A stretch of 37,598 nt of DNA from an uncultured Ruminococcus sp. (GTDB lineage: Bacteria; Bacillota; Clostridia; Oscillospirales; Acutalibacteraceae), in assembly GCA_902777275.1 (NCBI GenBank), contig CACYTI010000026.1, positions 1 to 37,598 on the forward strand, written 5' to 3'. Each line of letters opens with the position of its first letter. The stretch's first letter is position 1. A program made the position numbers and the translations under genes. Below are positions 1 through 37,598 of the stretch, piece after piece. Below the pieces are notes generated by a model. The model ran no database searches. It had not been told where the DNA came from and saw only the letters and a list, made by a program, of their open reading frames with translations.

Positions 1-552
1 TATACTTGTAATTCCTGAGTATCTAAATGTATATTTAGGAATTTGTGTAATACTATTACCAAAAGTTATATTTCGCAGTTTTTTGCAATTATAAAAAGGC
101 GAATAAGCATATTCCAGTGTGCTTGGAATATACACACTTTCAAGATTGCTGCAGTTGCCAAAGGTATGAGTGCCTAAATATGTAACGCCTTCTGGAATTA
201 CCACTTCTAACAAACCAGTATAGTTTTCAAAGGAATATGAATCTAATTTTTTAATACTATGACCAGAAATACTAGAAGGAACCTCAAGACTACGAACAGA
301 ATTTCTTTTTTCGTTATCTTTACTTATATCATCAATTAATCCTAATATGCAGGCAGTCCCATCATCTAGAATCGAATATTTGAAAATACCACTCTCAAAT
401 TGTTCTGTTCCGACAGGTTCACCAACGGATTCAGCAGCTACTATTTCATTCTCCGTTTCTATTGCACTAACTGAAAACGGTGCAACTGTAACAACCCCTG
501 CCAACATGACCGCACACAATGCCGCTGATAGTAATCTTGTGATTTTCTTCAT
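1..552 (-). CDS. Secreted BspA-like leucine-rich repeat protein, N-terminal part only
   Basis: Reading the minus strand from the ATG at 552 gives an open frame of 184 codons to the window edge, so the C-terminus is missing. It begins MKKITRLLSAALCAVMLAG, a basic start and hydrophobic core typical of a signal peptide, with likely cleavage near residue 29 (FSVSA). From about residue 75 on there are repeats of the form SLEVPSSI, LLEVVIPEGVTYLG, TFGNCSNLESVYIPSTL and LRNITFGNSITQI, the treponemal/BspA LRR pattern (IP.gvt.Ig..aF..C..L). The start is supported by GGAGGGG at 557-563. Such proteins are usually secreted or surface-bound and can act in adhesion; no ligand can be inferred. An IS200-like element ends only about 25 bp upstream and probably separates the gene from its native promoter. 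Confidence 0.85.
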   Translation of the reverse strand, partial: MKKITRLLSAALCAVMLAGVVTVAPFSVSAIETENEIVAAESVGEPVGTEQFESGIFKYSILDDGTACILGLIDDISKDNEKRNSVRSLEVPSSISGHSIKKLDSYSFENYTGLLEVVIPEGVTYLGTHTFGNCSNLESVYIPSTLEYAYSPFYNCKKLRNITFGNSITQIPKYTFRYSGITSI

Positions 553-576
553 AGGAACCCCTCCATAAAATAAAAA

Positions 577-601
577 TCACACCGGCAGAGCCGGTGGTTT
601 T
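577..601 (-). repeat. IS200-like end hairpin, left side of the window
   Basis: The perfect 6-bp hairpin ACCGGC/GCCGGT with loop AGA (581-595) is preceded by TCAC and followed by GGTTTT. It is the partner of the hairpin at 1258-1282. Two further small inverted repeats, GCCCT/AGGGC near 608-619 and CCTCT/AGAGG near 634-644, lie between it and the transposase stop. Confidence 0.75.
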
Positions 602-684
602 ATAACAGCCCTAAAGGGCATTTCACCAGCACACCTCTAAAGAGGTATCACAGGAGCTAAAGCTACCTACCGCATTGGCTCCTG

Positions 685-1152
685 CTACTTCTTTTTAAAT
701 GGATCTTCCCATTCCTTAAAGCTCAACTGATCGTAAACCATATCCTCATGCTCCTGCTCTCGGATATACTTTGCAATTCCATTTTTGTTTCCACCTACTG
801 TACTTACATAGTATCCCCTACACCAGAAATGTCGGTTTCCATATTTATACTTCAAGTTAGAATACCTCTCAAATATTATCATCGTACTCTTGCCTTTGAG
901 ATATCCCATAAAATCACTCACCATTTGGTTGGGCGGTATTTCCACCAACATATGTATGTGGTCTGGCATTGCGTGTGCTTCTATTATATTCACATGTTTT
1001 CGCTCGCATAATTCTCGAAGTATTGCTCCTATATCTGCCCTTAGATTTCCGTATATAGCTTTTCTTCTGTATTTCGGAGCGAAAACAATGTGATATTGAC
1101 ATTTCCAGCTTGTATGTGATAAACTATATGTGTCATTTCCTTTATTGTTCAT
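685..1152 (-). CDS. tnpA: IS200/IS605-family transposase TnpA (Y1 tyrosine, HUH)
   Basis: This 155-residue protein has the length and sequence of IS200 transposases, single-strand-specific HUH nucleases that cut and rejoin DNA through one tyrosine. The metal-binding HUH pair is visible in MPDHIHMLVEIPP (about residues 62-74). The catalytic tyrosine lies in the helix FWCRGYYVSTVGGNKNG (about 109-125). The start is set by GGAGGAT a few bases before the ATG at 1152. That Shine-Dalgarno sequence is inside a long hairpin (1161-1217), which should keep translation low. The frame looks intact, so the element may still be active. Confidence 0.93.
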   Translation of the reverse strand: MNNKGNDTYSLSHTSWKCQYHIVFAPKYRRKAIYGNLRADIGAILRELCERKHVNIIEAHAMPDHIHMLVEIPPNQMVSDFMGYLKGKSTMIIFERYSNLKYKYGNRHFWCRGYYVSTVGGNKNGIAKYIREQEHEDMVYDQLSFKEWEDPFKKK

Positions 1153-1160
1153 CTTTTATC

Positions 1161-1217
1161 CTCCGTTTCGTTAGAGTTTCTGCGGTTGGTAGCCTCTTTT
1201 ACTCTATCAAAACGGAG
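1161..1217 (-). promoter_or_regulatory. Leader hairpin sequestering the tnpA ribosome binding site
   Basis: On the minus strand the arm at 1217-1201 pairs with the arm at 1177-1161 over 17 positions with three mismatches. The 3' arm ends in ACGGAG, which with the next base forms the GGAGG of the tnpA ribosome binding site. A T-run precedes the hairpin. The layout matches the translational block known for Salmonella IS200 tnpA mRNA, where a leader stem hides the Shine-Dalgarno sequence. Confidence 0.7.
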
Positions 1218-1257
1218 ATTTTTTTGTCAACTGCCGCTGACACTAAAGTCCGTACAT

Positions 1258-1282
1258 TCACACCTGCATAGCAGGTGGTTTT
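1258..1282 (-). repeat. IS200-like end hairpin, right side of the window
   Basis: Stem ACCTGC/GCAGGT with loop ATA, in the same TCAC...GGTTTT frame as the hairpin at 577-601. The G-C to T-A exchange keeps the pairing intact. Confidence 0.75.
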
Positions 1283-1295
1283 TTTTATCTGTATA

Positions 1296-1462
1296 ATAAA
1301 AATGCGTGACCCACACGAGCCACGCAGAAAAACGCACAACTCCGATTAACTGCGACGTAAACCATTTACCAAAACACAAGTATGCTTTAGCAGAGCATGC
1401 GTTTTTACCAAAGGATAAAAACACATACTTGCGAATGGTAATAGTATTCAGTTTACGTCGCA
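1296..1462 (-). ncRNA. Candidate small structured RNA with its own promoter and terminator
   Basis: A minus-strand promoter (1468-1496) predicts a start near 1461-1462, exactly at the first base of a nested stem system. Stem 1 is a perfect 12 bp, TGCGACGTAAAC (1462-1451) with its complement at 1362-1351. Inside it CATT pairs with AATG. Stem 2 is a perfect 8 bp, CAAGTATG (1431-1424) with 1384-1377. Stem 2 encloses a stem of about 9 bp with one bulge (1420-1401) and a small TGCT/AGCA loop. A terminator hairpin with a T-rich tail follows at 1298-1325. No convincing protein is encoded. The nested perfect pairing argues against chance. The family is not one I recognise; a small terminal-repeat mobile element is the main alternative. 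Confidence 0.55.
1298..1325 (-). terminator. Intrinsic terminator of the candidate small RNA
   Basis: On the minus strand GCGTGGC and GTCACGC (1325-1319 and 1310-1304) form a stem of six of seven pairs with an 8-base loop. It is followed by ATTTTTATTAT. Confidence 0.6.
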
Positions 1463-1467
1463 CCTAT

Positions 1468-1496
1468 ATTTTACCATAAACAACTATCATTTGCAA
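1468..1496 (-). promoter_or_regulatory. Promoter of the candidate small RNA
   Basis: On the minus strand the -35 is TTGCAA (1496-1491), the spacer is 17 bp and the -10 is TAAAAT (1473-1468), preceded by TGG as in extended -10 promoters. The predicted start falls at the first base of the RNA stem. Confidence 0.6.
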
Positions 1497-1544
1497 TCTG
1501 TTTTTGGCTACTTTTCAAAATGATTTTTTCGGTTGATGTATCTA

Positions 1545-1573
1545 TTGCTATATTAGAGGTGTCGTGGTAAAAT
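1545..1573 (+). promoter_or_regulatory. Promoter of the KAP NTPase gene
   Basis: -35 TTGCTA, 17-bp spacer, -10 TAAAAT with an upstream TGG. It lies about 50 bp before the start codon and diverges from the small-RNA promoter at 1468-1496, leaving only about 48 bp between the two -35 boxes. Confidence 0.55.
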
Positions 1574-1626
1574 CTAAATATATCTCTTTGTTAAGATAAG
1601 GAAAACTGAAAGCGAGGACAAGAAAA

Positions 1627-3789
1627 ATGTTTAACACTGATAAGCCAATAGAAAATATAGGCGCTGATTTATTAAATAGGGCATCATTTTCAGAACAGCT
1701 TGCAAATGCAATATTATCTTATACTAACACAGATAATTTCACAATAAGCATTTGCGGGAAATGGGGATCGGGCAAAACTTCTATACTCAATATGATAGAA
1801 AAACATATCGATAAAACCACCTCAGAATATGATGAAAATCGGAAACCAATTATTATTCACTTTAATCCATGGAATTATTCAGATCAAAATCAATTAATTA
1901 TCCAGTTTTTTGCAACTATTCGTGAAGAATTAGATATTCATTCAAAGAGTGAAAGCTTGTCGAAAATAGGCAACGCGTTACAAGCATATTCAGAATTCTT
2001 TGATTATGCCGAATTAATCCCCGTAGCCGGAAAGTTTATTAAGATAGCTAAATTAGTAATGAAAAGAACAGGTGAGGAAATCTCTAAAGGGCAGAGTGAT
2101 AATCTTAGTATAAAGAAAAAAGAAGTAACAGAAGCATTACTTGAACAGCAACAAAAGCTAATTGTAATTATTGATGATATTGACAGATTAAACAACAATC
2201 AAATAAGGTCTATTTTTCAGCTTGTTAATTCTTTGGCGGGATTTCCAAATATGATTTATTTACTCTCTTTTGATAGAGAAGTAGTGGCAAGAGCTCTGAG
2301 CGAAGAACAGAATTGTGACGGCGAGGAATATCTCGAAAAAATAATTCAGGTTCCGTTTGATATCCCGGAAGCAAATCAAAACTTGGTTCACAAAGTGTTA
2401 TTTGATAAGCTTGACAAGTTGTGGTTTGCCGATACTCCAGACATAGAATTTGAAGAAGATTACTGGTACAGCATTTTTAATCATTGTATTTCTCCATTTA
2501 TTAAAAGCATTCGAGATGTTAACAGGATAATCAATGTTTATCAATTTAAGTATTCTTTAGTACGAGACGAAACGAATGGCATAGACTTACTTGCAATTAC
2601 AACTTTGCAAATCTGTGCTCCAGAGATATATGACTGGATATACACAAACATTGATAGTATTTGTGGCAGCGTATATACACTTGGTATGTCTGCTGATGAG
2701 CAAAAGAAAACCTATAACAATTATCTGGAGAGTTTTGAAGAAATATATTATAATCCTCAATTGATGATGCAAGTTATCCAAACAATTTTTCCCAAGTTTT
2801 CATTCAGAACAGGAGGCTATTATCATTCTAATGATTCTGAAGAAGAACTGAGAAGGAAGCAGAAGATAGCTTGTAATACTCGCTCATCTCTGTATTTTAC
2901 TCTTTCGTTAGAGGACGTAGCGATTTCAAAACAAGAATTGTTGGAATCGATTAATTGCTATAACAAAGATGAACTTGAAATTTATTTAAATGATTTAGTA
3001 GAACATAATAAAATGTTGGAGTATGCCAGAGAGTTATGCTCATATACTGATGATATTCCGGAAGAAAGGAAAGAACTCATTTTAAAAGAATTGATCAATC
3101 AATTGACTTTAGCGGATAACAATGAGTCAAGAGGATTATTTCAAGCAAGTCCGAGTTATTATATTCTGGAGTGCATATGGAAGATACTCATTAGCTTACC
3201 CAAAGATATTAATGAACAATTATTCTTAAAGCTCCTTGACTCAGCTCAGCTTAATGAGTTTTCGGTAATTGTGGGGTTGATACTGGAAACAGAGAGAGCC
3301 TACGGACGAATCGGGGATAATATTAAATATAACTATCGATTTCTTGATGAAGCACAATTAGAGAATATTGAAAAGACTATTATCAGATCATTGAAAGATA
3401 GAATAAAAAATGATGATGTGATGAGCGCAACATCTTTTTATTCTGTTTATGTCTTTTGGTATCACATTGATAAGGTTTCTTTGGATGACTATATGAAATC
3501 TGCACTTTGTTCGGCGATAAATGTTCTCAAATACTTAACCAAAATAGGTGCTAATCATTGGAACTCGAACCATGGAGGTGGATGGGGATTTAATGCCGAT
3601 GGTTTTGATGGATATATAAGCGATGAAGATGCATACAATAGCATTTTATCTTTAAAACAGACAGAAGATTTCAGAAAAATGGATGAACAATCAAAAAGGA
3701 TTGCGGTTGCCTACTGCTTATGGTATGAAACCAAAGAAAGACATATTGAAGACAAATCAATTGATGAACACATTGGAGACTGGATGTGA
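1627..3789 (+). CDS. KAP-family P-loop NTPase
   Basis: This 720-residue protein has the KAP P-loop NTPase signature. The Walker A is GKWGSGKTS (44-52), the family's IHFNPWNYS segment follows at about 77-85, and the Walker B is IVIIDDIDRLNN (about 178-190), followed by LVNSLAGFPNMIYLLSFDREVV. KAP proteins (Kidins220/ARMS, PifA) include membrane NTPases; PifA of the F plasmid excludes phage T7. Here the region between the Walker motifs has only one weakly hydrophobic stretch (about 120-145), so a membrane insertion is doubtful. The C-terminal 350 residues match nothing I recognise. The gene is markedly AT-rich and is followed by an ATPase, a membrane protein and a recombinase. A defence role is inferred from family and context only. 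Confidence 0.85.
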   Translation: MFNTDKPIENIGADLLNRASFSEQLANAILSYTNTDNFTISICGKWGSGKTSILNMIEKHIDKTTSEYDENRKPIIIHFNPWNYSDQNQLIIQFFATIREELDIHSKSESLSKIGNALQAYSEFFDYAELIPVAGKFIKIAKLVMKRTGEEISKGQSDNLSIKKKEVTEALLEQQQKLIVIIDDIDRLNNNQIRSIFQLVNSLAGFPNMIYLLSFDREVVARALSEEQNCDGEEYLEKIIQVPFDIPEANQNLVHKVLFDKLDKLWFADTPDIEFEEDYWYSIFNHCISPFIKSIRDVNRIINVYQFKYSLVRDETNGIDLLAITTLQICAPEIYDWIYTNIDSICGSVYTLGMSADEQKKTYNNYLESFEEIYYNPQLMMQVIQTIFPKFSFRTGGYYHSNDSEEELRRKQKIACNTRSSLYFTLSLEDVAISKQELLESINCYNKDELEIYLNDLVEHNKMLEYARELCSYTDDIPEERKELILKELINQLTLADNNESRGLFQASPSYYILECIWKILISLPKDINEQLFLKLLDSAQLNEFSVIVGLILETERAYGRIGDNIKYNYRFLDEAQLENIEKTIIRSLKDRIKNDDVMSATSFYSVYVFWYHIDKVSLDDYMKSALCSAINVLKYLTKIGANHWNSNHGGGWGFNADGFDGYISDEDAYNSILSLKQTEDFRKMDEQSKRIAVAYCLWYETKERHIEDKSIDEHIGDWM

Positions 3790-3825
3790 TTTTTTAGAAA
3801 AACGGACAAAATAAATTTGAAACAG

Positions 3826-3854
3826 TTGAATAATCGGACATTTTATGGTATACT
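3826..3854 (+). promoter_or_regulatory. Promoter of the AAA/DUF4143 gene
   Basis: -35 TTGAAT, exactly 17 bp, -10 TATACT with TGG in front (extended -10). It lies inside what would be coding sequence if the earlier in-frame TTG at 3817 were the start. This argues for the later start at 3880 and for expression independent of the KAP gene. Confidence 0.65.
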
Positions 3855-3879
3855 AACCATAGAAAAGGAGACGATTGCT

Positions 3880-5232
3880 TTGATTCACAGAAAAATCGAA
3901 CGGCGCTTAGATGATTTTTATAAAAGCGAAAACCGAAAAGCTTTGCTGATTACTGGTGCGCGGCAGGTCGGCAAGACCTATATTATCCGCGAGCTTGGCA
4001 AAAAATACAAATCATTCATAGAAATCAACTTTTTAGAGAACCCCAATGCTCGCGCTTTGTTTGAGAACGCAACGGACAGCAATGATTTGCTGCTCCGTTT
4101 ATCTGCTGTTACGACAACGCCTTTGATTAAGGGCGAAACCCTGATTTTCCTCGATGAAGTGCAGGAATGCAAGGAGATTGTCACTGCTGTCAAGTTTCTT
4201 GTTGATGAGGGTAGTTACCGTTATATCCTCAGCGGATCGTTGCTTGGTGTGGATTTGAAAGATATTCGTTCCGTGCCTGTCGGTTATATGGATATTGTCG
4301 AAATGTATCCGCTGGATTTCGAGGAATTTATCCGTGCGTACGGCGTTTCAGACCGCGTCATGAATAAACTCAAAGAATGCTTTGACAACAAGACAACCGT
4401 TGATGCCGTTGTCCACGAAAAAATGATGGAGCTGTTCAGGCTCTATTTAATTGTCGGCGGTATGCCGTCAGTTGTGAACCAATATCTTGCCACCAATAAT
4501 TTGCAGGAAGTTGTGCAGGAACAACGGAATATTATCGCTCTCTACAAAAAAGACATCGCCAAATACGACCCGAAAAACAAGTTGTATTTGGAAGATATTT
4601 TTGATTTGATTCCAAGTGAGCTGAACGCGAAAAACAAGCGCTTTATTTTGAAAAATCTGAACGAAAACTTTAAGCTTTCGCGTTATACCAACAGCTTTAT
4701 TTGGCTGAAGGACGCAGGCGTAGCCTTGCCGACTTTTTGCGTTAATGAACCGGTTTCACCGCTGTTGCTTTCAAAAAGCACAAATCTCTTTAAGCTGTTT
4801 TTGTCTGACGTCGGTTTATTGGCGGCTATGTATATGGACAATATTCAGATAAAGATTCTGAACAAAGAGAAGGATATCAATTTCGGTTCCATCTACGAAA
4901 ACGCAGCAGCTCAGGAATTAAAAGCACACGGTTTTGATTTATATTACTTCAACAGTAAGAAACAAGGCGAGTTGGATTTTGTTGTTGAGCAAAACGGAAA
5001 TGTATTACCGATTGAAATAAAATCCGGCAAGGACTATACCAAGCACGCAGCATTGAGTAATGTGATGGCAAATGACGATTATGCTATTAAACAGGCATAC
5101 GTCTTTCATAACGGCAACGTCAGCACGAAAGAAAAGATTGCATATCTGCCGATTTATATGCTGATGTTTGTGCAGAAGGTAAACGAACCGGAAGAGATGA
5201 TTTATAAGATTAATTTGGATATTCTAAAATAA
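3880..5232 (+). CDS. AAA-type ATPase with DUF4143 C-terminal domain
   Basis: The start chosen is the TTG at 3880, preceded by AAAAGGAG with a 9-base gap and by a good promoter. The product is 450 residues. The AAA_14 domain shows Walker A GARQVGKT (26-33), Walker B ETLIFLDEVQ and the sensor segment YRYILSGSLLG. The DUF4143 part follows, ending in a PD-(D/E)XK-like core, GELDFVV...LPIEIKSGKDY. These ATPases are very common in gut Clostridia and Bacteroidetes, often several per genome, and their role is unsettled. Base composition is richer in GC than in the genes on either side, so this gene may have a different origin from the KAP and membrane protein genes. Confidence 0.88.
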   Translation: MIHRKIERRLDDFYKSENRKALLITGARQVGKTYIIRELGKKYKSFIEINFLENPNARALFENATDSNDLLLRLSAVTTTPLIKGETLIFLDEVQECKEIVTAVKFLVDEGSYRYILSGSLLGVDLKDIRSVPVGYMDIVEMYPLDFEEFIRAYGVSDRVMNKLKECFDNKTTVDAVVHEKMMELFRLYLIVGGMPSVVNQYLATNNLQEVVQEQRNIIALYKKDIAKYDPKNKLYLEDIFDLIPSELNAKNKRFILKNLNENFKLSRYTNSFIWLKDAGVALPTFCVNEPVSPLLLSKSTNLFKLFLSDVGLLAAMYMDNIQIKILNKEKDINFGSIYENAAAQELKAHGFDLYYFNSKKQGELDFVVEQNGNVLPIEIKSGKDYTKHAALSNVMANDDYAIKQAYVFHNGNVSTKEKIAYLPIYMLMFVQKVNEPEEMIYKINLDILK

Positions 5233-5247
5233 GAAAGAGAGAAACTA

Positions 5248-5841
5248 ATGGGAGAAAAAATCTTTGATTTACTCAAAAGCTTAGCAACCGGTAATAAAAG
5301 CAAAAAATTCTGGGGAGCACTGATAGTAATATTCATTATCGTATTAATAGTATTTCCATATCTAGATGCAAATTTCTTTTACTATAATAGAATTGAAAAA
5401 AGAATTGATAATCTAACCTCCATTGTAGAATTAAATGATGATAAAATTCACAAAAATCAAGGTTTGCTTTTGGAATACGAAAGTATAATTCGAGAAATAA
5501 ATGACGCAAATCAAAAGAGTCTAAATACATTTAATAACAGTACGGATAATGAGTTTGACTTCTGGGCAAAAGCTATCAGTGGAGGTCTCTTATTTGCTAT
5601 TATTGGCATTATTGGTTTATTCAAAAAGAATAATACAAAAATGACTTTTTCGGTTTTCTTTAAAAATAATTTTTTGATTTTTATCGTTTGTTCACTATTT
5701 GCTGTTATACTTTCATTCATCTTTTCTAAAATTCCTACACTGGGAAATGTTTGGGTTAATGTAATTGCTGCACCTATTGTTGAATTAATTATAATTTACC
5801 TGTTTACAAAATCAAATAACAAAAAGGATGAGGTAAAATGA
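5248..5841 (+). CDS. Hypothetical membrane protein with coiled coil and four helices
   Basis: This 197-residue protein matches no family I recognise. One membrane segment is near the N-terminus (about 21-39, GALIVIFIIVLIVFPYL). A charged, probably coiled-coil stretch follows (about 45-100). Three more helices lie at about 108-125, 143-160 and 167-187, before a lysine-rich tail. The start follows AAGAAAGAGAG. It lies 15 bp after the AAA/DUF4143 gene, and its stop overlaps the recombinase start (ATGA), so all three are probably co-transcribed. It is strongly AT-rich, like the KAP gene. An effector or sensor role with the ATPases is possible but unproven. Confidence 0.75.
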   Translation: MGEKIFDLLKSLATGNKSKKFWGALIVIFIIVLIVFPYLDANFFYYNRIEKRIDNLTSIVELNDDKIHKNQGLLLEYESIIREINDANQKSLNTFNNSTDNEFDFWAKAISGGLLFAIIGIIGLFKKNNTKMTFSVFFKNNFLIFIVCSLFAVILSFIFSKIPTLGNVWVNVIAAPIVELIIIYLFTKSNNKKDEVK

Positions 5842-7364
5842 ACGGTGTCATCTACGCTCGCTATTCCTCCGACAACCAGCGTGAGGAAAGTATTGACGGA
5901 CAGGTTCGTGAGTGCTTGGCTTATGCGGAGAAAAACGGGATTCGGATTGTTGAAACGTATATTGACCGGGCAATGACCGCGAAAACGGACAAACGTCCCG
6001 ATTTTCAGCGGATGATTAAGGACAGTTACAAAAAGGGCTTTAACATTGTTATCGTCTGGAAACTCGACAGGTTTGCGCGTAACCGCTTTGATTCCGCTAA
6101 GTACAAGATGATACTTCGTCAGAACGAAGTCCGTGTCTTATCGGCGACAGAAGCCATTTCAAGCCGTCCAGAGGGAATTCTGATGGAATCTATGCTCGAA
6201 GGCTGGGCAGAGTATTATTCAGCTGAGCTTGCCGAGAAGGTTATACGCGGTCAGACAGAAAACGCCCTGAAATGCAAATCCAACGGCGGTACGCTTCCAT
6301 TTGGCTATTATGTCGATGACGAGCAGCATTTTCAAATCAATCTTGATACCGCTCCGTTTGTATGTGTGGCGTTTCAGATGTACGACGAAGGCTACACAAT
6401 GAAGGAAATAGCCGCTGATTTCAAGCGCAGAGGAATCAAAAATACGCGCGGAACGGATTTTACTATCAACACCATATCCAATTTGCTGTCAAACAGGCGC
6501 TACATAGGCGAATACAAATACCGTGATATTGTCATTCCTGACGGTATTCCGGCGATTGTTGACAAGGATTTGTTTGACCGCGTACAGCAACAGATTGAGA
6601 AAAACAAGAAAGCGCCTGCCCGGTATAAGGCAGACGCGAATTATATTCTCACAACAAAACTCTATTGCGGCAAATGTATGTCGTTCATGGTAGGCGAAAG
6701 CGGTACCAGTCACAATGCGAACACCTATCGTTATTACAAGTGCATAACCGCCAAGCGCAAAAAGGGCTGCGATAAGAAAGCGGTCAAAAAGGATTGGATT
6801 GAGGAAATCGTTATCAATCAGATTAAGAAGGTCATTTTTGATGATGATTTAATTGAAGCGATTGCCGAGCGTGTATATCAGCTGCAAGACCAAGAAAACA
6901 CGACAGTTCCTCTGTTGAGAAAGCAACTGGCAGAAACAGAAAAGAGCATTGAAAATGTCCTCAACGCGATTGAGCAGGGTATCATCACACCTTCCACCAA
7001 ACAGCGGTTGGAGGAATTGGAACAGCGCAAGCAAAATCTGCAAATCGAAATCGCCAAGGAAAACATCAAGAAGCCTGTGCTTACAAAGGAACAGATTTTA
7101 TTCTGGCTGCACCGTTTCAGAAATATTGACACCAAAAACATCAAACACCGTAAAAGATTGGTGGACAGCTTTGTAAACTCCGTCGTTTTGTATGATGACA
7201 GGATAGAATTCTTTTTCAACTACAAAGACGGAGCGAAAACGCTTACGCTTGACGAGTTGGGTAAAAGTTCGGATTTACTCAACTCTGCTCCACCAAAAAA
7301 GAAACCTCTTTTGTCTGCCAGGGCAAAAGAGGTTTTTATTGTTGTACATCGGAGTCAAACATAG
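5838..7364 (+). CDS. Large serine recombinase
   Basis: The product is 508 residues, the usual size of large serine integrases. The N-terminal resolvase fold carries the nucleophile motif YARYSSDNQ (serine 10 or 11) and VWKLDRFARNRFD, which is the conserved DRxxR stretch. The recombinase domain (about 150-260) contains GTLPFGYYVDD and TISNLLSNRRYIGEYKYRD. A zinc ribbon follows (LYCGKCMSF...YYKC...KKGC), then a long coiled coil (about 345-410). Such enzymes integrate and excise phages or conjugative and mobilisable elements. It is coupled to the upstream membrane protein gene by a 4-base overlap. No att core could be identified. The last 20 codons overlap a terminator hairpin. Confidence 0.93.
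   Translation: MNGVIYARYSSDNQREESIDGQVRECLAYAEKNGIRIVETYIDRAMTAKTDKRPDFQRMIKDSYKKGFNIVIVWKLDRFARNRFDSAKYKMILRQNEVRVLSATEAISSRPEGILMESMLEGWAEYYSAELAEKVIRGQTENALKCKSNGGTLPFGYYVDDEQHFQINLDTAPFVCVAFQMYDEGYTMKEIAADFKRRGIKNTRGTDFTINTISNLLSNRRYIGEYKYRDIVIPDGIPAIVDKDLFDRVQQQIEKNKKAPARYKADANYILTTKLYCGKCMSFMVGESGTSHNANTYRYYKCITAKRKKGCDKKAVKKDWIEEIVINQIKKVIFDDDLIEAIAERVYQLQDQENTTVPLLRKQLAETEKSIENVLNAIEQGIITPSTKQRLEELEQRKQNLQIEIAKENIKKPVLTKEQILFWLHRFRNIDTKNIKHRKRLVDSFVNSVVLYDDRIEFFFNYKDGAKTLTLDELGKSSDLLNSAPPKKKPLLSARAKEVFIVVHRSQT
7302..7340 (+). terminator. Intrinsic terminator inside the 3' end of the recombinase gene
   Basis: Arms AAACCTCTTTTG (7302-7313) and CAAAAGAGGTTT (7324-7335) pair perfectly over 12 bp and are followed by a T-rich tail. 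The whole structure lies before the recombinase stop codon, so transcripts ending here would lack a stop codon. Confidence 0.75.
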
Positions 7365-7370
7365 TATAAT
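7342..7370 (+). promoter_or_regulatory. Promoter of the TraX-like gene
   Basis: -35 TTGTAC, 17-bp spacer, -10 TATAAT. It overlaps the recombinase stop codon and lies 36 bp before the ATG at 7406, giving the TraX-like gene its own transcript after the terminator at 7302-7340. Confidence 0.65.
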
Positions 7371-7405
7371 TATCTTAACAAATCGGTATTTGTAGGAAAA
7401 CCGGA

Positions 7406-8146
7406 ATGGATACAATTAAGAAAATAGGACTAAACTCCAATGAAGTAAAACTGATTGCTATTATTGCGATGACAATCGACCATGTAACATGGTTATTGTT
7501 TCCTGGATGCCAAAAGATATGGTGGGTCATGCTTCTTCACGCGATAGGAAGATTGACAGCACCTATTATGTGGTTCTTTATTGCTGAGGGATTTCATTAC
7601 ACTCGAAACGTAAAAAAGTATATTGCCCGACTGTTCGTTTTCGCTGTAATATCGCATTTTGCCTATAACTTTGCAGGAGGAATACCATTTATTCCCAACG
7701 GGTTTTTCAATATGACCAGTGTGATGTGGTCGCTTGCCTGGTCGGTAGTTTTGATGGTCATATTTACAACGGATCAGTTGCCGCAGTGGGGTAAAATTGT
7801 TTTGATCCTGATTATCTGCTTTATTACCTTCCCATCGGATTGGTCAACTGTGGCGGCTATGTGTCCGGTATACTTATACATGAATCGCGGCGATTTCAAG
7901 AAACAATCGCTTACTATGCTCATATGGACAACAATTTATGCAGTCGTATATTTTATCTTTATGGACAAAGCGTATGGAATCCTTCAGATGTGTACGCTGT
8001 TATCATTACCGATTTTGAAGCAGTATAACGGTGAGAGGGGAAAATGGAAAGGCATGAAATGGTTTTTCTATCTCTATTATCCGGCGCATCTGTTTGCAAT
8101 TGGAATTATCAGAGTGCTCATTGGAAACGGAAGTATCTTCCCTTAG
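7406..8146 (+). CDS. TraX-family integral membrane protein
   Basis: The 246 residues form seven or so hydrophobic segments. The N-terminus, LNSNEVKLIAIIAMTIDHV...LHAIGRLTAPIMWFFIAEGFHYTRNVKKY, is the TraX signature: an early IDH, then GR...P...F...EG. TraX of the F plasmid acetylates pilin. Chromosomal homologues in Firmicutes are common, and their substrates are not known, so a link to conjugation cannot be assumed. It follows the serine recombinase but has its own promoter. The start is supported by AGGAAAA upstream. A strong terminator follows at 8211-8245. Confidence 0.88.
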   Translation: MDTIKKIGLNSNEVKLIAIIAMTIDHVTWLLFPGCQKIWWVMLLHAIGRLTAPIMWFFIAEGFHYTRNVKKYIARLFVFAVISHFAYNFAGGIPFIPNGFFNMTSVMWSLAWSVVLMVIFTTDQLPQWGKIVLILIICFITFPSDWSTVAAMCPVYLYMNRGDFKKQSLTMLIWTTIYAVVYFIFMDKAYGILQMCTLLSLPILKQYNGERGKWKGMKWFFYLYYPAHLFAIGIIRVLIGNGSIFP

Positions 8147-8210
8147 GCTGTCGATAAATTCTTTGTGTGTTCTTACCTCGAAAAATGTACGTTTGTACGC
8201 TCTTTCACAT

Positions 8211-8245
8211 CAAAAAAGGAACACCGTTCTGGTGTTCCTTTTTTG
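8211..8245. terminator. Bidirectional intrinsic terminator
   Basis: A perfect 15-bp stem (8211-8225 with 8231-8245) and a 5-base loop, with A6 on one arm and T6 on the other. It can end the TraX-like transcript on the plus strand and any minus-strand transcript crossing 8406-8262. Confidence 0.88.
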
Positions 8246-8261
8246 AATCTGTAAACCAAAA

Positions 8262-8406
8262 GGGAGAAGGTGGATTCGAAGGCGAGCGTTAAGAAAACGT
8301 GCCGGGGGCACGTTTTTAGCGAGTGCGCAGATGATAACTTTTCCAATAGAAAGTGAAAGCAACAAGCGCGGCAGTATGTTTGGCAAGATGAACCAAACCT
8401 TCTCCC
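8262..8406. ncRNA. Candidate structured RNA or decayed tRNA-like element
   Basis: A perfect 10-bp stem closes the segment, GGGAGAAGGT (8262-8271) with ACCTTCTCCC (8397-8406). Inside are an 8-bp hairpin AACGTGCC/GGCACGTT (about 8295-8313) and a TTTGG/CCAAA hairpin (about 8379-8396), giving a three-way junction. The minus-strand reading has a TTCGAATC T-loop-like octamer placed where a tRNA would have it, but its flanks do not pair, so it is not a working tRNA. Terminators lie on both sides (8211-8245 and 8420-8462). The transcribed strand is undecided and no clear promoter was found. Confidence 0.4.
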
Positions 8407-8419
8407 ACCAAACCAAAAT

Positions 8420-8462
8420 AATCCGAACTTTTTGCTTATCGGCGAAACGTTCGGATTTTTGG
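8420..8462 (+). terminator. Intrinsic terminator after the structured element
   Basis: Arms AATCCGAAC (8420-8428) and GTTCGGATT (8449-8457) pair perfectly over 9 bp with a 20-base loop, followed by TTTTGGTTTT on the plus strand. Confidence 0.55.
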
Positions 8463-8493
8463 TTTTATGCAGTTATTTTAAGGAGCAAAAATA

Positions 8494-8521
8494 AAAGCAC
8501 TTCAAAAAACCGAAGTGCTTT
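8494..8521 (-). terminator. Intrinsic terminator of the acyltransferase remnant
   Basis: Arms AAAGCACTTC and GAAGTGCTTT pair perfectly over 10 bp with an 8-base loop. On the minus strand the stem is followed by TATTTTTG. Confidence 0.75.
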
Positions 8522-8536
8522 ATATTGAAAACTAAA

Positions 8537-9157
8537 TTAATTTTTTATCTTACGTTTAGAAATAATACTTGCAGTCATTATAACGAAAATCAAACAGAAC
8601 AAAATTGAAAACACATTTCCCAATACGCTTACCGATTCAACCCCCGATAGTTTTGTATACAAATGTATCACTACTTGGTGCAGTAAAAAGCATTCAAAAG
8701 AAATATCTCCTAAATACCTTAAGAAATTCAGCCTGAACAAGGATGAAATTGCTCCATGACCAATACTAAACACAAAAATCAAAATAATGTTCATGGTTAT
8801 CCAATGCGTAACTCGATAATGCCAATTCTGCATAGGTGTATACATATTAAAGATCCAAAGCCCAATCGCCAGTATCTCTAAAACAGTAAATAACACTGTA
8901 AACCATCTTTTACAAACCATTCTCCTTTTTATGTAACAAATCAAATAGCCCAGTGACATACCGCATATATATTCCCAAACTCTGGACACGGGAAGAACAT
9001 ACTGCGTATATTCCATATTAGTATTTCTTGTTAAATAACAATATACCCATGTCAATAAATACGCACCGACAAACACAATAGCAAATATCATTTCCGGCTT
9101 TTTGGTTTTCCTGATCTTCGTAGCTAAAGCTCTTAACGGAATATTTATGCAGTTTTT
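8537..9157 (-). pseudogene. Acyltransferase 3 family membrane protein, C-terminal remnant
   Basis: The open frame runs upstream past the ATG at 9091 to a stop at 9158-9160, adding about 22 codons that still read as the family (PLRALATKIRKTKKPE). The recognisable parts are VSRVWEYICGMSLGYL and FLRYLGDISFECFLLHQVVI, both typical of the C-terminal half of Acyltransf_3 O-acyltransferases (OafA type). The N-terminal half is absent, with its conserved histidine-arginine region. Full proteins are about 330-380 residues; about 205 remain. The break coincides with the start of the palindromic repeat region at 9160, so the 5' part was probably lost in a rearrangement. A working enzyme is very unlikely. 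Confidence 0.8.
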
Positions 9158-9602
9158 TCAAAAGGTTCACCTTGATTGCAATATGAACCTATTGGAGAGA
9201 ACGCGGACAAAATATTCATTCTCAGCGTCAAAATGTTCATATTGTCACGTGTCTTAAGGAACATATGAACCTTTTTGTGAACCGACGTTTGTTTCCCGTC
9301 CGATTGTCGATAGAAACGCAAACGTTTTGTTCAACGCCCACGGACAGGACCCTGTCCCTACGCGCACAAGGTAAAATTCATAGTAAACATCACCTTGACA
9401 TCGTAGGGGCGACCATTGTGTCGCCCGTGCACCGACGTATATTTCCCGTCCGGTCGGCTGAGCCGACAATCAGTCTGCGCTCCTTTTAATAGAATATTTT
9501 CAGGTGCTTTTCTATTTCATCTTCTTAATCATTCATTACGATTTTTTCTTGCGTTTGTCGTGCTTTCAAGCTTCCCTGTGTTTTCACTAATCATATTATA
9601 AA
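9158..9602. repeat. Intergenic region of palindromic and dispersed repeats
   Basis: No gene is visible here. The left part repeats GAACATATGAACC-like pieces, including AATATGAACCT near 9179-9189, GTTCATATTG near 9234-9243 and GAACATATGAACC near 9259-9271. The middle holds a unit (9284-9336) shared with 37494-37548, then a GGACAGG/CCTGTCC hairpin. The right part holds an inverted relative: CGTAGGGGCGAC...GTCGCCCG (9402-9427), then GACGTATATTTCCCGTCCGG. It separates AT-rich mosaic DNA from GC-richer genes. Confidence 0.7.
9284..9336 (+). repeat. Dispersed intergenic repeat, copy A
   Basis: It shares most of its length with copy B at 37494-37548, including GACGTTTGTTT, CCGTCCGATTGT, ATAGAAA and TTCAACGC. 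It contains the inverted pair CGTTTG/CAAACG. It is followed by a variable hairpin and then CCCTACG, the same order as in copy B. Confidence 0.75.
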
Positions 9603-9603
9603 A

Positions 9604-9629
9604 ACCGACCCGTCAGGAAACAGGTCGGT
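9604..9629 (-). terminator. Intrinsic terminator of the sigma-dockerin operon
   Basis: ACCGACC (9604-9610) and GGTCGGT (9623-9629) pair over 7 bp. On the minus strand the stem is followed by TTTTATAAT. It lies eight bases after the dockerin protein's stop codon. Confidence 0.75.
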
Positions 9630-9636
9630 CAAAATT

Positions 9637-11271
9637 TTATCCTAAATCTTCAATCATCTGTGCAAGGTACATTTGCAGGTACGTGGCGTCAGAGATGTCC
9701 ACTTTGCCGTTGCCGTTTATGTCGGCTGCGATAAATGAGTCGCCTGTAAGAAGCTCAAACTCCGCTATATGCCGCTGCATCGCGGTCACGTCGCTGATGT
9801 TCGCCGCTCCGCTGCCGTCCGCGTCGCCCGGCGAAATAACGGGCTTCGCGGCAAGCTCAAAGCTATAGCTTCCGCTGCAATTGATGAAGGAGGCTTTTAT
9901 GTAATAGGTCTCTCCTTTTTTGACATCGCAGGGCAATTGTGACGCGTCGCTGAAATCGGGTGAACGGGAAATCAGGAATTCGGGATACGCGCTGTCCTCT
10001 CCGATGCGCAAATCCGCAAGCTCTGCGCTTAACGTGCCGTCGCTGTCGGGGATAAAGCGGTAGTAAACCGTATCCCCGCAGAATTCATCTTCGCTGTCGT
10101 TGCTGCACACCATGCCAAGCTCATATTCAAAAATATCGGTAAAGTACAGCTCAAGCCCGCTTATTCCCGAGGCTGTTATTTCAATGGTGTAGGTTTCGCC
10201 TGATTTGGTTAAGAACAAATTGCTCTCGGTAATGTCATGGTTATGCTCGCGCTTTTTCGACAGATTCGCGACCCTTTTGCCTGCGGAATCATATGCCGTG
10301 ACTGACAAAAAGGCTGAATCATCAAAATCGCACGGATCGTCGTTTGTGAGCCATAACTCGGTGTTGTCCGCCGCCGTGACAGTGACGGTTCTTGTTTCGC
10401 CGTCATTCAAACCTCTTATCAAAAGCAAGCTTCCAGTCGTATACGTAAACGGCTCGTCTGCCTGTTCATCTGTCCATTTCAGGCGGGGATGGGCTTCTCC
10501 TATCTCATCCGCGATAAACGCGCCCGTGAACTCGGCTGTGTAGTCCTTTGAGCTGTCGTAGGAGTCGATAGTCAAAGCATCCGAGTCGCTGAATTTTACG
10601 GAGTATTTGTGTCCGGTCACAAGCTCAATGCCGTGAGCGCCGAAGTCGAAGCTCCATGTGTCGGCGTCTTCGTCCCTTTTCATTCTGCCATTCCACAGGA
10701 CTGACTCCCCGTTGGTTTCGTCATAGGCTTCGCAGTACACCGCGCGTCCGGCTCCGAACGCGTCGTCATCGGCGCGGACGCGGATAACATCAACTCCTGC
10801 TTTATCGTCATTTTCTCCGAGCCATTTGTATTTGAACACAGGTGTTGAATCATAGGAATGCCATGTGTATATATCGGAGAAAACCGCTGTGTACTCCCTT
10901 GCGCTGTCATATTCCGTTATGGTAAGCTGCTCGGTTTGGGCTTTGCCCCAATCGTCGGTAAAAATAACGCTGTATTCGTGAGACGGGTCAAGCTCTGCGC
11001 CGCGCTCGCCGAGGTCGCAGCTCCACATTCCGGAGGCTCCGTCCTTTGTCATAACTCCCTTTTTGGAGCCCCATTTGACGATTTCGGCGCTGTCGGTTTG
11101 GTCATAAATATAGCAGCACATTTTTGTAACGTTCGTGAATGTGTCGGGGGCAACGTCAATGCTGATGACCGCGCGGCTTTCGGAAGCCGCATATGCTTCG
11201 CCTGTTCCGGCGCAAATCACTGTGACGGACATTGAAGCGGTGAGTACAATTGATAATAATTTGTTTTTCAT
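9637..11271 (-). CDS. Secreted dockerin type I protein with two repeats of a novel module
   Basis: The start chosen is the ATG at 11271 (MKNKLLSIVLTASM), because AAAGGA is 11 bases before it; the ATG at 11283 would have its ribosome site too close. A signal peptide ends near residue 28 (AYA). Two homologous modules follow (about 36-140 and 150-255), each with a C-x-IYD or YD-x-T start, a W-x-S-KK or W-x-x-R segment, W-(S/C)-x-D and YDS(A/S)-(R/K)-(E/D)YTA. A beta-rich part (about 265-470) resembles PPC-type domains. A type I dockerin closes the protein, with calcium loops DADGSGAANISD and DINGNGKVDISD. Dockerins bind cohesins on scaffoldins. No catalytic domain was recognised. The gene lies 19 bp after the sigma factor gene, whose C-terminus carries the same module. 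Confidence 0.85.
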   Translation of the reverse strand: MKNKLLSIVLTASMSVTVICAGTGEAYAASESRAVISIDVAPDTFTNVTKMCCYIYDQTDSAEIVKWGSKKGVMTKDGASGMWSCDLGERGAELDPSHEYSVIFTDDWGKAQTEQLTITEYDSAREYTAVFSDIYTWHSYDSTPVFKYKWLGENDDKAGVDVIRVRADDDAFGAGRAVYCEAYDETNGESVLWNGRMKRDEDADTWSFDFGAHGIELVTGHKYSVKFSDSDALTIDSYDSSKDYTAEFTGAFIADEIGEAHPRLKWTDEQADEPFTYTTGSLLLIRGLNDGETRTVTVTAADNTELWLTNDDPCDFDDSAFLSVTAYDSAGKRVANLSKKREHNHDITESNLFLTKSGETYTIEITASGISGLELYFTDIFEYELGMVCSNDSEDEFCGDTVYYRFIPDSDGTLSAELADLRIGEDSAYPEFLISRSPDFSDASQLPCDVKKGETYYIKASFINCSGSYSFELAAKPVISPGDADGSGAANISDVTAMQRHIAEFELLTGDSFIAADINGNGKVDISDATYLQMYLAQMIEDLG

Positions 11272-11290
11272 AATAAACACCATCCTTTTG

Positions 11291-12793
11291 TTATTTCCAT
11301 TTTGCGTAATAAGTCATTTGAGGATTGTCAACATGAGCCTTTGTAGGGTCGGGTTCGACAAGCATGACCGCGCCGTAGTCCGCTGTGGAAAATTCCAGCG
11401 CCTCGGTTTGCGAGCCTGTGGTGGTACCGAACATCACATAATAGGTCTTGCCGTCTTCGAGATTCAGCGGGTTCAGGTCATAGCTGTAAAGCTTACCGGA
11501 ATCGAGAGTGCAGTATTCTTTTTTGCTTGCCCATTCATAAAAGCTTGAAGTGCTATCGTAAATGTGACAGAAGATCTGCCCGAAGTCACCGACAAAGCCG
11601 CTTGCGTCTATGCAGACCTTCCTCTGTTCGGCAGGGACCGTTACGGGAACGGTCGTTGCGGGCGCGACTGTCGCCGAAGTTGCCGCAGCGGCAGGATTCG
11701 TCGCCTGAGCTGCCTGTGAGTTTGTCGGACTTTGTGAGGGAATTGTCTGTGAGGTGTTTTGCTGAGCCTGAACGACCGGCTGAGTTGCCTGAATACGTGC
11801 CTGAGTCGGGACCGTGCTCTGATTTATATTAGAGCCAGAATTGCCCGATATATTGCGGGCAGTCGGAGGCACGGTGGTGAGAGGCATGGTTGTCGGTACG
11901 TTTTGCCCGGGATTTTCAGGCTGACCCGCCGTGCGGTGATAACCGTAGCCCGGCTTTGCAGGAGAAGCGGGGTTTCCTGACGTGAACGCTCCCGATGCCG
12001 CCGCGCCTATTCCGCCGATCACCGTGATACACGCCGCGCCTATAGCCGCGATTTTTACGGAGGTCACTCCGCCCGACGCCGCCGAGTTGACGGCAGCGAC
12101 CTTTACCGCTCCAGCAGGCGTTGCGTAGGGGATAAGAATTGCCTTTTGCATCTCCGCGCCCTGAATCAGACTGAACGAAAGCAATGACATCGGAGGCACC
12201 GAACAGGACGCAAGAGCCGCGCCGCCGTATTGCTCCAGATATTTTTTCATTGTCTGACGCGCCGAGTACAGACGGCTTTTTACGGTGTTCTCATTGACCT
12301 CCAATACATCCGCGATTTGCCTGATGCTCATTTGATAAAAATAGAACATCAAAACGCTTTCGCGGAGGATCTGCGGCAAAGCTCCCACCGCTTCTCTCAC
12401 ATAGCCGCATACCTCCCCGGTTTCCGCCGATCTCTCGGGACAAAGCTGATCGTTTTCGTCGGCAAGCTCCCACTCGACTTCGCTCAGACTGAGGTTTTCC
12501 CTTGAACGCGTGAGCTTTGTTTTGCAGTAGTTCGCGGCAATCGTTTTCAGCCAGCCCAAAAACGCCTTAGGGTCTTCGAGTGTGTCTAACTTTTTGAGCA
12601 CGGTCAGTAAAATATCCTGAACCGCGTCCTTAGCATCCTCCTCGTTGCCTAACAGGGTGAGGCTGTAATAATAAAGATATCCGCTCACTATGTTGATAAC
12701 GTCTTCCATCGCCTTTTTGCTGCCGTTCTGCGCTTTGGCTACCCGGTGTGAAAGCTTTGCGTTATCTATTTTGTATTTAGGCTGTTTGTTCAT
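11291..12793 (-). CDS. ECF-type sigma factor fused to a membrane segment and extracytoplasmic module
   Basis: The start chosen is the ATG at 12793 (MNKQPKYKIDN) with GAGGG eight bases upstream; a longer frame to 12913 lacks such a site. Of 500 residues, sigma region 2 covers about 36-95 (LLGNEEDAKDAVQDILLTVLK) and region 4 about 138-186 (LPQILRESVLMFY... and IRQIADVLEVNENTVKSRL). Next comes a single hydrophobic helix (about 246-268), then a linker of about 115 residues rich in T, Q, P and A. A C-terminal module (about 391-500: VCIDASGF, CHIYDSTSSFYEWASKKEY) resembles the two modules of the dockerin protein downstream. The order suggests a membrane-tethered sigma factor whose outer domain senses a signal, instead of a separate anti-sigma factor. 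Release by proteolysis is conjecture. The target promoters are unknown. Confidence 0.85.
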   Translation of the reverse strand: MNKQPKYKIDNAKLSHRVAKAQNGSKKAMEDVINIVSGYLYYYSLTLLGNEEDAKDAVQDILLTVLKKLDTLEDPKAFLGWLKTIAANYCKTKLTRSRENLSLSEVEWELADENDQLCPERSAETGEVCGYVREAVGALPQILRESVLMFYFYQMSIRQIADVLEVNENTVKSRLYSARQTMKKYLEQYGGAALASCSVPPMSLLSFSLIQGAEMQKAILIPYATPAGAVKVAAVNSAASGGVTSVKIAAIGAACITVIGGIGAAASGAFTSGNPASPAKPGYGYHRTAGQPENPGQNVPTTMPLTTVPPTARNISGNSGSNINQSTVPTQARIQATQPVVQAQQNTSQTIPSQSPTNSQAAQATNPAAAATSATVAPATTVPVTVPAEQRKVCIDASGFVGDFGQIFCHIYDSTSSFYEWASKKEYCTLDSGKLYSYDLNPLNLEDGKTYYVMFGTTTGSQTEALEFSTADYGAVMLVEPDPTKAHVDNPQMTYYAKWK

Positions 12794-12903
12794 ATCGTTT
12801 CCCTCGCTTTCCTCACTTTTTGCCCTCTTCATTAAAAAGGACTCAAAAGCACGGAAAAGGTTTGATGCTTTTTTTAAAAAAATTTTATTATTTTTTTGAT
12901 ACC

Positions 12904-12932
12904 ATGATAACATTAAACCGCAGGGTTGTCCA
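12904..12932 (-). promoter_or_regulatory. Promoter of the sigma-dockerin operon
   Basis: On the minus strand the -35 is TGGACA, the spacer is 17 bp and the -10 is TATCAT. It lies about 110 bp before the chosen ATG and leaves a leader very rich in A and T. Confidence 0.6.
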
Positions 12933-12961
12933 TATTATGAAAAGCTTATTTGATTATAAGC

Positions 12962-13001
12962 AAAAGCCCCGTAAGAACCTGCGGTGTTCTGCGGAGCTTT
13001 T
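12962..13001 (-). terminator. Terminator of the eight-gene operon
   Basis: On the minus strand AAAAGCTCCGCAGAAC pairs imperfectly with GTTCTTACGGGGCTTTT across a 7-base loop. It begins seven bases after the last ligase stop, and the tail is TTTTGCTTAT. It separates the biosynthetic operon from the sigma factor promoter. Confidence 0.7.
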
Positions 13002-13007
13002 AATTCC

Positions 13008-14411
13008 TTATTTTAACCGTGACGCGGCGTCGGCAATTACGCGGAAGCTGTCTATCCGCTCGTGGCGCATGACCTGTCCGTTAAACCGCTCTACCGCTTC
13101 CGAAATATCTTCTTCGGTGTTTTTGACATATAAGTCGGCGTTCAGGCGGTTGTTGTTCAGATACAGCCTGACCTCTGTAATATTGCCGCTGAGCGAGCGG
13201 AGAAGGGCACAAAGAGCTTCAACGTCTATGTTCTTGCCGTTGTCGCCGACAAGGATATTCTTCTTTCTGCCCCTGATGTACAGCTTGCCGTCCTTGATCA
13301 TGCCGAGGTCGCCCGTGTGGAAGTAACCGTTTTCGTCAAAGGCGGCTGCTGTAAGCTCCGGGTCAAGATAGCCCGGAAAAACGGTGTCGCCCTTGCAGAT
13401 GATCTCGCCTATGCCGTTTTCGTCGGGGCGGAAAACCTTTGCGTCAATGCTGTCAAACACGGTTCCGCAGCTTGCGTCGTCGTCGCCGAAATAGCTTATC
13501 GAAAAGGAGGCGGCGGTCTCGGACAGACCGTAAGAGCGAATAAGAGGGAAGGAGCTAAGCGTGGTGCGTATCTCGTCGGAGCAGGGCGCGCCTCCCGTAA
13601 ACAGGTATTTTATGTTTGTTCCGAAAGCGCTCGTAATGCGGTCGCCGAAGGCGTCAAGCAGGCGCTTGTAGACAAGCGGGACTGCACAGAAAATCGTCGG
13701 GTTGACCTCGCGCAGCTCCTCCGCGATTTTAGAGGGTGACGACGAGAGGTAAATGCTGTATCCTCCGATTAGCGAGTAGTAAAAATTATACACGCCCGCG
13801 TAGGTGTGATGAAGCGGGAGAAACAGGTAGTCGGTGTCGTTTTCACCGAGAGGAACGCGCTTGATAAGCTCGTGATAGCCCGCGAATATCACTTTTTGAG
13901 TAAGCTTTATTCCCTTTGAGGGACCCGTGGTGCCCGAGGAGAAAACTATTTTGCAGCACTCGGCTTCGTCCTTTACGGGCAGGTCAAACAGCGCGGGCGG
14001 AGGGGAAAGGCTGTACAGACAGCTCATGCTCAGGCAGAACATCGGGCGCTTTCTGTTCAGGCTTTCGGCTGTTTTGCTCAGATCGTCGTCATAAATGATC
14101 GCCTTTGCGTCTGTGCGCTCAAGCATTGACAAAATGACGTCCTCGCTCATCTCCTTAGCGAGCATTACGCTTACGCCCGTGTAGCCTGTCACCGCTAAAT
14201 CCGCGACCATAAGCGCGTATGAGTTTTTGCCGATTATTCCCACGGCAGAGCCTGCGGGCACTTTTTTAAGCAGAAGGCGAGCGAGGCTGTGAACGTCCGA
14301 AATAAGCTGGCCGAAGGTTCTGCCACGGAAAACGACGTCCGTTTTTTCAAAGATATACTTTTTATCCTTGCGGTTTTTGTAATCATATTCAAGAATACTG
14401 TTTATGTTCAT
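13008..14411 (-). CDS. Adenylate-forming (AMP-binding) ligase, second of a pair
   Basis: This 467-residue member of the acyl-CoA synthetase/adenylation superfamily activates a carboxylate with ATP. The phosphate loop is IVFSSGTTGPSKGIKL, almost canonical. Motif A5 is SYGLSETAASFS, A7 is YFHTGDLGMI and A8 is RGRKKNILVGDNGKNID. It is shorter than typical acyl-CoA ligases, and the C-terminal lobe ends abruptly at FRVIADAASRLK, so the transfer half-reaction and the catalytic lysine need a structural check. Its ATG overlaps the stop of the other ligase (ATGA), and it is the last gene before the terminator. Fatty acid, amino acid or aryl substrates cannot be told apart by eye. Confidence 0.87.
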   Translation of the reverse strand: MNINSILEYDYKNRKDKKYIFEKTDVVFRGRTFGQLISDVHSLARLLLKKVPAGSAVGIIGKNSYALMVADLAVTGYTGVSVMLAKEMSEDVILSMLERTDAKAIIYDDDLSKTAESLNRKRPMFCLSMSCLYSLSPPPALFDLPVKDEAECCKIVFSSGTTGPSKGIKLTQKVIFAGYHELIKRVPLGENDTDYLFLPLHHTYAGVYNFYYSLIGGYSIYLSSSPSKIAEELREVNPTIFCAVPLVYKRLLDAFGDRITSAFGTNIKYLFTGGAPCSDEIRTTLSSFPLIRSYGLSETAASFSISYFGDDDASCGTVFDSIDAKVFRPDENGIGEIICKGDTVFPGYLDPELTAAAFDENGYFHTGDLGMIKDGKLYIRGRKKNILVGDNGKNIDVEALCALLRSLSGNITEVRLYLNNNRLNADLYVKNTEEDISEAVERFNGQVMRHERIDSFRVIADAASRLK

Positions 14412-15838
14412 AGCTTCCGCTCCAAAAGTTTGAGATAGTTTATTTTTGTGTGATGCTTTACGTCGCGCGGAATGGCGCGGATAAGCTTTACCGTAAAATT
14501 CACGCCGTATTCCTTCCGCAGATATTCCGCAATTGCCGCGCGGTCGGGAGCCTTGTCCTCAAGGAAGAGGTATAAGCCGCCGTCCTTTTCGACCGCGGCG
14601 CATTTTCCGACGGACGGGAACCGCAGGATAAGCCGCTGCTCGATCTCGTTTGAATAGACGGTCCTGCCGTTAAGCCGCAGGCAAAAGCCCGATTTGCCGA
14701 GGTAGTACAGCCTGCCGTCCCTGAAAAAGCCGACGTCGCCCGTGTTGTAATAGCCTTCGCTCAGCTTAACGCCGTCAGTTGACTTTGTAAGCAGGGCGTC
14801 GCTTTTGACGAATATGGTTCCGTTTTCGTCTGTTTTGGCGCTGACGCCGCGGCACACGTCACCGAGCAGACAGTCGCCTGTTTTTTCGAGCGTGTGAAGG
14901 TAGTCGTCAAAATCCACGCTCGCTATCAGGCAGCACTCGGTCGAGCCGTAAATGTGAATTAGCCTGCACGGAAAGACGCGGCGGATCGAAAGCACCTCGC
15001 TCCGGTTGAGTATTGCTCCGCCGCAGTACAGGGTTTTCAGCTTTGGGTACATATTCGGAGTGCGCAGGCAGAAGTCGGGGGTGGTTATTATCATTGTGAC
15101 GTCGCTCAGCGGAAAGCGCCTCAGGCGGCGGATGATTTTTCCCGTCCTTTTTGAACCGAGGTTCACGTTCGGCAGAACGGTCGTAAAGCCGAGCAGGAGA
15201 TTTGCAAAAATGTAAATGTAAGAGGTGGTCAGCACGGTTTCACGCGCGCCCCTTTCGTCCATGTTGTCCGCCACAAGCTTTAGCTGTTGAAACAGATCGA
15301 GGTGGGTGCGGATAAAGAGCTTCGGCTTGCCCGTTGAGCCTGTGGTTACGGTGATAAGCGCGTCGTCCGCATCGTCGGGGTCGGGAGCGGGAGCAGGTGA
15401 AGCCTTGCTATTTGCTGAGCGGTCGATGTTGATGACCGCCTTTATTTTTTTGATTTCGACGAACAGCGCGCGGAAAAATCTTGTTTTGTTTGAAACAAGC
15501 ACAAAAGACGGGCGTGTCTTTTCAAAAACGAGCTGCATATTTTCCTGCCCCGCGTGTATGTCAACATACATGACGCACGCGCCCAACTCAAAGCAGGCTA
15601 TAAGGAACACGCAAAGGTTATAGCCCGATTCGGCAAAGGCGAGCAGCCTGTCGCCGCGCCTTACTCCGTTTTGTACAAGGAAGGCACGGGCTCTGTCCGC
15701 GTCGGCTTTAAGCTCTGAAAAAGAGGTCGGGCGGGGCTTTCCTCTGTCAAGGTGGATAACAGCCGTCCTGTCGGGGTGCTTTTCGCAGACCTGTTCAAAT
15801 GCGTCGATTATCTTGCTCACGTTGTTCACCAAATTCAT
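14408..15838 (-). CDS. Adenylate-forming (AMP-binding) ligase, first of a pair
   Basis: This 476-residue protein is clearly in the AMP-binding superfamily but has an altered phosphate loop, VTTGSTGKPKLFIRTH, where the usual form is SSGTTGxPKG. Other motifs are HIYGSTECC (A5), YYNTGDVGFF (A7), YSNEIEQRL (A8) and PRDVKHHTKINYLKL (A10 region with a conserved-position lysine). It differs strongly from the next ligase, so the two are not a recent duplication and probably act on different acids. Its first 44 bases overlap the end of the BtaA-like gene. No carrier protein gene is nearby, which points to free CoA or a direct acceptor, or to a carrier encoded elsewhere. Confidence 0.86.
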   Translation of the reverse strand: MNLVNNVSKIIDAFEQVCEKHPDRTAVIHLDRGKPRPTSFSELKADADRARAFLVQNGVRRGDRLLAFAESGYNLCVFLIACFELGACVMYVDIHAGQENMQLVFEKTRPSFVLVSNKTRFFRALFVEIKKIKAVINIDRSANSKASPAPAPDPDDADDALITVTTGSTGKPKLFIRTHLDLFQQLKLVADNMDERGARETVLTTSYIYIFANLLLGFTTVLPNVNLGSKRTGKIIRRLRRFPLSDVTMIITTPDFCLRTPNMYPKLKTLYCGGAILNRSEVLSIRRVFPCRLIHIYGSTECCLIASVDFDDYLHTLEKTGDCLLGDVCRGVSAKTDENGTIFVKSDALLTKSTDGVKLSEGYYNTGDVGFFRDGRLYYLGKSGFCLRLNGRTVYSNEIEQRLILRFPSVGKCAAVEKDGGLYLFLEDKAPDRAAIAEYLRKEYGVNFTVKLIRAIPRDVKHHTKINYLKLLERKL

Positions 15839-16889
15839 AAACGAGAAAGTCGCGGTAAAAAAACGCGCGGTTCTGTTTTGTAAGCTGCTCGGACAGCTCG
15901 GTTTGAAGGCTCAGGCGGCTGTCCGAAAAATAACGCTTGTTCTGCATATTGTAATACGCCAATCGCGCTCCGTCGTTTGACAGCTTGCAGAGCTGTTCGG
16001 TGTTCCTGACGAATTCCCCGTCGCTCATATATTCAAAGATGTCGGACAGGTTGAAAAAGTCGTATTTTCCGCTGAGGCTTTCCAAATCTCCGAGCCGCAC
16101 CTCAATGCGGTCAAGGCGCTCTCGTATCACGGGGTAGCTTTCGCGCCGCAAATACAGCGGAAGCGCGCGCTGCGGGTAGCGGTTGAGAAAAATGTAGTTA
16201 GCATACGGGTTGTCGCGGTTTGGAACGTGGGTCAGCGCATAGTCCGTCACTTTTTTTATATTTGCTCCGCTGTCCTCTTTGTTTTCGACATAGTCGTAAA
16301 AGTGCTTGTCCCTGCCGAGCTTTCCCATGGTGCGAAAGCCGAAGAAGGCGTTGAAAACAGCTTTGAAGCGGCGGTTGTTGATGTATTTGTTGTAAAACCG
16401 CGCCTGTTCGTCGATGTCGTCCATTTCGGAGAATTGCTCGAAGCGGCGCTTTGAGGAGAAAAGCGGGATAATTTTTCCGCGGAAAATCTGAAAGTAACGC
16501 TCAAATTTGCCGATGTTTATTATTCCTTTATCGAAATATTCTCTGCGGTCGCGGAAGTATTCAAAAGCCTCTCTGTCCATGCGGTTCTCGAGCGTCAGGA
16601 ACAGCGCGTAGGCGTTTTTGCTTTCAGTAACTCCCAAAAGACGGAGCAGATCATCGTATCCCAACGCCTGAAAGCCCGCCTTTTTCAGATTAAAAAGGTG
16701 GATCTGAGTCGGGTTCACGTCTATTGCGGTTATGTGCGCCGGGTCGCCTGTAAGCAGGGCGAGGGTGTTGTCGCCCGCTGACAGCACGGACACGCCGCTG
16801 CCGCCCTTGATGTTTAGGGAGCCCAAAAGGTTTTCGGGATCCTCCCAGCAGTTGGCGTAACGTATAAAATCAAATTTTGCCTGTTCCAT
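15795..16889 (-). CDS. BtaA-like (DUF3419) SAM-dependent aminocarboxypropyl transferase
   Basis: The start chosen is the ATG at 16889 (MEQAKFDFIRYANCWEDPENLL), preceded by CTGGAGGAACACG; a longer frame to 17048 is only overlap with the preceding gene. The 364-residue product shows the DUF3419 marks: YANCWEDP near the N-terminus, the SAM-binding VLSAGDNTLALL, AIDVNPTQIHLFNLKKAG, and FFNLSDIFEYMSD. BtaA in Rhodobacter moves the 3-amino-3-carboxypropyl group of SAM to diacylglycerol in betaine lipid synthesis. The usual partner, the N-methyltransferase BtaB, is absent. The acceptor here could be a lipid, a sugar or a small alcohol. The gene overlaps the upstream PEP-utilising enzyme gene by 20 bases. 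Confidence 0.85.
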   Translation of the reverse strand: MEQAKFDFIRYANCWEDPENLLGSLNIKGGSGVSVLSAGDNTLALLTGDPAHITAIDVNPTQIHLFNLKKAGFQALGYDDLLRLLGVTESKNAYALFLTLENRMDREAFEYFRDRREYFDKGIINIGKFERYFQIFRGKIIPLFSSKRRFEQFSEMDDIDEQARFYNKYINNRRFKAVFNAFFGFRTMGKLGRDKHFYDYVENKEDSGANIKKVTDYALTHVPNRDNPYANYIFLNRYPQRALPLYLRRESYPVIRERLDRIEVRLGDLESLSGKYDFFNLSDIFEYMSDGEFVRNTEQLCKLSNDGARLAYYNMQNKRYFSDSRLSLQTELSEQLTKQNRAFFYRDFLVYEFGEQREQDNRRI

Positions 16890-19407
16890 CGTGTTCCTCC
16901 AGAATAGTAACCGTGCCGCCCACGCCGTCCACACGCACCCTCGCTCCGTCGGGCACCCTTTCGGTAAGCCTCCGAATTCCCACCACGAGCGGAATGCCCA
17001 TTTCTCGGGCGATGACCGCCGAGTGGGACAGAACGCTTCCGCGCTCAATTATTATTGCCTTTGCCATGGGGAAGAGTATCGTCCAGCCGGGGTCGGTGCG
17101 CTTAGCCATCAAAATCAAGCCGTTTATGTCCGCCTCTGTCGGCTCGGTAACAAGCTTTACAACGCCCTCAACGGCTTTGCCTCCACCCGGTGTGCCGCGC
17201 AGCACGCTGACGCTTTCCCCGTCGGAAACCTCCTGCGGGCTGAAAACGGGAAGCATATTTTCGCTTTTGACCTCTCCGTAAAAGTACATTCGCTCGAAAA
17301 CTTCCTTCGGCTTGTTTTCTTCGTATTCTCTTCGGCGAAGGGCGACAAGCCCGCGCAGGTCGCCGATATACTGCCCTGCCGCGATCGCGGTGATCTCGTC
17401 CTTTTCAAGGAAGAAAATGTCGCGATAGCTTTCAAGCTTGCCCTCGGCGGCGAGATTTTTTCCGACACGCAGGAAAATATTGCGGACTATGGCGTAGATG
17501 TAGGTGCGGCGCAGCCGCAGGCTCTCGCGGTTGCGTATAAAAAATTTTGTGATTATTATAAGCCGCTTTACATACAGGCAGCTAAGGGGAGAGTAATGTC
17601 TGTAAATCTCGGGCTCGCGGTTCGGCTTAGGCTCGGCGGAGACAGGGCGCGGCTCAATGCGAAGGTAGTTTTCGATCGTTTTGAACAGAAAAGTCGGGTC
17701 CTCCTGCATGGTCACGGTCTCAAGCTTTAGCTCGTCCATGCAGCGCGCGCCGAAGCGGGCTATGTAGTCGTTTAGCCTGCGCGCCGTCGGGGAAACGTTT
17801 TCGAGTGAAAAGGTTCCGTTTAGAAATTGCTGTTTCAGCGCGTCGTCAGCCTTGATCTCCTCCACGATATCAAGCAGCATGGCGGTCTGTTCCGCGCTTT
17901 CAACGTTGCCCTGTTTGCTCAGAATGTCGCTGAGTATCCCCTCGCCGTCGCTTACGCCGTGCTTTTTAAGGTTATCGGTCAGCAGCCCGAAGAACACCAT
18001 AGCGCCCATATCGTTGGCGATAGGCGTTGTAAAATCGTTCAGTATCTGCTTTTCGAGATTGTCGTAAACGGCAAGCGCCTCGGAGTTTGTCATGCCGTCA
18101 AAGGTGCTGTTGACGTAAGGCGCTGTCACCGTGTTGAAGCGCTCGATAAAGCTTTTGCTGTCGCGCTTCATGCGGAGCATTTTATACAGAAAGCGCACGT
18201 AGATTTTTATTAAGCGGCGGCTCGATTGGGCGGAGGTCTCCTTCAGCGGAGTTTTTACGCCCATCATTTTTTCCATGTATTTTTTGTTTTGCTCATATCT
18301 CGGATAGAGCGAGGTCATCTTGTACCAGCTGTTTAGCCTGTAATATATTTTGTTTTCATAAAAGCACAGCATATGGTTGAGGTCGTCGTCAATGCTGCGG
18401 ATAACTTCCTCGCCGATAAAAAAGCTGCGCAGGGTCTGGTGGTAGATTTTGCCGTATACCTCCTGCGCGAATGTGAAGGTAAGGGGAGTGGTCACGCCCG
18501 AATAGCTTTCGATGATGTTTGAGTTGTCGAGGATCGTCCGTTCAAGGCGCTTGTTGATGTGCGAGCAGGAAGCAATGGGACGGCACTGCAAAATGTAGAC
18601 CTCGCCGTCCTTTACCGCAAACTCGATGTCGCAGCCGCGCTTGATCTTGTAGCTGTCCTCGATGATCCGCGCCTGACGCGCAAGCTCGCGGAGAAGCGCT
18701 TTGTCGGCGTTGCCGCCCGAGCTGATCATCTCGTCAAAGCAGTCCAGAACGTAGTCCTCGCTGTCGGAGCTGCCCGACACAAGCTGTTCGCCGAGCCCCG
18801 CAACGGTGCTGATGTAGCATTCGTCGGGATTGTTGGTGTAGGGGTTTACGGTAAAAATAACTCCCGAAAGCTCGGGGTCAACCATTTCCTGAATAATAAC
18901 AGCCGCGCCGATATCTTTTGATATGCCGCCGTTTTGGGCGCGGTATTCCATGGCTCTCGCCGAAAAGCACGACAGCCAGCATTTTTTTATTGTATCGGTC
19001 ATGCTTTCATCAGCCTTTACGTTGAGAAAGCTCTCCATCATTCCCGCGAACGAGCGTTCGGCGGAGTCCTCGTCTGTCGCGCTGGAGCGCACCGCAAGAA
19101 GGGCTCCTTCGGTAAGGCTCGCCTTTATCGCTTTGAACAGCGAGTTTTTCAGGGTGTTCGGGAAGGAGATATCGTTCAGCAGCGAGGCGATCTTTTCACC
19201 GCAGCCCGTACCGTTTTCCGACAGCAGGCGCTCGTATTCCGCGCGGTGTTTGCCGAGGAAGGAATAAAAAAACTCCGTATCCAAACAGATCCAGCGGGGG
19301 ATTTTTATCCCGTAAGCGTCGCTCAGCCCGTCGAGGTGCAGCAGATTGTACGCCTTGCCGCCAATCAATTTCGGAGAAGCGTTCGCAGTTTTGTTATCGC
19401 AAATCAT
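16870..19407 (-). CDS. PEP-utilising dikinase-type phosphotransferase (rifampin phosphotransferase architecture)
   Basis: The 845 residues have an N-terminal PPDK/PEP synthase ATP-grasp domain (about 1-285, with GGKAYNL and AVRSSATDEDSAERSFAGMMESFLNV at 105-130). A long helical middle follows (about 290-735), then the mobile histidine domain. The swivelling catalytic histidine is H795 in RGSVLSHSAVIAREMGIP. The PEP/pyruvate TIM barrel of true PEP synthase is missing. The same order and nearly the same length are found in rifampin phosphotransferase, where the middle domain binds the acceptor and the beta phosphate of ATP is passed through the histidine. So this is probably a kinase for a pathway intermediate rather than a gluconeogenic enzyme. 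Its ATG overlaps the previous stop (ATGA). Confidence 0.87.
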   Translation of the reverse strand: MICDNKTANASPKLIGGKAYNLLHLDGLSDAYGIKIPRWICLDTEFFYSFLGKHRAEYERLLSENGTGCGEKIASLLNDISFPNTLKNSLFKAIKASLTEGALLAVRSSATDEDSAERSFAGMMESFLNVKADESMTDTIKKCWLSCFSARAMEYRAQNGGISKDIGAAVIIQEMVDPELSGVIFTVNPYTNNPDECYISTVAGLGEQLVSGSSDSEDYVLDCFDEMISSGGNADKALLRELARQARIIEDSYKIKRGCDIEFAVKDGEVYILQCRPIASCSHINKRLERTILDNSNIIESYSGVTTPLTFTFAQEVYGKIYHQTLRSFFIGEEVIRSIDDDLNHMLCFYENKIYYRLNSWYKMTSLYPRYEQNKKYMEKMMGVKTPLKETSAQSSRRLIKIYVRFLYKMLRMKRDSKSFIERFNTVTAPYVNSTFDGMTNSEALAVYDNLEKQILNDFTTPIANDMGAMVFFGLLTDNLKKHGVSDGEGILSDILSKQGNVESAEQTAMLLDIVEEIKADDALKQQFLNGTFSLENVSPTARRLNDYIARFGARCMDELKLETVTMQEDPTFLFKTIENYLRIEPRPVSAEPKPNREPEIYRHYSPLSCLYVKRLIIITKFFIRNRESLRLRRTYIYAIVRNIFLRVGKNLAAEGKLESYRDIFFLEKDEITAIAAGQYIGDLRGLVALRRREYEENKPKEVFERMYFYGEVKSENMLPVFSPQEVSDGESVSVLRGTPGGGKAVEGVVKLVTEPTEADINGLILMAKRTDPGWTILFPMAKAIIIERGSVLSHSAVIAREMGIPLVVGIRRLTERVPDGARVRVDGVGGTVTILEEHDGTGKI

Positions 19408-19877
19408 TTTTTCGCCAACCTTGTTTTATAGATAAAAAAGCCGACCGACAGCAGCAGGGAGCCGCACAGATACAGGATCACCCACAGGCTTCCTATCTCT
19501 TTGTAGGCGGCAATGTAAAATGCGGATACAAGCGTCAGGAAAAACGGTTTCATCAGCTCAAAGCGGTTTTGCATCAGGGCGTAAGCCGCAAGCAGAACGG
19601 AGATAAGCCCGTACAATCGGAAAAAACAGATGTTCAGCGCGACAAAGACCGCGCAGAAAATAATCAGGAGCAGTCTTAGTGTGGATTTTGAAAGCGGTTT
19701 TTCCTTTGTGTCGGTATCGTAGTCGAAATAATCATCAAAAAATCTGAGGATATATGCAAGCAGGGTGAACAGAGGGAGCAGCTCCCAACGGACGCCTTGG
19801 GTCAGCAGGCTTATAAGCGCCGCAAAAAAGAGCGCGATAAGAAGGTAAAAGGCGTACTTTAACAAATACTTGATCAT
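19404..19877 (-). CDS. Half-size UbiA-like membrane protein
   Basis: The 157 residues contain about five hydrophobic helices. After the second is RFFDDYFDYDTDTKEKPLSKS (from about residue 45). DDxxDxxxD at 48-56 fits the first aspartate-rich motif of UbiA prenyltransferases (NDxxDxxxD), with the asparagine replaced, and the following KPL is also typical. UbiA enzymes are about 280-300 residues with a second aspartate motif, which is missing here. The frame is intact and coupled by ATGA overlaps to both neighbours, so truncation by decay is unlikely. It may act as a dimer, or it may be a UbiA relative that only binds a prenyl or lipid diphosphate. Confidence 0.65.
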   Translation of the reverse strand: MIKYLLKYAFYLLIALFFAALISLLTQGVRWELLPLFTLLAYILRFFDDYFDYDTDTKEKPLSKSTLRLLLIIFCAVFVALNICFFRLYGLISVLLAAYALMQNRFELMKPFFLTLVSAFYIAAYKEIGSLWVILYLCGSLLLSVGFFIYKTRLAKK

Positions 19878-20929
19878 TTGATAACCTTGTTATATATTTC
19901 CGCCTTGGCAAACAGCAGGGTTTGACTGACCCCGGCAAAGCCGCAAAGCTTTTTCAGCTCGTCCTTCGGCTTTTGGCGGATGATTTCATTTTTCAACAGC
20001 GCTTCGCCCTGCTCCCTTGTGAGCTGACCCGAGCGCACAAGCACGCTTGTTTCGGGAAGACGGTGCGGTCTGCCCTCAGCGCGCTGATAAATATATTTAG
20101 CGGCGTTGTGTACTTCGCAGTCATAGTGGTTGTAATCGTCGGGAGGCGACCACGGCGTGTTGTTTTTCAGCCAGCTTACTATCTCGCTTTCATCGTAGGG
20201 ATGATACAGAAAATAGGGGACAAATTCGCGCAGATCGCTTGTATCGATGCCGTCGAATGCTATGGCGCGGATATCCTCGAATATATCGGCGTCAACCTTT
20301 TCCTTCACGCTTTCGAGCAGATCCATATAGCATTTGCCGAAATCCATGTCCCTGCTGTCCTCAAGTCCCCAGTCAATGAAGCGGCTGAAAACGTCGAGCG
20401 GGTAGCTGCGGAGCATTTGCTCGGGCGATCTGCCATGAACGCAGATTCCCGCGTCAATGCGCGCCGCGTAGCCTATCATGGAGGCGTAGCCGATGTAAGA
20501 GCAGGCTATGCAGGGGACAAGCAGCTTTGACATGGAATAGTTATAGACCCGTTTGAGAGTCTGAACATCGAAGCTGATGTATTCGTGCTCTGCGCCGAAT
20601 GCGCTGACGAGCCTGTCGATATTCTCCTTTGCCTGAGCGGACAAGAAGCCGTTGTCCATCGTAAAGGCTTTCACCCTCAGCCCATAGCGTTCAGTGAGCT
20701 GACTCAGGACATAGGCGCTGTCCTTGCCGCCCGAAATGCCGACCGCCGCGTCGTAGAGGTGCCGCCCTTTTATCCGCTCAATACGTTTGTCAAAGAGCTT
20801 TTGAAGCGTTTCAAAATCGTTTAGCCTGCCGCTGATTTTGTCATATTCGCGGCAGAAATTGCAGACGCCCTCGCTGTCAAAGCTGATGTGTCTTACGGAG
20901 TTGTCGTTAAGACATCTTTTGCAAACCAT
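19874..20929 (-). CDS. PP-loop ATPase of the N-acetyl sugar amidotransferase (WbpG/PseA-like) type
   Basis: The 351-residue protein starts with a four-cysteine zinc site (C3, C6, C23, C26). An N-type ATP pyrophosphatase loop follows, GISGGKDSAY (SGGKDS at 66-71). Proteins of this build adenylate a carbonyl or amide and replace it with nitrogen or sulfur. WbpG, PseA and LegG-type members make acetamidino sugars with a separate glutaminase, and none is encoded in this window. A second CxxC (CIAC, about 143-146) might carry sulfur. The start ATG shares a base with the upstream stop (TAATG). The exact reaction is not decided by sequence. Confidence 0.8.
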   Translation of the reverse strand: MVCKRCLNDNSVRHISFDSEGVCNFCREYDKISGRLNDFETLQKLFDKRIERIKGRHLYDAAVGISGGKDSAYVLSQLTERYGLRVKAFTMDNGFLSAQAKENIDRLVSAFGAEHEYISFDVQTLKRVYNYSMSKLLVPCIACSYIGYASMIGYAARIDAGICVHGRSPEQMLRSYPLDVFSRFIDWGLEDSRDMDFGKCYMDLLESVKEKVDADIFEDIRAIAFDGIDTSDLREFVPYFLYHPYDESEIVSWLKNNTPWSPPDDYNHYDCEVHNAAKYIYQRAEGRPHRLPETSVLVRSGQLTREQGEALLKNEIIRQKPKDELKKLCGFAGVSQTLLFAKAEIYNKVIK

Positions 20930-21816
20930 TACTCCAACTCCTTAACAAATACGGCGTAGCGTTTTTCCTTGGATTCTATGTCGCTGTCAAAGCGCCTGAA
21001 CGTGCTTCGCTGCTCGCACTCAAAGTGATAGACTACGTCTTTGAATCCCAAATCTGAAATGTGGCTGTAGCCTAAATAAACCAGTGCAAGGTACAGCTTG
21101 TTGTGTTGGAATTCCCTGCGCACAGCGGTTGTCTTTGATATGTAGTCGTCCGGATCGCAGGGATTGACATAGCCCATTGAAAAGCCCGCCGCCCTGCCGT
21201 TATAAAATGCGACGATCATTTCAAGGCGCGGAATAAGGCGCGTCCATGAAAGATATATTTCACGGAACTCCTCGCGGGAAATTTCCGAGTAGAGATATCC
21301 GCCCGAAAAGGCGTCCCTGCATATGTCGAAGATATCGTCGGCGAGCGCGTAGGCTTCTTCTCCCGCGAAAAACCTGAAGGTGAAGCCCTCGTTTAGCTTT
21401 TGGCGGTGCACCGCTTCCCCGATTGAGAAAAGCTTGTTGTCAAGCCTGACATGGGCGCTGCGGTAGGTGTAAAGCTCCTTATAGCCGAGTCTGCGGATGA
21501 AATCAATATGGTACGACTCGTTGTCGCAGTCGGGAAAGTATTTAACGTCAAAGTCGTTGAGCGCCCAGCGGTAGGACATCCAGGTGTTGTAGTTCATGGG
21601 ACCGAACAGCCGCTTGAAGCCGAGCTCCTTCGCGCGGCGCTCCGCTTTTTCAAACAGCCCCTGTGCGGCTTCAAAGTCGTTTTCGAGATCCACAAAGCCG
21701 AACATACACTTGTCCTCTTTGAGGTTGTTGTTGACGATAAGATAACAGGAGGAGCCCCGGTATTCTATCCGCTCGCTGTAGTCGGCGGATGATAATATTT
21801 TCAATTGTTCATTCAT
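20929..21816 (-). CDS. GNAT-fold acyltransferase-like protein
   Basis: This is a 295-residue protein. Around residues 60-90 it has RAKELGFKRLFGPMNYNTWMSYRW, a segment seen in GNAT-related proteins of biosynthetic clusters (G-P-N-x-x-x-W-x-x-Y). A second GNAT-like part includes EMIVAFYNGRAAGFSMGYVNP and a C-terminal LALVYLGYSHISDLGFKDVVYHFE. The canonical acetyl-CoA loop (Q/RxxGxG/A) is not obvious, so the acyl donor may not be acetyl-CoA. It sits second in the operon, with its ATG overlapping the kinase stop. Acylation of an amine made by neighbouring enzymes is a reasonable guess. Confidence 0.68.
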   Translation of the reverse strand: MNEQLKILSSADYSERIEYRGSSCYLIVNNNLKEDKCMFGFVDLENDFEAAQGLFEKAERRAKELGFKRLFGPMNYNTWMSYRWALNDFDVKYFPDCDNESYHIDFIRRLGYKELYTYRSAHVRLDNKLFSIGEAVHRQKLNEGFTFRFFAGEEAYALADDIFDICRDAFSGGYLYSEISREEFREIYLSWTRLIPRLEMIVAFYNGRAAGFSMGYVNPCDPDDYISKTTAVRREFQHNKLYLALVYLGYSHISDLGFKDVVYHFECEQRSTFRRFDSDIESKEKRYAVFVKELE

Positions 21817-22883
21817 AAATCTTCCTCTAAAATTTCGGTGAGCTTGTCCGCGCCGCTTAACAGCGAGTCCACAAAGCCCTCGCCGAGCACCTTGCCCGCT
21901 ATGCGCAGCAAAGAAAGGCGAATGACGATGAACTCATAGGCATTAAACAGCAGCAGCTCTTTGTATTGCTTGCTGTCCATTCCGCGCAAAGGCGGCGCGT
22001 GGGGAGACAGGCGGCTTTTGTGATAGTCGATCAGCTCAAGGATCTCGCGGCGGCTAAGATTCTCCGCCTCATAAATGAGCAGCTCAATCAGGTCGTGCTC
22101 GGGGTTCTGGAACGCGGCGAGCTCAAAGTCGTAAATCAACGTTTTGTTTTCGGTGAAAAAGATATTCCGACGTGAGAAATCGTTATGAGAAAAGCTGCGG
22201 TGGTGCGAGAACCGCGCGGCGTAAAGGTGGATTTTGTCGATGAAGCGCTCGATTTTGTTCAGCTTTTGTTCGCTGAAATACCGCCTGTTCTCTTCCTCGT
22301 CGGCATGGAACAGCAGTCGGATGAATCCGCGCGAGCGGCGATAATCCTTCGGTGAACAGATGTTCAGCCCGAGCCGCTTCGCCTGATCCTCACGGTTATA
22401 GTAGAATATGTGGAAGTCAAGCAGCGTGTTCAGCGCGCGCTTTGCAGCGGAGAACCTGTGAGTGCCGTCGCTGACAGGGAAATAACGTCGGAGGATAAGA
22501 CTGTAAAGCCCCGAACGGCGGTCAAAAAAGCTGCCGTAAAAGACGGGCATATGCCGCCGCAGAGACCTGTCAAGATGCTTGTATAGGCTGATTTCCCTTG
22601 TGCAGCTTTTGTTGTAGCCGAGTATTTTTTTGTGCAGCGTCATGCTGAGCGTGAAGCGCGCGCTTTTTCCGCTTATCAGCCGTATGCCGTTGCGTATGAT
22701 ACGCGGTGATTTCACCTTGCGGACACAGTCGAGCAAGCTGCCGTCCGCAAAACCGACGCGCAGAAAATAAATGCCGTTTTCGCCGAGGGCAATGCGGTTG
22801 TTTATGCTTGAAACGCCCTCGGGAAGCGATTCTTCAACGCTGACTATCCGTTTTTCAAAAAGTGATTGAAGCTGATTGGTCAT
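21813..22883 (-). CDS. APH/choline-kinase-like phosphotransferase, first gene of the operon
   Basis: Within 356 residues the catalytic loop FSHNDFSRRNIFF is visible (H233, D235, N240; HxDxxxxN), followed by LIYDFELAAFQNPEHDL (metal-binding D252). This is the aminoglycoside phosphotransferase/choline kinase/LPS core kinase fold. The N-terminal lobe is basic and diverged, with REISLYKHLD as the likely glutamate helix. Substrates of such kinases are hydroxylated sugars, choline-like alcohols or lipid-linked sugars. It would be the second phosphotransferase of the operon, alongside the PEP-utilising enzyme. The ribosome site before the ATG is weak (CCGGAAC). Confidence 0.75.
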   Translation of the reverse strand: MTNQLQSLFEKRIVSVEESLPEGVSSINNRIALGENGIYFLRVGFADGSLLDCVRKVKSPRIIRNGIRLISGKSARFTLSMTLHKKILGYNKSCTREISLYKHLDRSLRRHMPVFYGSFFDRRSGLYSLILRRYFPVSDGTHRFSAAKRALNTLLDFHIFYYNREDQAKRLGLNICSPKDYRRSRGFIRLLFHADEEENRRYFSEQKLNKIERFIDKIHLYAARFSHHRSFSHNDFSRRNIFFTENKTLIYDFELAAFQNPEHDLIELLIYEAENLSRREILELIDYHKSRLSPHAPPLRGMDSKQYKELLLFNAYEFIVIRLSLLRIAGKVLGEGFVDSLLSGADKLTEILEEDL

Positions 22884-22929
22884 GGCATTTGTTCCGGGTT
22901 TGTTGTTGGTGGTTGATCATATTGTCTTA

Positions 22930-22958
22930 ATTATAGCAAGTTATATGAATTAAGTCTA
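22930..22958 (-). promoter_or_regulatory. Promoter of the eight-gene operon
   Basis: On the minus strand the -35 is TAGACT, the spacer is 17 bp and the -10 is a perfect TATAAT, about 47 bp before the kinase ATG. No clear operator was recognised around it, and no regulator gene is linked. Confidence 0.6.
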
Positions 22959-23040
22959 TATATATTTACAAAAAAGTCGAATTGTTATACTTGCTGCCGG
23001 CTCTGTTACAAGCCGATTGTTATGCTTTAGGATATAAAAC

Positions 23041-23070
23041 ACCGCCGACGGAAAAAACACCGCCGGCGGT
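23041..23070 (-). terminator. Terminator after the small hypothetical gene
   Basis: ACCGCCG (23041-23047) and CGGCGGT (23064-23070) form a GC-rich stem. On the minus strand it is followed by GTTTTATA, so the T-run is weak. Confidence 0.5.
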
Positions 23071-23086
23071 TGATAATTATTTTGTT

Positions 23087-23317
23087 TTACCACGGCTCTA
23101 AATCATAATCGGGATCGCTGATTTGATCCAATATTTCCTCAAGCCGTTTGCCGTCAAAAAACGGATCGTTTAAAAAATCTTCTATCGAATTATAGAATTT
23201 ATCTCCATCACCCCAATCAAGCAACCACCAACCCGAAAAGCTATATCGTTTGCCCTTATAAGTGAAATACGCCGCGTGAAAGTTGTGACGGTGAAAAGCC
23301 GAAATAAAATCATTCAT
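23087..23317 (-). CDS. Small hypothetical protein (76 residues)
   Basis: Unrecognised. It is aromatic and acidic (for example YFTYKGKRYSFSGWWLLDWGDGDKFYNSIEDFLNDPFFDG), with no signal peptide or membrane helix. The ribosome site GGGAGGAAAA is strong and well placed. It follows the membrane protein gene by 16 bp and shares its promoter. A YKGKRYSFS beta-hairpin is visible, but no family can be named. Confidence 0.65.
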   Translation of the reverse strand: MNDFISAFHRHNFHAAYFTYKGKRYSFSGWWLLDWGDGDKFYNSIEDFLNDPFFDGKRLEEILDQISDPDYDLEPW

Positions 23318-23333
23318 GTGATTTTCCTCCCGT

Positions 23334-23951
23334 TTATTGTTCTGTGCTTTGTGACTTCGGCGTGAACTTTTTGCCGATAGTTTGCATTATCTCGTTTTCA
23401 AGCTTTTCGATGTTCCGCCTCTTTACCTTGATCTTTATTTCCGAGGTCACCGTTTTTACACAAACATAATAGGTGCTGACCGTTCTTTTCATATTTCTGT
23501 GAACCTTGTGGTCGATCGCGGTTATGCTTCTTGTGTCGATCAAATACACATCCGACCCTATTCTGTAGAACAAATAAGCGGAGTTACACCTTAATTCGCC
23601 CTTGGCATATTTGCTTGGTGATATCTCCGAGAGTGTTTCTCCGAGATGTTCAACGCTGCCGAAGCTCTCTGCCGTTTTGAGCAACTCATTGTATTCCGTA
23701 TCGCGAAAAAAGCTTTTTATCGAGGTGATAAACAAAATAACAAAGAATAATATGACCAATATCCAAAAAAAGACTTCCAACCATACGGGAATACCGATTT
23801 TTGTGCTGAATAATCTTACAGAATGTCCGAAACCGCCTTTAATATCAGAGACAATGGAAAAAACGAATAAGGCTATGACGAATAAGCTGACAACAGCCCA
23901 AATCAGGTTTCTTATTTTAAGCTTTGACCGGATCCTTTTGAAAAATTCCAT
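23334..23951 (-). CDS. Hypothetical membrane protein with two helices and a cytoplasmic domain
   Basis: In 205 residues two membrane segments stand out (about 16-36 and 57-79), followed by a soluble domain with alternating beta strands (AYLFYRIGSDVYLIDTRSITAIDHKVHR...STYYVCVKTVTSEIKIKVKRRNIEKLENEIMQTIG). That last part resembles a small PH-like or YcxB-like domain, which is a weak impression. It is first in a two-gene transcript with the 76-residue protein. The start follows GCGGAAG. Confidence 0.7.
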   Translation of the reverse strand: MEFFKRIRSKLKIRNLIWAVVSLFVIALFVFSIVSDIKGGFGHSVRLFSTKIGIPVWLEVFFWILVILFFVILFITSIKSFFRDTEYNELLKTAESFGSVEHLGETLSEISPSKYAKGELRCNSAYLFYRIGSDVYLIDTRSITAIDHKVHRNMKRTVSTYYVCVKTVTSEIKIKVKRRNIEKLENEIMQTIGKKFTPKSQSTEQ

Positions 23952-23985
23952 GTTGTCACTTCCGCAACTTGTTTTTTACTTGAAT

Positions 23986-24014
23986 ATAGTACCACATCGG
24001 CAGCAAACGCGCAA
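23986..24014 (-). promoter_or_regulatory. Promoter of the 23951-23087 gene pair
   Basis: On the minus strand the -35 is TTGCGC, the spacer is 17 bp and the -10 is TACTAT with TGG in front (extended -10). Confidence 0.5.
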
Positions 24015-24032
24015 GAGTTTTTGTTTAAAAAC

Positions 24033-24062
24033 AAAAAGCCGCCGGGCTTCCGACAGCTTTTT
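24033..24062 (-). terminator. Intrinsic terminator of the DegV gene
   Basis: Two 13-base arms (24033-24045 and 24050-24062) pair with two mismatches or G-T pairs and a 4-base loop. On the minus strand the stem ends in CTTTTTGTTTTT. Confidence 0.8.
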
Positions 24063-24078
24063 TGAAAAATAATTACTT

Positions 24079-24963
24079 TTATTCGGGCTTTCTGCCGTTG
24101 CAGAAATAGAATATCGTCAGCAGACCGGGTCCGCAGTGTGCGCCGATCACAACTCCGAGCGAGGTGATTTCGATTTTTCCCACCATGGGGAACTCAGCGC
24201 GGATTGCGGAGCTGAGCAGCTTGGCGTCGTCGAGACAGTCGGCGTGGAGAATATGGATCTCCGCTCCGGTGCAGTCGATTTCGCGCAGGTCGCGGAGCGC
24301 GCATTCCGTTATTAACTTGACAGCGGTTTTTCTTCCGCGAACCTTTTTGGCTACGTCGAGCGTGCCGCGGTCGGGAACATAGAGCACGGGCTTGATGTTC
24401 AGGATAGAGCCCAGCAGAGCCGAGGCGTTTGACACGCGTCCGCCCGCCTTGAGGTAATTAAGGTCGTCAACGGTGAATCGGTGGGCTATTTTAAGCTTGT
24501 TCCCCTCGCCCCAGGCGATGACCTCGTCATAGCTCATTCCGTCTTCCATGCGTCTGACCATGTTCTGCACAAGCATTCCGAGACCGCCCGAGATGCAAAG
24601 CGTGTCCATGATATACAGCTTTTGATCGGGAAACTCCGCGCGTACAAGCTCGGCAGCGCCCAACGCGTTTTTGTAGGAAACGGACATCTTTTGAGACATA
24701 TCGAGAAAGATAACATCCTTGCCCGTTTTCAAAAGACCGCGGAAAAAGTCGGCGTACATAAATTCGTTGATCATTGAGGTTTTGAGGATATCGCCCTTCC
24801 GCATACCGGCGTAAACCGCGGCGCGGCTGTCCTCGCGGCAATCGTCCTCATACAAATCGTTGCCGACCGTGTAGGTGTAGGGAATAAAGGGAACGCCGTG
24901 TTCATCGAGCCAGTCTCGGGTCAGATCCGAGGTGGATGATGTCGCGATGATGTAATCTGCCAT
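24079..24963 (-). CDS. DegV-family fatty-acid-binding protein
   Basis: The start chosen is the ATG at 24963 (MADYIIATSSTSDLT) with AAGGAGA just upstream; the longer frame to 25161 has no ribosome site. The 294-residue product has the DegV layout: an N-terminal TSSTSDL strand-loop, YEDD, KTSMINEFMYADFF, FLDMSQKMSVSYKNA, and a C-terminal SLGVVIGAHCGPGLLTIFYF. The GxHxGPG loop closes the lipid pocket. DegV/FakB proteins bind a fatty acid and present it to the FakA kinase. No fakA is linked here. Closely similar paralogues are common in Clostridia. Confidence 0.9.
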   Translation of the reverse strand: MADYIIATSSTSDLTRDWLDEHGVPFIPYTYTVGNDLYEDDCREDSRAAVYAGMRKGDILKTSMINEFMYADFFRGLLKTGKDVIFLDMSQKMSVSYKNALGAAELVRAEFPDQKLYIMDTLCISGGLGMLVQNMVRRMEDGMSYDEVIAWGEGNKLKIAHRFTVDDLNYLKAGGRVSNASALLGSILNIKPVLYVPDRGTLDVAKKVRGRKTAVKLITECALRDLREIDCTGAEIHILHADCLDDAKLLSSAIRAEFPMVGKIEITSLGVVIGAHCGPGLLTIFYFCNGRKPE

Positions 24964-25355
24964 TTTGCTCTCCTTATCCGAGTAATATAACTCTGTTTGA
25001 AATTTTATTTTGCACTTTTCGTTCTGGCGCATTAATTGTATAGGCAATACCGCATAATTACGGTGCGCGGATTGCGCAGTAAGATTTTTCGCCGGATTGT
25101 ACAAATAAATTGAGGTAAAACCATCGCCCTGCCGAGTTTTTCTGACAGTCTGACGGAACAAGATCCAATCAAGGCGTGCGCCGCGAATTGTGCGGGGTTG
25201 CCTTTATTTTGAGTTTAACATAAACTCGGGTTTAAGTCAATACAAACGGAAACAATTGTTTACTATCGCGGCAGGTGAGAGTTGGGTTCGGCTGCATTGT
25301 GAATATAAAAAACGTAAAATTTTGTGATATTTAGTGAAAACTTGTGAATACGCTA
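24964..25355. other. Intergenic region between DegV and the 138-residue gene
   Basis: No gene is seen. It holds two dyads: GAGTTTA/TAAACTC with a 3-base centre (25211-25227) and the perfect 12-bp palindrome AAACAATTGTTT (25250-25261). Either could be a repressor site for one of the two divergent genes. No clear promoter for DegV was found. Confidence 0.45.
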
Positions 25356-25384
25356 TTGACAAACTCCGCTTTCGGGTGTAAACT
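25356..25384 (+). promoter_or_regulatory. Promoter of the 138-residue gene
   Basis: -35 TTGACA is perfect; the spacer is 17 bp and the -10 is TAAACT. A TATAAT also occurs at 25386-25391 but is spaced too far. The leader to the ATG at 25488 is about 100 bases. Confidence 0.55.
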
Positions 25385-25487
25385 GATATAATATATTTTA
25401 TCTGCTTACAGCATTTTTGGGTTGGATAATAAGACTCCGGGGGAGGGAGCCTGTAACATAAATAGTTTAGAATAATGAGGTGAGGAA

Positions 25488-25904
25488 ATGGAATTGAGAA
25501 AGGTAACAGTTGAGAGCATTCTTGAAAACGCGCACAATGCGCTGAAAAAGGTAAACAGCTCCGACTACGCGGCGGTGGAGAATATCTGCGCCTGCATTGT
25601 CAAGCTGAAATACCGCTGCGAGGATCGCGGATACAGGGCGATCATCGGCAGAGACGAATTATTTGACTTTATTGATGATATTATCAGACGGGTCAAAAGC
25701 AGGGAATATGTGATCGTCGTTACCGTATCGCGCAATACGTCGGTAGACAAGCTTAAGGAGCTGCGCAGGCTATGCGACAACGCGGTAGATTCCATTGTCA
25801 ATCTTAACGAGTCGCTGAACGGAGCCGTGACGATCGAAGCCGCGAGAATAAAGCAAGGCTTTGAAAAGGAATACGCGATCGACTTTGCCGCAACGCTGCT
25901 GTGA
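25488..25904 (+). CDS. Hypothetical protein (138 residues)
   Basis: Not recognised. Mostly alpha-helical by eye, with charged amphipathic stretches (ELRKVTVESILENAHNALKKV; DELFDFIDDIIRRVKSREY) and one beta-like VIVVTVSRN. No signal peptide or membrane helix is seen. The ATG follows GAGGTGAGG. Codon use matches the core genes around it. It stands alone between its own promoter and a terminator-like hairpin. Confidence 0.7.
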   Translation: MELRKVTVESILENAHNALKKVNSSDYAAVENICACIVKLKYRCEDRGYRAIIGRDELFDFIDDIIRRVKSREYVIVVTVSRNTSVDKLKELRRLCDNAVDSIVNLNESLNGAVTIEAARIKQGFEKEYAIDFAATLL

Positions 25905-25936
25905 TAATGCCGATAATTCAATAACCGCTTATACAT

Positions 25937-25972
25937 AAGCCCCGGAGGATCACGACTGTTCCTCCGGGGCTT
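25937..25972 (+). terminator. Terminator-like hairpin
   Basis: A perfect 13-bp GC-rich stem AAGCCCCGGAGGA/TCCTCCGGGGCTT with a 10-base loop. The T-run is missing (AGTGTT follows), so termination efficiency is uncertain. Confidence 0.6.
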
Positions 25973-25986
25973 AGTGTTAAAACTTG

Positions 25987-26015
25987 TTGACGATATAATT
26001 TACATATAGTACAAT
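25987..26015 (+). promoter_or_regulatory. Promoter of sbcDC
   Basis: -35 TTGACG, 17-bp spacer, -10 TACAAT, about 52 bp before the sbcD ATG. Confidence 0.65.
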
Positions 26016-26066
26016 AAAAACGATAATTGATTTTATTTAATTCTACCAACGAAAGGTCTGAGGCTT

Positions 26067-27197
26067 ATGAAATTTATACACTTATCCGATTTGCACATCG
26101 GAAAGCGAGTAAACGAGTTTTCCATGTGTGAAGACCAGAAATATATCCTGCGGCAGATTTTGCAAATCATCGACGATGAAGAGCCCGACGCGGTGATCAT
26201 TGCGGGCGACGTTTACGACAAATCCATTCCATCCACCGAGGCGGTCGAGCTGCTCGACAGCTTTTTGTACAGGCTCTCAAAGCGGCGCAGTGAGGTGTTC
26301 ATCATCAGCGGCAACCACGATTCACCCGAAAGGCTCTCGTTCGGCTCGCGGCTTATAGACGGAAGCGGAATTCACATCGCGCCCGTTTACAGCGGAGAGA
26401 TAAAGCCCTTTGCCGTGAAAGGCGTCAATATATATCTTCTGCCGTTCATAAAGCCTGCCCATGTCCGCCGCTTCTTTGAGGACGAAAAGATCGAAAGCTA
26501 CACCGACGCAATGCGCGTCGCAATTGAAAAAATGGGCGTAGATAAAGCTCAGTGCAATATTCTCGTGACCCATCAGTTTGTTACGGGTTCCGATACAACC
26601 GATTCCGAGGATCTTTCCGTCGGCGGCACCGATAATGTTGACGCGTCGGTTTTTGAGCCGTTTGATTACGTGGCGCTTGGCCATCTTCATCGCCCGCAGA
26701 ACTGCGGCAGCGAAAAAATACGTTATTGCGGCACGCCGCTCAAATACTCTTTTTCGGAGGCAAACGACAGGAAATCCGTCACCGTCGGCGAGCTTGACGG
26801 CGAAAAGCAACTGACTGTAAGGACCGTTGACCTGACGCCGCAGCGCGATATGGTCAAGCTGAGAGGAATGTATAACGAGCTGATCTCAAAGAGCTTCTAT
26901 GACGGCACCTCATACGGCGAGGACTACGTTCACATCACCCTCACCGATGAGGACGATATCCCCGACGCCGTGACCAAGCTGAGACTCGCCTATAAAAATC
27001 TGATGAAGCTTGAATATGACAACACTCGCACGCGGGCGAGAGGTCAGTCGGAAGCCGTTGCCGCCGATGTCGAAACCAAAACTCCTCTCGAACTGTTTGA
27101 CGATTTGTTTGCCATGCAAAACAATGAGACGATGAACGAACAGGAGCGCGGGTATATAAGTCAGCTTATTGAAAGCGTTTGGGAGGGAGAAGCATGA
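26067..27197 (+). CDS. sbcD: Exonuclease SbcCD subunit D (Mre11-like nuclease)
   Basis: The 376-residue protein shows all calcineurin-like phosphoesterase motifs of SbcD/Mre11: DLHIGK (8-13), IIAGDVYDKSIPS, ISGNHDSPERLSFGSRL, LVTHQFVTGS and ALGHLHRPQ. These residues bind the two manganese ions. With SbcC it cleaves hairpins, cruciforms and blocked DNA ends. A C-terminal capping domain and the SbcC-binding tail (NNETMNEQERGYISQLIESV) are present. Its stop overlaps the sbcC start (ATGA), which suggests coupled translation in the usual sbcDC order. Confidence 0.97.
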   Translation: MKFIHLSDLHIGKRVNEFSMCEDQKYILRQILQIIDDEEPDAVIIAGDVYDKSIPSTEAVELLDSFLYRLSKRRSEVFIISGNHDSPERLSFGSRLIDGSGIHIAPVYSGEIKPFAVKGVNIYLLPFIKPAHVRRFFEDEKIESYTDAMRVAIEKMGVDKAQCNILVTHQFVTGSDTTDSEDLSVGGTDNVDASVFEPFDYVALGHLHRPQNCGSEKIRYCGTPLKYSFSEANDRKSVTVGELDGEKQLTVRTVDLTPQRDMVKLRGMYNELISKSFYDGTSYGEDYVHITLTDEDDIPDAVTKLRLAYKNLMKLEYDNTRTRARGQSEAVAADVETKTPLELFDDLFAMQNNETMNEQERGYISQLIESVWEGEA

Positions 27198-29959
27198 GAC
27201 CTTTAAAGCTTACGATTTCCGCATTCGGACCGTATGCGGGCGAGACGGTCGTCGATTTTGAAAAGCTCGGCACAAACGGGATCTATCTGATAACGGGCGA
27301 TACCGGCGCGGGAAAAACAACTCTTTTCGACGCCATAGTTTTCGCGCTCTACGGAAAAACTACCGACAAGGACCGCGAGGCGAAGATGCTCCGCTCAAAA
27401 TACGCCGATCCCCGAACCAAAACCTTTGCGGAGTTGATTTTCCAAAGCAAAGGGAAAACCTACACCGTAAGGCGCAACCCCGCGTATGAACGCCCCAAGG
27501 CAAGGGGAACGGGCTTTACAAGGGAGAACGCCTCAAGCGAGCTCACTATGCCCGATGGCCGTGTGGTCAGCGTCCCTAAAGAGGTTGACAGACAGATACG
27601 CGATATCCTCGGCATAGACGGCGAACAGTTTATGAATATCGCGATGATCGCGCAGGGAAAATTCAGAGACCTTCTCTTAGCCTCAACAGACGATAGAAAG
27701 GCGATTTTCAGACAGATTTTCAAGACGGATAATTACAAGGTCTTGCAGGAAAGGCTGAGCGCCGAGTTTTCCAAGGCAAAGCGCGAGGTTGACGACGCGA
27801 ACAAAAGCGTATTGCAATACATAAAGGGTATCCTCTGTGATGACGACTGCGACGAAGCGCCCTATATCCAACGTGCAAAGAACAACGAGCTGCCGATCGC
27901 GGAAACCATTGCGGCGCTGGATTCGATCATTGAAGCCGACACAAAGAAAAAGGACGGGCTTGACGGCCAGCTTGCCGAAATCGAAAAGCAGCTTGACAAT
28001 GTAAAAACCGGTCTGCGCAAGTTTGAGGAGTACAAAAAAGCAAAGGAAACCGCCGAAAGGGTCGAAAAGCAGCTTGCGGCGGAAAAGAAAAGCCTGAAAG
28101 AAGCCGAGGCAGCGTTTGCCGACGCGGAGGAAAAACACGGACAAGCCTCCGTGCTGACAGATGAAACCGCGAAAATCAAGGCTGAGCTTCCGAAATACGA
28201 AGAAATGGAGAGCCGCGCCAAGGAGCTTGCCGACACCGAGATCACATTGAAAACGGCGCGGATAAAGCTTGGATCGCTCAACAAAAAAATAAAAGAAACC
28301 GGGGACGCGCTTGAAGCTCTGAAAGCGGAGCGCAAAACGCTTGACGGCTCCGCCGAAACAAAATTAAAATACAAGTTTGAGCTTGATGAGCTGAAAAAGA
28401 AAAAAGCCGCACTTGAAAAGCTTAAAGCGTCGCTTGCGACATATTTCACATCGCTTGAAGCATTCAGGACGGAGCAGAAAAGCTGCGACGAGGCAATAAT
28501 CCGATCCGGACAGGCAGAGCAGGAGTATAACGCGCTTTACGACGCGTTTTTGCGCGAGCAGGCGGGCATAATTGCCGAAAGGTTAGAGGAAGGTCAGCCG
28601 TGTCCCGTTTGCGGCTCGCTGGACCACCCGCGCCGCGCTCAAAAGTCGGACAAGGCGCCGACGGAAGAAGAGCTGCAGGCTGCCCGAAAAGAGGCTGACA
28701 AAGCCCGTAAAAACAAGGAAGAGCTCAGCAAATCCTGCGGAGCGCAAAAGGGCAAGCTTGAAAAGACAGAGGAATCGCTGAAAACAGAGCTGACGGAAAA
28801 TGAGATCAATGCGGAGTTGAGCGAAGCCGGGGAGCTGATCAAAAACCGCACAGGTGAAATCGACGCGCGCGCAGCGGAGCTTTCCGGTATGATACAGCGC
28901 GAGCAAAAAAAGATAGACCGCAAGTCGGAGCTTGACAAAATCATTCCCGAGCGCGAGGAGACCTTGGAGAGACTTAAATCCGACGTGTCCGAAACCGAGA
29001 AAACCATTTCCGCCAAAGCCGCGACGCTTACGGAGCTTCAAAGACAGTGCGAAGAACTGAAAGCGGGACTGAGATTTGAGAGTAAATCAGCCGCCGAAAC
29101 ACAGCGGAAATCGTTGGAGAAGAAAATCACCGAGCTGAAAAAGTCGCTTGAAATCGCGAGGGAGCAGCTTAACGAGCAAAACAAAAAAATCGACAATCTG
29201 AACGGACAAAGGAAGCAGCTTGCCTCTCAGCTTGAAAACGCCGAGCATACCGACGGAGAAGCGCTGACGCGGCGCTTAAAAGAGCTGACCGCCGAAAAAT
29301 CAGGGGTTTCGGCTGAAAGGGAAGAGATAGGAAACCGCGTGACCTCGAACGCAAGAACACTGAAAAACATCGCGGCAAAGCTTGAGGAATCCGAACTGCT
29401 CGAAAAAAGATATCAGCTCACCAAGAAGCTTTCGGATACCGCAAACGGCAATGTGCATGGCAAGGACAGGATAACGCTTGAGGCGTACATTCAAACCACA
29501 TACTTTGACAGGATAATAGCCAAGGCGAACACCCGTCTTATGGTGATGTCGGGCAGCCAGTATGAGATGAAACGCCGCGCCGAGGCATCAAACAAGCAAA
29601 GCAAAAGCGGTCTGGATATCGACATAATCGACCACTACAACGGAACCGAGCGAAGCGTAAACACGCTGTCGGGCGGCGAAACCTTCAAGGCGTCGCTATC
29701 GCTCGCTCTCGGGCTTTCCGATGAGGTTCAGTCGAGCGCAGGCGGCGTGAGGCTCGATACCATGTTCGTCGATGAGGGCTTCGGAACGCTCGACGACGAA
29801 TCCCTGAAAAACGCTCTCAGAGCGCTTGCAAAGCTGAGCGAGGGCAGCCGTCTGGTGGGGATAATCTCGCACGTCAACGAGCTTAAGGAGAAAATAGACA
29901 GGCAGATCATCATCAGAAAAGACCGCTCGGGCGGCAGCAGTGTGGAGATAATCACATAA
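27194..29959 (+). CDS. sbcC: Exonuclease SbcCD subunit C (Rad50-like ATPase)
   Basis: The start chosen is the ATG at 27194 (MRPLKLTISAFGPY), with GGGAGGGAGAAG before it and an ATGA overlap with sbcD. The 921 residues fold back as in Rad50: Walker A GDTGAGKTT (35-43), a long coiled coil, the zinc hook CPVCGS (from about 470), a second coiled coil, the ABC signature TLSGGETFKASLSLALG (from about 823) and Walker B DTMFVDEGFGTLDD (about 855-868). ATP binding closes the heads and gates the SbcD nuclease. Length is at the short end for SbcC (often about 1,050) because the coiled-coil arms are shorter, as in many Clostridia. Confidence 0.97.
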   Translation: MRPLKLTISAFGPYAGETVVDFEKLGTNGIYLITGDTGAGKTTLFDAIVFALYGKTTDKDREAKMLRSKYADPRTKTFAELIFQSKGKTYTVRRNPAYERPKARGTGFTRENASSELTMPDGRVVSVPKEVDRQIRDILGIDGEQFMNIAMIAQGKFRDLLLASTDDRKAIFRQIFKTDNYKVLQERLSAEFSKAKREVDDANKSVLQYIKGILCDDDCDEAPYIQRAKNNELPIAETIAALDSIIEADTKKKDGLDGQLAEIEKQLDNVKTGLRKFEEYKKAKETAERVEKQLAAEKKSLKEAEAAFADAEEKHGQASVLTDETAKIKAELPKYEEMESRAKELADTEITLKTARIKLGSLNKKIKETGDALEALKAERKTLDGSAETKLKYKFELDELKKKKAALEKLKASLATYFTSLEAFRTEQKSCDEAIIRSGQAEQEYNALYDAFLREQAGIIAERLEEGQPCPVCGSLDHPRRAQKSDKAPTEEELQAARKEADKARKNKEELSKSCGAQKGKLEKTEESLKTELTENEINAELSEAGELIKNRTGEIDARAAELSGMIQREQKKIDRKSELDKIIPEREETLERLKSDVSETEKTISAKAATLTELQRQCEELKAGLRFESKSAAETQRKSLEKKITELKKSLEIAREQLNEQNKKIDNLNGQRKQLASQLENAEHTDGEALTRRLKELTAEKSGVSAEREEIGNRVTSNARTLKNIAAKLEESELLEKRYQLTKKLSDTANGNVHGKDRITLEAYIQTTYFDRIIAKANTRLMVMSGSQYEMKRRAEASNKQSKSGLDIDIIDHYNGTERSVNTLSGGETFKASLSLALGLSDEVQSSAGGVRLDTMFVDEGFGTLDDESLKNALRALAKLSEGSRLVGIISHVNELKEKIDRQIIIRKDRSGGSSVEIIT

Positions 29960-29988
29960 TAGCCGACAGCGTTCCGTATAAAAAACAC

Positions 29989-30032
29989 TTAACGCAGCAT
30001 CCTCCCGTCTTTCCGGAGGGATGCTGCGTTAA
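29989..30032 (+). terminator. Terminator of sbcDC
   Basis: Perfect arms TTAACGCAGCATCC (29989-30002) and GGATGCTGCGTTAA (30019-30032), 14 bp, extended by CTCC/GGAG-like pairing inside. There is no T-run on the plus side. Confidence 0.65.
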
Positions 30033-30054
30033 AGCAATTGGATCGTAAAGCAAA

Positions 30055-30082
30055 CAAGCGACAGCCTTTCGACTGCCGCTTG
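30055..30082 (-). terminator. Terminator of the symporter remnant
   Basis: CAAGCGACAG (30055-30064) and CTGCCGCTTG (30073-30082) pair with one G-T or mismatch. On the minus strand TTTGCTTT follows. Confidence 0.5.
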
Positions 30083-30126
30083 CTTGCCCTATCTTTTGTT
30101 TTGAACGGGAAAGTAATTGTGGTTAA

Positions 30127-30519
30127 TTATTTAGCTTTTTTGGCTTTTTTGCTGCCCTTTGCTGTTTTGGCTGCGTATTCCTCTTTAAGCTTCGGAAGCT
30201 CCTTGTCGAACTTGAAGAGCATGAAGAGAATGATCGTCAGGATAATGCACGCTATCGGTACTCCGACAAAGCCGAGCTGGATAAATACCTTTGCGGTGCC
30301 GGTCTGGGGCTGGTTGGGTACGTATCCGCCCATTGTCATAAGAGCCAACATAACGGTAACGTTAAGACCGAAGGCGAGCTTAGCAAGGAAGCTGTCGAGA
30401 GATGAAAGTATGCCCGCGGCGCGGATTCCGGATTTGAGCTCGCAGTATTCTACAACGTCGGCGAGGAAAGCGAATCTCATTCCCATTTGCAATACAATAA
30501 TAGCAATAAGACAAAAATT
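30127..30519 (-). pseudogene. GPH-family sugar:cation symporter, C-terminal remnant
   Basis: The open frame runs from a stop at 30520-30522 to 30127 and holds about 130 codons. MRFAFLADVVEYCELKSGIRAAGILSSLDSFLAKLAFGLNV is characteristic of the late transmembrane region of glycoside-pentoside-hexuronide:cation symporters (MelB-like), followed by a last membrane helix and a lysine-rich tail (KGSKKAKKAK). Full proteins are about 450-500 residues, so over two thirds is lost. No ribosome site fits the TTG at 30492. A deletion or rearrangement upstream (30520-30600) is likely, since that stretch reads as nothing. Confidence 0.75.
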
Positions 30520-30658
30520 CTACCCATTTCCCGAAATCTCCCTTTTACTTGCAAGGGCGATCCTCGAATCAGGCGGATCACGAGCCTGCCGCCGCGTGAA
30601 ATGTAGGATATAGCCAAAGTCGCGTTGACGCGTCAATATGATTCGGACAATTTTGATA

Positions 30659-30687
30659 TTGAAAGCCCGCGCGAAAAATGTTATAAT
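30659..30687 (+). promoter_or_regulatory. Promoter of the lipoprotein gene
   Basis: -35 TTGAAA, 17-bp spacer, perfect -10 TATAAT with TG one base upstream. It lies about 90 bp before the ATG at 30776. Confidence 0.7.
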
Positions 30688-30775
30688 AGCAATATTCTCC
30701 CGGCATTAGCGCGAAAGCGCCCGATCCGTGCCGCAGGGAGTTTTATGTCAGCATATGAATCGGAGGGATTCGGTT

Positions 30776-31159
30776 ATGAAAAAAGCGGCGGCGCTTTTGC
30801 TTGCAGTTTTTTTAGCTTTTTCCGCAGTAATAATTTCCGGCTGCTCGGAGGGCGGAAACGAAGCCATAGTGGGCGAATGGACGCCGAGCACCGTGTCGAT
30901 ACACGGCTCGACAATACCCTACAGCAAGCTGGATACCCAGGGCAAAGAGTTTTCCTTTAATTTCTATTCCGACGGCAAGTGCAAAATAATTATCGGAGGT
31001 GTTTCAAACGAGGGCACATACACCTTCAACGAAACCTCGGTAGATATTCAGTACGGCGGAAAAAGCCAGCGGCTCAGCTATGAACGCGGAATCATCACGC
31101 TCAATCTTGAGTTTAACGATCAAACGACCTCTTATATGTTTACAAGAGTGACAAAATAA
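30776..31159 (+). CDS. Small lipoprotein with a lipocalin-like beta domain
   Basis: The start chosen is the ATG at 30776, twelve bases after GGAGGG; the longer frame to 30728 lacks a site. The 127-residue product begins MKKAAALLLAVFLAFSAVIISGC, a lipoprotein signal peptide with lipobox ISGC and the modified cysteine at 23. The rest is a short beta-rich domain (IVGEWTPSTV, FSFNFYSDGKCKIII, EGTYTFNETSVDIQY, RGIITLNLEF), the pattern of small lipocalin-like or DUF5640-type lipoproteins common in Clostridia. Ligand and role are unknown. Confidence 0.82.
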   Translation: MKKAAALLLAVFLAFSAVIISGCSEGGNEAIVGEWTPSTVSIHGSTIPYSKLDTQGKEFSFNFYSDGKCKIIIGGVSNEGTYTFNETSVDIQYGGKSQRLSYERGIITLNLEFNDQTTSYMFTRVTK

Positions 31160-31221
31160 CCCCGGCGGGCGATCTTGTCCGCCTGCGGAAACAAAAATCA
31201 AAAGTTATCTATAAAAAAAAG

Positions 31222-31246
31222 CAGGCGCGCAGTTTTTGCACGCCTG
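31222..31246. terminator. Shared terminator between convergent genes
   Basis: CAGGCGCGC and GCACGCCTG pair with one mismatch across a 7-base loop. A-runs on the left and TGTTTTTA on the right make it usable from both strands, for the lipoprotein gene and the aldolase gene. Confidence 0.7.
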
Positions 31247-31283
31247 TTGTTTTTAGAGGTTCAATTATTTCTGCTTTGCGAAA

Positions 31284-32150
31284 TTATGCCTTGTCAACAG
31301 AGCCGAACAGCTCCATCTTCTCTTTTACGGTAGCCTTGATAGCCTCGGCTCCGGGAGCGAGAAGCTTTCTGGGATCGAAGCCCTTGCCCTGGAGGTCCTT
31401 GCCCTCTTCAATGTACTTTCTTGTAGCCGCAGCGAAAGCAAGCTGGCACTCGGTGTTAACGTTGATTTTGGAAACGCCAAGCTCAATAGCCTTCTTGATC
31501 ATGTCGGCGGGAATGCCTGTGCCGCCGTGGAGAACGAGAGGCATATCGCCGGTGAGCTGCTGGATAGCGTCGAGGGTTTCAAAGCTGAGACCCTGCCAGT
31601 TTTCGGGATATTTGCCGTGAATGTTTCCGATGCCCGCTGCAAGCATGGTCACGCCGAGGTCGGCGACCATTTTGCATTCCTGAGGATCAGCGCATTCGCC
31701 CGCGCCGATAACACCGTCTTCCTCGCCGCCGATCGAGCCGACTTCTGCCTCGATAGACAGTCCCAACTCTTCGCAGGTGGCAACAAGCTCTTTTGTCTTG
31801 GCAACGTTCTCGTCAATGGGATAGTGGGAGCCGTCGAACATGATCGAGCTGAAGCCCGCCTCAATGCACTTTTTGGCGCCTTCGTATGAGCCGTGGTCAA
31901 GGTGCAGGGCAACGGGAACCGTGATGTTGAGCTCCTCAAGCATGGCGGTGACCATTCCGACAACGGTTTTGTAGCCGCACATATATTTGCCCGCGCCTTC
32001 CGACACGCCCAGAATAACAGGAGAGTTGAGCTCCTGAGCGGTGAGCAGGATCGATTTAGTCCACTCAAGGTTGTTGATGTTGAACTGACCTACTGCGTAG
32101 TGACCTGCCTTTGCTTTTGTAAGCATTTCTTTAGCGTTTACTAATGGCAT
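31284..32150 (-). CDS. fba: Class II fructose-1,6-bisphosphate aldolase
   Basis: The start chosen is the ATG at 32150 (MPLVNAKEMLTKAK), eight bases after AAAGGA; the ATG at 32156 is too close to that site. The 288 residues show the class II zinc-dependent aldolase features: YAVGQFNINNLEW, PVALHLDHGSYEGAKKCIEAGFSSIMFDGSH (zinc histidine and catalytic aspartate), EAEVGSIGGEEDG, GNIHGKYP, LVLHGGTGIP and GVSKINVNTE. It cleaves fructose-1,6-bisphosphate in glycolysis. It is the short gatY/fba type usual in Firmicutes, and is monocistronic with its own promoter. Confidence 0.96.
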   Translation of the reverse strand: MPLVNAKEMLTKAKAGHYAVGQFNINNLEWTKSILLTAQELNSPVILGVSEGAGKYMCGYKTVVGMVTAMLEELNITVPVALHLDHGSYEGAKKCIEAGFSSIMFDGSHYPIDENVAKTKELVATCEELGLSIEAEVGSIGGEEDGVIGAGECADPQECKMVADLGVTMLAAGIGNIHGKYPENWQGLSFETLDAIQQLTGDMPLVLHGGTGIPADMIKKAIELGVSKINVNTECQLAFAAATRKYIEEGKDLQGKGFDPRKLLAPGAEAIKATVKEKMELFGSVDKA

Positions 32151-32212
32151 ATTCATCTTCCTTTATTCAAATATTTCAACAGAAAAGCGTCCCCCTCTGT
32201 CGAGTTGTCTTT

Positions 32213-32241
32213 ATTATACAATAAAATCTTGCGAATGAAAA
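32213..32241 (-). promoter_or_regulatory. Promoter of fba
   Basis: On the minus strand the -35 is TTTTCA, the spacer is 17 bp and the -10 is TATAAT. Confidence 0.6.
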
Positions 32242-32336
32242 GACTTTTCGGGAATTATTTTGATAAAATATTACGCAAAAATTTCAATTCAATAAATAAT
32301 TTTCAGTAAACCGTCACACAAAGAGTATTTTAATGG

Positions 32337-32365
32337 TTGCTTTTATGTCGCTTTGGGGGTATAAT
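32337..32365 (+). promoter_or_regulatory. Promoter of the HtrA protease gene
   Basis: -10 TATAAT is perfect, the spacer is 17 bp, and the -35 TTGCTT is weak. It is followed by a leader of about 120 bases full of hairpins. The weak -35 may mean an activator or an alternative sigma factor is involved. Confidence 0.5.
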
Positions 32366-32370
32366 ATAGA

Positions 32371-32467
32371 GGAACGGCGGGAACAGATCGACCTTCGGTC
32401 GTGAATAAGCTTTGCCATGAATGGCCGCTCTGCGGCATGAATTGAGCGCGTTTGCGCTCGTGTTCCT
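32371..32467 (+). promoter_or_regulatory. Multi-hairpin 5' leader or repeat cassette before htrA
   Basis: GGGAACA near 32379 pairs with TGTTCCT near 32461. Between them are three small hairpins: CGACC-TTCG-type (32390-32402), GCCGC-TCT-GCGGC (32424-32436) and GAGCGC-GTTT-GCGCTC (32444-32459). Each is separated by a constant TGAAT linker (32402, 32418 and 32438). This is either a structured mRNA leader or an array of small palindromic intergenic units. No known riboswitch was recognised. Confidence 0.5.
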
Positions 32468-32493
32468 GTTACCGAAAAAATGGGAGTGATAAT

Positions 32494-34137
32494 ATGGACA
32501 ATAACACGGATAATAACTTTGAAAATGATTTTTACGGATATGAGCCTCAAAAGCCCCTGACCGAAAAAAACTATAACATGGACCAGGTCATGGATGCTTT
32601 AGATACCGGGGAATTTCAGCCGCAGAAGCCGCTGCTTCACCCTGAGTCCGATGAGCCTCCGGCGACTGAACAGGGCTTTAATCCGATAAGGCACACGGCT
32701 GTTTATGCCGACAACCGTTTTGTCGGGGAGTCGGCTCCGCAGCAGACAGGGGAGCATTATTATCCCCCTCAGCCCGATAACCGGTATTACGGCGGCGACG
32801 GGGCTGCTCGGCCTGTGTATGACGCACCCGGAGCCGCGCCTGCACCGGCGGAAAAAAAGCGCGGAATGAACACGGCTTTAATGGTTGTCATAATCGTGCT
32901 CGGGGCGATGTTGGCGGCGAGCCTTTGCGGAATTGTCGCCTACTCGGTTTACAAGTCGGGCACCGGCGCAAGCTCCTCCACCGAAAACAACGATTCACCG
33001 ATCAACGATATTCCCGGCTTTACCATTCCCGGCTACGGTAACGGAGACAACGGCGGTAAAGGGAATAACGGGGACAACGGCGGCGGCTTCAAGATACCCT
33101 CTGCCACCGAGGCACCCGAGCACAAAGAAAGCGATTTTTCCGATAAGGCGGACAAGGATTACGCAGGCCTGCAGATCGCCGAAAAGCCGGAAGACGCAAA
33201 GACAAATTCCGACTACAACGCCGAGTACGCGTTCAAGGCTGCTTCCGATTCGGTCGTTTCGGTGCTCTGCTTTGACAAAAACACCGACAATAACTCTGAC
33301 GCGGTTTCTCAGGGCAGCGGAATCGTGATTTCCGAGGACGGATTTATCGTAACGAACTCTCATGTCGTCGGCAACAGCAAAACGGCATATCTGATAAAGG
33401 TAGTCACCGCCGACAGCAAGGAATACAAGGCAGGCGTTGTGGGCTTTGACGGCCGCACCGATTTGGCGGTTCTCAAGCTCGTTGATGCCAAGGGCTTAAA
33501 GCCTGCGGTGTTCGGCGACTCCGATAAAATAGAGTTGGGCGAGGATCTGATCGTCATAGGCAACCCCGGCGGAATCGAGTATCAGAACTCAATGACAAAG
33601 GGTATCGTATCGGCGATCAACCGCGACGCTTCAAGCAAGAACATTGTTAAATATATCCAGACAGACGCGGCTATAAATCCCGGCAACTCCGGCGGTCCCG
33701 CCGTGAACAACTGCGGTCAGGTTATCGGAGTAGCCTCCGCTAAAATCGCCGATGAAAAGTACGAGGGCATGGGCTTCTGTATCCCATCGGCTCAGGTAAA
33801 GCAGATTGTTGACAGCCTTATCAGGAACGGCTATGTTGACGGCAGAGTTAAAATCGGCGTTTCGGGCAACGCAGTAAGCGAATCAGATGCGCAGATGTAC
33901 AATCTTCCCAAGGGAATTATTGTGTACGGAATCACCGAGGGCGGTCCCTGCGACAAAACCGACCTCCGCGAAAACGATATCATCACCGAGTTTGACGGCA
34001 AAACAATAACCTCGTTCGCCGATATCTACGAGGCTCTTGAGGGGCACAAGGAAGGCGACAAGGTCAAGCTGAAATTCTACCGTGAGGACAACGGCAAGGA
34101 ATACGAAATTGAAATCACGCTTCAGGCGGATAAGTAA
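32494..34137 (+). CDS. htrA: HtrA/DegP-like membrane-anchored serine protease
   Basis: The start chosen is the ATG at 32494 (MDNNTDNNFENDF) after GGGAGTGATAAT. Of 547 residues, the first 124 are cytoplasmic and proline-rich. A membrane helix follows (about 128-152), then a glycine- and asparagine-rich linker (about 160-210). The trypsin-like domain has the triad H290 (TNSHVVG), D323 (GRTDLAVLKL) and S399 (NPGNSGGPA), and a C-terminal PDZ domain (about 450-540, with ENDIITEFDGKTITSFADIYEAL). The layout equals that of Gram-positive HtrA proteins acting on misfolded exported proteins. In Bacillus the gene is induced by secretion stress; the hairpin leader here may serve control. Confidence 0.95.
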   Translation: MDNNTDNNFENDFYGYEPQKPLTEKNYNMDQVMDALDTGEFQPQKPLLHPESDEPPATEQGFNPIRHTAVYADNRFVGESAPQQTGEHYYPPQPDNRYYGGDGAARPVYDAPGAAPAPAEKKRGMNTALMVVIIVLGAMLAASLCGIVAYSVYKSGTGASSSTENNDSPINDIPGFTIPGYGNGDNGGKGNNGDNGGGFKIPSATEAPEHKESDFSDKADKDYAGLQIAEKPEDAKTNSDYNAEYAFKAASDSVVSVLCFDKNTDNNSDAVSQGSGIVISEDGFIVTNSHVVGNSKTAYLIKVVTADSKEYKAGVVGFDGRTDLAVLKLVDAKGLKPAVFGDSDKIELGEDLIVIGNPGGIEYQNSMTKGIVSAINRDASSKNIVKYIQTDAAINPGNSGGPAVNNCGQVIGVASAKIADEKYEGMGFCIPSAQVKQIVDSLIRNGYVDGRVKIGVSGNAVSESDAQMYNLPKGIIVYGITEGGPCDKTDLRENDIITEFDGKTITSFADIYEALEGHKEGDKVKLKFYREDNGKEYEIEITLQADK

Positions 34138-34171
34138 ATTTTTAAAATTATACGGTAAATCTCCAAATGAG

Positions 34172-34203
34172 AACAACGCGGCGCATAATAACGCCGCGTT
34201 GTT
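34172..34203 (+). terminator. Terminator-like hairpin after htrA
   Basis: Perfect 12-bp stem AACAACGCGGCG/CGCCGCGTTGTT with an 8-base loop, but only ATG follows instead of a T-run. Confidence 0.6.
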
Positions 34204-34832
34204 ATGTGGAGATAATCAAATTGAAAATCCGGGAAAGCTGTTAAAAAATGGTTTGTTGAGTTGCTGTATTGGACATTTGCAGGTTTTTTTTGTGTGTGTT
34301 TTCGAGTACGAATGAATAATACCACATAAACCATGACAAAATAGTGACAAATAAGCCGTTTGACAGAAAAAAATTAAAAAATTTCCGAAATTTTACTTTG
34401 TCAACGCTCATTCGACCGGAAATAACAGCTACTAAAGATATGATTTTGATGACCAAATTACAGAAAATGTTAACAATTTGTTAATTATCGAATAATTCTC
34501 GAACAGAAATAACCGTGCTTTTTATTTCTTGTAAGGAAAAAATAACAAAGCTGCGGGGTGGTTGTTAATATTAAAAACAAATATAACAACTTTTTAACAA
34601 TTTGAGTACAAGTTTGCCAAAATTCGGTTACAATTTTAATAACAAGTTGACTTTACTACAACTTTGTAGTATCATTTTATCCAGAGACGCTGTAACGTTA
34701 CGTCTATGTAACCACAGCCGGGTGTGTGTTTTAACTAAAATGTAATATATATTGTGGTTATAATCTTTAAACCACTACATATTGTTTTCGATTATTTGTA
34801 TTTTCATTAAGCTGTATTGGAGTGTACACCAA
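34204..34832 (+). promoter_or_regulatory. Long AT-rich control region upstream of murA
   Basis: About 630 bases without a gene. It holds a cluster of TAACAA/TTGTTA hexamers (at least seven between about 34466 and 34646, one as the dyad TTAACAA-T-TTGTTAA), a promoter with a dyad in its spacer (34647-34675), a small AGACG/CGTCT hairpin (34685-34705) and the inverted pair GTGGTT/AACCAC (34754-34774) that frames a TATAAT. A single TTATCCAGA is one base off a DnaA box. Several binding sites or promoters are likely. Confidence 0.55.
34647..34675 (+). promoter_or_regulatory. murA promoter with operator-like dyad in the spacer
   Basis: -35 TTGACT, 17-bp spacer, -10 TATCAT. The spacer and the first two bases of the -10 hold TACTACA-ACTT-TGTAGTA (34654-34671), a perfect 7-bp dyad. 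A dyad placed there would block polymerase when bound, as with BlaI/MecI/CopY-type repressors, whose sites have a TACA...TGTA core. The spacing differs from the classical sites, so the repressor is unnamed. Confidence 0.65.
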
Positions 34833-36128
34833 TTGGAAAAATTTGTAGTTACGGGCGGAAAGCCCCTGTTTGGAGAGGTTAAAATAAGCGGCGCAAAAAA
34901 TGCTGCAGTGGCGATAATTCCCGCCGTTATTCTTTGCGACGAGCCTTGTCAGATCGAAAATATTCCCAACATCAGCGACGTAACGCTTATCAGCAAAATT
35001 TTGCAGCAGATGGGCGCCAAGGTCAAAAGGATCAATAAATCAACGCTTTATATCGACCCCACAAAAATCGCAACCTACAGCGCGGTTACCGATGCTGTAA
35101 GAGGTATGCGCGCTTCATATTATCTTTTGGGCGCTTTGCTCGGAAAATACGGCAAGGCTAAGGTTGCCCTGCCCGGAGGCTGCAATTTCGGCGTCCGTCC
35201 GATCGACCAGCACCTAAAGGGCTTTGAGGCTTTGGGGGCAGAAACCCGTTTGGTAGACGGCGCTATCATCGAAGCCAACTGTCCCGACGGTCTTATGGGC
35301 AGCCACGTTTATCTTGACGTGGTTTCCGTTGGAGCGACCATGAATATCATGTTGGCTGCGTGCAGAGCGGAAGGCTTGACTATCATTGAGAACGCGGCTA
35401 AGGAACCGCACATAGTTGACCTTGCGAACTTCCTCAACTCGATGGGCGCGGATATCCGCGGTGCGGGAACCGACGTTATCAAGGTTCGCGGCGTAAGCTA
35501 TATGCACGGCATAACCTATTCGATAATTCCCGACCAGATCGAGGCGGGAACCTATATGTGCGCGGCGGCGGCTACACGCGGCTGCGTCACCATTTTAAAC
35601 ATCACACCCAAGCACTTGGAGTCCATGACCGCAAAGTTCCGCGAAATGGGCTGCAAAATCACGGAATACGACGAAGCGCTTACGATCGACGCGACTGTAA
35701 AGCCGCTCAAGCGCTGCAATATCAAGACAATGCCTCACCCGGGCTTTCCCACCGACTGCCAGCCGCAGTTTACGGCGCTGCTCATGGGTGTTCCCGGCAC
35801 AAGCATTGTAAACGAAAATGTGTGGGACAACCGCTTTCAGTATATCAGCGAACTTGTCCGCATGGGCGCTCACATTGCGGTTGAGGGCAGACTCGCCATT
35901 ATCGAGGGAGGCACTCCGCTCACGGCGGCTCCCGTAATGGCTACAGACCTGCGCGCGGGCGCGGCTATGATCATAGCGGCTTTGCAGGTAAGCGGCACCA
36001 CCGAAATTTCAAGCATTCAGTATATCGAGCGCGGCTACGAGGATATCGTAGACAAATTCAAGGCGCTCGGAGCTGATATCAAAAAGGTATACTTCACGGG
36101 CGACAACGAGGACGCCCTCGGAGCATAA
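34833..36128 (+). CDS. murA: UDP-N-acetylglucosamine 1-carboxyvinyltransferase
   Basis: The start chosen is the TTG at 34833 (read as MEKFVVTGGKPLFGEVKISGAKNAAV), the usual MurA beginning, with GGAG ten bases upstream. The 431 residues carry the MurA/EPSP synthase fold. The active-site loop PGGCNFGVRPIDQHLKGFEALGAE has the catalytic cysteine C117, the residue that fosfomycin attacks, so no intrinsic resistance by Cys-to-Asp change is expected. Other marks are GSHVYLDVVSVGATMNIMLAA, PDQIEAGTYM and HPGFPTDCQPQFTALL. It adds enolpyruvate to UDP-GlcNAc, the first committed step of peptidoglycan synthesis. Many Firmicutes have two copies; which paralogue this is cannot be said. Confidence 0.96.
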   Translation: MEKFVVTGGKPLFGEVKISGAKNAAVAIIPAVILCDEPCQIENIPNISDVTLISKILQQMGAKVKRINKSTLYIDPTKIATYSAVTDAVRGMRASYYLLGALLGKYGKAKVALPGGCNFGVRPIDQHLKGFEALGAETRLVDGAIIEANCPDGLMGSHVYLDVVSVGATMNIMLAACRAEGLTIIENAAKEPHIVDLANFLNSMGADIRGAGTDVIKVRGVSYMHGITYSIIPDQIEAGTYMCAAAATRGCVTILNITPKHLESMTAKFREMGCKITEYDEALTIDATVKPLKRCNIKTMPHPGFPTDCQPQFTALLMGVPGTSIVNENVWDNRFQYISELVRMGAHIAVEGRLAIIEGGTPLTAAPVMATDLRAGAAMIIAALQVSGTTEISSIQYIERGYEDIVDKFKALGADIKKVYFTGDNEDALGA

Positions 36129-36145
36129 TTTAATAAGAGCATTAC

Positions 36146-36170
36146 GGGACAGCTTCGGCTGTCCCTTTTT
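36146..36170 (+). terminator. Intrinsic terminator of murA
   Basis: GGGACAGC-TTCG-GCTGTCCC, a perfect 8-bp stem with a TTCG tetraloop, followed by TTTTT. Confidence 0.95.
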
Positions 36171-36183
36171 GGCGCATAGCAAA

Positions 36184-36213
36184 AAGCGCAGCGGCTTGGC
36201 GACTGCTGCGCTT
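36184..36213 (-). terminator. Intrinsic terminator of dapL
   Basis: AAGCGCAGC and GCTGCGCTT pair perfectly over 9 bp. On the minus strand TTTTTGC follows. Confidence 0.8.
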
Positions 36214-36268
36214 GAAATATTTATAGAATCGCTGATTGATTCGGTATGATCGTTTGTTCTGCTTATGC

Positions 36269-37444
36269 TCAGAACAGAGCCTTTATCCTCTCCACGGCTT
36301 CCTCGGTTTTTTCTCTTGAATTGAACGAGGTCAGGCGGAAATAGCCCTTGCCGTTTTCGCCGAAGCCCTCGCCGGGCGTGCCTACTACCGCGGCTTTTTC
36401 GAGCAGGAGGTCGAAGAACTCCCAGCTTCCCATTCCGCCGGGGCATTGCAGCCAGATGTACGGGGAGTTTTTGCCGCCCGTGTAGTAAATTCCCAGACCG
36501 CTCAAAGCGTCGGCGATTATTTTAGCGTTCGCCTTGTAGTATTGCAGGTTCTCGCTTATCTGGCGCAGCCCCTCCTGACTGAAAACCTCGGCGGCGGCGC
36601 ACTGAACAGGCCACGAAACGCCGTTGAATTTTGTTGCCTGACGGCGGTACCAGAGAGAGTGCAGGTTGTGCCCGTCGCGCTCAAGCTCCTTGGGAACGAC
36701 CGTGTAGCCGCAGCGCGTGCCCGTGAAGCCCGCAGTCTTGGAGAGCGAGCAGAGCTCTATGGCGCACTTTTTCGCGCCCTCTATCAGGAATATGGAGCGG
36801 GGACTGTCGTCCTCTATAAACGCCTCATACGCTGCGTCATAAAGTATCACAGCGTCGTTTTCTATAGCGTAGTCTACCCATTGCTTTAGCTGTTCGGCGC
36901 TGTACGCGGCGCCTGTGGGGTTGTTGGGGGAGCATAGGTAAATCAAGTCAGCCTTTACGCTTCGGTCGGGCATGGCGAGAAAGCCGTTTTCCCTGTTTGA
37001 CGAGGCGTAAAGGATTTTTCTGCCCGCCATGATATTCGCGTCAACGTAGACGGGATAGACGGGGTCGGTGACGAGCACGGTGTTGTCCTGCGAGAAAATG
37101 TCGGGGAGGTTGCCGCAGTCGGATTTCGCTCCGTCCGAGATGAATATCTCATCGGCGCTCACATCGGCTCCGAAGCTCTTGTAATAGCCCGAAACCGCCT
37201 CGCGCACAAAGTCGTAGCCCTCGTATTCGGGATAGCCCTTGAAGGTCTCGCGGTGCTGCAAGTCCTCGCAGCCCTTTTTCATAGCCGCCACCACGATAGG
37301 GGCAAGGGGCAGGGTAACATCGCCAATGCCGAGCTTGATTATCTCGCGCCCGGGGTGAGCTGCGGCAAACTCGTTCGTTTTGCGCGCAACGTCGGCGAAC
37401 AGGTAGTTGGGTACTAAATTATCAAAATGCCGGTTGATTTTCAT
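36269..37444 (-). CDS. dapL: LL-diaminopimelate aminotransferase
   Basis: The start chosen is the ATG at 37444 (MKINRHFDNLVPNYLF) directly after CGGAGGAGCACAT. The 391 residues are a class I/II PLP aminotransferase with DapL marks: IKLGIGDVTLPL, KGYPEYEGYDFVREAV, FISDGAKSDCGN, YLCSPNNPTGAAY, ILYDAAYEAFI, and the PLP lysine in SLSKTAGFTGTRCGYTV. It converts tetrahydrodipicolinate directly to LL-diaminopimelate, bypassing the succinylase and acetylase routes, for lysine and peptidoglycan. It is convergent with murA and has its own terminator. Confidence 0.96.
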   Translation of the reverse strand: MKINRHFDNLVPNYLFADVARKTNEFAAAHPGREIIKLGIGDVTLPLAPIVVAAMKKGCEDLQHRETFKGYPEYEGYDFVREAVSGYYKSFGADVSADEIFISDGAKSDCGNLPDIFSQDNTVLVTDPVYPVYVDANIMAGRKILYASSNRENGFLAMPDRSVKADLIYLCSPNNPTGAAYSAEQLKQWVDYAIENDAVILYDAAYEAFIEDDSPRSIFLIEGAKKCAIELCSLSKTAGFTGTRCGYTVVPKELERDGHNLHSLWYRRQATKFNGVSWPVQCAAAEVFSQEGLRQISENLQYYKANAKIIADALSGLGIYYTGGKNSPYIWLQCPGGMGSWEFFDLLLEKAAVVGTPGEGFGENGKGYFRLTSFNSREKTEEAVERIKALF

Positions 37445-37493
37445 ATGTGCTCCTCCGATGTGATGAATGTTTACTTGATAACGGTTGTGTGGT

Positions 37494-37548
37494 AGACGTT
37501 TGTTTTCCGTCCGATTGTTAATAGAAAACACAACGTTTGGTTCAACGC
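37494..37548 (+). repeat. Dispersed intergenic repeat, copy B
   Basis: The near-match of 9284-9336. It begins GACGTTTGTTTTCCGTCCG and is followed by the hairpin GGGCGCAC/GTGCGCCC (37553-37574) and CCTACGA, as in copy A but with another stem sequence. It lies about 50 bp upstream of the dapL start. Confidence 0.75.
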
Positions 37549-37598
37549 TACCGGGCGCACACGCGGGTGCGCCCCTACGAATTGGTTTGATTCAGTTC

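What the first reader, a model, noticed from the sequence alone, without database searches (positions are those of the whole stretch)
13008..22883. Eight-gene, translationally coupled operon for an unknown product
Seven consecutive junctions overlap (ATGA four times, one TAATG, one 20-base and one 44-base overlap). A promoter stands before the first gene and a terminator after the last. The combination (APH-like kinase, GNAT, sugar-amidotransferase-type PP-loop ATPase, half-size UbiA protein, PEP-type phosphotransferase, BtaA-like aminocarboxypropyl transferase, two AMP ligases) is not a pathway I know. Family knowledge suggests an aminocarboxypropyl-bearing, acylated and phosphorylated molecule, perhaps lipid- or prenyl-linked. 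That product guess is inference.
Basis: partly seen in the sequence, partly recalled or inferred. Interest (0 to 1): 0.88.

Follow-up and report, generated by a model that had tools for sequence, protein, structure and literature searches.

The report
Widespread gene cassette, product unknown
Eight tightly coupled genes in a gut bacterium form one version of a biosynthetic gene set that turns up, rearranged but recognisable, in many bacterial groups, and that probably builds an amino-acid-bearing membrane-associated molecule not yet identified.

Summary
Eight minus-strand genes (22883 to 13008) overlap at all seven junctions as described.

The operon is not peculiar to this genome. The same eight genes in the same order occur in an unnamed Clostridia genome of another family (L007) and in 10 of 18 "clade A" loci; several of the other eight are cut by contig ends.

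A related form ("clade B") has UbiA, PEP-type enzyme, DUF3419, a membrane protein I read as a lipid-alcohol kinase, GNAT and AMP ligase: all six in 22 of 25 loci with enough flank. Loci with DUF3419 and a PEP-type gene carry 20 phylum-level labels.

The DUF3419 is not a betaine-lipid BtaA: it branches apart (98/97 support) and has no adjacent BtaB.

HMG-CoA reductase lies in 29 of the 80 loci. In 11 of 11 such genomes tested it is the only copy, with DXR present and HMG-CoA synthase not found.

My reading: an undescribed pathway to an aminocarboxypropyl-bearing, probably membrane-associated metabolite. One pathway: well supported. Product: inferred. The half-size UbiA lacks the second catalytic motif, so "prenyl-linked" is doubtful here. 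Nine full-text searches found no description.

The parts
21813..22883 (-). Gene 1: APH/choline-kinase-like small-molecule kinase, 356 aa
   Evidence: PF01636 35.2 bits vs cut-off 23.2; HxDxxxxN motif in 15 of 15 homologues; a related kinase domain is fused to an HMG-CoA reductase in L045
20929..21816 (-). Gene 2: GNAT acyltransferase with an extra N-terminal half, 295 aa
   Evidence: PF00583 in 18 of 18 members of A2 at E up to 1, window member E 0.01; conserved W79, Y82, R83
19874..20929 (-). Gene 3: PP-loop ATPase, WbuX-like, 351 aa
   Evidence: TIGR03573 144.5 bits vs cut-off 203.2; SGGKDS and CxxC...CxxC in 16 of 16
19404..19877 (-). Gene 4: half-size UbiA-like membrane protein, 157 aa, first Asp motif only
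   Evidence: R45, D48, D52, D56 invariant in A3; AlphaFold pLDDT 91.8; UbiA homologues lead the Foldseek list
16870..19407 (-). Gene 5: PEP-synthase-like (Rph/PigC-type) phosphotransferase or ligase, 845 aa
   Evidence: PPDK_N + PEP-utilizers; best solved relatives 5fbs/5hv1, E about 2e-60; LSH[SAT]A His motif in 69 of 70 homologues
15795..16889 (-). Gene 6: DUF3419 (BtaA-related) aminocarboxypropyl-transferase candidate, 364 aa
   Evidence: PF11899 3.7e-62; AlphaFold pLDDT 94.1; tree
14408..15838 (-). Gene 7: AMP ligase 1, PRK09274/OleC-like, 476 aa
   Evidence: PF00501 1.2e-35; best NCBIfam model NF006754, 135 bits vs cut-off 478
13008..14411 (-). Gene 8: AMP ligase 2, MenE-like, 467 aa; last residue a Lys, as in the other seven rows printed
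   Evidence: PF00501 2.9e-44; TIGR01923 143 bits vs cut-off 330; C-termini
22930..22958 (-). Candidate promoter, TAGACT-17-TATAAT with TG before the -10
   Evidence: 15 sites found vs 7.7 expected in the region
12962..13001 (-). Candidate terminator hairpin after gene 8
   Evidence: z -4.3 for the stretch; not listed by the pattern scan

Best explanation
The operon is one version (clade A, mainly Bacillota and Saccharibacteria) of an undescribed biosynthetic cassette found widely in bacteria. Its recurring core is a DUF3419 enzyme, a PEP-synthase-like enzyme, a GNAT, an AMP ligase, a UbiA-type membrane protein and one alcohol kinase (APH-type in clade A; in clade B a membrane protein I read as phytol/dolichol-kinase-like).

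Proposed mechanism. The kinase phosphorylates an alcohol. DUF3419 moves the 3-amino-3-carboxypropyl group of SAM onto an oxygen of the acceptor. The AMP ligase activates a carboxylic acid that the GNAT transfers to an amine, perhaps that of the new group. The Rph/PigC-type enzyme makes an ATP-dependent phosphoryl transfer or condensation. The UbiA-type protein holds or prenylates the intermediate in the membrane. In clade A the PP-loop enzyme and second AMP ligase add an amide, amidine or second acyl group. Where present in clade B, the HMG-CoA reductase would reduce a CoA thioester to an alcohol that feeds the kinase.

Shown: the gene set, its conservation, its separation from BtaA, and motifs. 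Inferred: every chemical step, the order of steps and the product. That the genes form one pathway I hold at about 0.9, that DUF3419 is an aminocarboxypropyl transferase at about 0.7, and a membrane-associated lipid-like product at about 0.5.
For: Same eight genes in the same order in L007, an unnamed Clostridia genome of another family, at 29-53% identity for the seven genes scored (half-size UbiA matched over 99 aa only); the GNAT there was found by eye and by profile. The same order holds in 10 of 18 clade A loci.

Presence beside DUF3419 in the 80 best loci: PEP-type 76, UbiA-type 65, AMP ligase 1 65, GNAT 64, kinase-like membrane protein 53, HMGR 29, PP-loop 14, APH 13. The set survives reordering, e.g. 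L041 vs L052 vs L073.

Pairwise distances of the genes correlate across loci in 21 of 21 family pairs, with 0 of 200 permutations as high for each.

APH and the kinase-like protein are not both found in any of the 80 loci. L045, which lacks the latter, carries an APH domain fused to HMGR (25% identity to gene 1 over 221 alignment columns, E 2e-18 for this one comparison).

HMGR is the sole copy in 11 of 11 genomes where it was found, with DXR present and HMG-CoA synthase and mevalonate-PP decarboxylase not found.

A sequenced Roseinatronobacter strain has the six-gene form on a plasmid (L091).
Against: No product or activity is known to me for any cassette member. The kinase reading of the clade B membrane protein rests on recalled motifs: Pfam (two proteins), NCBIfam (one) and the PDB profile search gave nothing. 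K[ST]xEG[ST] is in 45 of 57 and [RK]KxxH in 57 of 57.

The half-size UbiA lacks the second Asp motif, and Foldseek E-values are above 0.1. L023 (Saccharibacteria) shows only APH, GNAT, PEP-type and DUF3419 with about 10 kb on both sides, so the fixed core may be smaller, or part of the pathway may lie elsewhere. Four of 80 loci show no PEP-type gene.

HMGR is not universal: of the 30 genomes searched, 11 of 20 clade B and 0 of 10 clade A have it. Genomes reached through loci come without completeness values, so absences there may be gaps.

The 80 loci were the best hits to a query built from cassette members, so the counts are biased towards it. The permutation test does not control for species relatedness. 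Clade B is one branch in only 59% of bootstrap trees.
Confidence: 0.55

Rival explanations
1. It is a betaine-lipid (DGTS-type) locus: DUF3419 acts as BtaA on diacylglycerol and the other genes are bystanders.
For: PF11899 E 3.7e-62. BtaA is the described member of the family (recalled; betaine-lipid papers were seen as listings).
Against: A BtaB-like methyltransferase adjoins DUF3419 in three Rhizobiaceae loci (L092, L094, L095); over the ORFs of the other 87 loci the only phmmer hit at E 1e-3 is a weak one (E 1.5e-4) about 7 kb away in L057. Cassette DUF3419 is a separate branch (98/97). Scores to the cassette profile are 360-525 vs 108-160 bits.
Confidence: 0.08
2. It is a cluster of antibiotic-modifying enzymes (APH, GNAT, Rph-like) with unrelated neighbours.
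For: Three genes belong to families that include resistance enzymes; closest solved relatives of gene 5 are 5fbs/5hv1, which I recall to be rifampin phosphotransferase.
Against: Far below the resistance models' cut-offs: APH(2'')-IIa 19.6 vs 625 bits, rph 235.8 vs 999 bits. Relatives of the GNAT and the PEP-type gene travel with DUF3419, UbiA and AMP ligases under many phylum labels.
Confidence: 0.03
3. Mevalonate-conjugate pathway: HMGR supplies mevalonate, the AMP ligase activates it and the GNAT transfers it, as in the mevalonyl branch of fungal siderophores (SidI, SidH, SidF).
For: HMGR inside clade B cassettes, sole copy in 11 of 11 genomes; DKK in 29 of 29, and the Glu, GQDxA and AH catalytic regions kept in the six rows printed (residues recalled); clade B ligases fit NF006754 best and OleC beta-lactone-synthetase models next; the opening of the abstract of PMC3709128 names SidI as mevalonyl-CoA ligase and SidH as mevalonyl-CoA hydratase.
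Against: HMG-CoA synthase not found in 12 of 12 HMGR genomes, and HMG-CoA lyase over its cut-off in only 3 of these 12, so about half have no recognised HMG-CoA source. The window's genome has no HMGR match, so this cannot be the whole story for clade A.
Confidence: 0.15
4. Surface-glycan tailoring operon: the WbuX-like PP-loop enzyme aminates a sugar, the others decorate it.
For: TIGR03573 144.5 bits, E 5.1e-42.
Against: Below that model's cut-off (203.2 bits). The PP-loop gene was not found in the clade B loci nor in L023 and L027. No glycosyltransferase family appears among the hits shown for the eight genes.
Confidence: 0.08

Closest known systems
BtaA/BtaB betaine-lipid synthesis
   Same: DUF3419 enzyme that can take the aminocarboxypropyl group of SAM (function of BtaA recalled)
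   Different: Separate branch of the family; no BtaB next to it; seven other coupled genes
Rph / PigC / RedH (PEP-synthase-like ligases and phosphotransferases)
   Same: ATP-grasp domain plus mobile His domain; clade B member of L008 scores 340 bits to PigC, window member 238
   Different: Far below the curated cut-offs (PigC 1300, Rph 999); no prodigiosin or rifamycin context seen
Fungal mevalonyl siderophore branch (SidI-SidH-SidF)
   Same: HMGR product, AMP ligase and acyltransferase logic, clade B only
   Different: Likeness of logic only, sequence homology not tested; no recognised HMG-CoA source in about half of the HMGR genomes; no HMGR in the 10 clade A genomes searched
OleC-type beta-lactone synthetases (PRK09274 group)
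   Same: AMP ligase 1 and its clade B counterparts in L041 and L008 fit NF006754 best
   Different: Below cut-off (135, 365 and 283 vs 478 bits); no OleA/B/D-type neighbours noticed, not searched for
WbuX/PseA N-acetyl sugar amidotransferases
   Same: PP-loop and two CxxC pairs
   Different: Below cut-off; no glycan genes among the hits shown for the eight

Membership tests
BtaA/BtaB betaine-lipid system | DUF3419 domain | tested here: met
   PF11899 E 3.7e-62
BtaA/BtaB betaine-lipid system | Adjacent BtaB-type N-methyltransferase | tested here: not met
   phmmer with the L092 methyltransferase over ORFs of 90 loci: adjacent only in L092, L094, L095; L057 weak and about 7 kb away
BtaA/BtaB betaine-lipid system | Groups with BtaA in a tree | tested here: not met
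   5 outgroup rows split off at 98/97, clade A 97/99
BtaA/BtaB betaine-lipid system | Aminocarboxypropyl transfer to diacylglycerol | not testable with these tools
   needs enzyme assay
UbiA prenyltransferases | First Asp-rich motif | tested here: met
   invariant R45/D48/D52/D56 in 25 rows; pattern in 70 of 70
UbiA prenyltransferases | Second Asp-rich motif and full length | tested here: not met
   157 aa; the region carrying it in clade B (motif recalled) is absent from all 16 half-size rows
UbiA prenyltransferases | Pfam UbiA (PF01040) | tested here: not met
   no family for the window protein; met for clade B L008 and L010
UbiA prenyltransferases | UbiA fold of the part present | tested here: inconclusive
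   best hits 4od5/4od4/7bpu/6m31, probability 0.98-1.00 but E 0.24-0.51
Rph/PigC PEP-synthase-like family | ATP-grasp plus mobile His domain | tested here: met
   PF01326 8e-57, PF00391 2e-20; LSH[SAT]A in 69 of 70
Rph/PigC PEP-synthase-like family | Curated cut-off of a named enzyme | tested here: not met
   Rph 235.8 vs 999, PigC 238.1 vs 1300 bits
WbuX sugar amidotransferase | PP-loop SGGKDS and zinc CxxC pairs | tested here: met
   16 of 16
WbuX sugar amidotransferase | TIGR03573 cut-off | tested here: not met
   144.5 vs 203.2 bits
WbuX sugar amidotransferase | Glutaminase/cyclase partners (recalled) | not tested
   none among the eight genes; not searched genome-wide
Aminoglycoside phosphotransferase (resistance) | Resistance-model cut-off | tested here: not met
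   best 19.6 vs 625 bits
Mevalonate pathway (clade B HMGR) | HMG-CoA synthase, mevalonate kinase and mevalonate-PP decarboxylase in the same genome | tested here: not met
   0 of 12 HMGR genomes for PF01154 and for TIGR01240; mevalonate kinase 0 of 12 over cut-off, with weaker matches in 9 of 12; genome completeness not given

The most novel reading that the evidence does not exclude
A new class of bacterial membrane-associated amino lipid or lipid-like signal, built on an aminocarboxypropyl ether, is made by a horizontally mobile cassette in about twenty phyla. In it an HMG-CoA reductase has been recruited from isoprenoid synthesis as an acyl-CoA-to-alcohol reductase feeding a kinase, and a Rph/PigC-type enzyme does the key phosphoryl-driven step. 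Gut and oral Bacillota and Saccharibacteria share a re-tooled version with a half-size UbiA.
Probability: 0.35. Interest if true: 0.88.

Novelty: new variant of a known kind. Interest (0 to 1): 0.74.

Why it matters
A gene set kept together through rearrangement and carried under about twenty phylum-level labels, yet in the one annotated record seen (L091) named gene by gene as UbiA, PEP-binding, DUF3419, two hypothetical and AMP-binding proteins, points to a metabolite class that present annotation misses. It would give DUF3419 a second function, would explain why some bacteria with the MEP pathway carry a stray HMG-CoA reductase, and can be tested in named strains (Natronospirillum operosum, Sphingobacterium, Roseinatronobacter).

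Tried and rejected
Betaine lipid, resistance cluster and glycan tailoring were considered and set aside (see rivals). A mevalonate-conjugate reading looked attractive after HMGR was found, but HMG-CoA lyase passed its cut-off in only 3 of 12 HMGR genomes (three more scored 241, 206 and 187 bits against 246, the other six under 52), so I lowered it. The PDB profile search of the clade B membrane protein gave nothing; DUF3419 gave only MJ0883, and the Foldseek rows shown for its model are mostly methyltransferase folds with low TM-scores, so structure did not test the aminocarboxypropyl function. A carrier-protein pattern search near DUF3419 gave six ORFs that look like chance frames. The Lipocone paper PMC12419801 holds similar words; the passages I read describe other neighbourhoods. 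PMC13001223 on isoprenoid diversity: passages read do not describe the cassette. The other papers were seen as search listings and abstract openings only.

Rows dropped: loci L001-L006 and L009 from the tree; L001-L006 and ORFs shorter than set lengths from motif counts and distance tests.

Motif counts that were not clean: PEP-type R[ST]S[AST] 59 of 70; AMP ligase 1 nucleotide motif 63 of 69 and C-terminal H-x-x-K motif 55 of 69; AMP ligase 2 nucleotide motif 21 of 25 (the window's own ligase 2 reads PSK and was missed); HMGR TTEG 5 of 29, because others read for example TSEG, THEA or TTEA.

Full report
Observation. The eight ORFs lie on the minus strand at 22883-13008. G+C is 0.52 in the operon against 0.41 to the left and 0.49 to the right. 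An extended -10 promoter at 22958-22930 and a hairpin at 13001-12962 are plausible ends. The site lies in a 2.59 Mb genome; none of the 97 other relatives searched, 59 of them of the same genus, has a DUF3419 match, so within the genus sampled it is rare.

Gene identities. Pfam and NCBIfam give: APH-like kinase; weak GNAT; WbuX-like PP-loop enzyme below its cut-off; no family for the 157-aa membrane protein; PPDK_N plus PEP-utilizers; DUF3419; two AMP-binding enzymes, the first nearest PRK09274 and the second nearest MenE. The best solved relatives of the PEP-type enzyme are 5fbs and 5hv1, which I recall as rifampin phosphotransferase. The half-size membrane protein models well (pLDDT 91.8), and UbiA homologues lead its Foldseek list, with weak E-values. 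It keeps the first UbiA motif (R45, D48, D52, D56 invariant) and lacks the part that carries the second in clade B.

Relatives. Among 391 Clostridia-class genomes five, including the window's own, match the DUF3419. G209 (another family) has all eight genes in the same order. G445, G236 and G180 have a different set: full-length UbiA, PEP-type enzyme, DUF3419, a membrane protein of about 445 aa and GNAT, with an AMP ligase in G445 and G236 but none seen in the G180 stretch, which reaches the contig end. Beside DUF3419 in these 80 loci: PEP-type 76, UbiA-type 65, AMP ligase 1 65, GNAT 64, the membrane protein 53, HMG-CoA reductase 29, AMP ligase 2 23 (9 of them weak, 170-221 bits, all in clade B loci), PP-loop 14, APH 13. 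Of 25 clade B loci with at least 8 kb on both sides, 22 have all six core genes and 19 have HMGR. Of 18 clade A loci, 10 have all eight genes. Loci holding both DUF3419 and a PEP-type gene carry 20 phylum-level labels, by my count from the labels and presence, taking Melainabacteria and Cyanobacteriota as one and leaving out Spirochaetota, Myxococcota and Nitrospirota. Most are metagenome bins, so some labels may be wrong. Roseinatronobacter sp. S2 carries the six-gene form on a plasmid, annotated UbiA, PEP/pyruvate-binding, DUF3419, hypothetical, hypothetical, AMP-binding (the locus scores for the membrane protein and the GNAT).

One pathway. Gene order differs between lineages while the set stays. 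Pairwise distances correlate in 21 of 21 family pairs (rho 0.46-0.91 over all loci; 0.38-0.80 in clade B alone; 0 of 200 permutations as high in each). Species relatedness is not controlled there.

Not BtaA. In a 90-row tree clade A (21 rows) is one branch (97/99). Five outgroup sequences from Rhizobiaceae plasmids split off at 98/97: three have a BtaB-like neighbour (L092, L094, L095), one lies in a ketoacyl-synthase context (L093), and one, L096, has no annotation and no BtaB hit. Clade B is one branch in 59% of bootstraps. The bootstrap had not fully settled. Cassette loci have no adjacent BtaB.

The reductase. HMGR fits TIGR00533 (361.7 bits, E 4.8e-108 for L044, under its cut-off of 441.8); all 11 genome matches pass the Pfam PF00368 cut-off. 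In 30 chosen genomes, 11 have HMGR, one copy each: 11 of 20 with clade B, 0 of 10 with clade A. Each of these 11 loci holds an HMGR ORF, so the single copy is the cassette's. DXR is present in all 11. HMG-CoA synthase and mevalonate-PP decarboxylase were not found in these 11 or in the genome of L045; mevalonate kinase is never over cut-off, with weaker matches in 9 of the 12. The reductase therefore looks dedicated to this cassette and not to isoprenoid synthesis, unless the genomes are incomplete. HMG-CoA lyase passes its cut-off in only 3 of the 12, so in several genomes HMG-CoA itself has no recognised source, and the true substrate may be another CoA thioester. In L045 HMGR is fused to an APH-type kinase related to window gene 1 (25% identity over 221 columns), in a locus without the kinase-like membrane protein. 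APH and that protein are not both found in any of the 80 loci. I read them as alternative alcohol kinases; that reading rests on recalled motifs of phytol/dolichol kinases, since no library searched recognised the protein.

Mechanism. See best explanation: kinase, DUF3419, AMP ligase plus GNAT and the Rph/PigC-type enzyme act on a membrane-associated acceptor. Only the gene set, its conservation and the motifs are shown. In clade A the PP-loop enzyme and second AMP ligase are extra, and the truncated UbiA may be a scaffold or subunit and not a prenyltransferase.

Literature. Nine full-text searches found no description; DUF3419 occurs by name in four papers, on algae, seed plants, an anther-smut fungus and a picoalga by their titles and abstract openings. 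Only openly licensed PMC papers are held, so a description elsewhere is possible.

Verdict. A real, conserved biosynthetic cassette, undescribed as far as these searches reach, built from known enzyme families. Interest is high for breadth and for the stray HMGR, and moderated by the unknown product.

Noticed in passing
window 11291-12913, minus strand: 540-aa protein with sigma-70 regions 2 and 4 at the N-terminus, then what looks by eye like a membrane helix and a Thr/Pro-rich linker, and a weak CBM26 match (E 0.008, below cut-off) at the C-terminus: a sigma factor apparently fused to a carbohydrate-sensing tail.
   Followed up: no
window 9637-11283, minus strand: Secreted-looking protein whose C-terminus resembles a dockerin by eye (not run against a library).
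   Followed up: no
window 685-1152 and 5838-7364: By eye, an IS200-type transposase and a large serine recombinase: mobile-element genes left of the operon.
   Followed up: no
L045 4612-7362: Single 916-aa ORF joining an N-terminal region, HMG-CoA reductase and an APH-type kinase within a cassette locus.
   Followed up: partly
L093 739-5987: A third DUF3419 context on a conjugative Rhizobium plasmid: ketoacyl-ACP synthase III, oxidoreductase, MBL hydrolase, CoF synthetase, DUF3419.
   Followed up: no
L023 5369-11071; L026 154-1639: Saccharibacteria with reduced cassettes (L023: APH, GNAT, PEP-type and DUF3419 only; L026 is cut upstream and shows nothing of the set downstream), perhaps relying on a host for the rest.
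   Followed up: no
L066 51-6817: Anaeroplasmataceae version with GNAT, PP-loop, PEP-type, DUF3419 and AMP ligase but no UbiA or kinase seen (its 5' side is cut by the contig end); the next ORF starts like a Mur ligase by eye.
   Followed up: no
L056 12426-14369; similar ORFs in L045, L076, L089: RND/MMPL-like exporter ORFs beside the cassette in 4 of 80 loci (label by eye).
   Followed up: no
window 13008-14411 and homologues: AMP ligase 2 ends with a Lys as its very last residue in all eight rows printed (25 rows were held), where I recall canonical ligases continuing past the catalytic Lys.
   Followed up: no
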